A stretch of 64,000 nucleotides of DNA from Tepidiformaceae bacterium (GTDB lineage Bacteria > Chloroflexota > Dehalococcoidia > Tepidiformales > Tepidiformaceae): NCBI GenBank assembly GCA_958295975.1, contig OY282446.1:1961289-2025288 (forward strand), read 5' to 3'. The notes under the pieces were generated by a model. That model was not told the origin of the DNA, made no database searches, and saw only the letters and a program-made list of their open reading frames with translations. Both the position numbers and the translations under genes were made by a program. Below, piece by piece: positions 1 to 64,000 of the stretch (position 1 is its first letter; each line of letters begins with the position of its first letter).

Positions 1-107
1 TACTAAGCTGCCCGCGACGGCGTTGATCGCGCTTCGCGTTCGAGCATCGCCCGGTGGATAACCAGCGCTGGAACGACGACTACAGGATGGGCCGGAAGGA
101 AAGAGAC

Positions 108-473
108 ATGGAAATCGCTATTATCAGTGCTATGGGAGTGATCATCGCAGCGCTACTCGGAGTCTTCGCTTTCAGGATCGATATGGTCGGTCTGTTGAAG
201 CGGAACGACGAACGCAAGATCATGCGCGCCCGGATGGCTTGTCCGCACATGACCATGCAGTCGCGTGAAGACGGTATCGCGTATCAGATCATGCCGACGT
301 CTCCGCCGATGACTCATCAGGCCGTCTGCCCGATGTGTCAGAAGATATTCCCGACGCTCGACGATGCGGTGGCGGAAGTCAAAACTTGGTTTCGCGAGGA
401 CGACGTTGCCGCGTCTGTGGAAGTGTGGGCCCGAAAGATGAACGAATTTAACAAGGCTGTTCGTCGCCTCTGA
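108..473 (+). CDS. Small single-span membrane protein, unknown function
   Basis: The protein has 121 residues. One hydrophobic segment lies at about residues 3-24, and the rest is a soluble tail. The tail has two cysteine pockets, a Cys-Pro-His stretch and a CPMC motif about 35 residues later, which could form a small metal-binding knuckle; this is inference. The ATG at 108 is preferred over an in-frame GTG at 54 because a GGAAGGA Shine-Dalgarno lies at 94-100, seven bases upstream, and because it puts the membrane segment at the N terminus. Base composition is less GC-rich than the genes that follow, so it may be accessory DNA. I do not recognise the family. Confidence 0.55.
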   Translation: MEIAIISAMGVIIAALLGVFAFRIDMVGLLKRNDERKIMRARMACPHMTMQSREDGIAYQIMPTSPPMTHQAVCPMCQKIFPTLDDAVAEVKTWFREDDVAASVEVWARKMNEFNKAVRRL

Positions 474-747
474 CCAGCTAACGCCGAAAGTTAGGTTGCC
501 GAACGTTTCTTGGCTTCCTAAGCACTACATAAATGCACGGCTCCTCAGCGCAGCACCAGCTGGCAGCGCTGGACACGGCCCGTCTCCTTGATCCCGCCCG
601 TGTAGACGCGCCACACGGCTGTGCAGATTCAGGCTCCGTCCGTGTGATGTATGTTCAGTGCAGGGGGTGTCGAAACGGTAGGCAACCCAAACCCCCTCCA
701 CGCCGCCCCGCTTGCGCGCCCGCGCCCCGCGCGCGTACAACTCCCGC
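474..747. other. Intergenic stretch without a recognisable gene
   Basis: No open frame here has convincing coding character. On the minus strand a short open stretch of about 23 codons ends in TGA near 534-551 and reads like the tail of a protein; it could be a gene remnant, but I cannot identify it. Near the right end a TACAAC hexamer (735-740) sits seven bases before the GTG of the next gene and may be its -10 element. Confidence 0.4.
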
Positions 748-2025
748 GTGAGCGTCAGCGTCCCCCTGCCCCATCCCCGCGGCCCCCTCAGCGGCTACCG
801 CGTGCTCGACCTCGCCGACGAGAAGGGGCAGCTCTGCGCGCGCCTGCTGGGCGAGCTGGGCGCGGACGTGATCAAGGTCGAGCCGCGCGAGGGCCACGCC
901 ACGCGCGCCAACGGCCCCTTCTACCGCGACGAGGCCGGGCGCGAGTCCAGCCTCTGGTGGTGGGCCATGAACGCGGGCAAGCGCTCCGTCACCTGCGAGC
1001 CGCGCGTGGCCGCGGGCCGCGAGCTGCTCCACCGCCTCGCGGCCGCCGCCGACGCCGTGATCGAGACGAGCGCGCCCGGCTCGGAAGAGGCGAAGGCGCA
1101 GGGCGCGGACCCGCGTGCGCTCATGCGCGCCAATCCGGGGGCCGTGGTCGTGAGCGTCACCAACTTCGGCCAGAGCGGCCCCCTGCGCGCGCTGCCCGCC
1201 ACCGACATCGTGGCCTCGGCGATGGGCGGGCACATGCACCTGAACGGCAGCGACGAGTGCGGCCCCGTGCGCACGACCGTGCCCCAGGCGTACGCCCAGG
1301 TGAACGCGCAGGCGGCGGTGGGGACGGTGATCGCGCTCTACGCGCGCGGCGCCAACGGGGGCCTCGGCCAGCACGTCGACGTCTCCATGCAGGAGGCCAT
1401 GACGAACGCCATGGACAACGCGCAGCAGACGTGGGACCTGCTCGGCGTGAACAACCGCGGGCCCGGTTCGGGGCGCATGATCGCGGGGCGGCAGGGGCCG
1501 CGCTACATCTACGAGACGGCGGACGGCTGGGTGGCGGCGCTCTCCTTCGGCGGGCTCATGGGGCCGAGCGCGAACGCCATGATCGACTGGCTCGACGAGG
1601 CGGGCGAGGCGGGACCGCTGGCCGCGCCCCACTGGCGCGCGCGGCTGGAGACGGTGCAGCCGCTGGAAGCGGACGAGCAGGCCCTGCTGGTGGGGGCGAT
1701 GGAGCGCTTCTGCCGCCCGCGCCGCAAGGACGAGCTGGTGGCCGGGGCGCAGGCGCGCGGCGCGGGCTGGGCGCCCGTCTACGGCCCGCGCGAGATCGTG
1801 GAGTGCGGGCAGCTGGCCGCGCGCGACTACTGGGTGCGCGTGCCCCACGACGACATCGGCGAGTCCTTCGTCTATCCGGGCGCGCCCTTCATCCTCTCGC
1901 GCACGCCCTGGAAGCAGCGCGGGCGCGCCCCCCACGTGGGCGAACACAACGACGACGTGTACGGCGGGCTGCTGGGGCTCGCCGACGATGAACGCGCCCG
2001 TCTGCGGCGCGCGATGGCGGTCTGA
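748..2025 (+). CDS. CaiB/BaiF family CoA-transferase, possibly non-catalytic
   Basis: About 425 residues with the family III CoA-transferase fold. The opening (GPLSGYRVLDLADEKGQLCA, then LGADVIKVEP) is the CoA-binding Rossmann region typical of CaiB/BaiF enzymes, which move CoA between acyl donors and acceptors. The GTG at 748 is chosen because it leaves the usual short lead before the first strand and lies seven bases after a TACAAC box. The next gene starts two bases downstream and belongs to the same family, so the two are probably co-translated and may work as a pair. Around the place where the partner has the catalytic Asp (YTD), this protein reads VPQAYAQ, so the acyl-accepting Asp appears to be absent. 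Substrate unknown. Confidence 0.85.
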   Translation: MSVSVPLPHPRGPLSGYRVLDLADEKGQLCARLLGELGADVIKVEPREGHATRANGPFYRDEAGRESSLWWWAMNAGKRSVTCEPRVAAGRELLHRLAAAADAVIETSAPGSEEAKAQGADPRALMRANPGAVVVSVTNFGQSGPLRALPATDIVASAMGGHMHLNGSDECGPVRTTVPQAYAQVNAQAAVGTVIALYARGANGGLGQHVDVSMQEAMTNAMDNAQQTWDLLGVNNRGPGSGRMIAGRQGPRYIYETADGWVAALSFGGLMGPSANAMIDWLDEAGEAGPLAAPHWRARLETVQPLEADEQALLVGAMERFCRPRRKDELVAGAQARGAGWAPVYGPREIVECGQLAARDYWVRVPHDDIGESFVYPGAPFILSRTPWKQRGRAPHVGEHNDDVYGGLLGLADDERARLRRAMAV

Positions 2026-2026
2026 G

Positions 2027-3250
2027 ATGGCGCGCGCCAAACGCCCCGCGCCCCTCGCCGGGCTGCGCGTGACCGACCTCTCCTGGGTGGGCGTGGGGCC
2101 GACCGTGGCGAAGTACCTGGCGGACCACGGCGCGGAGGTGATTCGCGTGGAATCGGCCACGCGCCTGGAGACGCTGCGGCGCGCGGGCCCCTTCCTCGAC
2201 AACGAACCCCATCCCGAGAACTCCGGCTACTACGCCAACTTCAACAGCTCCAAGCTCGGCGTCACGATCAACCTCAAGCATCCGCGGGGACCGGCGCTGG
2301 TGAAGCGGCTCGTGGCCGTCTCCGACGCCGTCGCGGAGTCGTTCACGCCGGGCACGCTGGCCAAACTGGGGCTGGACTACGAGGCCCTGCGCGCGGTGCG
2401 CCCCGACCTCGTCATGATCTCGATGCCGCTCTTCGGGCAGACGGGCCCGTGGTCGGACTACATGGGCTACGGGCACGTGCTGCAGGCGGCGGCGGGATTC
2501 AACCACCTCACGGGCTGGCCCGACGGCGAGCCCATCGGCACGGGCATCGCCTACACCGATTTCCTCGCGCCCCACTTCGGCGCGCTGGCGCTGCTGGCCG
2601 CGCTCGACCACCGCCGCCGCACGGGCGAGGGCCAGTACATCGATTTCTCGCAGTACGAGGGCGTCCTCCACGCGCTCGGCCCGGCCCTCCTCGAATGGAC
2701 GGCGAACGGGCGCGAGCTGGAGCGCCTCGGCAACCGCGACCCCGAGGCCGCGCCCCACGGCGCCTGGCGCTGCGCGGACGGGCGCAGCGTCGTCATCGCC
2801 TGCTTCACGGAGGAGCACTGGGAGGGCTTCCGCGCGGCCATCGGGCGGCCCGACTGGACCGACCTGGAGCGGATGCGGCGCAAGCCCTCGCGCCTGCGCG
2901 AGCAGAAGGAGATCGACCGCCACACGGCCCTCTGGTGCGGGGAGCGCACGGCGGCGCAGGCGTTCGGGGCCATGCGCGAGCGCGGCGTGCCGTCGGGCAT
3001 CGTGCGCTCGCCCGAGGAGATGCACCGCGACCCGCAGCTGCGCCACCGCGGCCACTACCGCGTGCTGGAGCACCCCACGATGGGCGCGCGCACCTACGAT
3101 TCGCCCGCCTTCCGCCTCTCGAAGACGCCGGGCGAGCTGACGAAGGCCGCGCCCCTGCTGGGCGAGGACAACGAGCGCGTGTTCAAGGGCGTGCTCGGCA
3201 TCGGCGACGAGGAGTACGCGGACCTGCTCGCGGAGGGCGTGCTGGAGTAG
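2027..3250 (+). CDS. CaiB/BaiF family CoA-transferase
   Basis: This 407-residue class III CoA-transferase follows a same-family gene by one base. It starts with the GLRVTDLSWVGVGPTVAKYL Rossmann strand and LGA-type CoA site (HGAEVIRVE). The segment GIAYTDFLAP carries the Asp expected to form the acyl-enzyme anhydride in this family. The C-terminal half has the usual small domain (HYRVLEHPTMG, SKTPGEL, LLGEDNE). The start at 2027 is preferred over one at 1988, which would overlap the upstream gene and add residues before the conserved N terminus. It probably activates or recycles an organic acid as its CoA ester; the substrate cannot be read from sequence. Confidence 0.88.
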   Translation: MARAKRPAPLAGLRVTDLSWVGVGPTVAKYLADHGAEVIRVESATRLETLRRAGPFLDNEPHPENSGYYANFNSSKLGVTINLKHPRGPALVKRLVAVSDAVAESFTPGTLAKLGLDYEALRAVRPDLVMISMPLFGQTGPWSDYMGYGHVLQAAAGFNHLTGWPDGEPIGTGIAYTDFLAPHFGALALLAALDHRRRTGEGQYIDFSQYEGVLHALGPALLEWTANGRELERLGNRDPEAAPHGAWRCADGRSVVIACFTEEHWEGFRAAIGRPDWTDLERMRRKPSRLREQKEIDRHTALWCGERTAAQAFGAMRERGVPSGIVRSPEEMHRDPQLRHRGHYRVLEHPTMGARTYDSPAFRLSKTPGELTKAAPLLGEDNERVFKGVLGIGDEEYADLLAEGVLE

Positions 3251-3260
3251 CACGGGGTGG

Positions 3261-4454
3261 CTAGCCTTCGCCGCCAGCGTCTTCGGTTTCGGCCTCGCCT
3301 TCGCCCGCTTCGGCCTCTTCGGCTTCGGGTTCCTCGGCGGGCGGGGCCTCGCCGGGAATGGCCGCGTCCTCCTCGACGACGAGCGCGCCGAGCATGGTGT
3401 CGGGGTGCACGTCGCACCAGAAGGCGTAGCGCCCGGGCGGCGGCGTGGTGAAGGTGAACTCGTGCTGGATTATGCCGGTGGCCAGCTCCGTGCGGAGGTC
3501 GCCGCCGTCGTCCTCGCAGCCCGCCGTGCAGCCCGTGAGCACGGGGCCGTCGCCCGCCGCGTCGCCCGCGTAGAAGACGATGTTGTGGGCCACCGAATCG
3601 TCCTGGTTGTCGAGCACGAAGGTCAGCTCCTCGCCGGGCGGCGCGGCGATCTCCGTGTAGTCGAAGACGCTGGCGCGGATCGTGATCGTGCCCGCGAAGG
3701 GGCCCAGCTCCACGGGGCCGGCGCCGCCGCCCTCGGATGCGGCGCCTTCGCTGGCGAAGAGGGTGAGCCCCGCGCCGATGGCGAAGCCGCCCACCAGCAG
3801 CGCCCCCAGCAGGGTCACGGCCATGCCCAGGCTGTAGCGCACGCTCGTGTCCTTCGTGTCGCGCACCACCTGCATGTCGAACGTCTGCGGCGAGCCCGCC
3901 GCCACCTCGTCGGGGTGCCGCGCCAGCAGGTCGAGGATGGCGCGTTCCGTCTCCTCGAAGGCCGCCAGCTCGTCCGCCGACGACCAGGTCGTCTCCACGA
4001 TCACCTGCGAGGGCCCCCCCGCGGCGGGCGAGACGTTGATGCGCAGGTCCTCGAAGCCGGGCGCGGCGCGCAGGGCGTCGTGCGCCTCCTGGATGGCGGC
4101 GAGGACGCCGCCCTCGCCCGTGGCCGTCTCCAGCTGGCCCTCGGCGATGGCGAAGGTGACGACCTGCGTGCGGCGGGCGTCGCGGCGCTCGCGCTCTTCC
4201 TGTTCGCGCGCCTTCTGGCGCATGCGCCCGTCCTCGTAGCCCCAGCCGGCCACGGAGAAGAGCGTGAGCGCGGCGGCGGCGCCGAGGAGCGGCCCGCTGA
4301 GCCCGCGCTGGTCCTCCACGCGCGCCCACCACACGAGCGCCGCCACCAGCAGCATGGCCGCCAACCCGACCATGAAGGGCCAGACGCTGGGGTCGGGCAG
4401 ATGCACCCCGGGCCCGACGTGGGCGTCGTGTTCGCCGCCTGCTTCCTGCGCCAC
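3261..4454 (-). CDS. Fused membrane protein: two TM spans, ABM-like domain, cupredoxin domain
   Basis: A 397-residue last gene of the cytochrome oxidase operon, starting at GTG 24 bases after coxC. Visible parts in order: two membrane spans at about 27-45 and 52-70, as in small cox subunit IV proteins; a charged helix at 74-95; a region at about 96-200 that resembles the ABM/dimeric alpha-beta barrel fold; a third span at about 213-238; a cupredoxin domain at 250-360; and an acidic Pro/Glu/Ala tail. The cupredoxin has type-1 copper ligands in the right order: His290, Cys347, His350 and Met354. Its position suggests a membrane-tethered copper electron carrier to or from the oxidase. The combination is unusual, and the role of the middle domain is unknown. 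Confidence 0.7.
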   Translation of the reverse strand: MAQEAGGEHDAHVGPGVHLPDPSVWPFMVGLAAMLLVAALVWWARVEDQRGLSGPLLGAAAALTLFSVAGWGYEDGRMRQKAREQEERERRDARRTQVVTFAIAEGQLETATGEGGVLAAIQEAHDALRAAPGFEDLRINVSPAAGGPSQVIVETTWSSADELAAFEETERAILDLLARHPDEVAAGSPQTFDMQVVRDTKDTSVRYSLGMAVTLLGALLVGGFAIGAGLTLFASEGAASEGGGAGPVELGPFAGTITIRASVFDYTEIAAPPGEELTFVLDNQDDSVAHNIVFYAGDAAGDGPVLTGCTAGCEDDGGDLRTELATGIIQHEFTFTTPPPGRYAFWCDVHPDTMLGALVVEEDAAIPGEAPPAEEPEAEEAEAGEGEAETEDAGGEG

Positions 4455-4478
4455 TGCGTTCGTCCCCCGCGTTTGGCC

Positions 4479-5087
4479 TTACCCGATGAGGTAGAGGATG
4501 GTGAAGAGCGCGATCCAGACCACGTCGACGAAGTGCCAGTACATCGAGCAGGCCTCGACCGCCTCGTGGTTGCGCGCCGAGAATTGGCCGCCGAGCGCGC
4601 GCGCGGTCACGACGAACATGAAGATGACGCCGCCCGCCACGTGCGCGCCGTGGAAGCCGGTCAGCGTGTAGAAGGTCGTCCCGAAGATCGTGTCGTCCGC
4701 GCGGAAATGCAGCTGCGTGTAGTCGTAGAGCTGCGCGGTGAGGAAGATGAGCCCCAGCGCCAGCGAGATGAAGAGCCCCCAGAGCATGCCCGCCTGGTTG
4801 CCCTTCTGAATCTGCCACACGCCCCACTGAATCGTGATCGAGCTGAGCACGAGGATGCCGGTGGAGACGGCCGGCAGCAGCACCTCCAGCTCCAGCTTCA
4901 CGCCGTCGGCGATTTGCTGCGGGCTGAGCAGCACCTCCGGCGGCCAGGCGGGCGCGTCCGCGCGCGCGATGAAGTAGGCCGCGAAGAGCCCCCCGAAGAA
5001 CATCACCTCGGAGGCGAGGAACAGGATGAAGCCGAGCATCCCGTTGCTCATGCCGGTGCGCTCCGCCGCGTGCTGCAGGGCGGTCAC
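4479..5087 (-). CDS. coxC: Cytochrome c oxidase subunit III
   Basis: A 202-residue heme-copper oxidase subunit III of the short, five-helix type. The protein has the typical opening (LGFILFLASEVMFFGGLFAA) and the late FHGAHV and YWHFVDVVWIALF motifs of the family. It starts at GTG, one base after the coxA stop, so the two are translationally linked. It is an integral membrane protein that stabilises the catalytic core of the proton-pumping oxidase. The operon order coxB-coxA-coxC followed by a small-subunit-like gene is common in bacterial aa3/caa3 oxidases. Confidence 0.93.
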   Translation of the reverse strand: MTALQHAAERTGMSNGMLGFILFLASEVMFFGGLFAAYFIARADAPAWPPEVLLSPQQIADGVKLELEVLLPAVSTGILVLSSITIQWGVWQIQKGNQAGMLWGLFISLALGLIFLTAQLYDYTQLHFRADDTIFGTTFYTLTGFHGAHVAGGVIFMFVVTARALGGQFSARNHEAVEACSMYWHFVDVVWIALFTILYLIG

Positions 5088-5088
5088 G

Positions 5089-6699
<1,611 letters not shown>

Positions 6700-6714
6700 C
6701 GGGCCTCCTCCGCG

Positions 6715-7512
6715 CTAGCGCGCGCGCACGCGCGCGCCGTCTCCCAGCTGGCGGACCGCCTCGCTGGCGATCCAGGCGTCGAATTCGCCGCGCTCCACCA
6801 CGCGCACGGTGAAGCGCATGAGGGCGTGGTTCAGGCCGCAGAGCTCGGCGCACTGGGCGCGGAAATCGCCCGTCTCCCGCGCCGTCACGGTGAAGGCGTT
6901 CACGCGCCCGGGGAAGAGGTCGAGCTTGTAGAGGAAATCGCGCACGTAGAAGGAATGGATTACGTCGCTGGAGCGCAGCACGAATTCGACCGGCTCGTCC
7001 ACGGGCATCATCAGCACGGGCTCGTTGGCGGGCGTGCCGATGACGGAGACGGCGCCTTCGGCCTCCGCGTCCATGCCGCCGCCGCCCTCGCCCAGGTCGT
7101 TCAGGTTGTAGGTGAACTGCCAGGAGAACTGGAAGCCCGTCACCTCGATGGTGAGGTCGTCCGGCTCCGCCGTGTCGTCCACGCCCACGAGCGTGATCAT
7201 GGAGATGGTGAAGAGGCCGATGACGATGAGCACGGGCACGCCCACCATGGCGGCCTCGATTTTGCCGCCGCCGTGGAACTGGGGCGGCAGGGCGTCGTCG
7301 CGGCGGCGGTAGCGCACGATGGCGTAGACGAGGGCCGCGGCCACGAGCGCGAACACCACGATGGCGGCGATGAGCACGACGTTGTAGAGGTCGTTCATGT
7401 CGCGCGCCTCGTCGGTGATGGCCGCGGGCTGGCAGCCGGCGCCGAGGAGGGCGAGCGCCATGAGCGCGACGGCGGCGGCAAGACGCTTCATCCGGGCCCG
7501 CCCACCGCGCAT
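6715..7512 (-). CDS. coxB: Cytochrome c oxidase subunit II
   Basis: A 265-residue lipoprotein-type subunit II. The signal sequence ends in a lipobox (LLGAGC), followed by two membrane spans and a soluble CuA domain. The binuclear CuA ligands are seen at His186, Cys221, Glu223, Cys225, His229 and Met232 (CAELCGLNHALM), and the aromatic electron-entry patch FQFSWQF is present. It accepts electrons from cytochrome c or a cupredoxin. No cytochrome c domain is fused at the C terminus, in contrast to caa3 enzymes. The start at 7512 is chosen because a GGAAGGAG Shine-Dalgarno lies four bases upstream; ATG 7491 is an alternative. It is the first gene of the cox operon. Confidence 0.93.
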   Translation of the reverse strand: MRGGRARMKRLAAAVALMALALLGAGCQPAAITDEARDMNDLYNVVLIAAIVVFALVAAALVYAIVRYRRRDDALPPQFHGGGKIEAAMVGVPVLIVIGLFTISMITLVGVDDTAEPDDLTIEVTGFQFSWQFTYNLNDLGEGGGGMDAEAEGAVSVIGTPANEPVLMMPVDEPVEFVLRSSDVIHSFYVRDFLYKLDLFPGRVNAFTVTARETGDFRAQCAELCGLNHALMRFTVRVVERGEFDAWIASEAVRQLGDGARVRAR

Positions 7513-7615
7513 CTGGCTCCTTCCGCTCGCTTCGTTTCGCGCATTCGCCGTTCCCGAATCCGGGCGGGCGGCGCGTGTTCCGGAAGATTGTGAATCGTGG
7601 CGCAATCCGCGACTG

Positions 7616-7644
7616 GTTGTACGCCGGGCGCCCGATGGTGTCAA
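7616..7644 (-). promoter_or_regulatory. Promoter of the cox operon
   Basis: On the minus strand a perfect TTGACA (7644-7639) is separated by 17 bases from TACAAC (7621-7616). This matches the housekeeping sigma-70 consensus closely. Transcription would start near 7609, giving a leader of about 95 bases before coxB, which is one of the few genes here with a strong Shine-Dalgarno. Confidence 0.65.
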
Positions 7645-7660
7645 ACGCGGGCGCGGGAGC

Positions 7661-8045
7661 GGGAGGCGATCAGCGGGCCTGTAAGCCGGATTCTGTGCCC
7701 TTCCGGTGGGTTGGGCCGGAAGGCGGCGGCCATCTTTCTGGGCGCCGCGTCACCGCGGCGCTCGCGCGGCCTACCCGGGAGTGCGAACGAGCCGGGCGCT
7801 CTCCTCCCCATTTTGGCCTTGCTCCGGGCGGGGTTTGCACGGCCGCCCCGTCTCCGGGACGCCGGTGCGCTCTTACCGCACCATTTCACCCTTACCCGCA
7901 GCACGCGGGCGGTATGTTTCTGTTGCGCTTTCCGTCGGCTCGCGCCGCCCAGGCGTTACCTGGCGCCCTTGCCCGGCGGAGTCCGGACTTTCCTCGACGG
8001 GGCGCGAGGCCCCGCCGCGGCCGCCCGGCCCGCTGATCGCCTCCC
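7661..8045 (-). ncRNA. rnpB: RNase P RNA, bacterial type A
   Basis: The minus strand carries the universal RNase P RNA blocks in order: GAGGAAAGTCCGGACTCC near the 5' end, GGGTGAAATGGTGCGGTAAG, GCAAACCCC, AGAAAGATGGC, and CAGAATCCGGCTTACAG near the 3' end. The ends pair as an unusually long, perfect 19-base P1 helix (7661-7679 with 8027-8045), which sets the limits. The RNA is the catalytic part of the tRNA 5'-processing enzyme. A TAGGCT -10 box lies at 8053-8048, so the true 5' end may be a few bases inside P1. It sits just downstream of the RNase HI gene on the same strand. Confidence 0.95.
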
Positions 8046-8074
8046 CCAGCCTACGCCCACGGCGCGCCCGCGCG

Positions 8075-8476
8075 CTACCCGCGGCGGTCGAGCGCCTCGT
8101 TGGCGAGGGCGTCGGCGCGCGCGTTCCGCGCCCGCGGCACGTGCCCCACGGTGTACGGCCCCACCGCCTCGAGCGCCTCCACGAGGGCCGCGAAGAGGGG
8201 CCGCAGGAGGGGGTGCTTCACGCGGTAGCGCCCCGCCAGCTGGCGCACCACCAGCTCGCTGTCGAGGCGCAGGTCGATGGCGCTCGCGCCCAGGTCGGCG
8301 GCGGCGCGCACGCCCGCGATGGCGGCGCGGTATTCGGCCACGTTGTTCGTGGCCCGCCCGATGCGCTCGCTCACGGTCGCCAGCTCCTGGCCCTCCGCGT
8401 CGCGCACGCTGGCCCCGATGGCGGCGGGGCCGGGATTGCCGCGGCTGGCGCCGTCCGCGTAGACGGTGAGGCGCAT
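8075..8476 (-). CDS. rnhA: Ribonuclease HI family protein
   Basis: A 133-residue RNase H-fold protein that should cleave RNA in RNA-DNA hybrids. The four acidic active-site residues are in place: Asp8 (YADGASRGNPGPA), Glu48 (NNVAEYRA), Asp72 (LRLDSELVV) and Asp122 (NARADALANEA). It lacks the basic protrusion of E. coli RNase HI, as do many short bacterial and archaeal forms. The start overlaps the stop of the upstream recombinase-like gene (TGATG), so translation is probably coupled. The three-gene operon (zinc ribbon, recombinase-like, RNase HI) suggests a shared nucleic-acid role, but that is inference. Confidence 0.92.
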   Translation of the reverse strand: MRLTVYADGASRGNPGPAAIGASVRDAEGQELATVSERIGRATNNVAEYRAAIAGVRAAADLGASAIDLRLDSELVVRQLAGRYRVKHPLLRPLFAALVEALEAVGPYTVGHVPRARNARADALANEALDRRG

Positions 8477-9897
8477 CAGGGCCGCCGCAGGAGCCGCGCC
8501 TCGTCGCCGTCCACCTCGATGCGGTCGACGACCTCGCGCAGCAGCGCGCGGCGCTCCTCCGGGCCGAGCGCGTCCCAGCGCGTCAGCAGGCGTTCGCGGG
8601 CGGCCTCGGCGCGCTCCTCGCGCTCCCGTTCGGAGTGCTGGGCCGCGAGCCGCTCGCGCGCGTCGCGAGCCTCGGCGTCCAGGTCGCGCTGCTCCTCCGC
8701 GAAGGCCGCGCCGAGGGCCTTCATGCGCTCGATGGGCAGGTCGCCCCGCGCGGCCTCGTCCAGCAGCCGCTCGACCTGGCGGCGGTTGCGGCGGATGCGC
8801 CCCTCGATGCGCGCCAGCTCGTCCTCGATCTCGCGCGCCCAGGCCTCGGGGTCGCCCGTGCGGGGCAGCCGCGCGAGCCCGTCGGCGGGCGCGGCCAGCA
8901 GCTCGCGCGCGCGCGCCTCCAGATCGGCCTCGCGCTGCGTGTTGTAGGAGCAGGCGCTCTGGTTGGTGCGGCTCTCGCACTGGTAGTAGCGGTAGGTGGC
9001 GGAGCGGCGCTCGCCGTCGCGCGTGGTCCAGCGCTGCTTGCGGCTGACGCCGATCATGCGGTTGCCGCAGCGCCCGCAGAAGACCAGCCCGCTGAGCGGG
9101 AAGGGGCGCAGGGCGCGGCCCGATCCGCCCGTGCGGCGTTTCGCCATGGCCTCCTGCACCTTGCGAAAATCGGTCGCCGCGACGAGCGCGGGATGGCTGT
9201 CGGGGATGCGCACGCCGAAGCGCGCGTAGGTGCCGAGGTAGGCGCGGTTCCGCAGGATGTCGCGCACGCTCACCATGCTCCAGCGCCCGCCCCGGCGCGT
9301 GCGGATGCCCTCCGCGTTGAGCCGCCCCGCGATGCGCCGGATGCCGAGCCCCTCCTCCAGCGCGAGGCGGAAGATGTACTGCACCACCACGCCCTCGTCG
9401 GGCACGATCTCCATCCGCCGCCGCGGCCCCGCGCGGTAGCCGTAGGGCGGGCGCCCGAGGACCTCGCCGCGCACCGCCCGCCGCCGCATGGCCGCGCGCA
9501 CGCGCTCGGAGACGGGCGCGCCCGCGTCCGCGTGGCGTTCGCCCCAGCGCCCGACGAGCGCGCGCGCCGCCTCCTCGCCGCCCTCCGCCTCGTAGACGGC
9601 GGCCCCGGCGGCCTCGATGGCGAGCATTCGCAGGGCCGCCCGTCCGGGGTCCTCGCCGAGCGCCTCGAGGCCGTCCACCACGGCCACGAGGAAGCCGTGG
9701 TCGCCGCGTTCGATGAAGCCCAGCATCTGGCGGAAGCCGCCCTCCGCTTTGGGCGCGCCCTCGGTATCGACGAAGGTGGCCGCCACCTGATAGCCGCGGG
9801 CCGTGCAGAAGGCGATGAAGCGCTCCGTCTGCCGTTCGAGCGAGCGCTCCGTCCCGTTCGCGCGCAGGCCCTCCACGAAGTAGCCGACGGCCTTCAT
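8476..9897 (-). CDS. Serine-recombinase-like protein lacking catalytic residues
   Basis: A 473-residue protein with the layout of a large serine recombinase: resolvase-like domain (1-125), recombinase DNA-binding domain (about 140-270, GRPPYGYRAG ... GGRWSMVSVRDILRNRAYLG), zinc ribbon (FCGRCGNRM ... YYQCES) and a long coiled coil (350-450). The resolvase domain can be aligned without gaps to gamma-delta resolvase at its start: Tyr6 is kept, but Arg8 is Val and the nucleophile Ser10 is Gly. The later DRLxR motif reads DGLEA (75-79), so both arginines are also gone. It therefore probably cannot cut DNA and may act as a DNA-binding or structural protein. It lies four bases after the zinc-ribbon gene and overlaps rnhA. 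Confidence 0.85.
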   Translation of the reverse strand: MKAVGYFVEGLRANGTERSLERQTERFIAFCTARGYQVAATFVDTEGAPKAEGGFRQMLGFIERGDHGFLVAVVDGLEALGEDPGRAALRMLAIEAAGAAVYEAEGGEEAARALVGRWGERHADAGAPVSERVRAAMRRRAVRGEVLGRPPYGYRAGPRRRMEIVPDEGVVVQYIFRLALEEGLGIRRIAGRLNAEGIRTRRGGRWSMVSVRDILRNRAYLGTYARFGVRIPDSHPALVAATDFRKVQEAMAKRRTGGSGRALRPFPLSGLVFCGRCGNRMIGVSRKQRWTTRDGERRSATYRYYQCESRTNQSACSYNTQREADLEARARELLAAPADGLARLPRTGDPEAWAREIEDELARIEGRIRRNRRQVERLLDEAARGDLPIERMKALGAAFAEEQRDLDAEARDARERLAAQHSEREREERAEAARERLLTRWDALGPEERRALLREVVDRIEVDGDEARLLRRP

Positions 9898-9901
9898 CGC
9901 A

Positions 9902-10603
9902 TCAGACGCCCGCCAGCATGCGCTCGCAGTTGGGGCAGAGGGCGGGCGATTCCGGGTCGAGCGTCCGTTTGCGCGCGGCGGGCGGCACGTTCACGCGGCA
10001 GGCCCCGCAGACGTCGCCGCGCATGCGTGCCACGGCCACGCCCCCCTTGCGCCGCCGCAGGTCGTCGTACCGCGCGAGCAGCGCCCCGTCGATGCGCGCG
10101 CGGTACCGCTCGCGCTCTCCGTTCGCCCTTGCCATGTCGCCTTCGAGGGCGGACGCGGCGGCGCCCAGCCTCGCGCGCTTCTCCGCCATGGCCGCCCGTT
10201 CGCCCTCGAGGACCGCCCGCGCCCGCTCGCGCGCCGCCTGCGCCTCCTCGATGCCGTCGAGCGCGGCGATGCCGTCGTCCTCGATGCGCGAACGGCGCGC
10301 CTTCAGCGAGGCGACCTCGCGCTGGAGGCCCGCGAGCTCCTTCGGCAAGCCCGCGCCGCCGCCGTACAGCCGCCCCTCCTCGCGCGCGATGCGCTCGCCG
10401 AGGGCGTCGATTTCCCCCTCGAGGCGGCGTTGCTCGCGCTCGAGCGCGGCGCAGCGCTCGTCGGCGGCCCCGGCGGCCTCCTCCGCGGCGCGCAGGGCGG
10501 CGTCGTCGGCGAGTTGCGCGCGCGCGTCCGCCAGCTCCTCGCCGAGGCGGGCGAGGAGATCGTCGTGCTCCTGGAGGGAGGCGAGATCGGCGACCTGCGG
10601 CAT
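9902..10603 (-). CDS. Coiled-coil protein with C4 zinc ribbon (CT398/DUF164 type)
   Basis: A 233-residue protein made of a long alpha-helical hairpin followed by a C-terminal zinc ribbon. Zinc ligands are Cys199, Cys202, Cys223 and Cys226 (CGAC ... CPNC). This matches the C4-type zinc-ribbon family known from CT398, a possible nucleic-acid-binding adaptor; the exact role of the family is not settled. The motif KGGVAVARMRG before the first Cys pair is typical of it. The start at 10603 (MPQVADL) is where the family's N-terminal helix begins. It is the first gene of the operon with the recombinase-like protein and RNase HI. Confidence 0.85.
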   Translation of the reverse strand: MPQVADLASLQEHDDLLARLGEELADARAQLADDAALRAAEEAAGAADERCAALEREQRRLEGEIDALGERIAREEGRLYGGGAGLPKELAGLQREVASLKARRSRIEDDGIAALDGIEEAQAARERARAVLEGERAAMAEKRARLGAAASALEGDMARANGERERYRARIDGALLARYDDLRRRKGGVAVARMRGDVCGACRVNVPPAARKRTLDPESPALCPNCERMLAGV

Positions 10604-10755
10604 GACGGCGGCTACCCTTGCCCAAGCGTAAACGACGCCGGGCGAACCGCGCCCCCGTCGCGCGCGAATCTGTGCCGCCGCCGCGCGTTTATGTTCCGCG
10701 AAAGGCGTCGCGCGCCCCCGGCGACGCAGGGTTCGCGCCGCTCCGCGCGGCGGTG

Positions 10756-10761
10756 TAGGAT
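10756..10761 (+). promoter_or_regulatory. -10 box (TAGGAT) for a leaderless gene
   Basis: TAGGAT ends seven bases before the ATG at 10769. Transcription starting at the usual distance would begin at or next to that ATG. This favours 10769 over the ATG at 10760, which lies inside the box. Confidence 0.5.
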
Positions 10762-10768
10762 GCTTCCC

Positions 10769-11113
10769 ATGTCGGCGGCGGAACAGTCCGGCGAACTGCG
10801 GCGGGACTACGCCAGCCCCGCGACGTGGGGCGACGTCGAGAGCCTGCGCCACGAGGTGGCCGACCTGCGTGCGGATGTCGCCCGCGTCGAGAGCAGCCTG
10901 CGTGCGGACATCTCCCGCGTCGAGAGCGGCCTGCGCGCGGAGATCGTGCAGGTCGAGAGCCGGCTGGACAGCAAGATCGACACGGGGCTCGCCGAGGTGC
11001 GGATGGAGATGGCGCGCATGGAGATGCGCCTGATCCGCTGGACGGTGGCCACCATGCTCGCGGGCGTGGCCGCCATCGGCGTGCTGATCGGCATCCTCGA
11101 AGCCGTCCGCTGA
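10769..11113 (+). CDS. Coiled-coil protein with C-terminal membrane anchor
   Basis: A 114-residue protein with a helical coiled coil at about 20-85 and a single C-terminal membrane span at about 90-112, followed by a very short tail. The coiled coil contains three 11-residue repeats with the pattern LRAxIxxVES. The shape matches DUF1640/CCDC90-like small membrane proteins, whose function in bacteria is unknown. The start is set by a TAGGAT box seven bases upstream. It lies just ahead of lepA, but lepA appears to have its own promoter. Confidence 0.65.
10864..10962 (+). repeat. Three tandem 33-bp repeats inside a coding region
   Basis: Three copies of 33 bp (10864-10896, 10897-10929, 10930-10962) encode the 11-residue coiled-coil repeats of the surrounding gene. 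Copies one and two are nearly identical in DNA; the third has diverged. This looks like recent internal duplication of a heptad-type unit and may vary in number between strains. Confidence 0.8.
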
Positions 11114-11136
11114 GCGGTCCACAGGACGCCAGCCCG

Positions 11137-11142
11137 TACACT
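11137..11142 (+). promoter_or_regulatory. -10 box (TACACT) for leaderless lepA
   Basis: TACACT ends six bases before the GTG start of lepA at 11149. There is no room for a leader, and the GGGGG between them is part of the spacer. Consistent with leaderless transcription. Confidence 0.5.
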
Positions 11143-11148
11143 GGGGGC

Positions 11149-12986
<1,838 letters not shown>

Positions 12987-12990
<4 letters not shown>

Positions 12991-13223
12991 TCAAGGCGTT
13001 CGTCCTCATCGTGGTCGATCCGGCGGAGACGCAGCGCGTCTTCGAGCAGCTGCGCGCCGTCGAGGGCATCAGCGAGGTCTATCAGGTGATGGGCCCCTAC
13101 GACATCGTGGCCGTCATCGAGGCCTCCGGCATCACCCAGGTGCCCGCCCTCATCAGCCAGCACGTCCGCGTGGTGCGGGGCATCGAGAGCACCACCACCT
13201 GCGTGACCTTCCCCGACTCGTAG
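12987..13223 (+). CDS. Lrp/AsnC ligand-binding (RAM) domain protein
   Basis: A 78-residue stand-alone RAM domain, the small-molecule-binding half of Lrp/AsnC regulators, with no DNA-binding helix-turn-helix. It shows the typical beta-alpha-beta pattern ([43 protein letters not shown]). Such stand-alone forms usually assemble into rings and bind amino acids; targets are unknown. The start overlaps the lepA stop by four bases (ATGA), showing translational coupling. Confidence 0.87.
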
Positions 13224-13248
13224 GCGCGGGGAGCGGCGGGCGGCTGCG

Positions 13249-14610
13249 TCAGAAGATGCCGGCCTCGTCCGGCTCGTCCGTTTCGCCCAGCGCCCGTTCG
13301 GTCCCGACGTGGCCGCGGGCGTGCAGCAGGCGCCGTCCGGCGGCCTCGAGGGGCGCGCCGTCCGCGCCGCCCTCCTCCAGCGCGCGCCGCACGAGGGCGA
13401 AGAGCGTCTGGCCGGTGAGCAGCGCGTAGCCGTAGTTCTCGCAGGCGGCGCGCAGGGCGGCGGTGAACTCCTCGCGCCGCGCGGACGGGTTGAGGTGGCG
13501 CTTGCCGTTCACGACGATGATGCCGCGGAGCTGCCCGCCCTCCTCCAGCAGGTGGCGTTCGAGCCGCCGCTGCAGGCGCACGTAGGGCCATTCGGCGGCG
13601 GCCTCGCGCGCGCTCTCCGTCTCCACGAAGGCGGCGGCGCCGTCCTCGCCCGCCACGGCCAGCGGTTCGCCCCCTTCGGAGACGGCGCGCAGGCCGAGCA
13701 GGGCCAGCCCCTCGCGCACGGCCTCGGCGAAGGCGGGGCCGCTGGCCCAGAGCAGCCGCCGGTGGGCGGTCAGCCGCGCCAGCCGTTCGCGCGCGGCCTC
13801 CGTGCGGGCGGCGGCTTCGGCCTCGGCCTCCTCTGCCGCGCGCGCCTCGGCCTCGGCCTCCTCCGAGCCGGGCAGGGCGAGCGTGCGCGCCCAGCCCGGG
13901 GGCGTCTCCGCCATCGCGCCCGCCGCCACCTCGGAGATGGCGTCCACCAGCGCCTGCGCCAGCTTCGCGCGCGTGGGGCCGGTGACGTTGGCGAACACGG
14001 GCGTCACCACCACGCGCCCGGCGAGCACGGGGAATTCGGCGGCCACGGGCAGGGCCGAGCCGCCGAGGGCGATGATGCGCGCCTTCGCCCCCGCCCGCGC
14101 CAGCGCGGGGTCGAGCACCGCGCGGTAGGAGAGGTGCTGGCGGAACTCGCGCAGCGCGTCGCTGAGCGGGTGCTGGTCGTCGGCGATGCGGATGGTTTTG
14201 CCCTCGGCGGCGCGCAGCTGGGGCGGGCTCCAGGCCACGCCCTCGGGCGCGGGCAGCCAGCTGAAGCGGTCGCAGCCCTCGAAGCCGGCCACGCCCGCCA
14301 CCGTCGCGTTCGGGCGGCCCACCACGAACAGCGCGCCGCCCTGATCGAGGAAGCGCTCGGCCTCGGCCGCGCGCCGCCGCACCTGGTCGGCGATGGAGAC
14401 GGCGGCGGCGCTGGTGGCGCCGTTGTGCACGGGCCGCCCGTCGTGGGCGGTGAACTCGCGCCGCCCCTCCAGCAGGTCCAGCGGCGCGCGCGTGAAGTTC
14501 TCCGGATCGACGAAGGCCGCCCCGTAGTCGGTGATGCTGGGGGCGTTCAGCACGGTGTGGTTGTCCACGAGCTGGTTGGGCAGGGAGTAGCCGATGGTGA
14601 GGATGCGCAC
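13249..14610 (-). CDS. Conserved-looking protein of unknown function, coupled to galU
   Basis: A 453-residue soluble protein that I cannot assign. The N-terminal part (RILTIGYSLPNQLVDNHTVL; RRRAAEAERFLDQGGALFVVG) has alternating strands and helices like a Rossmann or class-I GATase fold. A helical Glu/Ala-rich linker lies in the middle. The C-terminal 120 residues (GIIVVNGKRHLNPSARREEF, then YGYALLTGQTLFALV) resemble the core of degenerate restriction-endonuclease-like domains, where IIVxN and ALLT-LF motifs are common; this is inference. It starts at GTG two bases after the galU stop, so it is in the same operon. Confidence 0.6.
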   Translation of the reverse strand: MRILTIGYSLPNQLVDNHTVLNAPSITDYGAAFVDPENFTRAPLDLLEGRREFTAHDGRPVHNGATSAAAVSIADQVRRRAAEAERFLDQGGALFVVGRPNATVAGVAGFEGCDRFSWLPAPEGVAWSPPQLRAAEGKTIRIADDQHPLSDALREFRQHLSYRAVLDPALARAGAKARIIALGGSALPVAAEFPVLAGRVVVTPVFANVTGPTRAKLAQALVDAISEVAAGAMAETPPGWARTLALPGSEEAEAEARAAEEAEAEAAARTEAARERLARLTAHRRLLWASGPAFAEAVREGLALLGLRAVSEGGEPLAVAGEDGAAAFVETESAREAAAEWPYVRLQRRLERHLLEEGGQLRGIIVVNGKRHLNPSARREEFTAALRAACENYGYALLTGQTLFALVRRALEEGGADGAPLEAAGRRLLHARGHVGTERALGETDEPDEAGIF

Positions 14611-14612
14611 GC

Positions 14613-15497
14613 TCAGGCCCCCTCCGGCGGCGGCATGAGCGGGCGGATGGCCGCCAGCGCCGCCGCGCGCGTGTCCTCGCGCGACAGGGCGGCGTCCACG
14701 GCGGCGGCCACCAGTCCCGCGGGGCGGCCCGTGTCGTAGCGGCGGCCCGCGAAGCGGCAGGCGCGCACCGGCGTTCCCGCCGCGATCTGCCGCGCCAGCG
14801 CGTCCGTGAACTGCAGCTCCCCGCCCGCGCCCGGCGCGATCGCGCGCAGGTGGTCGAAGATGGAGGGTTCCAGCACGTAGCGCCCGACCACGCCCAGGTC
14901 GGACGGCGCGTCCTCCGGCGACGGCTTCTCCACGATGCCGCGCAGGCGCACGGGATCGCCGGAGCCCTCGGGATCGACGACGCCGTAGCGGGAGAGCTCG
15001 TCGCGGGCCACGCGGCGCACGGCCACCACGGAGCCGCCCCCGCCGCACGCGCGCGCGCGCGTCAGCTGGGCCGTGCACGATTCCGCGCCGAGGATCACGT
15101 CGTCGGGGAAGAGCAGGGCGAAGGGTTCGCCGCCGACGTGCTCCTCCGCGCGCAGCACGGCGTCGCCGGTGCCCAGAGGCTCCTCCTGCTCGACGAACCG
15201 GAAGTCGGCGACGCCCTCGCTGGCGGTGACGCGCCGCAGCAGCTCGCGGTCGCCCGCCGCGCGGGCGTGGCGCTCCAGCCGCGTGTCGCCGCCGAAGTGC
15301 TGGCGCACGGCCTGCCGGTCGGGGCCGGTCACGAAGATGATCTCGCCGATGCCCGCCGCCGCCGCTTCCTCCACCGCGTACTGGATGACGGGGCGGTCGA
15401 CGAGCGCCAGCATCTCCTTGGGCACGGCCTTGGTGGCGGGCGCCATGCGCGTGCCCAGCCCCGCCGCCAGGATGACCGCCCGCCGCACCGGCTCCAT
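14613..15497 (-). CDS. galU: UTP-glucose-1-phosphate uridylyltransferase
   Basis: A 294-residue nucleotidyltransferase making UDP-glucose from UTP and glucose-1-phosphate. The nucleotide-binding loop AAGLGTRMAPATKAVPKEML is at the N terminus, followed by FVTGPDRQAV, a FRFVEQEEPLGTGDAVLRA segment, the metal-binding DDV, and VEKPSPEDAPS, all in GalU order. Length is normal for GalU. It supplies UDP-glucose for envelope polysaccharides or glycolipids. A TACGAT box ends six bases before the ATG, so the mRNA is probably leaderless. The downstream gene of unknown function follows after two bases. Confidence 0.92.
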   Translation of the reverse strand: MEPVRRAVILAAGLGTRMAPATKAVPKEMLALVDRPVIQYAVEEAAAAGIGEIIFVTGPDRQAVRQHFGGDTRLERHARAAGDRELLRRVTASEGVADFRFVEQEEPLGTGDAVLRAEEHVGGEPFALLFPDDVILGAESCTAQLTRARACGGGGSVVAVRRVARDELSRYGVVDPEGSGDPVRLRGIVEKPSPEDAPSDLGVVGRYVLEPSIFDHLRAIAPGAGGELQFTDALARQIAAGTPVRACRFAGRRYDTGRPAGLVAAAVDAALSREDTRAAALAAIRPLMPPPEGA

Positions 15498-15503
15498 GCG
15501 CCC

Positions 15504-15509
15504 ATCGTA
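15504..15509 (-). promoter_or_regulatory. -10 box (TACGAT) for leaderless galU
   Basis: On the minus strand TACGAT ends six bases before the galU ATG at 15497, with no Shine-Dalgarno between them. Confidence 0.5.
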
Positions 15510-15549
15510 GGGGCTGGCGTGCTTGCGATATACAGCGCGGGCGCAGGGG

Positions 15550-15558
15550 TGCTATCAT
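15550..15558 (+). promoter_or_regulatory. Extended -10 promoter of infC-rpmI-rplT
   Basis: TGCTATCAT is an extended -10 element (TGn plus TATCAT) with no clear -35 hexamer. It lies about 26 bases before the infC start and gives a short leader that contains the GGGGAG Shine-Dalgarno (15575-15580). Confidence 0.5.
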
Positions 15559-15584
15559 GCCCGCATCATCCAACGGGGAGCAGA

Positions 15585-16271
15585 TTGAGGAAGCGACGCT
15601 CGAAGGTTCCGCCCAAGCCTCCGCCTCCGCCGCCGCGCATCAACGAGCGCATCCGCGTTCCCGAAGTGCGCGTCATCGACGAGCAGGGCCAGCAGGTCGG
15701 CGTGCTGCGCACGGCGGACGCCATCGCCATGGCGCGCGAGCGCGACGTGGACCTCGTCGAGGTCTCCGGCCAGGCCACGCCGCCCGTCGCCCGCCTCATG
15801 GACTTCGGGCGCTTCAAGTACGAGCAGTCGAAGAAGGAGAGCGAGGCCCGCCGCCATCAGGTGAAGGCGCGCCTGCGCGAGGTGCGCATGAAGCCGAAGA
15901 TCGACGTGCACGACATCGACTTCAAGACGCGCACCGTGGAGAAGCTGCTGCGCCAGGGCGACAAGGTGAAGGTGACGGTCATGTTCCGCGGGCGCGAGAT
16001 CACGCACCCGCAGATCGGCAAGAGCCTGCTCGACCGTATCCTCGTCAACCTCGACGATGTGGCCACGATGGAGAAGGAGGCCGCCCTCGAGGGTCGCCAC
16101 ATGTCCATGATCCTGATCCCCGACAAGCGCGGCATCGCCGCCCGCGACCGCGCCGCCGGGCTGGCCGACGCCAACGGCGCGTCGCCGCCCGACGACGACG
16201 CCGTGGAGGGCGACGACGCCGGGGACGACGACGAGGAAGGGACGGCCCCCGTGGCCGCCTCCGGAGGCTAG
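15585..16271 (+). CDS. infC: Translation initiation factor IF-3
   Basis: A 228-residue IF-3 that binds the 30S subunit and checks the initiator tRNA and start codon. Both domains are clear: N-terminal PRINERIRVPEVRVIDEQG and DFGRFKYEQ, C-terminal KARLREVRMKPKIDVHD. An acidic tail of about 35 residues (DDDAVEGDD...) extends past the usual end. The start is a TTG at 15585 with GGGGAG four bases upstream. No ATG or GTG is available in frame near the conserved N terminus, in keeping with the family's habit of using rare start codons for self-control. It is followed by rpmI and rplT in the classic order. Confidence 0.94.
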   Translation: MRKRRSKVPPKPPPPPPRINERIRVPEVRVIDEQGQQVGVLRTADAIAMARERDVDLVEVSGQATPPVARLMDFGRFKYEQSKKESEARRHQVKARLREVRMKPKIDVHDIDFKTRTVEKLLRQGDKVKVTVMFRGREITHPQIGKSLLDRILVNLDDVATMEKEAALEGRHMSMILIPDKRGIAARDRAAGLADANGASPPDDDAVEGDDAGDDDEEGTAPVAASGG

Positions 16272-16276
16272 CCGCC

Positions 16277-16471
16277 GTGCCCAAGATCAAGACGCACAAG
16301 GGCGCCGCCGCCCGCTTCCGCCGCACCGGCGGCGGCACGATCATGCGGATGTACGGGCGGCGCAACAACTTCCGCCGCAAGAAGCGCAAGCCCGTGCGCG
16401 TTAAGTTCGGGCGCACCGTGCCCGTCGCCGCCTCGCAGGCGCGCACGGTGGGCGCGATGATCGGCAGGTAG
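16277..16471 (+). CDS. rpmI: Large ribosomal subunit protein bL35
   Basis: A 64-residue basic ribosomal protein with the family opening PKIKTHKGAAARFRRTGGG and a lysine/arginine-rich middle. It starts at GTG 16277, with GGAGG at 16263-16267 inside the end of infC. The infC-rpmI-rplT order is conserved in bacteria and often controlled by L20 binding to the mRNA. Confidence 0.95.
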   Translation: MPKIKTHKGAAARFRRTGGGTIMRMYGRRNNFRRKKRKPVRVKFGRTVPVAASQARTVGAMIGR

Positions 16472-16485
16472 CCCGCCCGGCGGGC
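16471..16485 (+). promoter_or_regulatory. Short hairpin between rpmI and rplT
   Basis: GCCCGC (16471-16476) pairs with GCGGGC (16480-16485) around a CCG loop, right after the rpmI stop. There is no U tract, so it is not a simple terminator. It could stabilise the mRNA or take part in L20 feedback, but in GC-rich DNA chance pairing is also possible. Confidence 0.25.
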
Positions 16486-16509
16486 CGCACACGCGAAGGA
16501 GTCCAGCGC

Positions 16510-16869
16510 ATGAGCCGAGTGAAGCGCGGCGTCGCCACGCACCGGCGCCACAAGAAGATCCTGGCGCTCGCCCGCGGCCACCAGGGCCAGCGCCACCGCG
16601 TCTTCCGGCGCGCCAACGAGAGCGTCATGCACGCCCTGCGCTACAGCTATCAGGACCGGCGCGCGCGCAAGGGCGATTTCCGCCGCCTCTGGATCGTGCG
16701 CATCAACGCCGCCGCGCGCCGCGAGGGGCTCAGCTACTCGCGCCTCATGAGCGGCCTGCGCGTGGCGGGCGTGGCCCTCGACCGCAAGATGCTCGCCCAC
16801 CTCGCCGTCACGCGGCCCGACGTGTTCGCCAAAATCGCCGGGCGGGCCAGGGACGCGCACGCCGCCTGA
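16510..16869 (+). CDS. rplT: Large ribosomal subunit protein bL20
   Basis: A 119-residue ribosomal protein needed early in 50S assembly. The sequence MSRVKRGVATHRRHKKIL and the later RRLWIVRINAAARREGLSYS and LAHLAVTRPDVFAKI motifs are typical. An AAGGAG Shine-Dalgarno precedes the ATG. It is the last gene of the infC operon; the convergent yggT gene begins three bases beyond its stop on the other strand. Confidence 0.96.
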   Translation: MSRVKRGVATHRRHKKILALARGHQGQRHRVFRRANESVMHALRYSYQDRRARKGDFRRLWIVRINAAARREGLSYSRLMSGLRVAGVALDRKMLAHLAVTRPDVFAKIAGRARDAHAA

Positions 16870-16872
16870 GGC

Positions 16873-17136
16873 TCAGCCGATCGCGGCCAGATTCCGCACC
16901 AGCTGCTGCAGCACGATCAGCGCGAGGATGGCCGCCAGCGGGCTCAGGTCGATCATGCCCGTGTTCGGCATCACCCGCCGGATGGGGTCGATGATCGGCT
17001 CCGTGATGCGCACCAGCACCTGGAACATCGTGCCCGTCTGGTCGACGGGCAGCCAGCTGATGAGCGAGCGCGCGATCACCAGCCAGGTGAGGATGAGGAT
17101 GAAGGTGGAGGTGAACTGCGCGACGTAGGGGTTCAC
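16873..17136 (-). CDS. YggT family membrane protein
   Basis: An 87-residue integral membrane protein with two hydrophobic spans and the family motif RITEPIIDPIRRVMPNTGMIDLSPLAAIL between them. YggT proteins are widespread, small and poorly understood; links to osmotic or shape-related functions have been suggested. The start is GTG 17136 (VNPYVAQF). A TATGCT box lies about 17 bases upstream. Confidence 0.85.
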   Translation of the reverse strand: MNPYVAQFTSTFILILTWLVIARSLISWLPVDQTGTMFQVLVRITEPIIDPIRRVMPNTGMIDLSPLAAILALIVLQQLVRNLAAIG

Positions 17137-17208
17137 GGATGGCGTCCCCCGCCAGCATAGCAGCCCCGCGATTCGCGCGAAGCCCGCCGCCGGGGGACAC
17201 TCGCGGGC

Positions 17209-17781
17209 ATGGACGGCCCTCCCGAATTGCGTACCCCGCGCCTGCTCCTGCGCCCCTTCCGCGCGGAGGACGTCGACGACGTGTTCGCCTACGCCGCCGA
17301 CGCGGAGTGGAACCGCTACCTGGGCCTGCCCGAGCCGTACGTCCGCCGCCACGCGGAGGAGTTCGTGGCGGCCTGCATCCTCGCCGACCCCGACTCGCAC
17401 CCGTACTGGGCGATCGTCCACGAGGGGCGCGTGCGCGGCGGCGTCAACCTGCGCCTGCGGCATCCCGGCGACGCCGAGCTGGGCTACGCCCTCGCGCGCC
17501 CGCTCTGGGGCCGCGGCCTCACGACGGAGGCGGCGCGCGCCGCCGTCGCGCACGGCTTCGCGGCGTGCGCGCTGGAGCGCGTCTCGGCCCTCGCCGATGC
17601 GGAGAACGCGGCCTCGTGGCGCGTGATGGAGAAGCTGGGCATGCGGCGCGAGGGCCATTTCCGCCGCTACCGGCCCCTGCGCGGCGAACGGCGCGACTGC
17701 GTGATCTACGCCGTGCTGCGGGAGGAATGGGCGTTCGCGGGCGAGGCCGGGACCAGCGCCGCCGGGGGCGAGAACTCGTAG
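17209..17781 (+). CDS. GNAT family acetyltransferase (RimJ/RimL-like)
   Basis: A 190-residue acetyl-CoA-dependent N-acetyltransferase. It has the RimJ-type opening TPRLLLRPFRAEDVDDVFAY, the ELGYALARPLWGRGLTTEAA acetyl-CoA loop and the C-terminal NAASWRVMEKLGMRREGHF motif. Substrates may be ribosomal-protein N termini, amino acids or small amines. The start follows a weak GACACT box by seven bases, with no Shine-Dalgarno. Its 3' end overlaps the convergent NUDIX gene by 76 bases. Confidence 0.88.
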   Translation: MDGPPELRTPRLLLRPFRAEDVDDVFAYAADAEWNRYLGLPEPYVRRHAEEFVAACILADPDSHPYWAIVHEGRVRGGVNLRLRHPGDAELGYALARPLWGRGLTTEAARAAVAHGFAACALERVSALADAENAASWRVMEKLGMRREGHFRRYRPLRGERRDCVIYAVLREEWAFAGEAGTSAAGGENS

Positions 17782-18371
17782 AGGCGCGCGGGGCGGTGCG
17801 CGCCCTCCTTGCGCGTCTCGTTCGTGGGCCGCACGACGCCCGCCCCCACCACGCGCCGCCGGAAGTTCCGCTTGTCCACGGGCTCCTCCAGGATGGCCTC
17901 GTAGACGCCCTGCAGCTCCCGCAGGGTGAAGCGCCCGGGCAGCAGGCTCCAGGCCACGTTCGTGTAGGCGAGCTTGTTGCGAAGCCGCTCGCGCGCGTAG
18001 GCGAGGATGCGTTCGTTGGCGAAGGCCAGTGGCCCCAGCCCGCGCAGGGCGTGCCAGGCGGGCCGCCACTCCAGCTCGCGGCGGAGGCGCGCCCGCGAGG
18101 CCGGCAGCAGCGCGAAGTAGGCTACCACGATGCCCGCGTCGCCCCCCGCGGGGGCGTCGAAGCTGTAGAGCTGCTCGAGGAAGACGTCGGAGAGGCCGGT
18201 CTCGTCGCGCAGCTTGCGGCTGGCCGCGCCGTCGAGCGTCTCGCGCGGCTGCAGCAGGCCCCCGGGCAGCGCCCACTGGCCGCGGCAGGGATCGGCCGCG
18301 CGCTCGATGAGGAGCGCGGAAAGCCGCCCCTCCAGCACGGTGAGGATGACCACGACCACTGCCGGCGCCAT
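17706..18371 (-). CDS. NUDIX-domain protein with C-terminal winged helix, NrtR-like regulator candidate
   Basis: A 221-residue protein with a NUDIX domain (1-140) and a C-terminal DNA-binding-like winged helix (about 150-215, LRELQGVYEAI ... RNFRRRVVGAGVV). The NUDIX box GGLLQPRETLDGAASRKLRD has Lys where hydrolases have the first Glu of REUXEE, so catalysis is doubtful. This architecture with a weakened box is characteristic of NrtR regulators, which sense ADP-ribose and control NAD metabolism genes. No NAD gene is in this window. The ATG at 18371 follows a TACACT box by six bases. Confidence 0.75.
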   Translation of the reverse strand: MAPAVVVVILTVLEGRLSALLIERAADPCRGQWALPGGLLQPRETLDGAASRKLRDETGLSDVFLEQLYSFDAPAGGDAGIVVAYFALLPASRARLRRELEWRPAWHALRGLGPLAFANERILAYARERLRNKLAYTNVAWSLLPGRFTLRELQGVYEAILEEPVDKRNFRRRVVGAGVVRPTNETRKEGAHRPARLYEFSPPAALVPASPANAHSSRSTA

Positions 18372-18377
18372 GTCGCC

Positions 18378-18383
18378 AGTGTA
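18378..18383 (-). promoter_or_regulatory. -10 box (TACACT) for the leaderless NUDIX gene
   Basis: TACACT on the minus strand ends six bases before the ATG at 18371; no ribosome binding site can fit between them. Confidence 0.5.
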
Positions 18384-18414
18384 GCGCGGCGTGTGGCGCA
18401 AGCCGTTCCGCCCC

Positions 18415-18420
18415 TACAAT
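18415..18420 (+). promoter_or_regulatory. -10 box (TACAAT) of the tRNA-Ser gene
   Basis: TACAAT ends eight bases before the first base of the tRNA. No convincing -35 hexamer is seen at the proper distance. Confidence 0.45.
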
Positions 18421-18428
18421 GGACGGCA

Positions 18429-18517
18429 GGAGGGGTCGCATAGAGGCCTAGTGCGGGCGCCTGCTAAGCGCTTACCGGCGGCGACGTCGGTCGAGGGTTC
18501 GAATCCCTCCCCCTCCG
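18429..18517 (+). tRNA. tRNA-Ser (anticodon GCT)
   Basis: An 89-base tRNA with a seven-pair acceptor stem (GGAGGGG at 18429-18435 with CCCCTCC at 18510-18516) and discriminator G. The anticodon loop CTGCTAAGC shows GCT, reading AGC and AGT serine codons. The long variable arm (about 18471-18489) is typical of class II tRNA-Ser, and the T arm GAGGGTTCGAATCCCTC is canonical. CCA is not encoded. It precedes miaB, though MiaB modifies A37 in tRNAs that read U-starting codons and not this one. Confidence 0.93.
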
Positions 18518-18541
18518 CCGCCCCCGCTTCGGAGCGAAACG

Positions 18542-19831
18542 ATGCGCTATTTCCTGTGGACCGTCGGCTGCCAGATGAACGTGGCGGACAGCAAGAAGCT
18601 GGCCGCGGGCTTCGAGCGCCTCGGCCTCGAGCGCGCCCCCGACGCCGCCAGCGCCGACGTCGCCGTGGTCAACACCTGCAGCGTGCGCCAGCACGCCGAG
18701 GACCGCGCCGCCTCGATGCTGGGGCGGCTGCGCCTGCTCAAGGAGGCGCGCCCTGCCTTCAAAATCGCCGTCATGGGCTGCATGGTGGGCCCGCGCGCGG
18801 AGGCGCTCGAACGGCGCTTCCCCTTCGTCGACGCCTTCGCGCGGCCCCAGCAATTCGCGCCCGTGCTGGCGCTGGCGGAGGAACCGGCGGAGGACCTCGG
18901 CGGCGAATTCTGGCCCTCCACCTTCGCCGCGCCCGACGGCCCCACCGCGTTCGTGCCCGTCGTCCACGGCTGCGACAAGTTCTGCACCTACTGCATCGTG
19001 CCCTACCGGCGGGGCCGCGAGCGCAGCCGCCCCATCAACGAGATCGCGCGCGAGGTCGCCTGGCTCACGGCCCGCGGCGTGCGCGAGGTGACGCTGCTCG
19101 GCCAGACCGTCGAGGCCTACGGCCACGACCTCGACGGCCAGCCCGACCTCGGTGACCTCATGCGCGCGCTCTCCGCCGACGAGCGGCTGGCGCGCATCCG
19201 CTTCCTCACTTCCTATCCGAAGGACATGACCGCCCGCATCCTCGCCGCCGTGGCCGGGCTGCCGAAGGTGATGGAGTGCTTCTCGCTGCCCGTGCAGGCG
19301 GGCAGCGACGCCGTGCTCGCCTCCATGCGCCGCGGCTACGCGAAGGCCGGGTACGTGGCCAAGGTGGCCGAGGTGCGCGCGCTCATGCCCGACGCGGGCA
19401 TCACCACCGACATCATCGTGGGCTACCCGGGCGAGACCGAAGCCGACTTCGCGGAGACGCTGGCGCTGCTGGAGGAACTGCGCTTCGACAAGGTGCACGT
19501 GGCCGCCTACTCGCCCCGTCCGGGCACCATCGCCCACCGCACGATGGCCGACGACGTGCCCGCCGAGGTGAAAGCGGAGCGCCTCCAGCGCGTGCAGGCC
19601 GTGGAGGAGCGCATCTCGCGCGAACGCAACGCCGCCTGCCTGGGCACCGTGCAGACGATTCTGGTGGAGGGCGTGAACGCGAAGGGCCAGCCCTACGGGC
19701 GCACGCGCGCGGGCCGCCTCGTCCATCTGGACGCGCCCGCCCGCGCGGGCGCGCTCGCGGACGTGCGCATCGAGCACGCGGGTCCCTTCGCCCTGCGCGG
19801 CACGGCGCTGGACGCGCTGGCGCTGGTGTGA
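18542..19831 (+). CDS. miaB: tRNA-2-methylthio-N6-dimethylallyladenosine synthase
   Basis: A 429-residue radical-SAM methylthiotransferase that adds the 2-methylthio group to i6A37 of tRNAs. The three N-terminal cluster cysteines are Cys10, Cys46 and Cys80; the radical-SAM triad is Cys144, Cys148 and Cys151 (GCDKFCTYC, followed by IVPYRRGRERSR). A C-terminal TRAM domain for RNA binding covers about 365-429. Motifs are intact and the length is normal. It lies 24 bases after tRNA-Ser on the same strand and may share its transcript. Confidence 0.94.
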   Translation: MRYFLWTVGCQMNVADSKKLAAGFERLGLERAPDAASADVAVVNTCSVRQHAEDRAASMLGRLRLLKEARPAFKIAVMGCMVGPRAEALERRFPFVDAFARPQQFAPVLALAEEPAEDLGGEFWPSTFAAPDGPTAFVPVVHGCDKFCTYCIVPYRRGRERSRPINEIAREVAWLTARGVREVTLLGQTVEAYGHDLDGQPDLGDLMRALSADERLARIRFLTSYPKDMTARILAAVAGLPKVMECFSLPVQAGSDAVLASMRRGYAKAGYVAKVAEVRALMPDAGITTDIIVGYPGETEADFAETLALLEELRFDKVHVAAYSPRPGTIAHRTMADDVPAEVKAERLQRVQAVEERISRERNAACLGTVQTILVEGVNAKGQPYGRTRAGRLVHLDAPARAGALADVRIEHAGPFALRGTALDALALV

Positions 19832-19846
19832 GGGACGCGGGGGCCG

Positions 19847-20242
19847 TCACGCCATCCGCTCAATGCCCGGGCAGTCGTCGAATTCGCGGTCGAAGCTCAG
19901 GATGCGGCTGATGCCCGCCTCGCGCATGACCGCCACATGCAGGGCGTCCCGCGCGGTGATGGTGTAGGTGGAGCGCAGAACCCCTCTGGCAGCGCGAATC
20001 TCGGCCATGCCGTACCCCAGCACGTCGTCAACGACCGCATCCAGCACCTCGAACGCGGGGTCGATGGCCTCGGTGCGCCGAATCGCCACGTACCGGTGGA
20101 GGATCTCCTGGTAGACCTCCACGTCGGTCACCAGATGCTCTCCGGCGCGTACGAGCTGCCGCAGCAATTCGGCGGCGCGGCCCTTGTTCGGGTGGGGCTT
20201 GCCCACCAGGTACATCGGGATGTTGGAGTCGACGAAGATCAC
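19847..20242 (-). CDS. PIN-domain ribonuclease, VapC-like toxin
   Basis: A 131-residue PIN domain with the expected acidic residues: Asp5 (VIFVDSN), Glu in EVYQEIL, Asp in TARDALHVAVM, and Asp in ILSFDREFD. Such proteins are Mg-dependent RNases that cleave tRNA or rRNA when not neutralised. It starts at GTG and overlaps the upstream small gene by four bases (GTGA), the usual antitoxin-toxin arrangement. The pair sits between miaB and a P450 gene and is a plausible type II toxin-antitoxin module. Confidence 0.87.
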   Translation of the reverse strand: MIFVDSNIPMYLVGKPHPNKGRAAELLRQLVRAGEHLVTDVEVYQEILHRYVAIRRTEAIDPAFEVLDAVVDDVLGYGMAEIRAARGVLRSTYTITARDALHVAVMREAGISRILSFDREFDDCPGIERMA

Positions 20243-20403
20243 CGGACGTCGTAGCCCTCGGCGATCTCCTCCAGCATGGCCGTGATGGGGGCCGTCGGGA
20301 ACTCGTGGCGGGTGGCGGCGTCGATGGCGCGCAGCTTCCGTTCGGAGCGCGTCTGGCGCTCCCGTTCGCGGGCGCCGGTGGGGCGGTCCGTCAGTGCGGT
20401 CAT
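20239..20403 (-). CDS. Putative antitoxin of the PIN-domain toxin
   Basis: A 54-residue charged protein (TALTDRPTGARERERQ...) directly upstream of the PIN toxin and overlapping it by four bases. The N-terminal half is basic and may bind DNA, and the C-terminal part (AMLEEIAEGYDVR) may contact the toxin; both are inferred from position. A GGGAGG Shine-Dalgarno lies upstream of the ATG at 20403. I do not recognise a standard antitoxin fold. Confidence 0.6.
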   Translation of the reverse strand: MTALTDRPTGARERERQTRSERKLRAIDAATRHEFPTAPITAMLEEIAEGYDVR

Positions 20404-20488
20404 GGTTCGCCTCCCGCGGGCCGAAGCCCGTGCGCGCGCAGGGTACCACATCGCGCGTTCCCGCGCAGCGTGCCGCGTTCCACCGGCG

Positions 20489-21715
20489 CTATGCTTTCTC
20501 GAACCGGAGCCACAGTTCGCGGAAGCCGCGGATGACGTGGTTCGGGCCGTGGCGGAAGTCGTTCCGCCCGGGGCTGTAGCGGATGTTCGCCAGCCGCGCG
20601 AGCAGGCGCTCGAAGGCGATGCGCCCCTCCATGCGCGCCAGCGGCGCCCCGATGCAGTAGTGCACGCCCGCGCCGAAGGCCGCGTGCCGCTTCGCCCCGG
20701 CGCGGTGGATGTCGAAGGCGTCGGGGTCGTCCCAGTGCGCCGGATCGCGGTTGGCGGCGGCGTAGAAGACGGAGAGGCGCGCGCCCGCGGGCACCTTCAC
20801 GCCCCCGACCTCGGCGTCCGCGAGGGCGCGGCGCTGGAGCTGCTGCACGGGCGACTCGACGCGCAGCGCCTCCTCCACGAAGTTGGGGATGAGCGACGGG
20901 TCCGCGCGCAGCTCGGCCAGCCGCTCGGGGTGCTCCAGCAGCAGCCACATGCCGCTGTCCACCATGTTCAGCGTCGTCTCCGTGCCGCCCATGAGCAGCG
21001 TCACCAGCATCCCCTGCAGCTCCTGCTCGTGCAGGCGGCGCCCGCCGAAGCCCGGCAGGGGCGCGGTCACGAGGTGCGTGAGCAGGTCGCCGCGGGGATG
21101 GCGGCGGCGCTCTTCCGCCAGCGCCAGCAGGTAGCGCCGGAACTCCTCGCCGCTGGCCTGCAGTTCCGCCAGCCGCTCGCGCCCGACCAGCCCGAAGGCC
21201 GCGCCCATGCTCTCGATGGTGTCGTCCACCCAGGCGGTCACGCGGGGCACGTCCTCGTCGCCGATGCCCATCAGTTCGACGAACACGAGCACCGTGAGCG
21301 GCGTCGAGAACCGCCGCCCCAGCTCCACCTCGCCGTCGTCGATGAAGCGGTCGATGAGGCCGTCGATGATGGCGCGCACGCGCGGCTCGAACGGCTCCAG
21401 CCCGCGCAGCGAAAGCCAGGGCCCGGCCAGGCGGCGGTAGTGCGTGTGCTCCGGCGGATCGCTGGCGGGCAGCGCGCCGGTCTCGCGCGCGCGCGCCGCC
21501 TCCTCCGGCGAGAGGCCGTGCGGGTCCAGCCCGACGAGGTTCGAGAAGAGGTCCGCGCGCTTGAGCACGAACTGCACGTCCTCCCAGCGCGAGACGATCC
21601 AGACGTCGTTCTCCTCGAGGTGGTAGACGCCCCGCTCGCGCATGCGCTCGTGCAGCGGGTAGGGGCACTCGATGGCCTCGGCGGTGTAGGGGTTGGGCGC
21701 GGCGTCGGCGGTCAT
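20489..21715 (-). CDS. Cytochrome P450
   Basis: A 408-residue soluble bacterial-type P450 monooxygenase. Hallmarks: I-helix MGGTETTLN, the K-helix ExxR as EALR, and the heme loop FGAGVHYCIG with Cys354 as thiolate ligand. The DPPEHTHYRRL motif is typical of class I P450s, which need a ferredoxin and reductase; none lies nearby. Substrate unknown. A TAGACT box ends seven bases before the ATG, indicating a leaderless mRNA. It is divergent from the sdh operon. Confidence 0.94.
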   Translation of the reverse strand: MTADAAPNPYTAEAIECPYPLHERMRERGVYHLEENDVWIVSRWEDVQFVLKRADLFSNLVGLDPHGLSPEEAARARETGALPASDPPEHTHYRRLAGPWLSLRGLEPFEPRVRAIIDGLIDRFIDDGEVELGRRFSTPLTVLVFVELMGIGDEDVPRVTAWVDDTIESMGAAFGLVGRERLAELQASGEEFRRYLLALAEERRRHPRGDLLTHLVTAPLPGFGGRRLHEQELQGMLVTLLMGGTETTLNMVDSGMWLLLEHPERLAELRADPSLIPNFVEEALRVESPVQQLQRRALADAEVGGVKVPAGARLSVFYAAANRDPAHWDDPDAFDIHRAGAKRHAAFGAGVHYCIGAPLARMEGRIAFERLLARLANIRYSPGRNDFRHGPNHVIRGFRELWLRFEKA

Positions 21716-21722
21716 GCGCGCC

Positions 21723-21728
21723 AGTCTA
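21723..21728 (-). promoter_or_regulatory. -10 box (TAGACT) for the leaderless P450 gene
   Basis: TAGACT on the minus strand ends seven bases before the ATG at 21715, with no Shine-Dalgarno. Confidence 0.5.
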
Positions 21729-21817
21729 CGCGCCGCGGGCCGAATTGCCCGCTTCGGGGCGCGGCGGTAGGATGCCGAAGGCTCGCCGCGAGCGGGCCAG
21801 TGCGTTCCGAGGTGACC

Positions 21818-22618
21818 ATGGCACAGGCCGTCGCCGCGCCCCTTCGTCGTGGATTCCTGACCACGCTCCGGCACGACCGCTGGTGGGTTGAGCCCGCCCT
21901 CGTGTTCGTCAGCCTCTCTCTCTTCTTCGGCTGGCTCACGGCCTCCATCGTGATGGACTGGGGGCCGTTCGGGAACTACGAGGTGGAGGGCACGCACCTG
22001 CTCTCGCCCGTGTTCGAGCCCACCTGGCTCACGGCCATCAACGCCGACTGGAAGGGCGCGTGGTACCTCTCGCCCGCCTTCATCGTGCTCATCGGGCCGG
22101 TGCCCTTCCGCGCCACCTGCTACTACTACCGCCGCGCCTACTACCGCTCCTACTTCCTCAGCCCGCCCGCCTGCGCCGTGGGCGACGTTGCCCCCTCGTA
22201 CAGGGGCGAGTCGCGCTTCCCCCTGATCATGCAGAACGCGCACCGCTACGTGATGTACGTGGCGCTCGTGTTCGTGCCCCTGCTCTGGATCGGCGCCATC
22301 CGCAGCTTCCACGTGCCCGGCGAGGGCTGGGGCATCGGCATCGGCTCCGTCCTGCTCGCGCTCAACGCCTTCCTGCTGATGATGTACACCTTCTCCTGCC
22401 ACTCGCTGCGCCACTTCGTGGGCGGCGGGCTCAACTGCTTCAGCTGCTCGGCCTGGACGCGCGCGCGCAAGCGCGTCTGGGACTACGTGAGCCTCTGGAA
22501 CGAGGGCCACCGCTTCTGGGCCTGGTCCAGCCTGCTCGTGATCGTGGCCGTCGACGTCTACATCCGCCTCGTGGCCAACGGCCAGATCACGGACCCGAAC
22601 ACCTGGAGCAGGTTCTAG
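21818..22618 (+). CDS. sdhC: Succinate dehydrogenase membrane anchor subunit
   Basis: A 266-residue integral membrane protein with about five hydrophobic spans, placed ahead of the flavoprotein and iron-sulfur genes. It is a single large anchor of the type seen in Actinobacteria and Chloroflexota and not the SdhC/SdhD pair. Histidines in membrane context (NAHRYVMY, SCHSLRHFVGG) are candidates for heme b or quinone sites. A GAGGTG Shine-Dalgarno precedes the ATG, and a TAGGAT box lies at 21767-21772. SdhA follows three bases after the stop. Confidence 0.85.
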   Translation: MAQAVAAPLRRGFLTTLRHDRWWVEPALVFVSLSLFFGWLTASIVMDWGPFGNYEVEGTHLLSPVFEPTWLTAINADWKGAWYLSPAFIVLIGPVPFRATCYYYRRAYYRSYFLSPPACAVGDVAPSYRGESRFPLIMQNAHRYVMYVALVFVPLLWIGAIRSFHVPGEGWGIGIGSVLLALNAFLLMMYTFSCHSLRHFVGGGLNCFSCSAWTRARKRVWDYVSLWNEGHRFWAWSSLLVIVAVDVYIRLVANGQITDPNTWSRF

Positions 22619-22621
22619 GCC

Positions 22622-24412
22622 ATGCCCGAGTACGAACGCCACGACTACGACGTGATCGTCATCGGCGCGGGCGGGGCGGGGCTGCGCGCCGCCATCGAGG
22701 CCTCCGCGCGGGGCTGCCGCACGGCCCTCGTCTGCAAGTCGCTGCTGGGCAAGGCGCACACGGTCATGGCCGAGGGCGGCATCGCCGCGGCCCTCGGCAA
22801 CGTCTGGCCCCAGGACAACTGGGAAGTGCATTTCCGCGACACCATGCGCGGCGGCAAGATGCTCAACAACTGGCGCATGGCCCAGCTCCACGCGCAGGAG
22901 GCCCCCGAGCGCGTGCGCGAGCTGGAGGAGTGGGGCGCGCTCTTCGACCGCACGAACGACGGGCGCATCCTGCAGCGCGACTTCGGCGGCCACCGCTACG
23001 CGCGCCTCGCCCACGTGGGCGACCGCACCGGCCTCGAGCTGATCCGCACGCTCCAGCAGCACGCCGTGCACAAGGGCATCGACGTGTTCATGGAGTGCAC
23101 CGTCACGCGCCTGCTCAAGGACGGCGACCGCGTCTCCGGAGCGGTCGCCTACTGGCGCGAGAGCGGCAACCTCGTCGTCTTCGCGGCGAAGGCGGTGGTG
23201 CTGGCCACGGGCGGCGTGGGCAAGGCCTTCGCCGTCACCTCCAACTCCTGGGAATACACCGGCGACGGCCACGCGCTGGCCTACGAGGCCGGGGCCGAGC
23301 TCATCGACATGGAGTGCGTGCAGTTCCACCCCACGGGCATGGTCTGGCCGCCGAGCGTGCGCGGCATCCTCGTCACCGAGGGCGTGCGCGGCGACGGCGG
23401 CACGCTGCGAAACAGCGACGGCGAGCGCTTCATGTTCGACTACATCCCCGATTTCTTCCGCGCCGAGACCGCCGACACGGTCGCGGAGGCGGACGCCTGG
23501 TACGAGGACAAGGAGAACAACCGCCGCACGCCCGACCTGCTGCCCCGCGACGAGGTGGCGCGCGCCATCAACGCCGAGGTCAAGGCCGGGCGCGGCAGCC
23601 CCCATGGCGGCGTCTTCCTCGACATCGCCGCGCGCCGCCCGGCGGAGTACATCCGCCGCCGCCTGCCCAGCATGTACCACCAGTTCAAGCAGCTCGCCGA
23701 CGTGGACATCACCGCCCAGTCCATGGAGGTGGGCCCCACCATGCACTACATCATGGGCGGCGTGCGCGTGGACGCCGACACCGCGGCCACCACCGTGCCC
23801 GGCCTCTTCGCCGCGGGCGAGTGCGCGGGCGGCATGCACGGGGCCAACCGCCTCGGCGGCAACTCGCTCTCCGACCTCGTGGTGTTCGGGCGGCGCGCGG
23901 GGATGGGCGCCGCCGCGGACGCCGCCGCCGTGGACGCCCCCGCCGTGGACGACGCCCAGGTGGAGGCCGTGGCGGCGGAGATGAACGCCCCCTTCGCGCG
24001 CGAGGACGGCGAGGGCCCCTACGACATCCAGCGCGACCTGCAGGAGACCATGCACACGCTGGCCGGCATCATCCGCACGGAGGCCGAGCTGCTGGAGGCG
24101 CGCGAGCGCATCGCGGCGCTCCGGGAGCGCGCCGCCCGCGTGCGCGTCCACGGCCACCGCCAGTACAACCCGGGCTGGCACCTGGCCCTCGACCTGCCCG
24201 CCCTGCTCACCGTCTCCGAGGCCACGGCGCGGGCGGCCAACCTGCGCCGGGAGAGCCGCGGCGGCCATACCCGCGACGACTACCCCGACCCCGACGACGG
24301 CTGGGGCGGGCGCAACGTCGTCGTCCGCCGGGGCGCGGACGGCGCGATGGACGTTTCCACCGCGCCCCTGCCCGAAATGCCCGCCGAACTGCGGCGCCTG
24401 TTCGAGGAGTAG
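22622..24412 (+). CDS. sdhA: Succinate dehydrogenase flavoprotein subunit
   Basis: A 596-residue FAD subunit that oxidises succinate to fumarate in the TCA cycle and respiratory chain. The dinucleotide fold VIGAGGAGLRAA is at residues 13-24, and His46 in AHTVMAEGGIAAAL is the likely covalent FAD attachment site. Substrate-binding motifs HPTGMVWPPSVRG and TEGVRGDGG and the capping-domain signature are present, as is the helical C-terminal domain (QYNPGWHLALDL). It sits between the anchor and the iron-sulfur subunit. Confidence 0.95.
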   Translation: MPEYERHDYDVIVIGAGGAGLRAAIEASARGCRTALVCKSLLGKAHTVMAEGGIAAALGNVWPQDNWEVHFRDTMRGGKMLNNWRMAQLHAQEAPERVRELEEWGALFDRTNDGRILQRDFGGHRYARLAHVGDRTGLELIRTLQQHAVHKGIDVFMECTVTRLLKDGDRVSGAVAYWRESGNLVVFAAKAVVLATGGVGKAFAVTSNSWEYTGDGHALAYEAGAELIDMECVQFHPTGMVWPPSVRGILVTEGVRGDGGTLRNSDGERFMFDYIPDFFRAETADTVAEADAWYEDKENNRRTPDLLPRDEVARAINAEVKAGRGSPHGGVFLDIAARRPAEYIRRRLPSMYHQFKQLADVDITAQSMEVGPTMHYIMGGVRVDADTAATTVPGLFAAGECAGGMHGANRLGGNSLSDLVVFGRRAGMGAAADAAAVDAPAVDDAQVEAVAAEMNAPFAREDGEGPYDIQRDLQETMHTLAGIIRTEAELLEARERIAALRERAARVRVHGHRQYNPGWHLALDLPALLTVSEATARAANLRRESRGGHTRDDYPDPDDGWGGRNVVVRRGADGAMDVSTAPLPEMPAELRRLFEE

Positions 24413-24418
24413 CGAGCC

Positions 24419-25174
24419 ATGAACGAGACGGTGAACGTGCGCGTGTTCCGCGGGGACGCCGAAAGCGGCGGCTGGCGCGACTACGCCGTCGAGGTCGAGG
24501 AAGGACAGGTCGTCCTCGACGTGATCCACCGCATCCAGGCCACGCAGGCCCCCGACCTGGCCGTGCGCTGGAACTGCAAGGCGGGCAAGTGCGGCTCCTG
24601 CAGCGCCGAGATCAACGGCCAGCCGCGCCTCATGTGCATGACGCGCATGAACCTCTTCGCGCCCGGCGAGCCGATCACCGTCGCGCCCATGAAGACCTGG
24701 CCCCTCGTGCGCGACCTCGTGACCGACGTCTCCTTCAACTACGAGACGGCGAAGACCATCCCCGCCTTCAAACCGCGCCCGCCCGAGGCCGACGGCTTCT
24801 GGCGCATGCAGCAGGAGGACATCGAGCGCGGGCAGGAGTTCCGCAAGTGCATCGAGTGCTTCCTCTGCCAGGACGTCTGCCACGTCATCCGCGATCACCC
24901 CGCGAACAAGGCCGCCTTCGCCGGGCCGCGCTTCTTCGTGCGCCTCGCCGAGCTGGAGATGCACCCGCTCGACACGGAGGACCGCCTCGAACTGGCCCGC
25001 CGCGACGCGGGCGTGGGCTACTGCAACATCACCAAGTGCTGCACCGAGGTCTGCCCCGAAAACATCCACATCACGGACAACGCCATCATCCCCCTCAAGG
25101 AGCGCGTGGCCGACCGCTACTTCGACCCCGTGCGCTGGCTCGGCGGCAAGCTCTTCGGACGCCGCCGCCCCTGA
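24419..25174 (+). CDS. sdhB: Succinate dehydrogenase iron-sulfur subunit
   Basis: A 251-residue subunit that passes electrons from FAD to quinone. The [2Fe-2S] site is in CKAGKCGSCSAEINGQ with the distal Cys in LMCM; the C-terminal 4Fe-4S and 3Fe-4S ligands are in CIECFLCQDVC and CNITKCCTEVCPE. It follows sdhA by six bases. Directly after its stop comes an unrelated DNA methyltransferase-HNH gene, probably co-transcribed by read-through. Confidence 0.95.
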   Translation: MNETVNVRVFRGDAESGGWRDYAVEVEEGQVVLDVIHRIQATQAPDLAVRWNCKAGKCGSCSAEINGQPRLMCMTRMNLFAPGEPITVAPMKTWPLVRDLVTDVSFNYETAKTIPAFKPRPPEADGFWRMQQEDIERGQEFRKCIECFLCQDVCHVIRDHPANKAAFAGPRFFVRLAELEMHPLDTEDRLELARRDAGVGYCNITKCCTEVCPENIHITDNAIIPLKERVADRYFDPVRWLGGKLFGRRRP

Positions 25175-25184
25175 GCGACGCCTC

Positions 25185-26801
25185 ATGCCCGAACCCAACT
25201 TCCGCAACCGCACGCTCTTCCACGGCGACAACCTCAAGTTCCTCCAGGCCATCGACTCCGGCACGATCCACCTCATCGCCACGGACCCGCCCTTCAACAA
25301 GAGCCGCGACTTCCACGCCACGCCCGACTCCCTCGCCGCCGGGGGCAAGTTCGAGGACCGCTGGCGCTGGGAAGAGGACGTCCACGCCGAATGGATCGAC
25401 GCCATCAAGGACGATAAACCCGCCGTGTGGGAAGTCATCGATACGGCGAATACGATCTGGAAGAAGAAGGGGAAGCAGAAGGAGGACGGGAGCGACATGG
25501 GCGCGTTCCTGTGCTACATGGGCGTGCGGCTCATGGAGATGCACCGCGTGCTGCGCGAGGATGGCAGTCTCTACCTGCACTGCGACACCACCGCCAGCCA
25601 CTATCTGAAAGCGATACTCGATGCGATCTTCGGGAAGAAAAACTTTCGGAATGAAGTTGTGTGGAAGCGCTACGGCTCGCATAACGACGCGACCGCCAAG
25701 TATGGAAGAGTCCACGATAATATCCTGTACTATGCGAAGTCCGATAGCGCGATCTGGACGAACGAAGCACGTGAGGAATACGATGAAGAATATATTGCCA
25801 GGTCCTATCGCAACGAAGATGAAAGAGGGAAATACACGACCGCCCCACTTCATGGCCGCACGCTGTCCGGCGGCGGATATAAATTCGAGTGGAAAGGAAT
25901 CACGGACCTTTGGCGATTCCCCCGGGCACGGCTGGATGAGATGAATGAACGGGGACTCATTCACTGGCCCAAACGCGGGAAGATTCCCCGGCGGAAAGTC
26001 TACCTTGATCGCGCCCGCGGCATTCCCGCGCGGGACGTGATTACCGACATCAAAATCGTCTCCCGGTCCGAGGACTACGGCTACCGCACGCAGAAGCCGC
26101 TAGCCCTCTACGAGCGCATCATCCGCGCGTCCTCCAACGAGGGCGACATCGTGCTTGACCCCTTCGCGGGCTGCGCTACCACCGTCGTCGCCGCCGAGCG
26201 CCTCAACCGCCAGTGGATCGGCATGGACATCTGGAATGGCGCGCACAAGGCCGTCGTCCAGCGTCTCATCACCGTTGGAAGGCTCTCGCCGTCCGGCGTG
26301 CCGGATGACATGCTCGCGGACATCACCTCGCCCGATTCGCAGGAGCGGCTCATCACCTTCGGCGAGCTCCACTACACCACCACGCCGCCCGAGCGCACGG
26401 ACGACCGCGAAATCGCTGTGCCCGCGTTCGAGCTGCCACCCCGGCTCCAGCCCGCCCCCTGGGAGCGCCTGATGCACGCGGCGATGGTGGAGATACTGGC
26501 CGACGCCCAGCGCGGCGGGTCTGCCGGCGATGTCGTGTGCGCGGGATGCGGGCGCACGCTTCCCGCGTTCTACATGGAGCTGGACCACATCCGCCCGCGC
26601 AAGGATGGCGGCGCGAACACCATCGACAACCGCGTGCTGCTGTGCGGCCCCTGCAACAACCGGAAGAAGGCGAACCTGACGCTGAGCGGTCTGTGGGCGG
26701 CGCTCAGGAAGAACGGGCGCGTGGTCTCGCCCGTGGCCGCGCGGGACGCCTTCGAGCGCGCGCAGCGCAGGGCGGAGCGTGTGAAGCGGGAGATGGCGTG
26801 A
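25185..26801 (+). CDS. DNA methyltransferase (beta class) fused to HNH nuclease, copy 1
   Basis: A 538-residue protein. The N-terminal two-thirds is an amino-methyltransferase of the beta class: catalytic DPPF motif (about residues 34-37) comes first, then a variable target-recognition region (about 150-290), then QKP and the SAM-binding DPFAGCATT. The C-terminal 110 residues carry an HNH-type domain with zinc knuckles (CAGCG ... CGPCN) around LDHIRPRKDGG. A paralogue at 60377 shares the ends but differs in the middle, where both genes become AT-richer. The gene starts ten bases after sdhB. It could be a one-chain restriction-modification enzyme or a modification enzyme with an accessory HNH; which is unknown. 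Confidence 0.87.
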   Translation: MPEPNFRNRTLFHGDNLKFLQAIDSGTIHLIATDPPFNKSRDFHATPDSLAAGGKFEDRWRWEEDVHAEWIDAIKDDKPAVWEVIDTANTIWKKKGKQKEDGSDMGAFLCYMGVRLMEMHRVLREDGSLYLHCDTTASHYLKAILDAIFGKKNFRNEVVWKRYGSHNDATAKYGRVHDNILYYAKSDSAIWTNEAREEYDEEYIARSYRNEDERGKYTTAPLHGRTLSGGGYKFEWKGITDLWRFPRARLDEMNERGLIHWPKRGKIPRRKVYLDRARGIPARDVITDIKIVSRSEDYGYRTQKPLALYERIIRASSNEGDIVLDPFAGCATTVVAAERLNRQWIGMDIWNGAHKAVVQRLITVGRLSPSGVPDDMLADITSPDSQERLITFGELHYTTTPPERTDDREIAVPAFELPPRLQPAPWERLMHAAMVEILADAQRGGSAGDVVCAGCGRTLPAFYMELDHIRPRKDGGANTIDNRVLLCGPCNNRKKANLTLSGLWAALRKNGRVVSPVAARDAFERAQRRAERVKREMA

Positions 26802-26868
26802 CCTGGCGCGGGCGCACGCGCGACCCGCTATGATGGGCGCACGCGATTCACGCGAGCGGAGCGCACCG

Positions 26869-27192
26869 ATGTTCATCGCCATGAACCAGTTCAGCGTCAA
26901 CCCCGACCGCGCGGGCGAGTTCGAGGACGTGTGGAGGGGGCGCGAGAGCTCCCTGCAGGGCCTGGACGGGTTCGTGCAGTTCTCCCTGCTCAAGGGCGAC
27001 GACCCGGGCGACTACGTCTCCCACACCATCTGGGAGTCGCGCGAGGCCTTTCTCGCCTGGGCGCAGTCCGACGATTTCCGGCGCGCGCACGCGCAGGCGG
27101 GCCCGCCCGAGGGCGTGGTCGACGGCCACCCCCGCGCCCGCTTCTACGAGGCGGTCATCGTCGAACGGGGGGCGGACGCCCCTGCCGTCTGA
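26869..27192 (+). CDS. ABM-domain protein, HmoA/heme-oxygenase-like
   Basis: A 107-residue ABM-fold protein (MFIAMNQFSVNPDRAGEFE; GFVQFSLLKGDDPGDYVSHT; IWESREAFLAW), the pattern of the antibiotic-biosynthesis-monooxygenase/HmoA family, some of which break down heme. The asparagine of NQF and the WESREAF helix fit HmoA-like proteins, but heme activity is inferred. A GCGGAG Shine-Dalgarno precedes ATG 26869, and a TATGAT box is at 26829-26834. It overlaps the start region of the following methyltransferase gene. Confidence 0.8.
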   Translation: MFIAMNQFSVNPDRAGEFEDVWRGRESSLQGLDGFVQFSLLKGDDPGDYVSHTIWESREAFLAWAQSDDFRRAHAQAGPPEGVVDGHPRARFYEAVIVERGADAPAV

Positions 27193-27795
27193 GCCCGCCG
27201 CGGACGGCCCGCTCCGCCCGGAGCACTTTCGCCGCGTCGACGAATCGGATGACGCGCGCTTCTACGCGCAGCCGCGGCTCGTCAACCACATCGACGACGC
27301 GGCCATCGCCGCCATCGGCGACCTCTACGGGCGGCTGCTGCCCGAGGGCGGCCACGTGCTCGACCTCATGGCGAGCTGGGTCTCGCACCTGCCCGCGCAG
27401 GCGCGCTACGCGGGCGTGACCGGGCTGGGGCTGAACCAGGTCGAGCTGGAGCGCAACCCCGTGCTCACGCGGCGCACGGTGCACGACCTCAACCGCGATC
27501 CGGCGCTGCCCTACGCGACGGGCGAGTTCGACGGGGCCGTGCTGAGCGTCTCCGTGCAGTACCTCACGCAGCCGGCGGCGGTGTTCGCCGAGGTGGGGCG
27601 GGCGCTGCGGCCGGGCGCGCCCTTCGCCGTGACCTTCTCGAACCGCATGTTCCCGACGAAGGCGGTGCTCGCCTGGCGGATGCTGGACGACGAGGGGCGC
27701 GCGAACCTGGTGGCGCTCTATTTCGGGGAATCGGGGGCCTTCGCGCCGCCGCGCGCCTTCGACCTCAGCCCCGCGCCGGGCCGCTCCGATCCGGT

Positions 27796-28922
<1,127 letters not shown>

Positions 28923-28926
<4 letters not shown>

Positions 28927-29738
28927 GCGCCATCCCCTCCGGCGCGCGCGGAGATGAGCCAGAAGGCGGCCAGCGCGACCAGCCCGGCGGCCAGCAGCAG
29001 CAGCGAGAGGGCGACGGCGGCGGTGAGCCCGGCGGCGCTCTCGAAGGCGCCGAGGATGGCCAGCGGCATGGTCTGCGTCTCGCCGCGCAGGTTGCCCGCG
29101 AAGATGAGCGTGGCCCCCAGCTCGCCCAGCGCGCGCGCCCAGCAGAGCGCCGCCCCCGCCGCCAGCGAGGGCCAGCTGAGCGGCAGCGTGACGCGCAGGA
29201 AGGCGCGCAGCCGCGAGGCCCCGAGCGTGTGCGCCACGCGCTCGTACTGCGCGTCCACGCCCGCGAAGCCCGCCCGCGCCGCGCGCACGTAGAAGGGCGC
29301 GCCCACGAACAGCTGGGCCATGATCACGGCCGCCGTGCTGAACCCGATCGTCACCCCGAACCAGTCGTCGAGCGGTTCGCCCAGCAGCCCGTTGCGCCCG
29401 AAGGCCGTGAGCAGGGCCACGCCCGCGATGGTGGGCGGCAGCACGATGGGCAGGTCGATGAGCGCCTCCACCGCGCCCTTGCCGCGGAAGCGCGCGCGCG
29501 CCAGCCACCAGGCCACGGGCGTGCCCGCCGCCACGGCGATGGCCAGCGCCGCCGTCGAGGTCCACAGCGAGAGCGCGAGCGCCTCCAGGGCCATGCCGCT
29601 GGTCATCTCCGCGCGCGCCCCGGCGTCGCGCAGGCCCCGCTCCAGCAGCCCCGCGAAGGGCGCCAGGAAGAACAGCGCGAAGAGCGCGATCGGCGCCGCC
29701 AGCCCGATGGGGGGGAGGCGCGCGCGCAGGGCGCTCAC
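28923..29738 (-). CDS. modB: Molybdate-type ABC transporter permease
   Basis: A 271-residue permease with about six membrane spans and the EAA-type cytoplasmic loop (ERVAHTLGASRLRAFLRVTL) that docks on the ATPase. Features such as LPIVLPPTIAGVALLTAFG and RALGELGATLIFAGN are typical of ModB/CysT-like permeases. It starts at GTG overlapping modA by four bases and in turn overlaps modC by four, so the three are translationally coupled. Confidence 0.9.
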
Positions 29739-30523
29739 GGCGTCCCCCCGGCGGGCGCGAAGCCGTGGCGCGCGAGGATGGCCGCGCCCTCCGGCGAGAC
29801 CGCGAAGGCGAGGAAGGCGCGCGCCGCGTCTCCTTCCCGCAGCAGCGCGATGCGGTAGTCGGCGGCCGCCTGGAAGCGCGCCGGAACGGGCGCGGCGCGC
29901 ACCCTCGCCCCCGCGCGCGCGAGGTCGCTGGCGTAGACGATGGCGGCGTCGGCCTCGCCCAGCTCCACCCTCGCGAGGGCCGCGCGCACGTTCGGCTCGT
30001 GGCTGCGCACGTTGGCCAGCACGCGCGCGGCGAAGTCGGGCGGAAAGCCGTCCGCGCCGTTCGCCAGCGCCAGCGCCCGCCGCGCGTAGCGCCCCGCGGG
30101 CACGGCCTCCGCCGCCAGCGCGAGGCGCAGGCCGGGCGCGGCCAGGTCGGCCAGCGCCGCGATGGCCGCGCCCTCCGCCACCGCCACCACCAGCCGGTTG
30201 CCCGCCAGCGCGCGCTGCTCGACGACCAGCCCGGCGTCGGCCAGCGCCTCCACCTCCTCGGGGCTGGCGCTGGCGAACACGTCCACGGGCGCGCCTTCCA
30301 GCGCCTGCGTGCGCAGCGTTCCCGATCCGGCGAAGGAGAAGCGCGCCGCCGCGCGCGGATGGGCCGCCTCGAACGCCTCCCCCAGCTCGGTGAAGGCGTC
30401 GGTGAGGGAAGAGGCCGCGAACACGGTGACGGTCTCGCGGGACTCGCCGCCGCACGCCCCCGCCGTCGCCGCGAGGGCGGCCAGCATGAGCGCCGCCGCC
30501 GCGAGGGCCGCGCGCGGGCGCAC
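29735..30523 (-). CDS. modA: Molybdate-type ABC transporter substrate-binding lipoprotein
   Basis: A 262-residue periplasmic-type binding protein. A signal peptide with a lipobox-like Cys (TAGAC) is followed by VTVFAASSLTDAFTELGEAF, which is the ModA signature with the two Ser that bind the oxyanion, and GSGTLRTQALEGAPVDVFAS. It starts at GTG, eight bases after the SDR gene stop. With modB and modC it completes a transport operon; the ligand is probably molybdate or tungstate. Confidence 0.9.
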   Translation of the reverse strand: MRPRAALAAAALMLAALAATAGACGGESRETVTVFAASSLTDAFTELGEAFEAAHPRAAARFSFAGSGTLRTQALEGAPVDVFASASPEEVEALADAGLVVEQRALAGNRLVVAVAEGAAIAALADLAAPGLRLALAAEAVPAGRYARRALALANGADGFPPDFAARVLANVRSHEPNVRAALARVELGEADAAIVYASDLARAGARVRAAPVPARFQAAADYRIALLREGDAARAFLAFAVSPEGAAILARHGFAPAGGTP

Positions 30524-30531
30524 GGGCCAGC

Positions 30532-31344
30532 CTAGCGGGCGAAGGCCGCGCGCATCTCCGCGAGGCGGGCCTCCACGCCCTCGCGCGTGTCCTCGTGCGT
30601 GACCACGTAGAGCGCGTTCGCGCGGATGGCGTCCAGCACGCGCGCCGCCACGTCCTCCGGCGGCATCCCCGCGGCGATGCCCTGGCGGATGGGCTCGGCG
30701 TGCGCGGGCACGTCCTCGGGCCCGCCGAGCGCGTCCGGGCGGTTCCGCCCCGCCTCCACGATGCGCGTGGCCACGCCCCCCGGGCAGAGCACGGAGACGC
30801 CGATGTCCAGCGGCGCGAGGTCCTCGCGCAGGTGCTCGGAGAGGCCCACCACGGCCTGCTTCGAGGCCACGTAGGAGGCCATCCCCGGCGGCGCGAAGAG
30901 GCCCGCGCTGGAGGCCGTGTTCACGATGTGCGCCTCCGTCCCCTGCGCGATCAGGCGCGGCAGGAACTGCGTCACGCCGTTCACCACGCCCCCCAGGTTC
31001 ACCGACATCACCCAGTCCCAGTCGGCGTCGCTCATGTCCGCGGCGTTGCGGAAGGACACCACGCCCGCGTTGTTGCAGAGCGCGTCCACGCTCCCGAAGG
31101 CCGCGAAGGCCTCGTCCGCGAGCGCCTTCACGGAGGCGCGGTCGGCCACGTCCGTGCGCACGGCGATGGCGCGCCCGCCCGCGCCCGCGTCCGCGATGGC
31201 GCCGGCCACGCCGCTGGCCGCGTCGCCGTCGACGTCCGAGACGACGACGTTCATGCCGGTGGCGGCGAAGGCGCGGCAGAGCGCCTCGCCGATGCCGCTG
31301 CCGCCGCCGGTGACGACCGCCGTCCTGCCGGGTCCGAGTTCCAT
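30532..31344 (-). CDS. Short-chain dehydrogenase/reductase
   Basis: A 270-residue SDR with the NAD(P) motif TGGGSGIG, the NNAG strand motif, the catalytic Ser in NTASSAGLF, and the YxxxK pair in YVASKQAVVGL. The residue after strand 2 is Asp (VSDVDG), favouring NAD over NADP. The substrate is unknown. GGAGGTG lies in front of the ATG and a TAAGAT box about 20 bases upstream. It heads the transcription unit that continues into modABC, probably without functional link. Confidence 0.9.
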   Translation of the reverse strand: MELGPGRTAVVTGGGSGIGEALCRAFAATGMNVVVSDVDGDAASGVAGAIADAGAGGRAIAVRTDVADRASVKALADEAFAAFGSVDALCNNAGVVSFRNAADMSDADWDWVMSVNLGGVVNGVTQFLPRLIAQGTEAHIVNTASSAGLFAPPGMASYVASKQAVVGLSEHLREDLAPLDIGVSVLCPGGVATRIVEAGRNRPDALGGPEDVPAHAEPIRQGIAAGMPPEDVAARVLDAIRANALYVVTHEDTREGVEARLAEMRAAFAR

Positions 31345-31399
31345 CGCGCACCTCCGCGCCGCGCATCTTACGGGATCGCGCGCGGGAAGCGTGTGGTGC

Positions 31400-31405
31400 T
31401 AGTAT
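31400..31405 (+). promoter_or_regulatory. -10 box (TAGTAT) for a leaderless gene
   Basis: TAGTAT (with an upstream TGC, an extended -10) ends six bases before the ATG at 31412. Confidence 0.5.
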
Positions 31406-31411
31406 GGCCGC

Positions 31412-31783
31412 ATGACGGAACTGGCGTCCGCCCCGCTCGACGTCGCCACGCAGCTGACGGACCTTGCGCGGCTGGAGGACGGCTGGCTCGACGGCGAGGG
31501 CCGCGCGCCGGATCGCGTCGCGCTGGCGTGGCTCGCCGAACGCTTCGAGCGCTGCTGGCCGCACGACCTGCCGCCGCCGTACCTCTACCCGACGGTCGAG
31601 GGGGGCGTGCAGGCCGAATGGTCCATCGCACCCTACGAGATCAGCCTCGAGATCGATCTCAGCGCGCGCACGGGCGAGTGGCATGCGCTCAATCTGGAGA
31701 CTGGCACCGAGGAAACGCGGACCTGCGACTTGGCCGGTGACGGTGACGCAGGTGGCACGCAAGGAGTGAAGGTGCTAGCGTAG
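31412..31783 (+). CDS. Conserved small protein of unknown function
   Basis: A 123-residue acidic protein. The segments LARLEDGWLDGEGRAPD and PYLYPTVEGGVQAEWSIAPY, followed by ISLEIDLSARTGEWHALNLE, read like a conserved small hypothetical family whose function I do not know. The last 20 residues (AGDGDAGGTQGVKVLA) are low-complexity and lie right before the AT-rich GmrSD gene, so the original C terminus may have been altered by an insertion; this is inference. The start follows an extended -10 by six bases. Confidence 0.6.
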   Translation: MTELASAPLDVATQLTDLARLEDGWLDGEGRAPDRVALAWLAERFERCWPHDLPPPYLYPTVEGGVQAEWSIAPYEISLEIDLSARTGEWHALNLETGTEETRTCDLAGDGDAGGTQGVKVLA

Positions 31784-31792
31784 GCGCCAGCC

Positions 31793-33469
31793 ATGATAGC
31801 TAACGCGGTCCCCCTGCTTTCCTTCCTCCGGAAGGCCCCCCAGTTCATGATTCCGATCTGGCAGCGAACCTACAGCTGGACCGAGCAGGAGTGTGGCAAG
31901 CTGTGGGATGATATCCTGCGTGCGGGATCGGACGATAGCGTTCGCGCCCACTTTATCAATTCCATTGTCTATGTTGAGGAAAGCATTTACAGCGTTACCG
32001 GACACAACCAGTTGCTCGTGATTGACGGTCAGCAGCGCCTGACCACTGCGATGCTGATTCTTGAGGCACTGGCGAGATATATTGGTGATGGAGAACCGGT
32101 GCCCGACTTTTCTGCAGAGAAAATCCGCAATTGGCACCTGATCGTCCCAGAGAACTCTGGAGATCGTCGGTTCAGGCTTGTTCTCACACAAACGGATAAG
32201 CAAACACTGTTTGCGCTGTTGAGCCAGAAATCGCAGCCCAAAGATGTTTCCCGGCGAATAGCCAAGAACTTTGATTTCTTCGAGAAAAAAATGCAGAGTC
32301 ATGACAGTGCTGAGGCTATCTGCAAAGGCCTTGCCAAACTCATGGTGGTCGACATCGCCCTGGATCGCAATCACGATAATCCCCAGCGAATATTTGAAAG
32401 CATGAACTCGACTGGTCTTGATCTAACTCAGTCTGACTTGGTTCGCAATTATCTCCTAATGGGTTTGGAATTTACCCATCAGAAGCAGATATATGAAGAC
32501 CACTGGAGGCCGATAGAGACATCCTTTGGCCAAAAAGACTACAGTTCTCATTTCAATAGGTTTATGCGAGACTACCTAACGCTGAAAACTCGAGAAATCC
32601 CCAAAATCAGCGCAGTCTATGAGTCGTTTAAGGATCATGTTCCTCAGTCCAATATTGATGAAAAGATTTCCGAGGTTCAGAAATATGCTGAGCATTACTG
32701 CGCGATTGCTCTAGAACAAGAAAAAGATGTGGAACTTCTGCAAGCATTCGGAGACATGATGGAGCTGAAAGTTGATGTTGCTCTTCCGTTTCTGCTGGAG
32801 ATGTATGATGATTACGCATCTGGAGATCTAAGTAAAGAGGATTTTCTCTCGGCCATTCGACTGGTGGAATCCTATGTCTTTAGGCGGGCAGTGTGCAACA
32901 TTCCCACGAACACACTCAACAAAACCTTCGCCAATTTCGGACGAGAAATTCGGAAAGACGACTACTTGTCTAGTATCTGTGATCATTTTCGATCCATGTC
33001 CATGAACAATTCCTCTCGAAGGTTTCCTGATGATGCAGAATTCCAGCACAATTTCGTTCACCGTAACAGCTATAATTTTAAAAGGAAGGACTATCTCTTG
33101 CGCCGTCTGGAAAACCATGATCGGAAGGAGCCTGTTTCTATGAATGAATACACGACGGAACATATTCTTCCTCAGAATGAAAATCTTTCTAGTGAGTGGC
33201 AGGATATGCTTGGGCCGGATTGGTTGGATGTGCGGAATCGCTGGCTGCATACTATCGGAAACTTGACGCTGACTGGCTACAATTCTGAATACCGTGATCG
33301 ACCGTTTCAAGAAAAGCGTGACATGACGGGGGGATTTAGGGAAAGCCCTCTGCATCTCAATAAGGGACTTGGTATTCTTGATCACTGGAATGAGGACGCG
33401 ATCAAGGAGCGTGCCGCTAGACTTGCGGCCCGTGCTATGCAGATTTGGTCTGCTCTGCCCGCTCAGTAA
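31793..33469 (+). CDS. GmrSD-type (type IV) restriction enzyme, DUF262-DUF1524 single chain
   Basis: A 558-residue protein with both parts of GmrSD-like enzymes. The DUF262 (ParB/GmrS-like) nucleotide-handling domain has QRTYSW at 24-29 and IDGQQRLTT at 77-85. The DUF1524 (GmrD) His-Me nuclease domain has TEHILPQ with His457 and the matching GNLTLTGYNSEYRDRPFQ near 490. Such enzymes cut DNA with modified bases, for example glucosylated phage cytosine. The gene is visibly AT-richer than its neighbours and lies one or ten bases from them, consistent with horizontal gain. It abuts the halogenase gene with no spacer. Confidence 0.9.
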   Translation: MIANAVPLLSFLRKAPQFMIPIWQRTYSWTEQECGKLWDDILRAGSDDSVRAHFINSIVYVEESIYSVTGHNQLLVIDGQQRLTTAMLILEALARYIGDGEPVPDFSAEKIRNWHLIVPENSGDRRFRLVLTQTDKQTLFALLSQKSQPKDVSRRIAKNFDFFEKKMQSHDSAEAICKGLAKLMVVDIALDRNHDNPQRIFESMNSTGLDLTQSDLVRNYLLMGLEFTHQKQIYEDHWRPIETSFGQKDYSSHFNRFMRDYLTLKTREIPKISAVYESFKDHVPQSNIDEKISEVQKYAEHYCAIALEQEKDVELLQAFGDMMELKVDVALPFLLEMYDDYASGDLSKEDFLSAIRLVESYVFRRAVCNIPTNTLNKTFANFGREIRKDDYLSSICDHFRSMSMNNSSRRFPDDAEFQHNFVHRNSYNFKRKDYLLRRLENHDRKEPVSMNEYTTEHILPQNENLSSEWQDMLGPDWLDVRNRWLHTIGNLTLTGYNSEYRDRPFQEKRDMTGGFRESPLHLNKGLGILDHWNEDAIKERAARLAARAMQIWSALPAQ

Positions 33470-34987
33470 TTGGTGGCCACCGAATTCCGAACCGTGGGCA
33501 TTGTCGGCGGGGGGACCGCCGGGTACCTCACCGCGCTCGCCCTCCGCAAGAAACTGCCCCACCTGCGCGTCACCCTCATCGAGTCGCCCGACATCCCCAT
33601 CATCGGCGTCGGCGAGGGCACCACGCCCATCATGGTCAAGTTCCTCCACGCCTACCTCGAACGCGACGTGCACGAGCTGTTCCGCGCCGTGCGGCCCACC
33701 TGGAAGTTCGGCGTGAAGTTCGAGTGGGGGCCGCCCGGCGACTCCTTCTTCAACTACGCCTTCCACCCCGGGCCGGTGCTCGATTCGGTCTACTACGGCG
33801 GCGACTTCAACGAGTACTCGCTCGGCTCGCTGCTCATCTCGGAGGAGCGCGCGCCCATCCTCGCTGACGAGGGCGGGCGGCTCACCTCGCTCGTCGACCG
33901 CATCCCCTTCGCCTACCACCTCGACAACGGGCGCTTCGTGACGTACCTGCGCGAACAGGCCGAGCGCGACGGCGTCGAGCGGCTGGAGCGCTCGGTCACG
34001 GCCTTCGTGCCCGCGGAGAACGGCGAGGGGCTCGACCACCTCGTCACGGACGACGGCGAGGAGCGGCGCTTCGACCTGTACGTGGACTGCACGGGCTTCC
34101 GCTCGGCGATCATGGGGGAGGCGCTGGGCTCGCCCTTCCACGACTACGGGGACAGCCTCTTCTGCGACCGCGCGATCGTGGCCAACGTGCCCCATGGCGG
34201 CCACGTCAAGCCCTTCACCACGGCGGAGACGATGGCGGCGGGCTGGTGCTGGAACACGCCCTCGGTGGAGGACGACCACCGCGGCTACGTGTTCTCCTCG
34301 CGCTTCCTCGACGACGAGGCGGCGGCGGCGGAGATGCGCGCGCGGAACCCGGGCATGGGCGAGCACCGCGTGATCCGCTTCCGCACGGGCCGCCGCGAGC
34401 ACTTCTGGAAGGGGAACGTGGTGGCCGTGGGCAACTCCTACGGCTTCGTGGAGCCGCTGGAATCGACGGGGCTGCACATGATCATCCTCGAGATCAACCA
34501 GCTCGTGCTCAACTTCCCGCGCTCGCGGCGGGACGTGGCCATCCGCGGCATCGTGAACCGCACGCTGAACGCGCACTGGGACGACGTGCGCTGGTTCCTG
34601 GCCGTGCACTACCGCTTCAACCGCAGGCTGGACACGCCCTTCTGGGAGACCTGCCGCAACGAGGCGGACATCGGCGGCGCGGAGGAGCGCGTGGCCCTCT
34701 TCCGCGAGCGCGCGCCGCTCACCTACCGCCAGTCGCAGTTCTTCAAGCCGGAGGAGGTGTTCGGCGATTTCGCCTACGACGTGCTGCTGCTGGGGCAGCG
34801 CGTGCCCGGCCGCTATCTGGAGGCGAGCCAGAGCCGCGTGGAGTGGGGCAAGCGCACGGAGGGGCTGCGGCGGCTGGCGGCGCGCGCGCTCACGCAGGAA
34901 CGCGCCTTCGAGGCGCTGGCGCAGGCCCCGCCGCAGGCGCTCGGCGCGCTCGTCTCCTCCCCCAACACCTGGGCCGTCTGGCCCTGA
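33470..34987 (+). CDS. Flavin-dependent tryptophan-halogenase family protein
   Basis: A 505-residue FADH2-dependent halogenase-like protein. The FAD loop is VGGGTAGYLTALAL, the segment VGEGTTPIMVK places Lys57 exactly where PrnA/RebH have the catalytic Lys in GEATVPxxQK, and the family WxWxIP motif appears as WCWNTP (259-264). The late GNSYGFVEPLESTGLHM motif is also typical. It would chlorinate or brominate an indole or other aromatic; the substrate is unknown and a reductase partner is not seen. The start is TTG 33470, directly after the upstream stop, or GTG 33473. Confidence 0.85.
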   Translation: MVATEFRTVGIVGGGTAGYLTALALRKKLPHLRVTLIESPDIPIIGVGEGTTPIMVKFLHAYLERDVHELFRAVRPTWKFGVKFEWGPPGDSFFNYAFHPGPVLDSVYYGGDFNEYSLGSLLISEERAPILADEGGRLTSLVDRIPFAYHLDNGRFVTYLREQAERDGVERLERSVTAFVPAENGEGLDHLVTDDGEERRFDLYVDCTGFRSAIMGEALGSPFHDYGDSLFCDRAIVANVPHGGHVKPFTTAETMAAGWCWNTPSVEDDHRGYVFSSRFLDDEAAAAEMRARNPGMGEHRVIRFRTGRREHFWKGNVVAVGNSYGFVEPLESTGLHMIILEINQLVLNFPRSRRDVAIRGIVNRTLNAHWDDVRWFLAVHYRFNRRLDTPFWETCRNEADIGGAEERVALFRERAPLTYRQSQFFKPEEVFGDFAYDVLLLGQRVPGRYLEASQSRVEWGKRTEGLRRLAARALTQERAFEALAQAPPQALGALVSSPNTWAVWP

Positions 34988-35991
34988 TGGCGGCCATTCA
35001 GCCGCCGCCGCCCGCGGGCGCGCGCGTGCCCTGGGGCCGGGCCCCGCGCCGTCTGCGCGACGCCTTCGAGGCGTGGGCGGGCGCGCCCGTGCGCGAGGCC
35101 GTCACGCAGCCGTCCGGCTTCTCGCCCGGGGTGGCCGCGCGCCTGCGCCTCGCCGACGGACGGCGCTTCTTCGTGAAGGCGGTCGGCCCCGCGCCCAATC
35201 CGGACAGCGCGGGCATCCATCGCCGCGAGCTGCGCGTCCTGCGCGCCCTGCCCGCCGACGTGCCCGCCCCGCGCCCGCGCTGGCACTTCGACGAGGGCGA
35301 GGACGGCTGGATCGCGCTCGTCCTCGACGACATCGAAGGGCGGCATCCGCGCCAGCCGTGGGAGCTGGGCGAGCTGGAGCGCGTGCTCGACGCGCTCGTG
35401 CGGCTGGGGCAACGGCTCACGCCCGCGCCCCTGCCGCCGGAGGCCGCGCCGCGCATCGCCGGACGCTTCACCCTGTCGGGCTGGGGACGACTGCTGGCGG
35501 CGGACGCGGCCACGCGCGCACGGCTGGGCCCGTGGCCGCGCGAGAACCTCGAGCGGCTGGCCGCGCTCGAGGCGCGCGCGGGCGACGCGGCGGCGGGCGA
35601 CGCGCTCATCCACCACGACGTGCGCGCCGACAACCTGCTGCTCACGCCGGACCGCGTCTGGTTTCTCGACTGGCCCCACGCGCACGTGGGGGCGGCCTGG
35701 GTGGACGCGGTCCTGTTCGCGCCGAGCGTGACCATGCAGGGCGGGCCGCCGCCGGAGGAGGTGCTCGCGGGCCATCCCGCCGCGCGCGCCGCCGATGCCG
35801 ATGCCGTGACCGCCGTCGTGGCCGCGCTGGCGGGCTTCTTCACGGAGCAGGGGCTGCGCCCGCCGCCGCCCGGCCTGCCCGCGCTGCGCGCCTTCCAGGA
35901 GGGGCAGGGCGCGGTCGCGCGCGACTGGCTGCGCCGCCGCCTGCGTCAGGACGACGGGGCCGCGGGCGCGTCCGCGAAGGCGACCGCCTGA
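34987..35991 (+). CDS. Aminoglycoside-phosphotransferase-like kinase
   Basis: A 334-residue protein of the APH/choline-kinase fold. The N-terminal lobe has RRFFVKAVG with the ATP-binding Lys. The catalytic loop is HHDVRADNLLL (HxDxxxxN) and the metal-binding Asp is in FLDWPHAHVG. It starts at ATG overlapping the halogenase stop (TGATG), so the two are co-translated. It may phosphorylate a small molecule made by or toxic to the host; the real substrate cannot be deduced. The last 46 bases overlap the convergent downstream gene. Confidence 0.8.
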   Translation: MAAIQPPPPAGARVPWGRAPRRLRDAFEAWAGAPVREAVTQPSGFSPGVAARLRLADGRRFFVKAVGPAPNPDSAGIHRRELRVLRALPADVPAPRPRWHFDEGEDGWIALVLDDIEGRHPRQPWELGELERVLDALVRLGQRLTPAPLPPEAAPRIAGRFTLSGWGRLLAADAATRARLGPWPRENLERLAALEARAGDAAAGDALIHHDVRADNLLLTPDRVWFLDWPHAHVGAAWVDAVLFAPSVTMQGGPPPEEVLAGHPAARAADADAVTAVVAALAGFFTEQGLRPPPPGLPALRAFQEGQGAVARDWLRRRLRQDDGAAGASAKATA

Positions 35992-37187
35992 CGGCTGAGC
36001 ACGGGATGGAGCGTGAAGATGGGCGTGCCGTGGGGGATGACCGCCGACTCCACGCCCGCGCGCAGGGCCAGGTGCATGTTCACGTAGTTGTAGCTGAGCC
36101 CCTCCTGCCAGGGCTCGCCCCCGGCGCGCGCGTACTCCTCGTTCGTGCCGAGGCCGTAGGTGCGCGTGAGCAGGCCGCTCGCGCCGGTCAGCCCCAGCCC
36201 GTCCAGCTCCGGCGCGCCCTGCAGCAGGATGGCCACGCGCGAGGCGTCGAACCACACCTTCAGGTTGCAGCTCACCTGCACGTATTCGCCGAGGGCGCCC
36301 AGGTGCCGGAGCACGGTGAGGGGGAAGCCCAGCTCCGGCGGCGCCTTCCCCGGCGGCGGGCGGTCCCACGCGAACTCCGGGTCCTTCACGCGCGAGGCGG
36401 ACACGTAGACGAGCCGCGGGTCGTCCACGGGCACGTCCACCACGGCGCCGTCGCGGTCGCTCGTGAGCCGCCCCATCTGGTAGCGCAGGGGGAAGGAGTA
36501 GCCGGGCGCGCCGTAGAAGATGCGCACGCCCGTCTCCAGCGGGTCGCGCGGCGAGCGGCTCAGCTTCAGGTCGAAGGGCAGGAGCACGTGGAAGGCGTGC
36601 GTGCGCGCGTTCATGAAGGGCCCGCAGGCGCCCTCGAACTCCTTGCGGATGGCGGCGTTCTCCGGCTCGAAGTCGCGCGCCGGGCCGGTGTAGTTCTGCG
36701 CGCGCCGCGCCTCGGGCGTGAGCCGGTAGCGCTCCTGGTAGTGCGCCGCCGCCCGCTTCTGCGCCAGATCGGTGAACCAGCCGGGCGCCTCGCTCTCGAC
36801 GATGATGCGTTCGCGCTCGCCCGCGTCCGCGCGGCGCACGCGCACGGCCTCGTGGTAGCGCTCCAGCTCGTGCGCCGTGCGCCGCAGCTCCTGGCCCACC
36901 TGCGCCTCCGTGGGCGAACCCGCGAGGCGCGAGCGCGGCAGCAGTGCCCGCGCCCGCTCCAGGAATTCGAGCTTCACGCCGTAGCGCCGCGGTTCCGGCG
37001 CGAACGACTGCGCCGCCGCCAGCAGCAGGCTCAGCTGCTCGTCGGCGGTCAGCCCGAGCGCGTCGAGGTCGTGTTCGCGCAGGAAGGCGGCGGCCAGCGG
37101 CGCGAACGCCTGCTCCCGCCGGATGGCGAGCGTGAGCAGGTAATTCAGGTAGCCGCGCGCCTCGTCGGGCGGCATCGCGTCGGGCAC
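35946..37187 (-). CDS. Protein of unknown function
   Basis: A soluble protein of about 413 residues. The N-terminal third is helical (LNYLLTLAIRREQAFAPLAA, ADEQLSLLLAAAQSF). The rest alternates strands with conserved-looking runs such as NARTHAFHVLLPFDLKLS, FYGAPGYSFPLRYQMGRLTS and YGLGTNEEYARAGGEPWQEG. No known catalytic motif is evident to me. GTG 37187 is preferred over ATG 37196 because a TACGAT box (37200-37195) ends seven bases before it and overlaps the ATG. It is divergent from the SnoaL-like gene. Confidence 0.6.
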   Translation of the reverse strand: MPDAMPPDEARGYLNYLLTLAIRREQAFAPLAAAFLREHDLDALGLTADEQLSLLLAAAQSFAPEPRRYGVKLEFLERARALLPRSRLAGSPTEAQVGQELRRTAHELERYHEAVRVRRADAGERERIIVESEAPGWFTDLAQKRAAAHYQERYRLTPEARRAQNYTGPARDFEPENAAIRKEFEGACGPFMNARTHAFHVLLPFDLKLSRSPRDPLETGVRIFYGAPGYSFPLRYQMGRLTSDRDGAVVDVPVDDPRLVYVSASRVKDPEFAWDRPPPGKAPPELGFPLTVLRHLGALGEYVQVSCNLKVWFDASRVAILLQGAPELDGLGLTGASGLLTRTYGLGTNEEYARAGGEPWQEGLSYNYVNMHLALRAGVESAVIPHGTPIFTLHPVLSRQAVAFADAPAAPSS

Positions 37188-37194
37188 GGGCCGC

Positions 37195-37200
37195 ATCGTA
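37195..37200 (-). promoter_or_regulatory. -10 box (TACGAT) for a leaderless gene
   Basis: TACGAT on the minus strand ends seven bases before GTG 37187. It includes the ATG at 37196, which argues against that start. Confidence 0.4.
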
Positions 37201-37261
37201 CACCCGCGCCCCCGCCGCGGCTGCTACCATCGCCCCCACACCCACGCGGAGGAGGCGGTCC

Positions 37262-37726
37262 ATGGCGGGCAAGGCCGAGGTCGAAATCGCGCGCAGGCTC
37301 TTCGAGGAAGGCTGGAGCGGGGGCCACGTCGACGCGCCCCTCCAGTTCATGACCGGGGACGTCGTCATGCGCGACGTGGTGGGGCATCCCGAGGCCATGC
37401 GCGGCCACGAGGCCGTGCGCGGCTTCTGGGCCAAAGCCGCCCCCACGCTGAAGGTGCTGCCCGAGGACGTCTACGTGGCGGGCAGCGGCGTGGCCGTGCT
37501 CTGGATCGCCTACTCGCAGGTTCCCGCCAGCGCCGCGAAGGACGCGGGCCGCTGGTGGTGCGGCGAGGGCATGTCGCGCCTCGAATTCCGCGACGGCAAG
37601 GTCTGCCTGGAGGTGGACTACTGGCACGGCGCGCAGGGCCTGTGCGACGACTGGAAGGCGCACTGGGAGGCGCGCCGCGCCCGCCCCTGGCGCGAGCTCG
37701 GCCCCCTCACCGGCGCGGAGTCGTAA
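37262..37726 (+). CDS. SnoaL/NTF2-like protein
   Basis: A 154-residue protein with the alpha+beta cone pattern of the SnoaL/NTF2-like superfamily (IARRLFEEGWSGGHVDAPLQ; MTGDVVMRDVVGHPEAMRGH; VRGFWAKAAP). Members include polyketide cyclases, small isomerases and ligand-binding proteins; the function here cannot be chosen. A GGAGGAGG Shine-Dalgarno precedes the ATG, and TACCAT at 37225-37230 may be its -10 box. Confidence 0.7.
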   Translation: MAGKAEVEIARRLFEEGWSGGHVDAPLQFMTGDVVMRDVVGHPEAMRGHEAVRGFWAKAAPTLKVLPEDVYVAGSGVAVLWIAYSQVPASAAKDAGRWWCGEGMSRLEFRDGKVCLEVDYWHGAQGLCDDWKAHWEARRARPWRELGPLTGAES

Positions 37727-37760
37727 GGACCGCGTAAGGGGGCGGACGCGCGCGCCTCCC

Positions 37761-37766
37761 TACACT
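37761..37766 (+). promoter_or_regulatory. -10 box (TACACT) for a leaderless gene
   Basis: TACACT ends seven bases before the ATG at 37774; no Shine-Dalgarno is present in the GGCAGCC spacer. Confidence 0.5.
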
Positions 37767-37773
37767 GGCAGCC

Positions 37774-39327
37774 ATGCGGATGCGCCTCGCCGCCATCGGG
37801 TTCGCCTGCGCGGCCATGCTCGCGGCCTGCGGCGGCGCTCCCGACGCGCCGCCGCCCGCGCCGTCGCTCACGGCCAGCGCTTCGCCCGCGCCGTCGCCCA
37901 CGGCCAGCGCCACGCCCGCGCCGTCGCCCACGCCCACGGCCACGGCCAGCGCCACGCCCATGCCGGTTCCGACCGCCACGCCTTCCCCCACGCCCGCGCC
38001 GCGCACGATCACGGACGAGGACGTGCTGGGGCTCGTCTACTGGACCGAGTTCGAGTTCTGGAACGGCTACCCGCTCGTCGGCGAAACCTCGCCCGCCGTG
38101 CTCGACACGCTGCGGGCCATGTCGCGCGACGACGCCTGGCTCCCGTACCTCATTGACCTCGCCGTCGTGCCCGCGCCCTACAGCGCCTTCGTCTACCGCA
38201 CGCTGCTCGACGCGCGCCCGGGCGAGGTTCCCGTGTTCGACTGGGTGGAGGGGCGCGGCCCCCGCGCGCCGGACGACGACGCGCCCCTCTACCTCGCCTT
38301 CAAGCACAGGCTCGTCACCGGCATCCAGGAGCGGATGGGCGCCTTCCTCGACCCCGCCAAACCGCGCGCGCTCTCCGCGCAGGAGGTCTTCTGGGGCGGC
38401 GTGCGCGTCGATGGCATCCCGCCGCTGGAATCGCCCGCCTTCGTCGCGCCGGAGGAGGCCGCCGCCTGGATCGGCGTGAAGGACCTCGTCATCGGCGTCG
38501 AGATCAACGGGGACGCGCGCGCCTATCCGCGCCGCATCATCGACTGGCACGAAATGGTGAACGACACCGTGGGCGGCGTGCCCGTCTCGCTCGCCTACTG
38601 CACGCTCTGCGGGAGCGCCATCCTCTACGACGGGCGCGCGGGCGGCATGGTCCACCGCTTCGGCACCAGCGGCCTCCTCTACCGCTCGAACAAGCTCATG
38701 TACGACCGCGCCACGAACAGCCTCTGGGAGCAGTACACGGGCGAGCCCGTCTGGGGCGACCTCGTGGGGAGCGGCCTGCGGCTCGCCATCCTGCCCGTGG
38801 TCCATACCACCTGGGAGCAGTGGCTGGCGGCCCATCCCGACACGCGCGTGCTCGACATCGAGACCGGCCACTCCCGCGACTACCGCGAGGGCGCCGCCTA
38901 CGCCCGCTACTTCGCCAGCTCCGGGCTCATGTTCCCCGTGCCCGACCGGCGCGGCCCGCTCGCCGTCAAGGACGGCGTCTACGCCGTGCGCCACAACGGC
39001 GAGGTGACGGCCTACCCCATCCTGCTGCTGGGCGAGCGCGGCTTCGTCGAGGACGAGATCGGCGGCGAGCGCGTGGTCGTCTTCGCCACCGCCGACCGCA
39101 CGGGCGCGCGCGCCTACGCCGCGGGCGGGGAGCGCTTCGTCTCCTTCGACGCGGACGCGGGCGTCGCGCTCGCGGAGGGCGGCGCGCGCTGGCGGCTCAC
39201 GGAGGGCGCGCTGCTGGACGGGAGCGGCGGCGAGCTCGCGCGCCTGCCCGGCCACAACAGCTTCTGGTTCGCGCTCACGAATCACCTCCCCGCCTTCCGC
39301 CTCTACGAGCCGCCCGACGCATCCTGA
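37774..39327 (+). CDS. DUF3179 domain lipoprotein
   Basis: A 517-residue exported lipoprotein. A signal peptide ends in a lipobox (LAAC), followed by a Pro/Ser/Thr/Ala linker of about 55 residues that would span the cell envelope. The main body (from about 200) matches DUF3179, with [20 protein letters not shown] and [15 protein letters not shown]; the CTLC cysteines may bind metal or form a disulfide. DUF3179 proteins are common in marine and thermophilic bacteria, but their function is unknown. The start lies seven bases after a TACACT box. Confidence 0.87.
37858..37959 (+). repeat. 30-bp tandem repeats coding for a Pro/Ser/Thr linker
   Basis: Two 30-bp copies (37858-37887 and 37888-37917) are nearly identical and a third (37918-37959) contains a 12-bp expansion. 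They encode the APSxTASA-type linker of the DUF3179 lipoprotein. Repeat number may vary between strains. It is not a CRISPR. Confidence 0.75.
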
Positions 39328-39406
39328 GCCGTCCCGCGTGGCGGTTCCCCCCGAACGCCGCCGCCGGTAGGCTTGCGCGCGACGGCGCGGCCCGTCCGGA
39401 GGCACG

Positions 39407-40663
39407 ATGAAGGTTCACGAATACCAGGCGAAGGAACTCTTCGCGCGGTACGGCGTCGAGGTTCCGCGGGGGCGCGTGGCCGCCACGCCCGCGGAGGCGC
39501 GCGCCATCGCGGAGGAGCTGGGCGGCAAGGTCGTCGTGAAGGCGCAGATTCACGCCGGCGGGCGCGGCAAGGGCCGCCTCGTGGCGGAGGACGGGACGGC
39601 GGCCATGTTCGCGCGGCTCACCGCCGACGCGGCGGCGCACGAGGGCCAGGTGCGCGGCGAGCGCGTGGGTGGCGTGCGCCTCGCGGACACGCCCGCCGAG
39701 GCCGAACGCGAGGCCGCCAGCATCCTCGGCCACCACCTCGTCTCCATCCAGACCGGCCCCGAGGGCAGGCGCGTGCAGCGCGTGCTCGTCGAGGAGCAGT
39801 CGGCGGTGGCGCGCGAGCTCTACCTCGCCATCATCGTCGACGGCGCGCGCGGGACGCCCCTGATCATGGCCTCCACCGAGGGCGGGCAGGAGATCGAGGC
39901 GGTGGCCGCGCGCGACCCCGACGCGATCGCGCGCCTCGCCGTCAACCCCGCGACTGGCTACGAGCCCTACATCGGGCGCACGCTGGCGGCGCGGCTGGGC
40001 CTCGCCGGGGAGCAGGCGGCGGCCCTCGGCAAGCTCGCCGCGAACCTCTGCCGCGCCGCCGTCGAGAGCGACGCCAGCCTCGCCGAGATCAACCCCCTCG
40101 CCGTCACCGCGGACGGGCGCGTGCTCGCGCTCGACGCCAAGTTCACGATCGACGACAACGCCCTCTTCCGGCACGAAGACCTGGCGGCGTTGCGCGACCG
40201 GGACGAGGAGGACCGCCTCGAGGTGCTGGCCGCCGAGCTGGGCGTGGCCAACTTCATCAAGCTCGACGGCGACATCGGCTGCATCGTGAACGGCGCGGGC
40301 CTGGCCATGGCCACCATGGACACGATCAAGCTGGCCGGGGGCGAACCGGCCAACTTCCTCGACATCGGCACCGTGAACGACCCCTCGCGCGTGGTGAACG
40401 CCATCCGCGTGATCAGCGAGGACCCTTCCGTGAAGGCCATCCTCGTCAACATCTTCGGGGGCATGGCGCGCGTGGACGTGATCGCGCAGGGCGTCATCGA
40501 CGCGGAGCGCGAGCTCGGCCTGAAGCTGCCCGTGGTCATGCGGCTGGTGGGCACGAACCTGGCCGAGGGCGAGCGGCTGCTCGCGGAGGCGGGGCTCGAC
40601 GTCATCCGCGCGGAGAGCCTCGGCGAAGCCGCCGCGAAGGCGGTGGCCGCCGCCCGCGCCTAG
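39407..40663 (+). CDS. sucC: Succinate-CoA ligase (ADP-forming) subunit beta
   Basis: A 418-residue ATP-grasp subunit of succinyl-CoA synthetase ([20 protein letters not shown]). It includes [12 protein letters not shown] for nucleotide binding, the EINPLA metal site motif, and the C-terminal GGxxxxxFxDIGT and [10 protein letters not shown] motifs. It makes ATP from succinyl-CoA in the TCA cycle together with SucD; sucD is not next to it and lies outside this window. A GGAGG Shine-Dalgarno precedes the ATG. It shares a CTAG stop with the convergent gene. Confidence 0.94.
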
Positions 40664-41100
40664 CGGTCGCGCAGCACGCGGCCCAGGGCGCGTCCCTTGT
40701 CCGGCGTCGGGTCCTCGACGAGGCCGTAGATCTCGCGCCCCTCGTGGTCCTCGGGCAGGTGCTCGGTGATGGGCAGCCCCTCCTCCGTGACGAAGAGCAG
40801 GCAGTGGCAGTACTTGAACTTCTGCATCTCGTCGCAGGCGCAGATCCAGTCGCGCCGCTTCGCCTCTTCCTCCCGGGGCAGGTAGAGGCCGTCGGGCCAG
40901 TTCCCGTCCGCGTCCTTCTCCGGGTAGAAGTTGCAGGGGCAGATGGGGCGGCCGTAGTCGTCCACGTTGGCGGCCAGCCCCAGCACCACCGCCTCCGTGA
41001 TCGCGCGATCGGGATGGAGGTGCGTGCCCGACTTGGCCGCGAACTTGTCGGCGTAGTTCCACATCTTCCGCGTCGATTTGTCGCTGGGCGGTTCGCGCAT
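40660..41100 (-). CDS. Ferredoxin-thioredoxin reductase catalytic chain
   Basis: A 146-residue FTR beta chain, the subunit that uses a [4Fe-4S] cluster and a redox disulfide to reduce thioredoxin with ferredoxin electrons. The six cysteines are present in three pairs: CPC (54-56), CAC (87-89) and CHC (98-100). The gap between the first and second pair is about 14 residues longer than in cyanobacterial enzymes. No variable chain or ferredoxin gene is nearby, as is usual for non-phototrophs. ATG 41100 has AAGGGGGAG upstream. Its stop and that of sucC are the same CTAG. Confidence 0.9.
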
Positions 41101-41228
41101 GGGCTCCCCCTTCGTCCGCTGCAAGGGTAGGCCCCTTCCCCGCCGCTGGCCAGTCCCCCGCGAACCCCTTGAAGGGCGCGCCGCGGTTCGCTACCGTTGA
41201 CCGCGCGCGCGGCGCACGGAGGCGCGGA

Positions 41229-43001
41229 ATGCACGACCTGGTCATTCGCAACGGCACCATCGTGGACGGGACGGGCGCTCCGCCCTTCCGCGCCGACCTC
41301 GCCATCGACGGCGGCGTCGTCAGCGCCATCGGGCGCATCGAGGCGGAGGGGCGCGAGACGATCGACGCCGGCGGGCTGCTGGTGACCCCCGGCTTCGTCG
41401 ACATCCACACGCACTTCGACGGGCAGATCACGTGGGATCCGCTGCTCACGCCCTCCTGCTGGCACGGCGTCACCACCGTGGTCATGGGCAACTGCGGCGT
41501 GGGCTTCGCGCCCGTCGCGCCCAACCGCCACGACTGGCTGATCGGCCTCATGGAGGGCGTGGAGGACATCCCCGGCACGGCCCTGGCCGCGGGCATGCGC
41601 TGGAACTGGGAGACCTTCCCCGAATACCTCGACTACGTGGACACGCTGCCGAAGGCGCTCGACGTGGGCACGCAGGTGCCGCACGGGGCCGTGCGCGCCT
41701 ACGTGATGGGCGAGCGCGGGGCCAACAACGAGCCCGCCAACCCCGAGGACATCGCCGAGATGAAGCGCCTCGTGCGCGAGGGCATCGAGGCGGGCGCGCT
41801 CGGCGTCTCCACCTCGCGCACCATCGCCCACCGCGCCATCGACGGCGAGAACGTGCCCGGCACCTTCGCCGCCGAGGACGAGATGATGGCCTTCGGCGAA
41901 GCCCTCGCGGAGGCGGGCACGGGCGTCTTCGAGCTCGCCCCCGCGGGCGTCACCGGCGACGACATGGCCCTGCCCGACCGCGAGGTCGCCTGGATGCGCC
42001 GCGTCTCCGCCGCCACCGGCCGCCCCATCACCTTCGCCCTCGTCCAGCTCGACGTGGAGCCGGAGCACTGGAAGCGCATGTTCCGCCTCTCCGAGGAGGC
42101 CGCCGCCGAGGGCGCGGACCTCCGCCCGCAGGTGACGGCGCGCGCCCCCGGCGTGCTGCTCGGCCTGCAGACGAACCATCCCTGGGTGAACACGCCCGCC
42201 TTCCGCGACATCAGCGGCCACTACGCGCTCGGCGCGGGCGACGCCCACCGCCTGCGCCGCGCCCCGCTCGACGAAATCGTGGCCGAACTGCGCAAGCCGG
42301 AGGTGAAGGAGCGGCTCATGGGCGAGCTGCCCGAGGCGCGGCAGGACATCGCCTTCATCGACCTCGCCCGCGTCTTCCCCCTGCGCGAGCCGCTCGACTA
42401 CGAGCCGCGCGAGGAGGACAGCGTGGCCGCCCGCGCCGCGCGCGAGGGGCGCGACGCCCACGACCTCTTCTACGACCTGATGCTGGAGGACGGCGGCGCG
42501 CGCATGTTCTTCGCGCCCACGCTCAACTACACGGCCTACGACTACGAGGCGGTGCGCGCCATGCTCACGCATCCGCGCGCCGCCCTCGGGCTCGACGACG
42601 CGGGCGCCCACTGCGGCGTCATCTGCGACGCCAGCATGCCCACCTTCATGCTCACGCACTGGGCCCGCGACCGCTCCCGCGGCGAGAAGCTGCCGCTGGA
42701 GTTCGCGGTGAAGAAGATGACGCAGGACACCGCCAGCCTCTACGGCCTGCACGACCGCGGCGTGCTGCGCCCGGGCATGAAGGGCGACGTGAACGTGATC
42801 GACCTGGAGCGGCTGCGGCTGCGCGTGCCCGAGCTGGCGCACGACCTGCCCGCGGACGGGCGACGCCTCATCCAGCGCGCCGAGGGCTTCGTGGCCACCA
42901 TCGTCAGCGGCGAGACGGTGATGCGCGAGGGCGAGGACACGGGCGCGCGCCCCGGCCAGCTGGTGCGCGGCGAGCGCGCCCCCGCCGCGCGCGTCGTGTA
43001 G
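41229..43001 (+). CDS. Amidohydrolase, N-acyl-D-amino-acid deacylase type
   Basis: A 590-residue metal-dependent hydrolase of the D-aminoacylase/dihydroorotase-like group. It has the N-terminal [12 protein letters not shown] strand, the metal-binding [21 protein letters not shown], the SRTIAHR region and the C-terminal LDDAGAHCG where Asp is catalytic. The gene is longer than standard deacylases (about 480), mostly because of an insertion around residues 280-390. Probable action: hydrolysis of N-acyl bonds on D-amino acids or related amides. GGAGG precedes the ATG at 41229. Confidence 0.87.
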
Positions 43002-43013
43002 TCTGGAGGGACC

Positions 43014-43853
43014 ATGCCGATCCTGCGTGTTGCCTTGGCCCGGGTGTTGCGCGACGAGAATGCTCCCGTCTCGTTCTTCGAGGAGGATTTTCGTGATGCG
43101 CTCCTGAAGGCGTTGAACCCTGAAGTCTCTGTGGAACGGTATAGTCGGCATTGGCGCCTGTCGCAGCCGCTTCATGAGGGCGCATGGGTCACTGGTCGGC
43201 TGGGCTTTCTTGATCCGACTGTGACTTCGGGTATCGACTACAGTGAAGACACCCGAGATTTCGTTGAGATTGAAGAACAACACAGGGGAGGAACCTTTTC
43301 GAATTTTGCGATCCACATCCCCAGCCAGTACATCATCTTTGAACTCAAGCCGAAGCCTAATGAGATTCTCCCCAATTCTTTCGTTAACGCACTCAAGGCA
43401 ATTCTATCGAAAGATATCTTGGCTCGCCTAACGGCAGAAATGGTCTTTGATTCTGGTAAATTGGACGAATGGCTGGGTTCAGTGGATAAAGTCACTCAGA
43501 TCAAGATTGATCTTCGAAGGCCGAATCCTGATTTCTCTGATCGTCCGGATAGTGTCAAGCAGATTCTCGAGAACACTAATGCAGCAAAAGTGAGAATCGA
43601 GGCTAGGTCCGGGGATGATGGTCTAGAAGTTCAAGACTCTGATCTGCATGAGTATGCAGAGTATGCAGAAGAAGAAGGATACGGTTCAATTAAGGCGACT
43701 GGTGATAGAGCGGGAAAGACTGCAAGGTTTGAGTCTATTCGGCATGTTCCTCAAGAACGTATCGACACTGATGAAGGAGAAGAAAGGAGCTCCATCCTAG
43801 AGAAAATTAAGCAAGTTGGGCAAGGCTTCATCGATGGCCGCCGGAAGAACTAA
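43014..43853 (+). CDS. AT-rich accessory protein, unknown function
   Basis: A 279-residue soluble protein, visibly AT-richer than the genes around it. It has no recognised catalytic motif. A stretch TQIKIDLRRPNPDFSD followed by a helical and acidic region (HEYAEYAEEEGYGSIKATG) faintly resembles DUF4747-like proteins reported near defence genes; low confidence. The ATG has GGAGGG upstream. Its stop overlaps the start of the next, membrane-protein gene (TAATG), so the two form a coupled pair with soluble sensor plus membrane partner layout. Confidence 0.55.
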   Translation: MPILRVALARVLRDENAPVSFFEEDFRDALLKALNPEVSVERYSRHWRLSQPLHEGAWVTGRLGFLDPTVTSGIDYSEDTRDFVEIEEQHRGGTFSNFAIHIPSQYIIFELKPKPNEILPNSFVNALKAILSKDILARLTAEMVFDSGKLDEWLGSVDKVTQIKIDLRRPNPDFSDRPDSVKQILENTNAAKVRIEARSGDDGLEVQDSDLHEYAEYAEEEGYGSIKATGDRAGKTARFESIRHVPQERIDTDEGEERSSILEKIKQVGQGFIDGRRKN

Positions 43854-44404
43854 TGGCTATCTTCTGGAAGATCACGCTGCTGAAATGGAAGTCTCTTCTG
43901 TCGTGGGATATTATGATCCCTATCATGGCAGCTCTTATCCTGTCGCTTGCCCCTAGTCGCTCGGTCCTTACTACTCGATTTGAGACCATTATGATAACTG
44001 AAATTGGAGTCATGATTGCGATCATCGGAGTTTCTTTGGCTTCTCTTGCGATCACTGTCAGTCTTTTATCCGGAAGTCTTCTGCAAATTCTTAGTGAGCA
44101 TGGTCATGGTATCGCTGAGGATATTTGGCCATTCTGGCTGACTAGTGTATTCGCAAGTATCACGGCAATTCTGGGAATATTCAGCTTGTCCTTCATTGCG
44201 AGTGATCCTGATTCTGAAATAGAAATGTGGCTGATCAGGCTATCAACTGGTGTTGTCGGGTTTTTCTTCACTTGGACACTGGTTAGTGTCGTTCAACTTG
44301 TCAGTGTTGTGCGGGATTATGCCGATATTCGTGCTCAATTTCTTCGTATCTCGGTTGAGGAGGCCGTAAGGGAGCGTGCTAGCATGGATGGCGAAGAAGA
44401 GTGA
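43853..44404 (+). CDS. AT-rich four-span membrane protein, unknown function
   Basis: A 183-residue membrane protein with hydrophobic segments at about 16-33, 48-75, 88-113 and 125-150, and a short charged C-terminal tail. It overlaps the upstream gene by one base. No family is recognised. Small membrane proteins coupled to a soluble partner occur as effectors in abortive-infection systems, but this is inference. A terminator-like hairpin lies just downstream. Confidence 0.55.
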   Translation: MAIFWKITLLKWKSLLSWDIMIPIMAALILSLAPSRSVLTTRFETIMITEIGVMIAIIGVSLASLAITVSLLSGSLLQILSEHGHGIAEDIWPFWLTSVFASITAILGIFSLSFIASDPDSEIEMWLIRLSTGVVGFFFTWTLVSVVQLVSVVRDYADIRAQFLRISVEEAVRERASMDGEEE

Positions 44405-44413
44405 CCCCGCAAT

Positions 44414-44431
44414 AGCGGCGGGCGGGCCGCT
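44414..44431. terminator. Possible bidirectional terminator hairpin
   Basis: AGCGGC (44414-44419) pairs with GCCGCT (44426-44431), with AAT on each side. It sits ten bases after the stop of the AT-rich membrane gene. There is no long U run, so strength is uncertain. Confidence 0.35.
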
Positions 44432-44678
44432 AATCCCGCTCCTCGCCTTCGGGGCCGTGCTCGTCCGACTCGCCGCCGCCACCCACTTCGGGGTGGGCGC
44501 TCCATGCGTCGAAGGGCTCGCTGGATAAGCCCGCCCCAAGGTCCGCGCCGGGGCCGCCGCCGGCGCCCGATGCCCGCCGCGCTGCTACCATCGGCGGAGC
44601 AGCGCGCGGCCCCACGGCTGGCGCGCGGGGAGGCCCGCCGTTCCCTTTCCTTCGCCGGGATCGCGCCTCCCCCCGGTT
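44432..44678. other. Intergenic stretch before the MFS gene
   Basis: No gene is supported here. A 53-codon open frame on the minus strand (ATG 44591 to TAG 44430) ends in an acidic stretch (GGGGESDEHGPEGEERD) but lacks a recognisable promoter or Shine-Dalgarno, so I do not call it. It could be a small acidic protein. Confidence 0.3.
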
Positions 44679-45944
44679 CTGAACCCCCGCCGCCTCTTCT
44701 ACGGCTGGTGGATCGTCGGCGCGGGCGTCGTCATCAACGCCCTCGTGGGCGCGCTCTTCATGCACGCCTACGGCACCTACGTGGCCGTCTTCAAGGACCA
44801 CCCCTCCGGCTTCGGCTGGAGCAGCTCCATGCTCGCGGGCGGCTACTCCGTGGTGCAGGGGACGAACGGCGTCATCGGGCCGCTGCAGGGCTGGCTCACG
44901 GACCGCTTCGGCCCGCGCGCCATCATCCGCATCGGGCTGATGCTGTTCGGCGGCGGGCTCATGCTCTTCAGCCGCATCGAGTCGCCCGCGCACTTCTTTC
45001 TGGCGCTGATCGTGATCGCCGCCGGGCTCAGCCTGGGCGGCTTCCTCTCGCTCATCGTGGCGGTGGTCAACTGGTTCGAGCGGCGGCGCGCCACCGCCAT
45101 CAGCTTCCTCACGGGCGGCTTCGCCCTCGGCGGCGCGCTCCTCCTCCTCACGGCGTTCGGCATCGAGACGTTCGGCTGGCGCACGACCGCGCTCGCGTCG
45201 GGGATGCTGGCCATCGGCGTGGGGCTGCCCGTCTCCCAGCTGGTGCGCCACCGCCCCGAGGACCACGGCTACCAGGTCGACGGCGGCCCCGCGCCCGACG
45301 CCCGCGAGGCCGCGCCCGGGGCCGTCGCCGCCGTTTCCGCGGCGGACGACGGCTTCACCGTGGGCGAGGCCCTGCGGACGCGCCAGTTCTGGTTCATCTC
45401 GCTCGGCCACGGCGCGGCCCTGCTCGTCATCTCGGCGGTCATGGTCCACCTCGTCACGCATCTCACGGAGAGCCTCGACTACTCCCTCTCGCGGGCGGCC
45501 ATCGTCACGCTGGTCATCACCATCGCGCAGGTGACGGGCACGCTCGCGGGCGGCTTCTTCGGCGACCGCGTGAGCAAGCGCGGCATCGCCATCGCGGCCA
45601 TGCTGGTGCAGGGCGCGGGCCTGATCCTGCTGGCCCTGTCGGGGGCCGTCTGGCTCATCTTCCTCTTCGCCGCCGCCCACGGCTTCTCCTGGGGCATCCG
45701 CGGGCCGGTGATGCTGGCGCTGCGCGCCGATTACTTCGGGCGGCGCGACTTCGGCAAGATCATGGGCCTCTCGCAGCTGGTGATGACGACGGGCATGATG
45801 AGCGGCCCCCTCTTCGCCGGGATCATGCGCGACCTGCTGGGCGATTTCGAGATCGGCTTCATCGTGCTCGGCCTGCTCGCCGCCGCCGGATCGCTCTTCT
45901 TCGTGTTCGCGCCGAAGCCCCGCCGCCCCCTCGCGGGCGCGTAG
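44679..45944 (+). CDS. Major facilitator superfamily transporter, probable CTG start
   Basis: An MFS permease of about 421 residues with 12 predicted spans. It starts with the conserved RRLFYGWWIVGAGVVINA of oxalate/formate-type and monocarboxylate-type MFS proteins; GWLTDRFGPR is the loop 2-3 motif. GTG 44745 is the first ATG/GTG in frame but lies inside the first membrane helix. The conserved YGWW segment upstream requires a start at or before CTG 44679. Substrate unknown, perhaps a carboxylate. It directly precedes a VOC gene that has its own -10 box inside this gene's end. Confidence 0.82.
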   Translation: MNPRRLFYGWWIVGAGVVINALVGALFMHAYGTYVAVFKDHPSGFGWSSSMLAGGYSVVQGTNGVIGPLQGWLTDRFGPRAIIRIGLMLFGGGLMLFSRIESPAHFFLALIVIAAGLSLGGFLSLIVAVVNWFERRRATAISFLTGGFALGGALLLLTAFGIETFGWRTTALASGMLAIGVGLPVSQLVRHRPEDHGYQVDGGPAPDAREAAPGAVAAVSAADDGFTVGEALRTRQFWFISLGHGAALLVISAVMVHLVTHLTESLDYSLSRAAIVTLVITIAQVTGTLAGGFFGDRVSKRGIAIAAMLVQGAGLILLALSGAVWLIFLFAAAHGFSWGIRGPVMLALRADYFGRRDFGKIMGLSQLVMTTGMMSGPLFAGIMRDLLGDFEIGFIVLGLLAAAGSLFFVFAPKPRRPLAGA

Positions 45945-45947
45945 AAT
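45942..45947 (+). promoter_or_regulatory. -10 box (TAGAAT) for a leaderless gene
   Basis: TAGAAT overlaps the stop codon of the MFS gene and ends six bases before the ATG at 45954. Confidence 0.45.
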
Positions 45948-45953
45948 CGCCCC

Positions 45954-46955
45954 ATGGGCACGTTCACCGCCGACGGGCCGAACCCCGGCGTGGCGCAGTT
46001 CGCCATCAGCGTGAGCGACCTGCCGCGCGCCGCCCGGCTCTACTGCGACGCCCTCGGCTGTCGCAAGGCGGGCGGGCTGCTCATCTGGGGCGATTTCCTC
46101 GCCGCCCTGCAGCGCGTGCCCGATCCGGAGGCGGCGCTCTGGTGGCTGATCGACCGGCAGGATTTCGTGCAGCTCGAGGTGTGGGGCTACACGCGCCCGC
46201 GCCCGCGCGCCCTGCCCCGCGACTGGCGGCCCAGCGACACCGGCTACGCGCGCACCATCTTCCACGTGGACGACTTCGACGGCGCGCTCGACCACCTGCC
46301 GCAACTCGGGATCGCGACCGTCACGCCGCCCGCGGGGCCGCGCGGCGACCGGCGCGTCTGCATCCGCGACCACGACGGCCTCATCGTGGAGCTGCTGGAG
46401 CGCGACCCGCTGCCCGACGCGCGCGCGCCGCGCTGGCCGGAGGCGGGCTGCGCCATCCGCGGCGTCGCCCTCTCCGTGCCCGACATCGACCGCGCGCGGC
46501 GCTTCTGGGTGGAAACGCTGGCCCTTGAGGAGGTCGATCCGGCCCTGCTCGACGCGCCCGGGCGCGAGGCGCTGTGGGGGCTGCCCGGCGCGCGCTCGGA
46601 GGGGCTGCTGCTGCGCGCGGGCGACGGGCTGGTGGAAATCCGGCAGTACCGCGATCCCGCCCCGCGCCCGCGCCCCGACGGCTACCTGCTGAGCGACGTC
46701 GGCATCCTCAACGTGGCCCTCGGCTACCGCACGCGCGCGGCCTTCGAGGCCGCCTTCGCGCGCCTGCTGGACGCGGGCTACACGGCCAACGTCATGCCCA
46801 ACCGCGAAGGGCCGTTCACCTCCTCCTACGTGAACGACGATCAGGGCTTCTCGCTGGAGATGTTCCACTGCGCGCCGGAGATCGACGAGTACCTCGGCTT
46901 CACGCCGGAGCGCACGTGGCGCGCGGCCACGGGCCGCCCGCCGCGCACTCCCTAG
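45954..46955 (+). CDS. Two-domain VOC (glyoxalase/extradiol dioxygenase-like) protein
   Basis: A 333-residue protein with two vicinal-oxygen-chelate modules. The first (QFAISVSDLPRAARLYCDAL; FHVDDFDGALDHL; CIRDHDGLIVELLE) and the second (GVALSVPDIDRARRFWVETL; FSLEMFH) each show the beta-alpha-beta-beta-beta pattern; Glu in IVELLE and LEMFH may be metal ligands. It may act on a lactoylglutathione-like adduct or an aromatic ring; the substrate is unknown. It shares a CTAG stop with the convergent membrane gene. Confidence 0.82.
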   Translation: MGTFTADGPNPGVAQFAISVSDLPRAARLYCDALGCRKAGGLLIWGDFLAALQRVPDPEAALWWLIDRQDFVQLEVWGYTRPRPRALPRDWRPSDTGYARTIFHVDDFDGALDHLPQLGIATVTPPAGPRGDRRVCIRDHDGLIVELLERDPLPDARAPRWPEAGCAIRGVALSVPDIDRARRFWVETLALEEVDPALLDAPGREALWGLPGARSEGLLLRAGDGLVEIRQYRDPAPRPRPDGYLLSDVGILNVALGYRTRAAFEAAFARLLDAGYTANVMPNREGPFTSSYVNDDQGFSLEMFHCAPEIDEYLGFTPERTWRAATGRPPRTP

Positions 46956-47497
46956 CCGAAGGGCGCGGCGAACCAGCCGCCGATCGCCTCCAGCGCCTCG
47001 ACGGCGGTGAAGCCGTCGAGCCACTGGCCGCCGTGCAGGGCGTACTCGTGGAAGAGCTTGAGCGCCGTCAGCCCCGCCAGCGCGAGGATCACGTTGCGGC
47101 GCGTGAAGGCGAAGTTCGGACGCCAGTGGGGCAGGCTCGCCACGAACAGGAACCACCACTCGAACACGTTGGGGAAGGCCAGCAGCACGGTGCGCGAGCC
47201 CGTCGCCTCGAAGAGGGCGAACCCCGCCAGGCGAAAGATGAACAGCGCCACCGCCACCGAGCGCGCCGTCCCCCGCCAGCGCAGGGCCACGATCAGGAAG
47301 GCCAGCTGGTAGGCCTGGTCGAGCCACTTGTCCAGCGCCTGGTAGTCGCGCACCCCGCCGAGGTCGAGCAGGTTGCGGAGGAAGAGGTCGCTGAGGTCCA
47401 CGAACACGGCGATGAGGCCGCCCGCGAAGGCCCAGCGCAGCACGGGCAATGCGCCCGCCACGCGCACGATTGCGATCGCCAGCTCCTCGCCCGTCAT
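46952..47497 (-). CDS. Multi-span membrane protein, unknown function
   Basis: A 181-residue protein with about four to five hydrophobic segments (VLRWAFAGGLIAVFVDLSDL, YQLAFLIVALRW, VAVALFIFRLAGFALFE, VFEWWFLFVASL). I do not recognise the family. A GGGGGGAGG Shine-Dalgarno precedes the ATG. TAGTAT on its strand and TATACT on the other overlap at 47529-47535, forming a compact divergent promoter with the glutamate dehydrogenase gene. Confidence 0.6.
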   Translation of the reverse strand: MTGEELAIAIVRVAGALPVLRWAFAGGLIAVFVDLSDLFLRNLLDLGGVRDYQALDKWLDQAYQLAFLIVALRWRGTARSVAVALFIFRLAGFALFEATGSRTVLLAFPNVFEWWFLFVASLPHWRPNFAFTRRNVILALAGLTALKLFHEYALHGGQWLDGFTAVEALEAIGGWFAAPFG

Positions 47498-47578
47498 GCG
47501 CGTCCGCCTCCCCCCGTGCCGTGCGCCCTATACTACGGGGCGCGCGGGGCGGGCCGTCCCCGCCCGAGGGGGTCGCCC

Positions 47579-48994
47579 ATGGGGCGCGCAGCCGCCGACA
47601 TGCTCGCGGACGTGGACGCGCAGTTCGAGCGCGCCGCCGCCTTCAGCGATTACCCGCGCGGCCTGCTCGACCAGATCAAGGCCTGCAGCGCCGTCTACCG
47701 CATCCGCTTTCCCGTGCGCGAGGACGACGGCGGGCTGCGCGTGATCGAGGCCTTTCGTGCGGAACACAGCTTCCACCGCAGCCCCACGAAGGGCGGCATC
47801 CGCTTCAGCCCCGAGGTGAGCGAGAACGAGGTGGCCGCGCTGGCCGCGCTCATGACCTACAAGTGCGCCATCGTGGAGGCGCCCTTCGGCGGGGCCAAGG
47901 GCGGCATCCGCCTCGATCCGCGCACCGCCAGCGAGGGCTTCCGCGAGCGCGCCACGCGCCGCTACGTGGTCGAGCTGAACCGCAAGAACCTGATCGGCCC
48001 CGCCGTGGACGTGCCCGCGCCCGACTACGGCACGGGCGAGCGCGAGATGGCCTGGATCGCGGGCACCTACGCCGAGCTCAACCCCAGCCAGCTCAGCCCC
48101 TACGCCTGCGTGACGGGCAAGCCCATCGCCCTGCACGGCATCTCCGGGCGCACGGAGGCCACGGGCCGCGGCGTGGCCACGGGCATCGCCGAGGCCCTCG
48201 ATTCCGCCGCCGACATGGCCGCCATCGGCCTCACGCGCGGCGTCGAGGGCAAGCGCGTCATCGTGCAGGGGCTGGGCAAGGTCGGCTTCCACGCCGCCCG
48301 CCTGCTGGAGCGGGAGGGCGCGCGCATCGTGGCCGTGGCCGAGATCGACGGCGGCGTGGCCTCCGCCGGGGGCCTCGACGTGGACGCCCTCCAGCGCCAC
48401 CGCGCCGAAACCGGCTCCATCCTCGGCGCGCCCGGCACGGAGACGATCGCGACCGCCGCCGAAACGCTGGAACGCGACTGCGACATCCTCGTGCCCGCCG
48501 CGCTCGAACACCAGATCACCGCCGAAAACGCGCCCCGCATCAAGGCCCGCATCGTGGCCGAGGCGGCCAACGGCCCCGTGGACAGCGAGGGCGACGCCAT
48601 CCTGCGCGAACGCGGCGTGTTCGTCATCCCCGACCTCTTCCTCAACGCGGGCGGCGTCACCGTCTCCTACTTCGAGTGGCTGAAGAACCTCCAGCACGTC
48701 TCGCCCGAACGGCTCGTGAGCCGCTACCAGGAGACGGCCACGGCGCGCGTGGTGGACGCGCTCGAGCGCGTCACGGGCGCGCGCCTGGGGGAGGACGAGC
48801 GCCAGCGCACGGTGCGCGGGCCGGAGGAGATCGACCTCGTCGAGGCCGCCCTCGCCGACACCATCATCCAGTCGTACCGCGCGGTGCACGAAATCTGGAA
48901 GTCGCGCGCCATGCCCGACCTGCGCGTGGCCGCCTACTCGCTCGCCATCGACCGCGTGGCCCGCTCCCACCTGTCGCTGGGCATCTTCCCCTAG
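47579..48994 (+). CDS. Glu/Leu/Phe/Val dehydrogenase (glutamate dehydrogenase)
   Basis: A 471-residue amino-acid dehydrogenase of the GdhA family, converting glutamate and 2-oxoglutarate plus ammonia. Substrate-binding Lys71 (SPTKGGIRF) and catalytic Lys107 (APFGGAKGGI) are present, as is the VQGLGKVGFHAA dinucleotide fold. The Asp before AxDYGTG (DVPAPDYGTG) is also right. The residue after strand 2 (AVAEIDGG) leaves NAD versus NADP open. The TATACT box at 47529-47534 gives a leader of about 45 bases. A lipoprotein gene follows 10 bases later. Confidence 0.93.
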   Translation: MGRAAADMLADVDAQFERAAAFSDYPRGLLDQIKACSAVYRIRFPVREDDGGLRVIEAFRAEHSFHRSPTKGGIRFSPEVSENEVAALAALMTYKCAIVEAPFGGAKGGIRLDPRTASEGFRERATRRYVVELNRKNLIGPAVDVPAPDYGTGEREMAWIAGTYAELNPSQLSPYACVTGKPIALHGISGRTEATGRGVATGIAEALDSAADMAAIGLTRGVEGKRVIVQGLGKVGFHAARLLEREGARIVAVAEIDGGVASAGGLDVDALQRHRAETGSILGAPGTETIATAAETLERDCDILVPAALEHQITAENAPRIKARIVAEAANGPVDSEGDAILRERGVFVIPDLFLNAGGVTVSYFEWLKNLQHVSPERLVSRYQETATARVVDALERVTGARLGEDERQRTVRGPEEIDLVEAALADTIIQSYRAVHEIWKSRAMPDLRVAAYSLAIDRVARSHLSLGIFP

Positions 48995-49004
48995 GGGGCG
49001 CGTG

Positions 49005-49559
49005 ATGGCGAGGCGCGCCGCCGTGATCCCGCTGCTTGCCGCCGTGGCCGTGGCGCTGGCCTGCGGCGGCGGCGCGACCGCCCCGGAGCCGTCGCCCGTC
49101 CGCGCCACGCCCGCCGTCGCCACGGCCACGGCGGCCGCGCCCGGCTGGTGGGAAGCGGACACGGCCACGCCCGACGCCGCCCGCCCCGACTCCCGCATCT
49201 GGAACGTGCGCGCGGAGGAGACCGCGCCGGGCGAGGCGGCCCTCTCCTTCGACTACTTCCTCTCGCTCGCGCCGGAGGCCAACGTGTTCGTGCACATGGG
49301 CTTCGATCCCGACGTGGCGATCACGCTGCTCGACGCGGCGGGGGAGACGCTGGGCGGCGTCTCGGGGATCCTCCAGCCGACGGAGTTCGGCGACGACACG
49401 GTCGGCGGCGCGGCCAGCTTCACCCTGGCCGCCGCGCGCTTCGCCGACATCGAGGCCGCGCGCATCTGCATCCGGGTGTTCACCGGCGACTACTCGGAGT
49501 TCATGGGCCGCCCGGAGCTCCTCTGCGAGCCCTTCCCCGTGGAGCGCGGCGGGCCCTAG
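49005..49559 (+). CDS. Lipoprotein of unknown function
   Basis: A 184-residue exported lipoprotein with an N-terminal signal and lipobox-like Cys (AVALACGGG), then a Pro/Ala/Thr linker. The mature part (LSFDYFLSLAPEANVFVHMG; ASFTLAAARFADIEAARICI) has a beta-rich look and two late cysteines. Family unknown. The start could also be GTG 49002. The stop is a CTAG shared with the convergent monooxygenase gene. Confidence 0.6.
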   Translation: MARRAAVIPLLAAVAVALACGGGATAPEPSPVRATPAVATATAAAPGWWEADTATPDAARPDSRIWNVRAEETAPGEAALSFDYFLSLAPEANVFVHMGFDPDVAITLLDAAGETLGGVSGILQPTEFGDDTVGGAASFTLAAARFADIEAARICIRVFTGDYSEFMGRPELLCEPFPVERGGP

Positions 49560-51484
49560 AGCAGCGCGTAGTCGGCGGGGTCCACGGTCTTCGTCTGGCG
49601 CCAGTACTCCAGCAGGGTGAAGGGCCAGTTCTGGGCCACGCGCCCCGATTCGCTCTTGTACCAGCTGGGCACGCTGGAGACGCCCCAGGCGCGCTTCAGG
49701 TTGCCCGCGTCGATGCGCTCGTTGTAGGCGTCGTGCACGTCCCGGCGGCAGTCGAGGGCGCGGTGGCCGCCCTCCAGCAGCAGCCGCAGGCACTCCAGCA
49801 CGTACTGCACCTCGCACTCCGAGAAGTAGACGATGCTGCCGTTCACCACGATGTTCGTGTTCGGTCCGTAGAGGAAGAAGAAGTTGGGGAAGTTGGGCAT
49901 GGTCACGCCCAGGTAGGCGCGCGCGTCGCCGCCCCACTGCTTGTGCATGTCCACGCCGCCGCGCCCGGTCACGCGCATGGGCGTGAGGAAATGCGAGGCC
50001 TGGAAGCCGGTGCCGTAGATGAGCGCGTCGAGCTCGTGCTCCTCGCCGTCCTCCGTGGCCACGCCGCGCGGCGTGATCTCGCGGATGGGCGTGGTGATCA
50101 GGCGCACGTTGTCGCGCAGGAGCGTGCGCGGCCAGGAGCCGTTGTCCACCACGATGCGCTTGGAGGCGGGCGGAAACCGCGGCATGGCCTTCTCGATGAG
50201 GTCGGGCCGTCCCGCCAGCTGCTGCGTGAGCGAGCCCGCCAGCAGGTCCCGCAGCTGGCGGTTGGCCGCGCCCGTCACCTCGTCGCCCGGCCGGAAGCCG
50301 TCGTCCACCTCGACCATGGGCAGGAAGCCGTCGGAGATGGCCCAGAACAGCCAGAAGCGGTACCACTGCGCGTAGCCGGGCACGTGCCGCAGCAGCCAGA
50401 GGAAGCCGCCGGAGACGCGCTCGTGGTAGTTGGGCGCGGGCGCGTACCAGTTGGGCGTGCGCTGGAAGATGCGCACCTCCGCCGCCTCTCCGGCCACGTG
50501 CGGGATGAACTGCGAGGCGCTCGAGCCCGTGCCGATGACGCCCACGCGCGCGCCCGCCAGCTCCGCCCCGTGGTCCCAGCGGGCGGAGTGGAAGGCCGCT
50601 CCGGCGAAGTTCCCCAGCCCCGCCACGTCCGGCAGCTTCGGGCGATTCAGCTGGCCCACCGCGCTGATCACGGCCTCCGCCTCGATCGCCTCCTCCGCGC
50701 CGTCGGGGCCGCGCACCGTCACCGTCCACAGGCAGCGCTCGTCGTCGAAGGCCGCCGACAGCACCTCCGTGTTGAAGCGCACGTTCCCGCGGATGCCGAA
50801 CTCGTCGGCGCAGTCGCGGAAGTACTCCAGCAGCACCTCCTGCGGCGAATGGTGGTAGGGCCAGTCGTACTTCTGCGCGAAGGAGTAGCTGTAGGCGTGG
50901 TTGGAGGAGTCCACGCGCGCGCCCGGATAGGTGTTCTCGAACCAGGTGCCGCCCACGTCCCCGTTCTTCTCGATGACGGTGAAGGGCACGCCCGCCTGCT
51001 GCAGGCGGTGGGCGGCGAGGATGCCCGACATGCCCGCGCCGATGATCACGGCCCGCAGCCGCCGCCCGGGCGCGATCTCCTCCAGCCGCCAGCCGGGGGC
51101 GCGCGCGTCCGTCTCCGCGAAGGCCAGCTCCTCCAGCAGCAGGGGCAGGTACTCGTCGCTCACGTGCTCGCCGATGAGGTAGTCCATCATGCGCCGCGCC
51201 TGCTCGCGCGAGAGGGCCGGGGCGGGCGGCGCGCCGCCGTCGCGCCAGGCCGCGAGCGTCCGCAGCGCCAGCTCGCGCGCCGCCTCCTGCGCCTCCGGCG
51301 AGAGCCCGCCCTGCGGGTCCGTCAGCACCACCGTGCCGGGGAAGAGGTCGTCGCGCAGCAGCGTCAGGTCGCCCGTGAGCTGCGCCAGCGCGGGCAGCAG
51401 CGAGGGCAGGTGGGCGTCCGCGAGCGCCTCGCGGATGCGGTCGTCGTCCTCGGGCAGGGGCGCGATCTCACGGCTGATGGCCAT
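49556..51484 (-). CDS. Flavin-containing (Baeyer-Villiger type) monooxygenase
   Basis: A 642-residue FAD/NADPH-dependent monooxygenase. FAD-binding GAGMSGILAAHRLQQAG is followed by GGTWFENTYPGARVD. The BVMO fingerprint appears as FAGAAFHSARWD, and the NADPH site is VIGTGSSASQFIP. An N-terminal extension of about 150 residues is typical of 4-hydroxyacetophenone-monooxygenase-like proteins. It probably inserts oxygen next to a ketone or oxidises a heteroatom. A TAGGCT box ends six bases before the ATG. Confidence 0.88.
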   Translation of the reverse strand: MAISREIAPLPEDDDRIREALADAHLPSLLPALAQLTGDLTLLRDDLFPGTVVLTDPQGGLSPEAQEAARELALRTLAAWRDGGAPPAPALSREQARRMMDYLIGEHVSDEYLPLLLEELAFAETDARAPGWRLEEIAPGRRLRAVIIGAGMSGILAAHRLQQAGVPFTVIEKNGDVGGTWFENTYPGARVDSSNHAYSYSFAQKYDWPYHHSPQEVLLEYFRDCADEFGIRGNVRFNTEVLSAAFDDERCLWTVTVRGPDGAEEAIEAEAVISAVGQLNRPKLPDVAGLGNFAGAAFHSARWDHGAELAGARVGVIGTGSSASQFIPHVAGEAAEVRIFQRTPNWYAPAPNYHERVSGGFLWLLRHVPGYAQWYRFWLFWAISDGFLPMVEVDDGFRPGDEVTGAANRQLRDLLAGSLTQQLAGRPDLIEKAMPRFPPASKRIVVDNGSWPRTLLRDNVRLITTPIREITPRGVATEDGEEHELDALIYGTGFQASHFLTPMRVTGRGGVDMHKQWGGDARAYLGVTMPNFPNFFFLYGPNTNIVVNGSIVYFSECEVQYVLECLRLLLEGGHRALDCRRDVHDAYNERIDAGNLKRAWGVSSVPSWYKSESGRVAQNWPFTLLEYWRQTKTVDPADYALL

Positions 51485-51490
51485 GCCCCA

Positions 51491-51496
51491 AGCCTA
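51491..51496 (-). promoter_or_regulatory. -10 box (TAGGCT) for the leaderless monooxygenase gene
   Basis: On the minus strand TAGGCT ends six bases before the ATG at 51484, with only TGGGGC between. Confidence 0.5.
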
Positions 51497-51620
51497 GCGG
51501 GCGCGCGGCGTCGCTGCCAGCCATCGCGTAGCATCGCGGCTCCCCCGACGCCGCTGATCGCATGCGGGCCGAGGGGCAGCCATCGCGCCGGGACAGGCGG
51601 GAAGATCGAGGAGAAGGTCC

Positions 51621-52394
51621 GTGAAGAACTGGATCATCGCCGCCCTCGTTGCGTTCATCGCCGTCGGAGGGGCCATCGGGGCCTTCGCGGGCCTCCGCAC
51701 CGTTGATCGGGCCTTCGAGGTTCGCGTCTGGGAAAACGTGGACGACCCCTCGGAGCACTACCTCAGCATCCGCTCCGCGGGCGGCAGCTGGGAGACGGCG
51801 GGCACCATCCCCGTGCCGCTCACGGACGGGATCAGCGCGAACGGGCGCTACCGCTACGGCGATCTCCGGATCGTCCTTCCCGTGTCGGTCGACGCGCCCG
51901 ACGAAGCCGCGCTCGGGATGGCCATGTCCTCGGGCCACTGGTCCATCACGACGTACCACGATCCGATTTTCGAGCGGGAAACGGCGTCCGCGCTCCTGAG
52001 CGGCGAGGCGGTGATCGAAAAGCTCTGGAGCGGCTCCCTCGTCGATAAGCCGTACCTTCAGATCTACTGCGACGGAGCGGAACTGTTTGCGTTTGTCTTC
52101 TGGGACGATCCGATCTTCGCCCCCGTTGAACAGAGCCCGGTGCCGACCCTGCGCTCGGTGCGTACCGCCTGGCGGCTCGACCGGAAGGCGCCGGTGCAGG
52201 AGCGGTGGCTGCCCTCCACGCGGGCCCAGGCGACCTTCGCGCAGGATCCGGCCCGCTTCGTGTCGGGAATCCTCGGCGGGGAGACGCTGATCATCCGCGT
52301 GACCCCCGCCAGCGGCGAGGACCACACCCTCACGGTGAACATCGCCGGGCTCGCCGACGTCATGGGCAACCTGACCTGCTATTCCCCCGAGTAG
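51621..52394 (+). CDS. Membrane-anchored protein of unknown function
   Basis: A 257-residue protein with one N-terminal span (NWIIAALVAFIAVGGAIGAF) acting as a signal anchor and an extracytoplasmic beta-rich domain (FEVRVWENVDDPSEHYLSIR; LRIVLPVSVDAPDEAALG). No catalytic motif is evident. It starts at GTG 51621 with GAGGAGAAGG upstream; a TAGCAT box at 51532-51537 would give a longer leader. Base composition is slightly less GC-rich than its neighbours. Confidence 0.6.
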   Translation: MKNWIIAALVAFIAVGGAIGAFAGLRTVDRAFEVRVWENVDDPSEHYLSIRSAGGSWETAGTIPVPLTDGISANGRYRYGDLRIVLPVSVDAPDEAALGMAMSSGHWSITTYHDPIFERETASALLSGEAVIEKLWSGSLVDKPYLQIYCDGAELFAFVFWDDPIFAPVEQSPVPTLRSVRTAWRLDRKAPVQERWLPSTRAQATFAQDPARFVSGILGGETLIIRVTPASGEDHTLTVNIAGLADVMGNLTCYSPE

Positions 52395-52420
52395 CAGGAG
52401 CCACCGCGCCGCCCGTCCGG

Positions 52421-52426
52421 TACGCT
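52421..52426 (+). promoter_or_regulatory. -10 box (TACGCT) for a leaderless gene
   Basis: TACGCT ends seven bases before the ATG at 52434; no Shine-Dalgarno is seen. Confidence 0.45.
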
Positions 52427-52433
52427 CCGCGCC

Positions 52434-54173
52434 ATGCCCTTCGAGCCGCTGCCGCTGGCCGTGTCCGTGCGCACGCAATCGCGCGCGGGACCGCCGCTGG
52501 CGCGCCTGCTCGCGGCGCTCGGCGTCGGGGAGACGGCGGCGGACGGCGCGCCGTGCGTGTGCGTCTGCGACGAGGGGGAGGCCCCGGCGGACGGCGCGCA
52601 CGCCTGCGTGCGGCTGGCCGCGGACGAGGACGCCTTCGCGCGGGCGCGGCGCATCATCGGCGCGCGCAACCCCTCCCCGCGCCACGCCGACCGCGGCCTC
52701 ATGCCCCCCGCCGGGCACCTCGCGGGCGTGCTCGCGGGGGCGGCGGCCTCGGCGGCGCTGCTGCAGGCCCTGGCCCTCGCCCGCGGGGAGCGCCCCGCCC
52801 CCGCCCGCGTCGGCGTCGAGCCGCTGGCGCTCCACCTGATCCTGCCGCTCGTCTCCGCGCGCTCGGCGGGGTCGAGCGGCATGCCCGTGCGCACGCCCAC
52901 GCCCGCCGCGCCCCTCGTCTACCCCTTCGGCATCACGCCCTGCGCGGACGGCGAGGTGGGCGTGTACCAGGCCGTGCCGACCGAGTGGCCGCGCTTCTGC
53001 GCGCTCATCGGGCGCGAGGACCTCGCGGACGCCTACCCCACGGTGGAGTCGCGCCGCGAGCACGGGGCCGCCATCCTCGCCGCCGCCGATCACTGGCTGC
53101 GCGCGCATACCGCCGACGAGGCGGTGCGCCTCGCGCAGGCGGCGGCGCTGCCCTGGGCGCCCGTGGCGACGCTCGACGCCCTGTCCGAATCGCCCTACCT
53201 GCGCCGTCGCGGCGTGACCGGCCCCGATGCGGGCGCGCCCTGGCGGGTCGAACGCGCCGCCGCGGAGGCCGCGCCCCATCCCGACCGCGAGGCCGTGCGC
53301 GCGGCGCTCGCCGCCGCCCTGCCCGCGCCCGTGCCGGGGCCGCTCGCGGGCCTCATCGCGGTCGAGGTGACGCAGCACTGGGCGGGACCGCTCGCCGCCC
53401 GCCTGCTCGCCGACCACGGCGCGCTCGTGCTCAAGTGCGAGCCCCCGACCGGCGACTTCTGGCGCAACGGCGGCGCCCTGCGCGACGGCTCCGGCGACTC
53501 CTGGACCTTCGAGCCGATCAATCTGGGCAAGGGCTCCATCGCCCTCAACCTGCGCGACGCCGCCGACCGCCGTCTGCTGGAAACCCTGCTGGGGGCCTGC
53601 GACGTGGTCGTCGAGAACCTGTCGCGGGAGGCGCGGCGGCGCGCGGGCCTCGATTTCGCCGCCCTCGCCGCGCGCAACCCGAACGTCGTCGCCGTCTCCC
53701 TGCCGGGCTACGAGGCCGGGGGCCCGCTGGCGGACTGGCGCGGCATGGGCTGGTCGTTCGAGGCCGCCTCCGGCTACGCCTCCGCGCTCGGCGGCGGTGC
53801 GCCCGCCAACTCCGGCTTCCCCTACGGCGACCCCATCGGCGCGCTCACGGCCTTCCTCGCCCTGCTGCGCGAGCTGGCGGGGCGGCGGCTGCGCGGGGAC
53901 GCGGGCGCGGCCCTGCTCGATGTGGGGCAGGTGGCCGCCCTCGCCTGGACGCTCCTCGAACCGCTGCGCACGGGCGAGCGCGGCCCGTCCCTCGCGCCCC
54001 TCGACGACGCCCTCGCGCAGGGCCGCGTGGAGCCGTCCTGGCCGCTGGAGCGCATCCCCACGGCCTCGGGCCGCACGATGGACCACCCCCTCCCGCCGAC
54101 GGGCCTCGCCGCGCAACCCCCACGCCACCGCGCCCCGCTGCTCGACGAGCACGGGGAGGTGCGGGGGTTGTGA
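52434..54173 (+). CDS. CaiB/BaiF CoA-transferase with permuted or fused domains
   Basis: A 579-residue protein with CoA-transferase III parts in unusual order. Residues about 160-270 (YPFGITPCADGEVGVYQ, ADAYPTVESRREH, LPWAPVATLDAL) correspond to the C-terminal small domain of CaiB. A second unit from about 300 (GPLAGLIAVEVTQHWAGPLA, HGALVLKCEPP, FEPINLGKGSIALNLR) is the N-terminal CoA-binding half, with FPYGDPIGAL giving the likely catalytic Asp. The first 90 residues look like a worn remnant of another N-terminal half. It may be a degenerate tandem fusion. Substrate unknown. Confidence 0.72.
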   Translation: MPFEPLPLAVSVRTQSRAGPPLARLLAALGVGETAADGAPCVCVCDEGEAPADGAHACVRLAADEDAFARARRIIGARNPSPRHADRGLMPPAGHLAGVLAGAAASAALLQALALARGERPAPARVGVEPLALHLILPLVSARSAGSSGMPVRTPTPAAPLVYPFGITPCADGEVGVYQAVPTEWPRFCALIGREDLADAYPTVESRREHGAAILAAADHWLRAHTADEAVRLAQAAALPWAPVATLDALSESPYLRRRGVTGPDAGAPWRVERAAAEAAPHPDREAVRAALAAALPAPVPGPLAGLIAVEVTQHWAGPLAARLLADHGALVLKCEPPTGDFWRNGGALRDGSGDSWTFEPINLGKGSIALNLRDAADRRLLETLLGACDVVVENLSREARRRAGLDFAALAARNPNVVAVSLPGYEAGGPLADWRGMGWSFEAASGYASALGGGAPANSGFPYGDPIGALTAFLALLRELAGRRLRGDAGAALLDVGQVAALAWTLLEPLRTGERGPSLAPLDDALAQGRVEPSWPLERIPTASGRTMDHPLPPTGLAAQPPRHRAPLLDEHGEVRGL

Positions 54174-54175
54174 TT

Positions 54176-54292
54176 GACGGCTGATCAAGCCGTCCCTATT
54201 GATGGCGCAAGAAACCGAGAATTTTCTTGGGGTGCGAAGTTTGTGATAGGAGAACTTTTAAAAACTCCTGTGCAGTGGAATATTGACCACTG
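54176..54292. repeat. Cluster of four inverted repeats (stem-loops)
   Basis: Four short palindromes follow each other in 117 bp: GACGGCT/AGCCGTC (54176-54182 with 54188-54194), CAAGAAA/TTTCTTG (54208-54214 with 54223-54229), AGGAG/CTCCT (54248-54252 with 54265-54269) and CAGTGG/CCACTG (54273-54278 with 54287-54292). The region lies between two convergent genes and is AT-rich. It may be a pair of terminators, a structured RNA, or an ancient insertion edge. Confidence 0.55.
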
Positions 54293-54309
54293 TGGAGAGT
54301 ATAGCGATG

Positions 54310-55068
54310 CTATTGAATGCGCTTGATACTCATATCAGGGGAAAAGTGCTCTCGGGATGAGTAATTTCTTTCCTCCCAAACTCGCAGCAAATGGTTTGGA
54401 TTAACCAGCAAGAGTGAATCCGGCTGATGGATGGATTGAAGCTTGATACAAGACTTGAAGGTGTACGCTCCTCCAGCTCTGCTGGGGAATTCCAGAGATA
54501 TCTGAGGGCTAGCAAATGCGAAAGGAGCCTTGTCTGCGAGAAATAGAGCACATCCTTCCGGAAACTTAGGAACAGAATAGCATTTGGTGCCTTCGATTGC
54601 GAATCCCTCAGGTGCATCACGCATTAAAAAGCCCTTGGTGTTGGTGACGAAGTCGATGTGCAGATTATCTTCAAGGAACAGGAATCCCCATTCCTCAGAG
54701 AAACATTTGGAGGACATGGCAGCCTTAAAATCATTAGTGTCCGGCCTCTCTGTTCGGGGAAAAGAAAAATACAAAGCATTCCCCATGGCCTCGATCGCTC
54801 GCCGCCAAATCTCCGTGGCGAAGTTCGCCGCGATACTCTCCAAGCTGGAAGGCATAGCGTAAGTGGCGGAGTTTTCTTCCGGGATCGAATACTGGCCAGT
54901 GATCAGGTACCCGTGCGGCGAAGCGTCCGTCCCAAACGTGATGCTGAACATGTCATGAGCCATCCTACGATTCGGGTCATCGGTGAAGGCCTTGCTGAAC
55001 GCACCTTCGTACAGAGAACGCAGCTCCTCCTGCTCATACGGCTTTTTCGTGAAGTCATCGATCAGCAT
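54310..55068 (-). CDS. AT-rich accessory protein, unknown function
   Basis: A 252-residue protein, clearly AT-richer than the purine-synthesis genes beside it. It has no obvious signal peptide or membrane span. Segments such as EEWGFLFLEDNLHIDFVTNTK and GCALFLADKAPFAFASPQIS suggest a beta-rich fold. I cannot name a family. AGGAAAA precedes the ATG at moderate distance. It is followed by the hairpin cluster and may be a horizontally acquired single-gene unit. Confidence 0.55.
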   Translation of the reverse strand: MLIDDFTKKPYEQEELRSLYEGAFSKAFTDDPNRRMAHDMFSITFGTDASPHGYLITGQYSIPEENSATYAMPSSLESIAANFATEIWRRAIEAMGNALYFSFPRTERPDTNDFKAAMSSKCFSEEWGFLFLEDNLHIDFVTNTKGFLMRDAPEGFAIEGTKCYSVPKFPEGCALFLADKAPFAFASPQISLEFPSRAGGAYTFKSCIKLQSIHQPDSLLLVNPNHLLRVWEERNYSSREHFSPDMSIKRIQ

Positions 55069-55125
55069 CGTCAGATTTTCCTGCGTCTGTGCGTCTGCGT
55101 CAACATCCTCACCGAGTCTGTTCCC

Positions 55126-55587
55126 CTACCCCGACTGCGCGGCGCGGAAGGCGGCGTAGGACTCGCGCACATCCGGGTGGGCGAGGGAGAGGATGGCGGC
55201 GGCCAGGTAGGCGGCGTTGCGCGCGCCCCAGCCCCCCACCGCCACGCCCGCCACGGGCACGCCCGGCGGCATCTGCAGCACGCCGAAGACAGCGTCCAGC
55301 CCGCCCGCCACCTCGCTCGTGGCCAGCGGCACGCCGATGACCGGCAGCGTCGTCTGCGCGGCCACCGCGCCGGGCAGGTGGGCGGCCCCGCCGGCGGCGC
55401 AGATGACGACGCCGATGCCCGCGTCCGCCGCGCCGCGCGCGAACTCGCGCACGCGGTCGGGCGTGCGGTGCGCGGACATAACGTGCGTCTCGAAGGGGAT
55501 GCCGAGCGACTCCAGCGCCTTCTCCGTCGGTTCCATGAGGGGCGCGTCGTTCCTCGATCCCATGAGGATGGCGACGAGCGCGCTCAC
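55126..55587 (-). CDS. purE: 5-(carboxyamino)imidazole ribonucleotide mutase
   Basis: A 153-residue PurE, which moves CO2 in purine synthesis (N5-CAIR to CAIR). It shows VAILMGSRNDAPLM at the start, MSAHRTPDRV with the catalytic His, GGAAHLPGAVAAQTTLPVIG, and the late GGWGARNAAYLAA segment. A partner PurK is not present. It starts at GTG overlapping the purD stop by four bases, so both are translated together. Confidence 0.94.
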   Translation of the reverse strand: MSALVAILMGSRNDAPLMEPTEKALESLGIPFETHVMSAHRTPDRVREFARGAADAGIGVVICAAGGAAHLPGAVAAQTTLPVIGVPLATSEVAGGLDAVFGVLQMPPGVPVAGVAVGGWGARNAAYLAAAILSLAHPDVRESYAAFRAAQSG

Positions 55588-56864
55588 GTCCGGGGTCCGA
55601 TCGTGGCTGCGATGTCGTTACGCATGAAGACCCCCTTGAAGTAGATACGGCGCGCGTTGTCATAGGCCCGTTCCCGCGCCTGGATGAGCGTGGGCGCGCG
55701 CGCGACGACGGTCAAGACGCGCCCCCCGTTCGTGACCACGCCGCCGTCGGCCTCCTTCGTGCCCGCGTGGAACACGCGCGCGTCGGGGTCCACGTCGTCG
55801 AGCCCCTCGATGCGGTGGCCGGTGGCGTACGGGCCCGGGTAGCCGCCGCTGGCGAGCACGACGCCGACGGCGTGCTCGTCCGACCACGCCACGGCGGCGT
55901 CCGCGAGCCTGCCCTCGGCGGCGGCGCGGCAGAGGGCGAAGAGGTCGCTGTCCAGCCGCGCCATGAGCACCTGCGCCTCGGGGTCGCCGAAGCGCGCGTT
56001 GAATTCGAGCACGCGCACCTCTTCCGGTTGCGTGATCATCAGGCCCGGGTAGAGCGTGCCCGTGTAGGGGCGTCCGGCGGCGGCCATGCCCGCGATCGTG
56101 GGGGCCACCACCTCGCGCTCGATGGCGGCGGTCAGCGCGGGCGTCATCAGGAGGCCCGGGCTGACCGCGCCCATGCCGCCGGTGTTGAGGCCATGGTCGC
56201 CGTCGAGGGCGCGCTTGTAGTCGGTGGCGGAGGGCGTGAGCACGGCGGTGTGGCCGTCGCAGATGGCGTGGGCGCTCGTCTCCCAGCCGCGCAGGCGCTC
56301 CTCGACGACCACCTCGTCGCCGGCCTCGCCGAATTCGCGCCGCACCATGATGGCGTGGAGGGCGGCGAGCGCCCCCTCGCGGTCGTCGCAGACGAGCGCG
56401 CCCTTGCCCGCCGCCAGACCGCTGGCCTTGACCACCAGCGGGCGCTCCGCGCCGTCGCCGACGTACGCGGCGGCTTCGGCGTGGTCGCGGAAGACGCGGA
56501 AGGGCGCGGTGGCGATGCCGCGGTCGGCCATGAATTGCTTGGCCCAGGCCTTGCTGGCCTCGATGGCGGCGGCGGCGGCGGTCGGTCCGTAGCAGGGCAG
56601 GCCGCGCGCGCGCAGGCGGTCCACCAGCCCCAGCGGCTGAGGGTCGTCCATGGTGGCCAGGTAGAAGTCGATGTTGAGGTCGCGGGCGGCGTTCACCAGC
56701 CCGTCGATGTCGCGCGGGGAGACGGACACGTTCGTGGCCACCTGGGCCGTGCCCGCGTTGCCGGGCGCGACGTAAATCTCGTCGACGTCGGGGCTCTGGC
56801 GCAGCTTCCAGGCGATGGCGTGCTCGCGCGCGCCCATGCCGGCCAGCAGCACGCGCGCGCCCAT
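55584..56864 (-). CDS. purD: Phosphoribosylamine-glycine ligase
   Basis: A 426-residue ATP-grasp ligase joining phosphoribosylamine and glycine in purine synthesis. It opens with VLLAGMGAREHAIAWKLRQS, has YVAPGNAGTAQ, the ATP-grasp KASGLAAGKGA loop, and metal residues in EFNARFGDPEAQ. The length is normal. It follows guaA by 25 bases on the same strand and is itself coupled to purE, so the three form a purine operon. Confidence 0.94.
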   Translation of the reverse strand: MGARVLLAGMGAREHAIAWKLRQSPDVDEIYVAPGNAGTAQVATNVSVSPRDIDGLVNAARDLNIDFYLATMDDPQPLGLVDRLRARGLPCYGPTAAAAAIEASKAWAKQFMADRGIATAPFRVFRDHAEAAAYVGDGAERPLVVKASGLAAGKGALVCDDREGALAALHAIMVRREFGEAGDEVVVEERLRGWETSAHAICDGHTAVLTPSATDYKRALDGDHGLNTGGMGAVSPGLLMTPALTAAIEREVVAPTIAGMAAAGRPYTGTLYPGLMITQPEEVRVLEFNARFGDPEAQVLMARLDSDLFALCRAAAEGRLADAAVAWSDEHAVGVVLASGGYPGPYATGHRIEGLDDVDPDARVFHAGTKEADGGVVTNGGRVLTVVARAPTLIQARERAYDNARRIYFKGVFMRNDIAATIGPRT

Positions 56865-56889
56865 CAGGGGCGCTCCCCGCCGCGCGCGC

Positions 56890-58455
56890 TCACTCCCACT
56901 CGATCGTCCCCGGCGGCTTGCTGGTGATGTCGTAGACGACGCGGTTGACGGCGTCGACCTCGTTGACGATGCGGTTGGAGACGCGCGCGAGCAGGTCGTG
57001 GGGCAGGCGCGCCCAGTCCGCCGTCATGGCGTCCTCGGCGGCGACGGCGCGCAGGGCGATGGCGTGGCCGTAGGTGCGGAAGTCGCCCATCACGCCCACG
57101 GTGCGCGTGTCCGTGAGCACGGCGAAGCTCTGCCAGAGGCCGCGTTCGAGCCCGGCGGCGCGCACCTCCCCGGTGAAGATGGCGTCGGCGGCGCGCAGCA
57201 CGGCCAGCCGCTCCGCCGTCACCTCGCCGATGACGCGCACGGCCAGCCCCGGGCCGGGGAAGGGCTGCCGCCAGAGGATCTCGTCGGGCAGGCCCAGTTC
57301 CGCGCCGATGCGCCGCACCTCGTCCTTGAAGAGGAAGCGCAGCGGCTCGACCAGCTCCAGGTCCATGCGTTCGGGCAGGCCGCCCACGTTGTGGTGGCTC
57401 TTGATGCGCGCCGAGCCCGTCCCGTGCGAGGCGCTCTCGATGACGTCGGGGTAGAGGGTGCCCTGGCAGAGGAAGCGCGCGTCCGCGATCGTGCGCGCCT
57501 CCGCCTCGAAGGCCTCGATGAAGGCCGCGCCGATGCGGCGGCGCTTCGTCTCCGGGTTGGTCACCTCGGCCAGCGCCGCGAGGAAGCGGTCGCGCGCGTC
57601 GATCACGCGCAGGTTCATGCGCAGGGCGCGGCGGAAGGCCGTCTCCACCTCCTCCGCCTCGCCCGCGCGCAGCAGGCCGTTGTCCACGAACAGGCAGGTC
57701 AGGCGGTCGCCGATGGCGCGATGCGCGAGCGTGGCGGCGACGGCGCTGTCCACGCCGCCGGAGAGGCCGCAGACAACGCGCCCGCCGCCCACCTGCGCGC
57801 GGATGGCCTCCACCGTTTCGGCGATGAAGTCGCCGGGCGTCCAGTCCGCCGCCGCGCCGCAGACGCCGTGCGCGAAGTTGGCGAGGATGTCCGCGCCGCG
57901 CGGCGTGTGCGCCACCTCGGGGTGGAACTGCAGGCCGTAGTAGCCGCGCGCCGCGTCGGCCATGACCGCCACCGGCGAGTTGGCCGAGGCGGCCAGCGGC
58001 GCGAAGCCCGGCGGCGGCTCCTCGATGCGGTCGCCGTGGCTCATCCACACGTCGAGTTCGGCGGGCAGCCCCGCGAACAGGGGCGACTCGCCCGTGGTGG
58101 CGATGGCGGCGGGGCCGTACTCGCGCGTGCGCCCCGGCCCCACGCGCCCGCCCAGCTGCTCCGCCATGAGCTGCATCCCGTAGCAGATGCCGAGCACGGG
58201 CAGGCCGGAGCCGAACACCCAGGGCGCGGCCCGCGGCGCCTCCGGCTCGTAGACGCTGTTGGGGCCGCCGGAGAGCACGAAGCCGCGCACGTCGAGGTGG
58301 TCGAGCGCCGCCGCCTCCGCGTCGTGGGGGATCACCTCGCAGTACGTGTTCAGCTCGCGGATGCGCCGCGCGATCAACATGCTGTACTGCGAGCCGAAAT
58401 CGACGACCGCGATGGCGGCGTGGCGGGGGCGCGCGGGGGCCGTGCGTTCGGGCAA
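56890..58455 (-). CDS. guaA: GMP synthase (glutamine-hydrolysing)
   Basis: A 521-residue two-domain enzyme that converts XMP to GMP. The glutaminase domain has [15 protein letters not shown], the nucleophile Cys91 (GICYGMQ) and FHPEV; the synthetase has the P-loop [10 protein letters not shown] and the dimerisation C terminus ending in [10 protein letters not shown]. The TTG at 58455 is used because it gives the normal distance to DFGSQY and because a TTGAAC-N17-TAGCAT promoter ends ten bases upstream. It heads the purine operon with purD and purE. Confidence 0.93.
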
Positions 58456-58465
58456 CTCGCCCGCG

Positions 58466-58494
58466 ATGCTAGCAAAGGCGTATAAACCGTTCAA
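58466..58494 (-). promoter_or_regulatory. guaA promoter, overlapping the tsaC promoter
   Basis: On the minus strand TTGAAC (58494-58489) and TAGCAT (58471-58466) are separated by exactly 17 bases. On the plus strand a TATAAA box at 58481-58486 lies within the same stretch, 14 bases before the tsaC ATG. RNA polymerase could not occupy both at once, so purine synthesis and tsaC-pgk expression may compete. Confidence 0.55.
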
Positions 58495-58500
58495 CGATTC

Positions 58501-59166
58501 ATGCCCCTTCGCGTCCTGCCCGCGTCCTCGCCCGATGCCGCCGCGCGCGTGGCCGACGCCCTGCGCGCGGGCGGCCTCGCCATCGTGCCCACCGATACCG
58601 TCTACGGCGTGGCCGCCGACGTGCGCCGCGACGACGCCGTGCGCGCGCTCTACGCGGCCAAGGGCAAGAGCGCGCGCGAGCCGCTGCAGCTGCTCTTCCC
58701 GCCCGACGCCGCCGCGCTGGCCCCGTGGGCGCGCCTCACCGCCCCCGCGCGCCGCCTGATCGAGGCCCTCGGCCCCGGCGCCTGGACCGTCGTCGCGCCC
58801 GCCGCCGATGGCTGGTCCAGCCCCGCGCTGGCGGGCGGCGCCACCGTGGGCGTGCGCATGCCCCCCATGCCCGCGCTGGCGGCGGTGCTGACCGCACTGG
58901 GCGCGCCCCTCGCCGCCTCCAGCGCCAACCGCCACGGCGGGCCCAGCCCCACGACCTGCGCCGACGCCGTGGCCGCCATCGGCGAACGCTGCGCCGCCGC
59001 CCTCGACGCCGGACCGACGCCGCGCGGCCTCGATTCCACCGTCGTCGATTGCAGCCGCACGCCGCCGCGTATCCTGCGCGAGGGCGCGGTTCCGGCCGCG
59101 ACCGTCGCCGCCCACCTCGGCCTCGACGCCATCGAGGTGGCGCGGCGCGCGGAGGGCGCGCGATGA
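58501..59166 (+). CDS. tsaC: L-threonylcarbamoyladenylate synthase (Sua5/YrdC/YwlC)
   Basis: A 221-residue YrdC-domain protein making threonylcarbamoyl-AMP for the t6A modification of tRNA position 37. Key motifs: [18 protein letters not shown] with the ATP site, [13 protein letters not shown], and [13 protein letters not shown]. It lacks the C-terminal Sua5 domain, so it is the short type. It overlaps pgk by four bases (ATGA). The leader is about seven bases downstream of the predicted start site, so it is almost leaderless. Confidence 0.92.
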
Positions 59167-60365
59167 GCGCGGACGGCATCGGCAAGCGCACCGTGCGCGA
59201 CCTCGACGCGGCGGGCCTGCGCGTGCTGCTGCGCGCCGACCTCAACGCGCCCCTCGACGGCGGCGCCGTGGCCGACGACACGCGCCTGCGCGAGTCGCTC
59301 CCCACCATCCGCCTGCTGCTCGACGGCGGCGCATCCGTGATCGTCTGCTCGCACCTGGGCCGCCCGGGGGGGAAGCGCGACGCGGCCCTCAGCCTCGCGC
59401 CCGTGGCCGCGCGCCTGGCCGAACTGCTGGGCCAGCCCGTGGCCTTCGCCGACGACTGCGTGGGCCCCGCCGCCGATGCCGTCGCGCGCGCCCTCGCGCC
59501 CGGCGAGGCCGCCCTGCTGGAGAACCTGCGCTTCCACCCGGGCGAGGAGGCGAACGACGCCGCCTTCGCCGCGGCCCTCGCCGCCCACGCCGACGCCTTC
59601 GTCAACGACGCCTTCGGGGCCGCCCACCGCGCCCACGCCTCCACCGCGGGCGTGGCCGCCCTCCTGCCCGCCGTGGCCGGTCTGCTGCTGGAGAAGGAGG
59701 CGCGCTACCTCGGCGGGCTGGTGGCCAACCCCCCGCGCCCCTTCGCCGCCGTCGTCGGGGGCGCGAAGGTGAGCGGCAAGATCGCCGCCATCGACCACCT
59801 CCTGCCGAAGCTCGACCGCCTCCTGCTCGGCGGGGGCATGGCCAACGCCTTCCTCAAGGCGGGCGGCGCGAACGTGGGCGCCTCGCCGGTCGAGGACGGC
59901 CTGCTCGACGCCGCCCGCGCCATCCTCGACCGCGCCGCCGCCGCGGGCGTGGCCATGCACCTGCCCGTCGACGTGGTCGTGGCCGAACGCATCGCCGCGG
60001 ACGCGCCCGCCGCCGTCGTCCCCGCGCACGCCGTCCCCGACGGCATGATGGCGCTCGACGTTGGCCCCGCCACGCTGGACGCCTTCGGCAAGGCGCTCGC
60101 GGACGCGGCGGCGGTCGTCTGGAACGGCCCCCTCGGCGTGTTCGAGCTGGCGCCGTTCGCGGGCGGATCGCGCGGCCTCGCGCACGCCCTCGCCGCGCTC
60201 GACGCCGTGACCGTGGTGGGCGGGGGCGAGACGGCGGCGGTGGTCGCGCGCGAGGGTCTGGCCGAGCGCTTCACGCACGTCTCGACGGGCGGCGGCGCCT
60301 CGCTGGAGATGCTGGAGGGGAAGGAGCTGCCCGGCCTCGCCGCCCTCGACGACGCGGTGGTGTAG
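59163..60365 (+). CDS. pgk: Phosphoglycerate kinase
   Basis: A 400-residue glycolytic kinase that makes ATP from 1,3-bisphosphoglycerate. N-terminal [11 protein letters not shown] and [11 protein letters not shown] bind the phosphoglycerate; [16 protein letters not shown] and the C-terminal [11 protein letters not shown] bind nucleotide, and NGPLGVFE is present. The gene overlaps tsaC by four bases. It has a somewhat Ala/Arg-rich composition, in line with the GC content. A DNA methyltransferase-HNH gene follows directly. Confidence 0.95.
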
Positions 60366-60368
60366 GAT
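60363..60368 (+). promoter_or_regulatory. Possible -10 box (TAGGAT) for methyltransferase copy 2
   Basis: TAGGAT overlaps the pgk stop and ends eight bases before the ATG at 60377, so the gene may be transcribed on its own as well as by read-through. Confidence 0.35.
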
Positions 60369-60376
60369 TCGCACAA

Positions 60377-61963
60377 ATGGCCGAGCCGAACTTCGCGAAC
60401 CGCACGCTCTTCCACGGGGACAACCTCGCGTTCCTCAAGAAGCTGGACACGGGCACGGTCCATCTCATCGCCACGGACCCGCCCTTCAAGAAGGGCCGCG
60501 ACTTCCATGCCACGCCGGACAGCCTCGCCGCCGGGGCCTCCTTTCAGGATCGCTGGAGCTGGGAGCGCGACGTCCACCAGGACTGGGTGGACCAGCTCAT
60601 GGATGACTGGCCCGATGTGCTTCATGTCATCGAGGGATCGCGCAAGTCGTACGGCGACGACATGGGCGCGTTCCTGTGCTTCATGGGCGTGCGCTTGCTG
60701 GAGATGCGCCGCGTGCTGCGCGACGACGGCACCATCTACCTTCACTGCGACCACACGGCCAGCCACTACCTCAAGGAATTGATGGACGCCATCTTCAAGC
60801 GCAGGAACTTCCGCAACGAGATCATCTGGCAGCGAACGATCACGAGGAAGGGAAACCTGACTCGCGGGATCGCGGAGGATACCGACACGATCCTGCGGTA
60901 CAGCAAAGGCAAGCAGTTCACCTGGAACAGCGAAGCGGTGACCGCGCCGTACGATCTGGAAGAGCTTGATGAAAAGACGAGGCAAAAATACAGCCAGAAG
61001 GACAAGGACGGCAGACTCTACCAGTTGACGGCTATCACTTCGCCAACCCAGGAACCGCAGTCTCCCCGCACCTATGAGGTGATGGGAGTTACCCGAACGT
61101 GGCGGTGGACGAAAAAGCGCATGGAGCGGGAGATAGCAGAGGGAAGAATCGTCCAGACGAAGCCGGGCAACGTTCCGCGCCAGATTCGTTATCTGGACGA
61201 ACAGAAGGGGAAGACGCTCAATAACGTGTGGGTGGACATCCCCGCGATCAATTCGCAGGCGCGCGAACGGACCGGCTACCGGACGCAGAAGCCGGTCGCC
61301 CTCTATGAGCGCATCATTCGCGCGTCCTCCAATCCCGGCGACATCGTGCTCGACCCCTTCGCGGGATGCGCCACCACCTGCGTCGCCGCCGAGCGACTGG
61401 GCCGCCAGTGGGTGGGCATGGATATCTGGGACAAGGCGCACGAGACCGTCCTCCATCGGCTGGAGGCGGAGGGCCTGGCCTCTCCCGACGGGAGCAATGG
61501 CGAGCGGCTGCTCACCTTCGGCCAGATCCACTACGCGACGGAGCCGCCCGCGCGCACGGACGACGGCGAGGAGGCCGTGCCCTTCCTGCGCCTGAAGGTT
61601 CGGCGCGCACTAGAGCGCTGGCAGCGCCTGCCACGCGCGCGGATCGCCGAGTACCTCGTGGAGGCGCAGGCGAAGGACCAGAACGGGGAGGTTATTTGCG
61701 CGGGCTGCGGGCGCGTGCTCGAACCCGAGTTCATGCACCTCGATCATGTCCTGCCGCGTAAGGATGGTGGCGTGAACGATATCACGAACCGCATCCTGCT
61801 CTGCCCGCCTTGCAACGGGCGCAAGGGCGCGAACCTGACGCTGAGCGGCTTGGTCCGTGAGAACAAGAAGGTTGACTGGATGCGCGATGAGCAGCTGGCG
61901 AAACTGGCGCAGCACAACGCACGCGCAATGGCCGAGCGTGTCCGTGTCGAGCTGTCGGGGTAG
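60377..61963 (+). CDS. DNA methyltransferase (beta class) fused to HNH nuclease, copy 2
   Basis: A 528-residue paralogue of the protein at 25185. The N terminus (NRTLFHGDNL, LIATDPPF, DFHATPDSLAAG) and the SAM-binding part (YRTQKPVALYERIIRASS, DPFAGCATT) are close to copy 1, while the region at about 150-280 is almost unrelated, as expected for a different target-recognition domain. The C terminus has the same HNH domain with two CxxC knuckles (CAGCG, CPPCN) and LDHVLPRKDGG. The middle is AT-richer than the ends. It sits directly after pgk. Confidence 0.87.
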   Translation: MAEPNFANRTLFHGDNLAFLKKLDTGTVHLIATDPPFKKGRDFHATPDSLAAGASFQDRWSWERDVHQDWVDQLMDDWPDVLHVIEGSRKSYGDDMGAFLCFMGVRLLEMRRVLRDDGTIYLHCDHTASHYLKELMDAIFKRRNFRNEIIWQRTITRKGNLTRGIAEDTDTILRYSKGKQFTWNSEAVTAPYDLEELDEKTRQKYSQKDKDGRLYQLTAITSPTQEPQSPRTYEVMGVTRTWRWTKKRMEREIAEGRIVQTKPGNVPRQIRYLDEQKGKTLNNVWVDIPAINSQARERTGYRTQKPVALYERIIRASSNPGDIVLDPFAGCATTCVAAERLGRQWVGMDIWDKAHETVLHRLEAEGLASPDGSNGERLLTFGQIHYATEPPARTDDGEEAVPFLRLKVRRALERWQRLPRARIAEYLVEAQAKDQNGEVICAGCGRVLEPEFMHLDHVLPRKDGGVNDITNRILLCPPCNGRKGANLTLSGLVRENKKVDWMRDEQLAKLAQHNARAMAERVRVELSG

Positions 61964-61989
61964 GGCGTGGTAGTGCCTATCTGTAGTTT

Positions 61990-62859
61990 TCACGATCCCT
62001 GCGGTATGTTCCGTGGCGGGACTAGGGATTTCTCTGCCCACTTGTCATAAACGAAGTCAAAAAAACCATCGATTGGACGCAAGGTGGACCGAACTATCTC
62101 ATAAAGTTCTCGCCCCGCTACAGTAAAGAGAGCGTTGTTCACATCCATATTTTTCTGTTCTTTCAGATCAATTTCAACGACTTTCCCAAAATAATCAGCA
62201 CGTATAGTCCTACTAGACGGCTGTATAATGAATCCAGCAACACCGTTATATCGGAGAATCCCAATGTCTTCAAGGTGCTTTATTGTGAGAAAATCAATTC
62301 CTTGATTGTGATAAATTGGGTTCGTATTAATGTCTGAAGAATCAATAACAGGGATCTTCATAGAGTTGATCACCCAGACATACCTACAGACACTAGCGAA
62401 CAATTCTGCTTCTCCTTTCCCAAGATCCTCCATGATATTGACTGTCTTTCTCGAGAAAGATCCGGGGTGGTTTGCTTCGCCAGCGAGGATGCGCGCCCAC
62501 AGGTCCTGCATCTCTTCATCAGAGATCAGCCGTGCTTTCTCAAAGAAATTGATGATCCAGTCCTGCTCCATTTCGTGGGGCGAAGCGTTGTCTTGATCAA
62601 GATGGGGAACGGATTTATCAAGAATCAACTCCATGTTCCTCTGGCGCGTCATTTCTTCGATATTGGCACGATAACGCGCTCTCTCATGCAGGCTTTGCAC
62701 ATCGATTTCAGTCTGAGCACGAATGAGGCTAACATCAGCCTCAGCCTTCGCGTTCCGGCGCATTTGCCACGGTCGGAGCAGTCCTCCCACAGCATCCGAC
62801 GCGCGCTTGGCCAAAACGGCTGCGGGCATGCCTGCGCCCAACGCCACCAGTTCTTCCAC
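61990..62859 (-). CDS. DUF2806-like protein
   Basis: A 289-residue protein matching the DUF2806 pattern: helical N terminus, QRNMELILDKS, DWIINFFEKARLISDEEMQD, LWARILAGEANHPGSFSRKT and a C-terminal alpha/beta part. The function of the family is unknown. Its gene is strongly AT-rich. Start is uncertain: GTG 62859 or TTG 62862, the latter being seven bases after GAGGGGG. It converges on the methyltransferase-HNH gene with 26 bases between stops, so the two may have been gained together, though this is not shown. Confidence 0.75.
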   Translation of the reverse strand: MEELVALGAGMPAAVLAKRASDAVGGLLRPWQMRRNAKAEADVSLIRAQTEIDVQSLHERARYRANIEEMTRQRNMELILDKSVPHLDQDNASPHEMEQDWIINFFEKARLISDEEMQDLWARILAGEANHPGSFSRKTVNIMEDLGKGEAELFASVCRYVWVINSMKIPVIDSSDINTNPIYHNQGIDFLTIKHLEDIGILRYNGVAGFIIQPSSRTIRADYFGKVVEIDLKEQKNMDVNNALFTVAGRELYEIVRSTLRPIDGFFDFVYDKWAEKSLVPPRNIPQGS

Positions 62860-62952
62860 CAAGGGCTGGCCCCCTCGCTTAGACGAATCGCTAACGCTAA
62901 GGACTCTACCACGGCGGCAGGATACCGTCGCGCCCCTACGCGCCCCGCGCCG

Positions 62953-62958
62953 TATCAT
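62953..62958 (+). promoter_or_regulatory. -10 box (TATCAT) for a leaderless gene
   Basis: TATCAT ends seven bases before GTG 62966; no Shine-Dalgarno between. Confidence 0.5.
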
Positions 62959-62965
62959 CACGGGC

Positions 62966-64000
62966 GTGGACCTCGAACTGGCCGCGCGCCTCAGCCAGCC
63001 CGCCGATACGAAGGTCGTGCTGTGCGTGCTCGACGGGCTCGGCGGGCTCGAGCGTCCGGAGACGGAGCGCAGCGAGCTCGACCAGTCCAACACGCCCAAC
63101 CTCGACCGCCTCACGGAGACCTCGGACGTGGGGCTGACCGTGCCCGTGGGGATGGGCATCACGCCCGGCAGCGGCCCCGGCCACCTCGCGCTCTTCGGCT
63201 ACGACCCCTACCGCCACGACGTGGGGCGGGGGGTGCTGGAGGCGACGGGCATCGATTTCGCGCTGGGCCCCGACGACGTGGCCGCGCGCGGCAACTTCTG
63301 CACGCTCGACGCGGACGGGAACATCGTCGACCGGCGCGCGGGGCGCATCGCCAGCGAGCGTTCGGCGGCGCTGGTGGAGCGCCTGCGCGGCATCGCGGTG
63401 GACGGCGCGGAGCTGTTCGTGGAGCCCGTGCGCGAGCACCGCTTCGTGCTGGTGCTGCGCGCGCCCGGGCTGGGCGCGGCGGTGAGCGAGACGGACCCGC
63501 AGCGCGAGGGCGTGCCGCCGCTGCCCGCGCGCGGGGCCGACGAAGCGGGCGAGCGCACGGCGGCGCTGGTCAACGGCTTCGCGGCGCAGGCGGGCGCGCT
63601 GCTGGCGGGCGAAGCCGAAGCCAGCGGCCTCACGCTGCGCGGCTTCGCGAAGGTTCCGGCGCTGCCGCAGCTGGAGGACGTGTGGGGGCTGCGCGCCGCC
63701 GCGCTGGCGGTCTACCCGATGTACCGCGGGCTGGCGAAGCTGGCGGGGATGCGGGCGCTGGCCTGTCCGGGGGGCATGGAGCAGCAGCTGGCCGTGGCGC
63801 GCGAGCGCTGGGACGAGTTCGACTACTTCTTCATCCACTACAAGGCGACGGACGCGGCGGGCGAGGACGGCGATTTCGCGGCGAAGGTGCGCGCGCTGGA
63901 GGCGTTCGACGCGCACGTGCCGGACGTGGTGGCGCTGGGCGCGGACGTGCTCATGGTGGCGGGGGACCACTCGACGCCCGCGCTCATGGCCGCGCATTCG
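62966..64000 (+). CDS. apgM: Cofactor-independent phosphoglycerate mutase, archaeal type (3' end missing)
   Basis: Open from GTG 62966 to the window edge (345 codons without a stop), so the gene is cut by the end of the sequence. The translation begins VDLELAARLSQP, with VVLCVLDGLGGLE for the metal-binding Asp, SNTPNLDRL, and TPGSGPGHLALFGYDP, where the catalytic Ser lies. Later YFFIHYKATDAAGEDGD and MVAGDHSTP are alkaline-phosphatase-superfamily metal motifs. This fits ApgM, which interconverts 3- and 2-phosphoglycerate and complements the pgk nearby. A TATCAT box precedes it by seven bases. Confidence 0.9.
   Translation, partial: MDLELAARLSQPADTKVVLCVLDGLGGLERPETERSELDQSNTPNLDRLTETSDVGLTVPVGMGITPGSGPGHLALFGYDPYRHDVGRGVLEATGIDFALGPDDVAARGNFCTLDADGNIVDRRAGRIASERSAALVERLRGIAVDGAELFVEPVREHRFVLVLRAPGLGAAVSETDPQREGVPPLPARGADEAGERTAALVNGFAAQAGALLAGEAEASGLTLRGFAKVPALPQLEDVWGLRAAALAVYPMYRGLAKLAGMRALACPGGMEQQLAVARERWDEFDYFFIHYKATDAAGEDGDFAAKVRALEAFDAHVPDVVALGADVLMVAGDHSTPALMAAHS

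Follow-up and report, generated by a model that had tools for sequence, protein, structure and literature searches.

A foreign insertion places a cluster of hairpins between two converging genes in a Tepidiformaceae bacterium: a possible two-way transcript-end signal without a U-tract

A compact cluster of hairpins, whose structure is real and strongly non-random, separates the stop codon of a family III CoA-transferase gene from that of a converging orphan gene (252 aa) in the genome studied here. Our preferred reading, to which we assign a probability of roughly 0.45, is that these hairpins arrived with the imported orphan gene and act as a 3'-end signal, for termination or stabilization, that works in both directions and lacks a U-tract. 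If this is correct, foreign DNA would have brought its own two-way transcript-end signal to a junction whose stop codons overlap in relatives, which would be one way in which an imported gene is tolerated at such a junction. At present, the locus represents a single well-formed and solitary case. All coordinates below refer to the window, meaning the whole stretch of DNA that was analyzed (64,000 nucleotides), and the features of the locus are as follows.

52434-54173, + strand: family III CoA-transferase gene, the left flank, about 11 residues shorter at the C terminus than in L014 (a locus of a same-genus relative)
54174-54309, no strand assigned: hairpin-rich gap that separates the converging stop codons, 136 bp, 46% GC, the left part of the insertion
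54176-54194, no strand assigned: hairpin 1, stem of 7 bp, 2 nt past the CoA-transferase stop codon
54195-54250, + strand: predicted long interrupted stem-loop, which contains the previously noted repeat at 54208-54229 in a different pairing
54248-54269, no strand assigned: hairpin 3, perfect stem of 5 bp, an alternative to the three-way junction
54249-54354, no strand assigned: predicted three-way junction, built around hairpin 4 plus a stem at 54297-54331, that overlaps the orphan's 3' end; arrangement not firm
54273-54292, no strand assigned: hairpin 4, perfect stem of 6 bp, 17 nt past the orphan's stop codon on the - strand
54310-55068, - strand: orphan gene, 252 aa, 50% GC, outside known families
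55075-55103, - strand: promoter-like site ahead of the orphan gene, matching the consensus at 9 of 12 bases (1 found, 0.4 expected)
55126-55587, - strand: purE (AIR carboxylase), the right flank

A preliminary description of this DNA had reported four perfect inverted repeats, with stems of 7, 7, 5, and 6 bp, within 117 bp beside an AT-rich gene, had considered their density high for chance, and had proposed folding against shuffled sequence as a check. These points were borne out. The repeats lie at 54176-54194, 54208-54229, 54248-54269, and 54273-54292, separated by 13, 18, and 3 nt; dinucleotide shuffles of the same 117 bp contained a mean of 0.68 such repeats, and none of 1,000 reached four. 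The adjoining open reading frame is that of the orphan, at 50% GC in a window of 71% GC. Folded as RNA, 54174-54294 reached -44.8 kcal/mol on the + strand (z of -5.3, equaled or bettered by none of 200 shuffles) and -31.2 kcal/mol on the - strand (z of -3.4, equaled or bettered by 1 of 200). In addition, a scan of the window on both strands in 532 consecutive segments of 120 nt, with 24 shuffles per segment, ranked 54174-54293 on the + strand first (z of -6.6; runner-up, -5.3), and a finer scan of 120-nt segments across 53900-55339 found the signal only in segments within about 54080-54380. The second most unusual fold of the window, at 44694-44813 on the + strand (z of -5.3), coincides with the beginning of the gene for an MFS transporter (44745-45944) and could be a leader structure.

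Comparison with the same genus indicates how the cluster came to lie where it does. The search covered nine genomes including that of the host, and seven of the eight relatives had a readable junction (loci L014 to L020), the eighth (G003) being represented by a contig-end piece without the junction (L021). In all seven readable relatives, the stop codons of the CoA-transferase gene and purE overlap as CTAG, with nothing between them. At the host locus, by comparison, the shortened CoA-transferase gene is followed by about 950 bp of DNA with 50% GC. Because the relatives' genes overlap at CTAG with nothing between, the orphan and the hairpins evidently form one insertion of about 0.95 kb, found, among the genomes read, in this one only; it seems to begin directly after the sequence GTGA. 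The preliminary description had held that lack of conserved pairing in relatives, together with lack of a transcript, would speak against a structured element, and the first half of this is what we found, the sequence being absent from all eight same-genus relatives (junction read in seven).

The single gene of the insertion looks like a real one. Of 2,000 shuffled versions of the island, 2 contained an open stretch of at least 252 codons. At the three codon positions, GC was 0.49, 0.43, and 0.59 for the orphan versus 0.76, 0.55, and 0.97 for purE, which is what a coding frame acquired from a donor of middling GC should show. The protein had no match in Pfam, NCBIfam, PHROGs, or PADLOC, and no relative in the genome, viral, plasmid, or phage collections. 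Several marginal matches were judged to be chance: the best among PDB sequences (E of 0.16), one further match in its own genome (E of 0.027, 23% identity), one among 60 relatives (E of 0.085, with internal stops), and one of 50 residues among 393 genomes of the class (E of 0.006). Across 400 genomes of the phylum, the protein matched only itself. A structure predicted without an alignment had a mean pLDDT of 40 and was set aside.

The folding potential, rarity, position, and insertion of the cluster are observed; its transcription and its role in ending or protecting transcripts are what we infer. About 0.95 kb of foreign DNA carrying one gene, the orphan, would have entered where two converging genes meet, taking the place of the final CoA-transferase codons and delivering a hairpin cluster that fills the gap between the two stop codons. 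The cluster would then act at the RNA level, as a 3'-end signal lacking a U-tract that serves transcripts arriving from either side. From the left, the CoA-transferase message would reach hairpin 1 at 2 nt past its stop codon; from the right, the orphan message, possibly a purD-purE-orphan transcript (the gene beyond purE is one that we take to be purD from its translation), would reach hairpin 4 at 17 nt past its stop. The hairpins may pause or release polymerase, shield 3' ends from exonucleases, and keep the opposing transcripts from colliding. Non-random folding on both strands argues for such a signal, as do the placement of the cluster between converging stops, at distances of 2 and 17 nt, and the fact that the insertion moved apart converging units whose stop codons overlap in relatives.

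Several observations point the other way. On both strands, every one of the four hairpins is followed by 8 nt with 0 to 3 T, and no terminator-like site was found within 54174-54309, the one found nearby (54475-54456) lying inside the orphan gene, with 1.5 expected by chance. A canonical Rho-independent terminator is thus ruled out, since no U-tract follows any hairpin on either strand. The double terminator offered in the preliminary description is accordingly not supported in its canonical form on either strand, whereas a two-way 3'-end element without U-tracts fits the position between converging stops. In addition, the + strand folds better than the - strand, which would be unexpected if the element chiefly ends the orphan message. 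Finally, the 100 nt that follow 40 host genes had a mean z of 0.03, the orphan's being the lowest at -2.6, although these gene calls are rough and some are wrong (e.g., an antisense frame over the CoA-transferase gene). The host seems to make no use of such clusters elsewhere, and this one therefore looks like cargo rather than a host habit.

A 3'-end signal of this kind has partial counterparts in published systems. For 13 genomes, Gupta and Pal (2021; PMC8355165) proposed that hairpin clusters lacking U-tracts and close to stop codons, mostly within 80 bases of the stop, serve as terminators; Chloroflexi and some other phyla were omitted there because data were lacking. The present cluster is alike in having several close hairpins just past stop codons with no U-tract. 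By the measures of that study, a distance of at most 80 nt past the stop compares with 2 nt for hairpin 1 and 17 nt for hairpin 4 here, and a spacing of less than 15 nt compares with 13, 18, and 3 nt between the perfect repeats; two hairpins were the commonest arrangement in that set and counts dropped with size, so that four is large. The symmetric hairpins between converging stops also recall bidirectional terminators between converging genes (Ju, Li, and Liu, 2019), from which the present cluster differs in having no A-tract or U-tract on either side. Counting against a 3'-end signal, part of a cyanobacterial study (PMC13289151) describes transcript ends without U-tracts as broadly inconsistent with intrinsic termination.

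The shape of the predicted fold bears on whether the cluster instead encodes an RNA of its own. On the + strand, hairpin 1 (54176-54194) is predicted to come first and the interrupted stem-loop (54195-54250) second. The prediction then gives either hairpin 3 by itself or a three-way junction, closed by pairing of 54249-54270 with 54336-54352 and containing hairpin 4 together with the stem at 54297-54331. The pairing of the repeat at 54208-54229 is preferred by DNA energies and not by RNA energies. Beyond the four repeats, the predicted fold runs into the orphan's last 14 codons and may extend to about 54354 as the three-way junction, which by itself had a z of -3.7 on the + strand and -3.4 on the - strand, in an arrangement of the right half that shifts with the chosen end point and is not firm. 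Composition does not fully account for the better folding of the + strand, equal asymmetry having arisen in 3 of 300 shuffles of 54174-54294 and in 13 of 300 shuffles of 54174-54345, and this asymmetry leans mildly toward a + strand RNA.

The preliminary description had also named a structured noncoding RNA and the RNA component of a small system as options. Transcription of the + strand from 54174 to about 54354 into an independent structured noncoding RNA, which would act by itself or together with the orphan protein in a small RNA-protein module of, for example, the defense or toxin-antitoxin type, would agree with the greater stability of that strand (z of -5.3 versus -3.4), with the elaborate predicted fold, and with the defense-like genes found in other AT-rich parts of the window. 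We nevertheless consider it unlikely, given that 53800-55700 contains no promoter-like site on the + strand, that Rfam gave no match and searches by DNA and by a single-sequence covariance model gave no homologue, and that the right half of the fold varies with its end point. That the insertion is a compact and undescribed two-part module, in which a structured + strand RNA of about 180 nt lies tail-to-tail with the 252-aa protein and serves possibly against phages, is very unlikely; were it so, it would constitute a new RNA-protein module.

Among described structured RNAs, we tested HEARO, the omega RNA of IscB and IsrB (RF02033), because the insertion seems to start right after GTGA. HEARO elements follow a GTGA-type motif, and HEARO RNAs without a nuclease gene exist; the potential for structured RNA at the edge of the insertion, directly after GTGA, is similar. 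Unlike HEARO, however, the insertion carries no HNH/RuvC nuclease gene, and its sole gene has no Pfam match and lies on the opposite strand. RF02033 had no match in this genome or in local scans, and 0 of 60 genomes exceeded the cutoff. HEARO was set aside on this miss, and the absent nuclease gene weakens the reading further. Since RF02033 matches the 5' regions of 65% of HEARO nucleases in the figures excerpted from PMC9755519, the miss alone weakens a HEARO reading and does not close it.

The hairpins could also have acted as DNA, with single-stranded folds that helped the delivering element to integrate, replicate, or be transferred. Folding as single-stranded DNA was equally unusual on the two strands (z of -4.7 on + and -4.9 on -), and the cluster sits at one end of the insertion, both of which would suit a DNA-level site. 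The remaining evidence makes this decidedly unlikely. The best inverted match between the approximate ends of the insertion (6 bp) was equaled in 604 of 2,000 shuffles and the best direct match (5 bp) in 1,203 of 2,000, and with end matches at chance level no terminal repeat or target duplication is evident; furthermore, the insertion contains no recombinase or transposase gene, and the genome has no second copy. An insertion sequence or MITE was rejected, the end matches being at chance and no further copy being present in the genome. Integron cassettes have an attC site with core sites RYYYAAC and GTTRRRY. The present arrangement of one orphan gene with a region of inverted repeats 3' of it resembles such a cassette, but it consists of several short hairpins rather than one long imperfect one, and an attC site was rejected because RYYYAAC and GTTRRRY are absent on both strands at 54150-54380.

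Relatives of the hairpin region were sought by several routes. Rfam contained no known RNA family that matched at the locus. A DNA search of 60 genomes, including that of the host, gave matches with E up to 1 in 15 of them, which apart from the locus itself were only 15 to 31 bases long with E of 0.056 or worse, and a DNA search of plasmids and phages gave none. Neither 247 bases of DNA nor R1, a covariance model built from the single sequence that is weak and misses distant relatives, detected a second copy in the host's own genome, and R1 recovered only the host locus when run over two overlapping sets, 294 class genomes and 400 phylum genomes. Patterns for hairpin 1 and for hairpin 4 each had 0 matches in viral contigs. 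A looser hairpin-1 pattern selected 42 stretches in genome contigs, over which R1 gave 22 matches, the best of which (E of 0.0016, in L069) compressed 101 nt onto 172 positions and was judged to be chance; by R1 and by BLAST of the insertion, the part shared with these 42 never exceeded hairpin 1 and the adjacent bases. With the cluster found in one genome only, its conservation cannot be shown, and it may be read as a relic or an accident, that is, a structured leftover of the donor that has no function here. We regard this as rather unlikely: 0 of 1,000 shuffles matched the repeat count and the segment ranked first of 532 over two strands, so that pure accident is improbable, the status of a relic apart.

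The insertion is not the only AT-rich stretch of the window. At least three others well below window GC carry defense-like or family-less genes, and an anti-phage role of the orphan is conceivable by association with them; no sequence was shared among the AT-rich stretches of the window beyond chance. A GmrSD gene at 31793-33469 on the + strand (about 44% GC) has both GmrSD restriction endonuclease domains (Pfam E of 5e-34 and 3e-24). An AT-rich pair at 43014-44404 on the + strand encodes a protein of 279 aa, whose DUF4747 match falls below the cutoff, followed by a membrane-like 183-aa protein with no Pfam match. Within 60377-62868, the gene for an HNH-containing DNA methylase (+ strand) converges on an AT-rich DUF2806 gene (- strand, 61990-62868) that also has a weak Abi_alpha match.

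Closely converging genes recur elsewhere in the window. By crude gene calls, nine converging pairs were found, of which three overlap by 4 nt and two are separated by gaps of 10 and 15 nt, the other four having gaps above 800 and being left out. The close pairs, at 3250-3261, 19831-19847, 30532-30535, 40660-40663, and 49556-49559, resemble, within the limits of these calls, the CoA-transferase/purE junction of the relatives.
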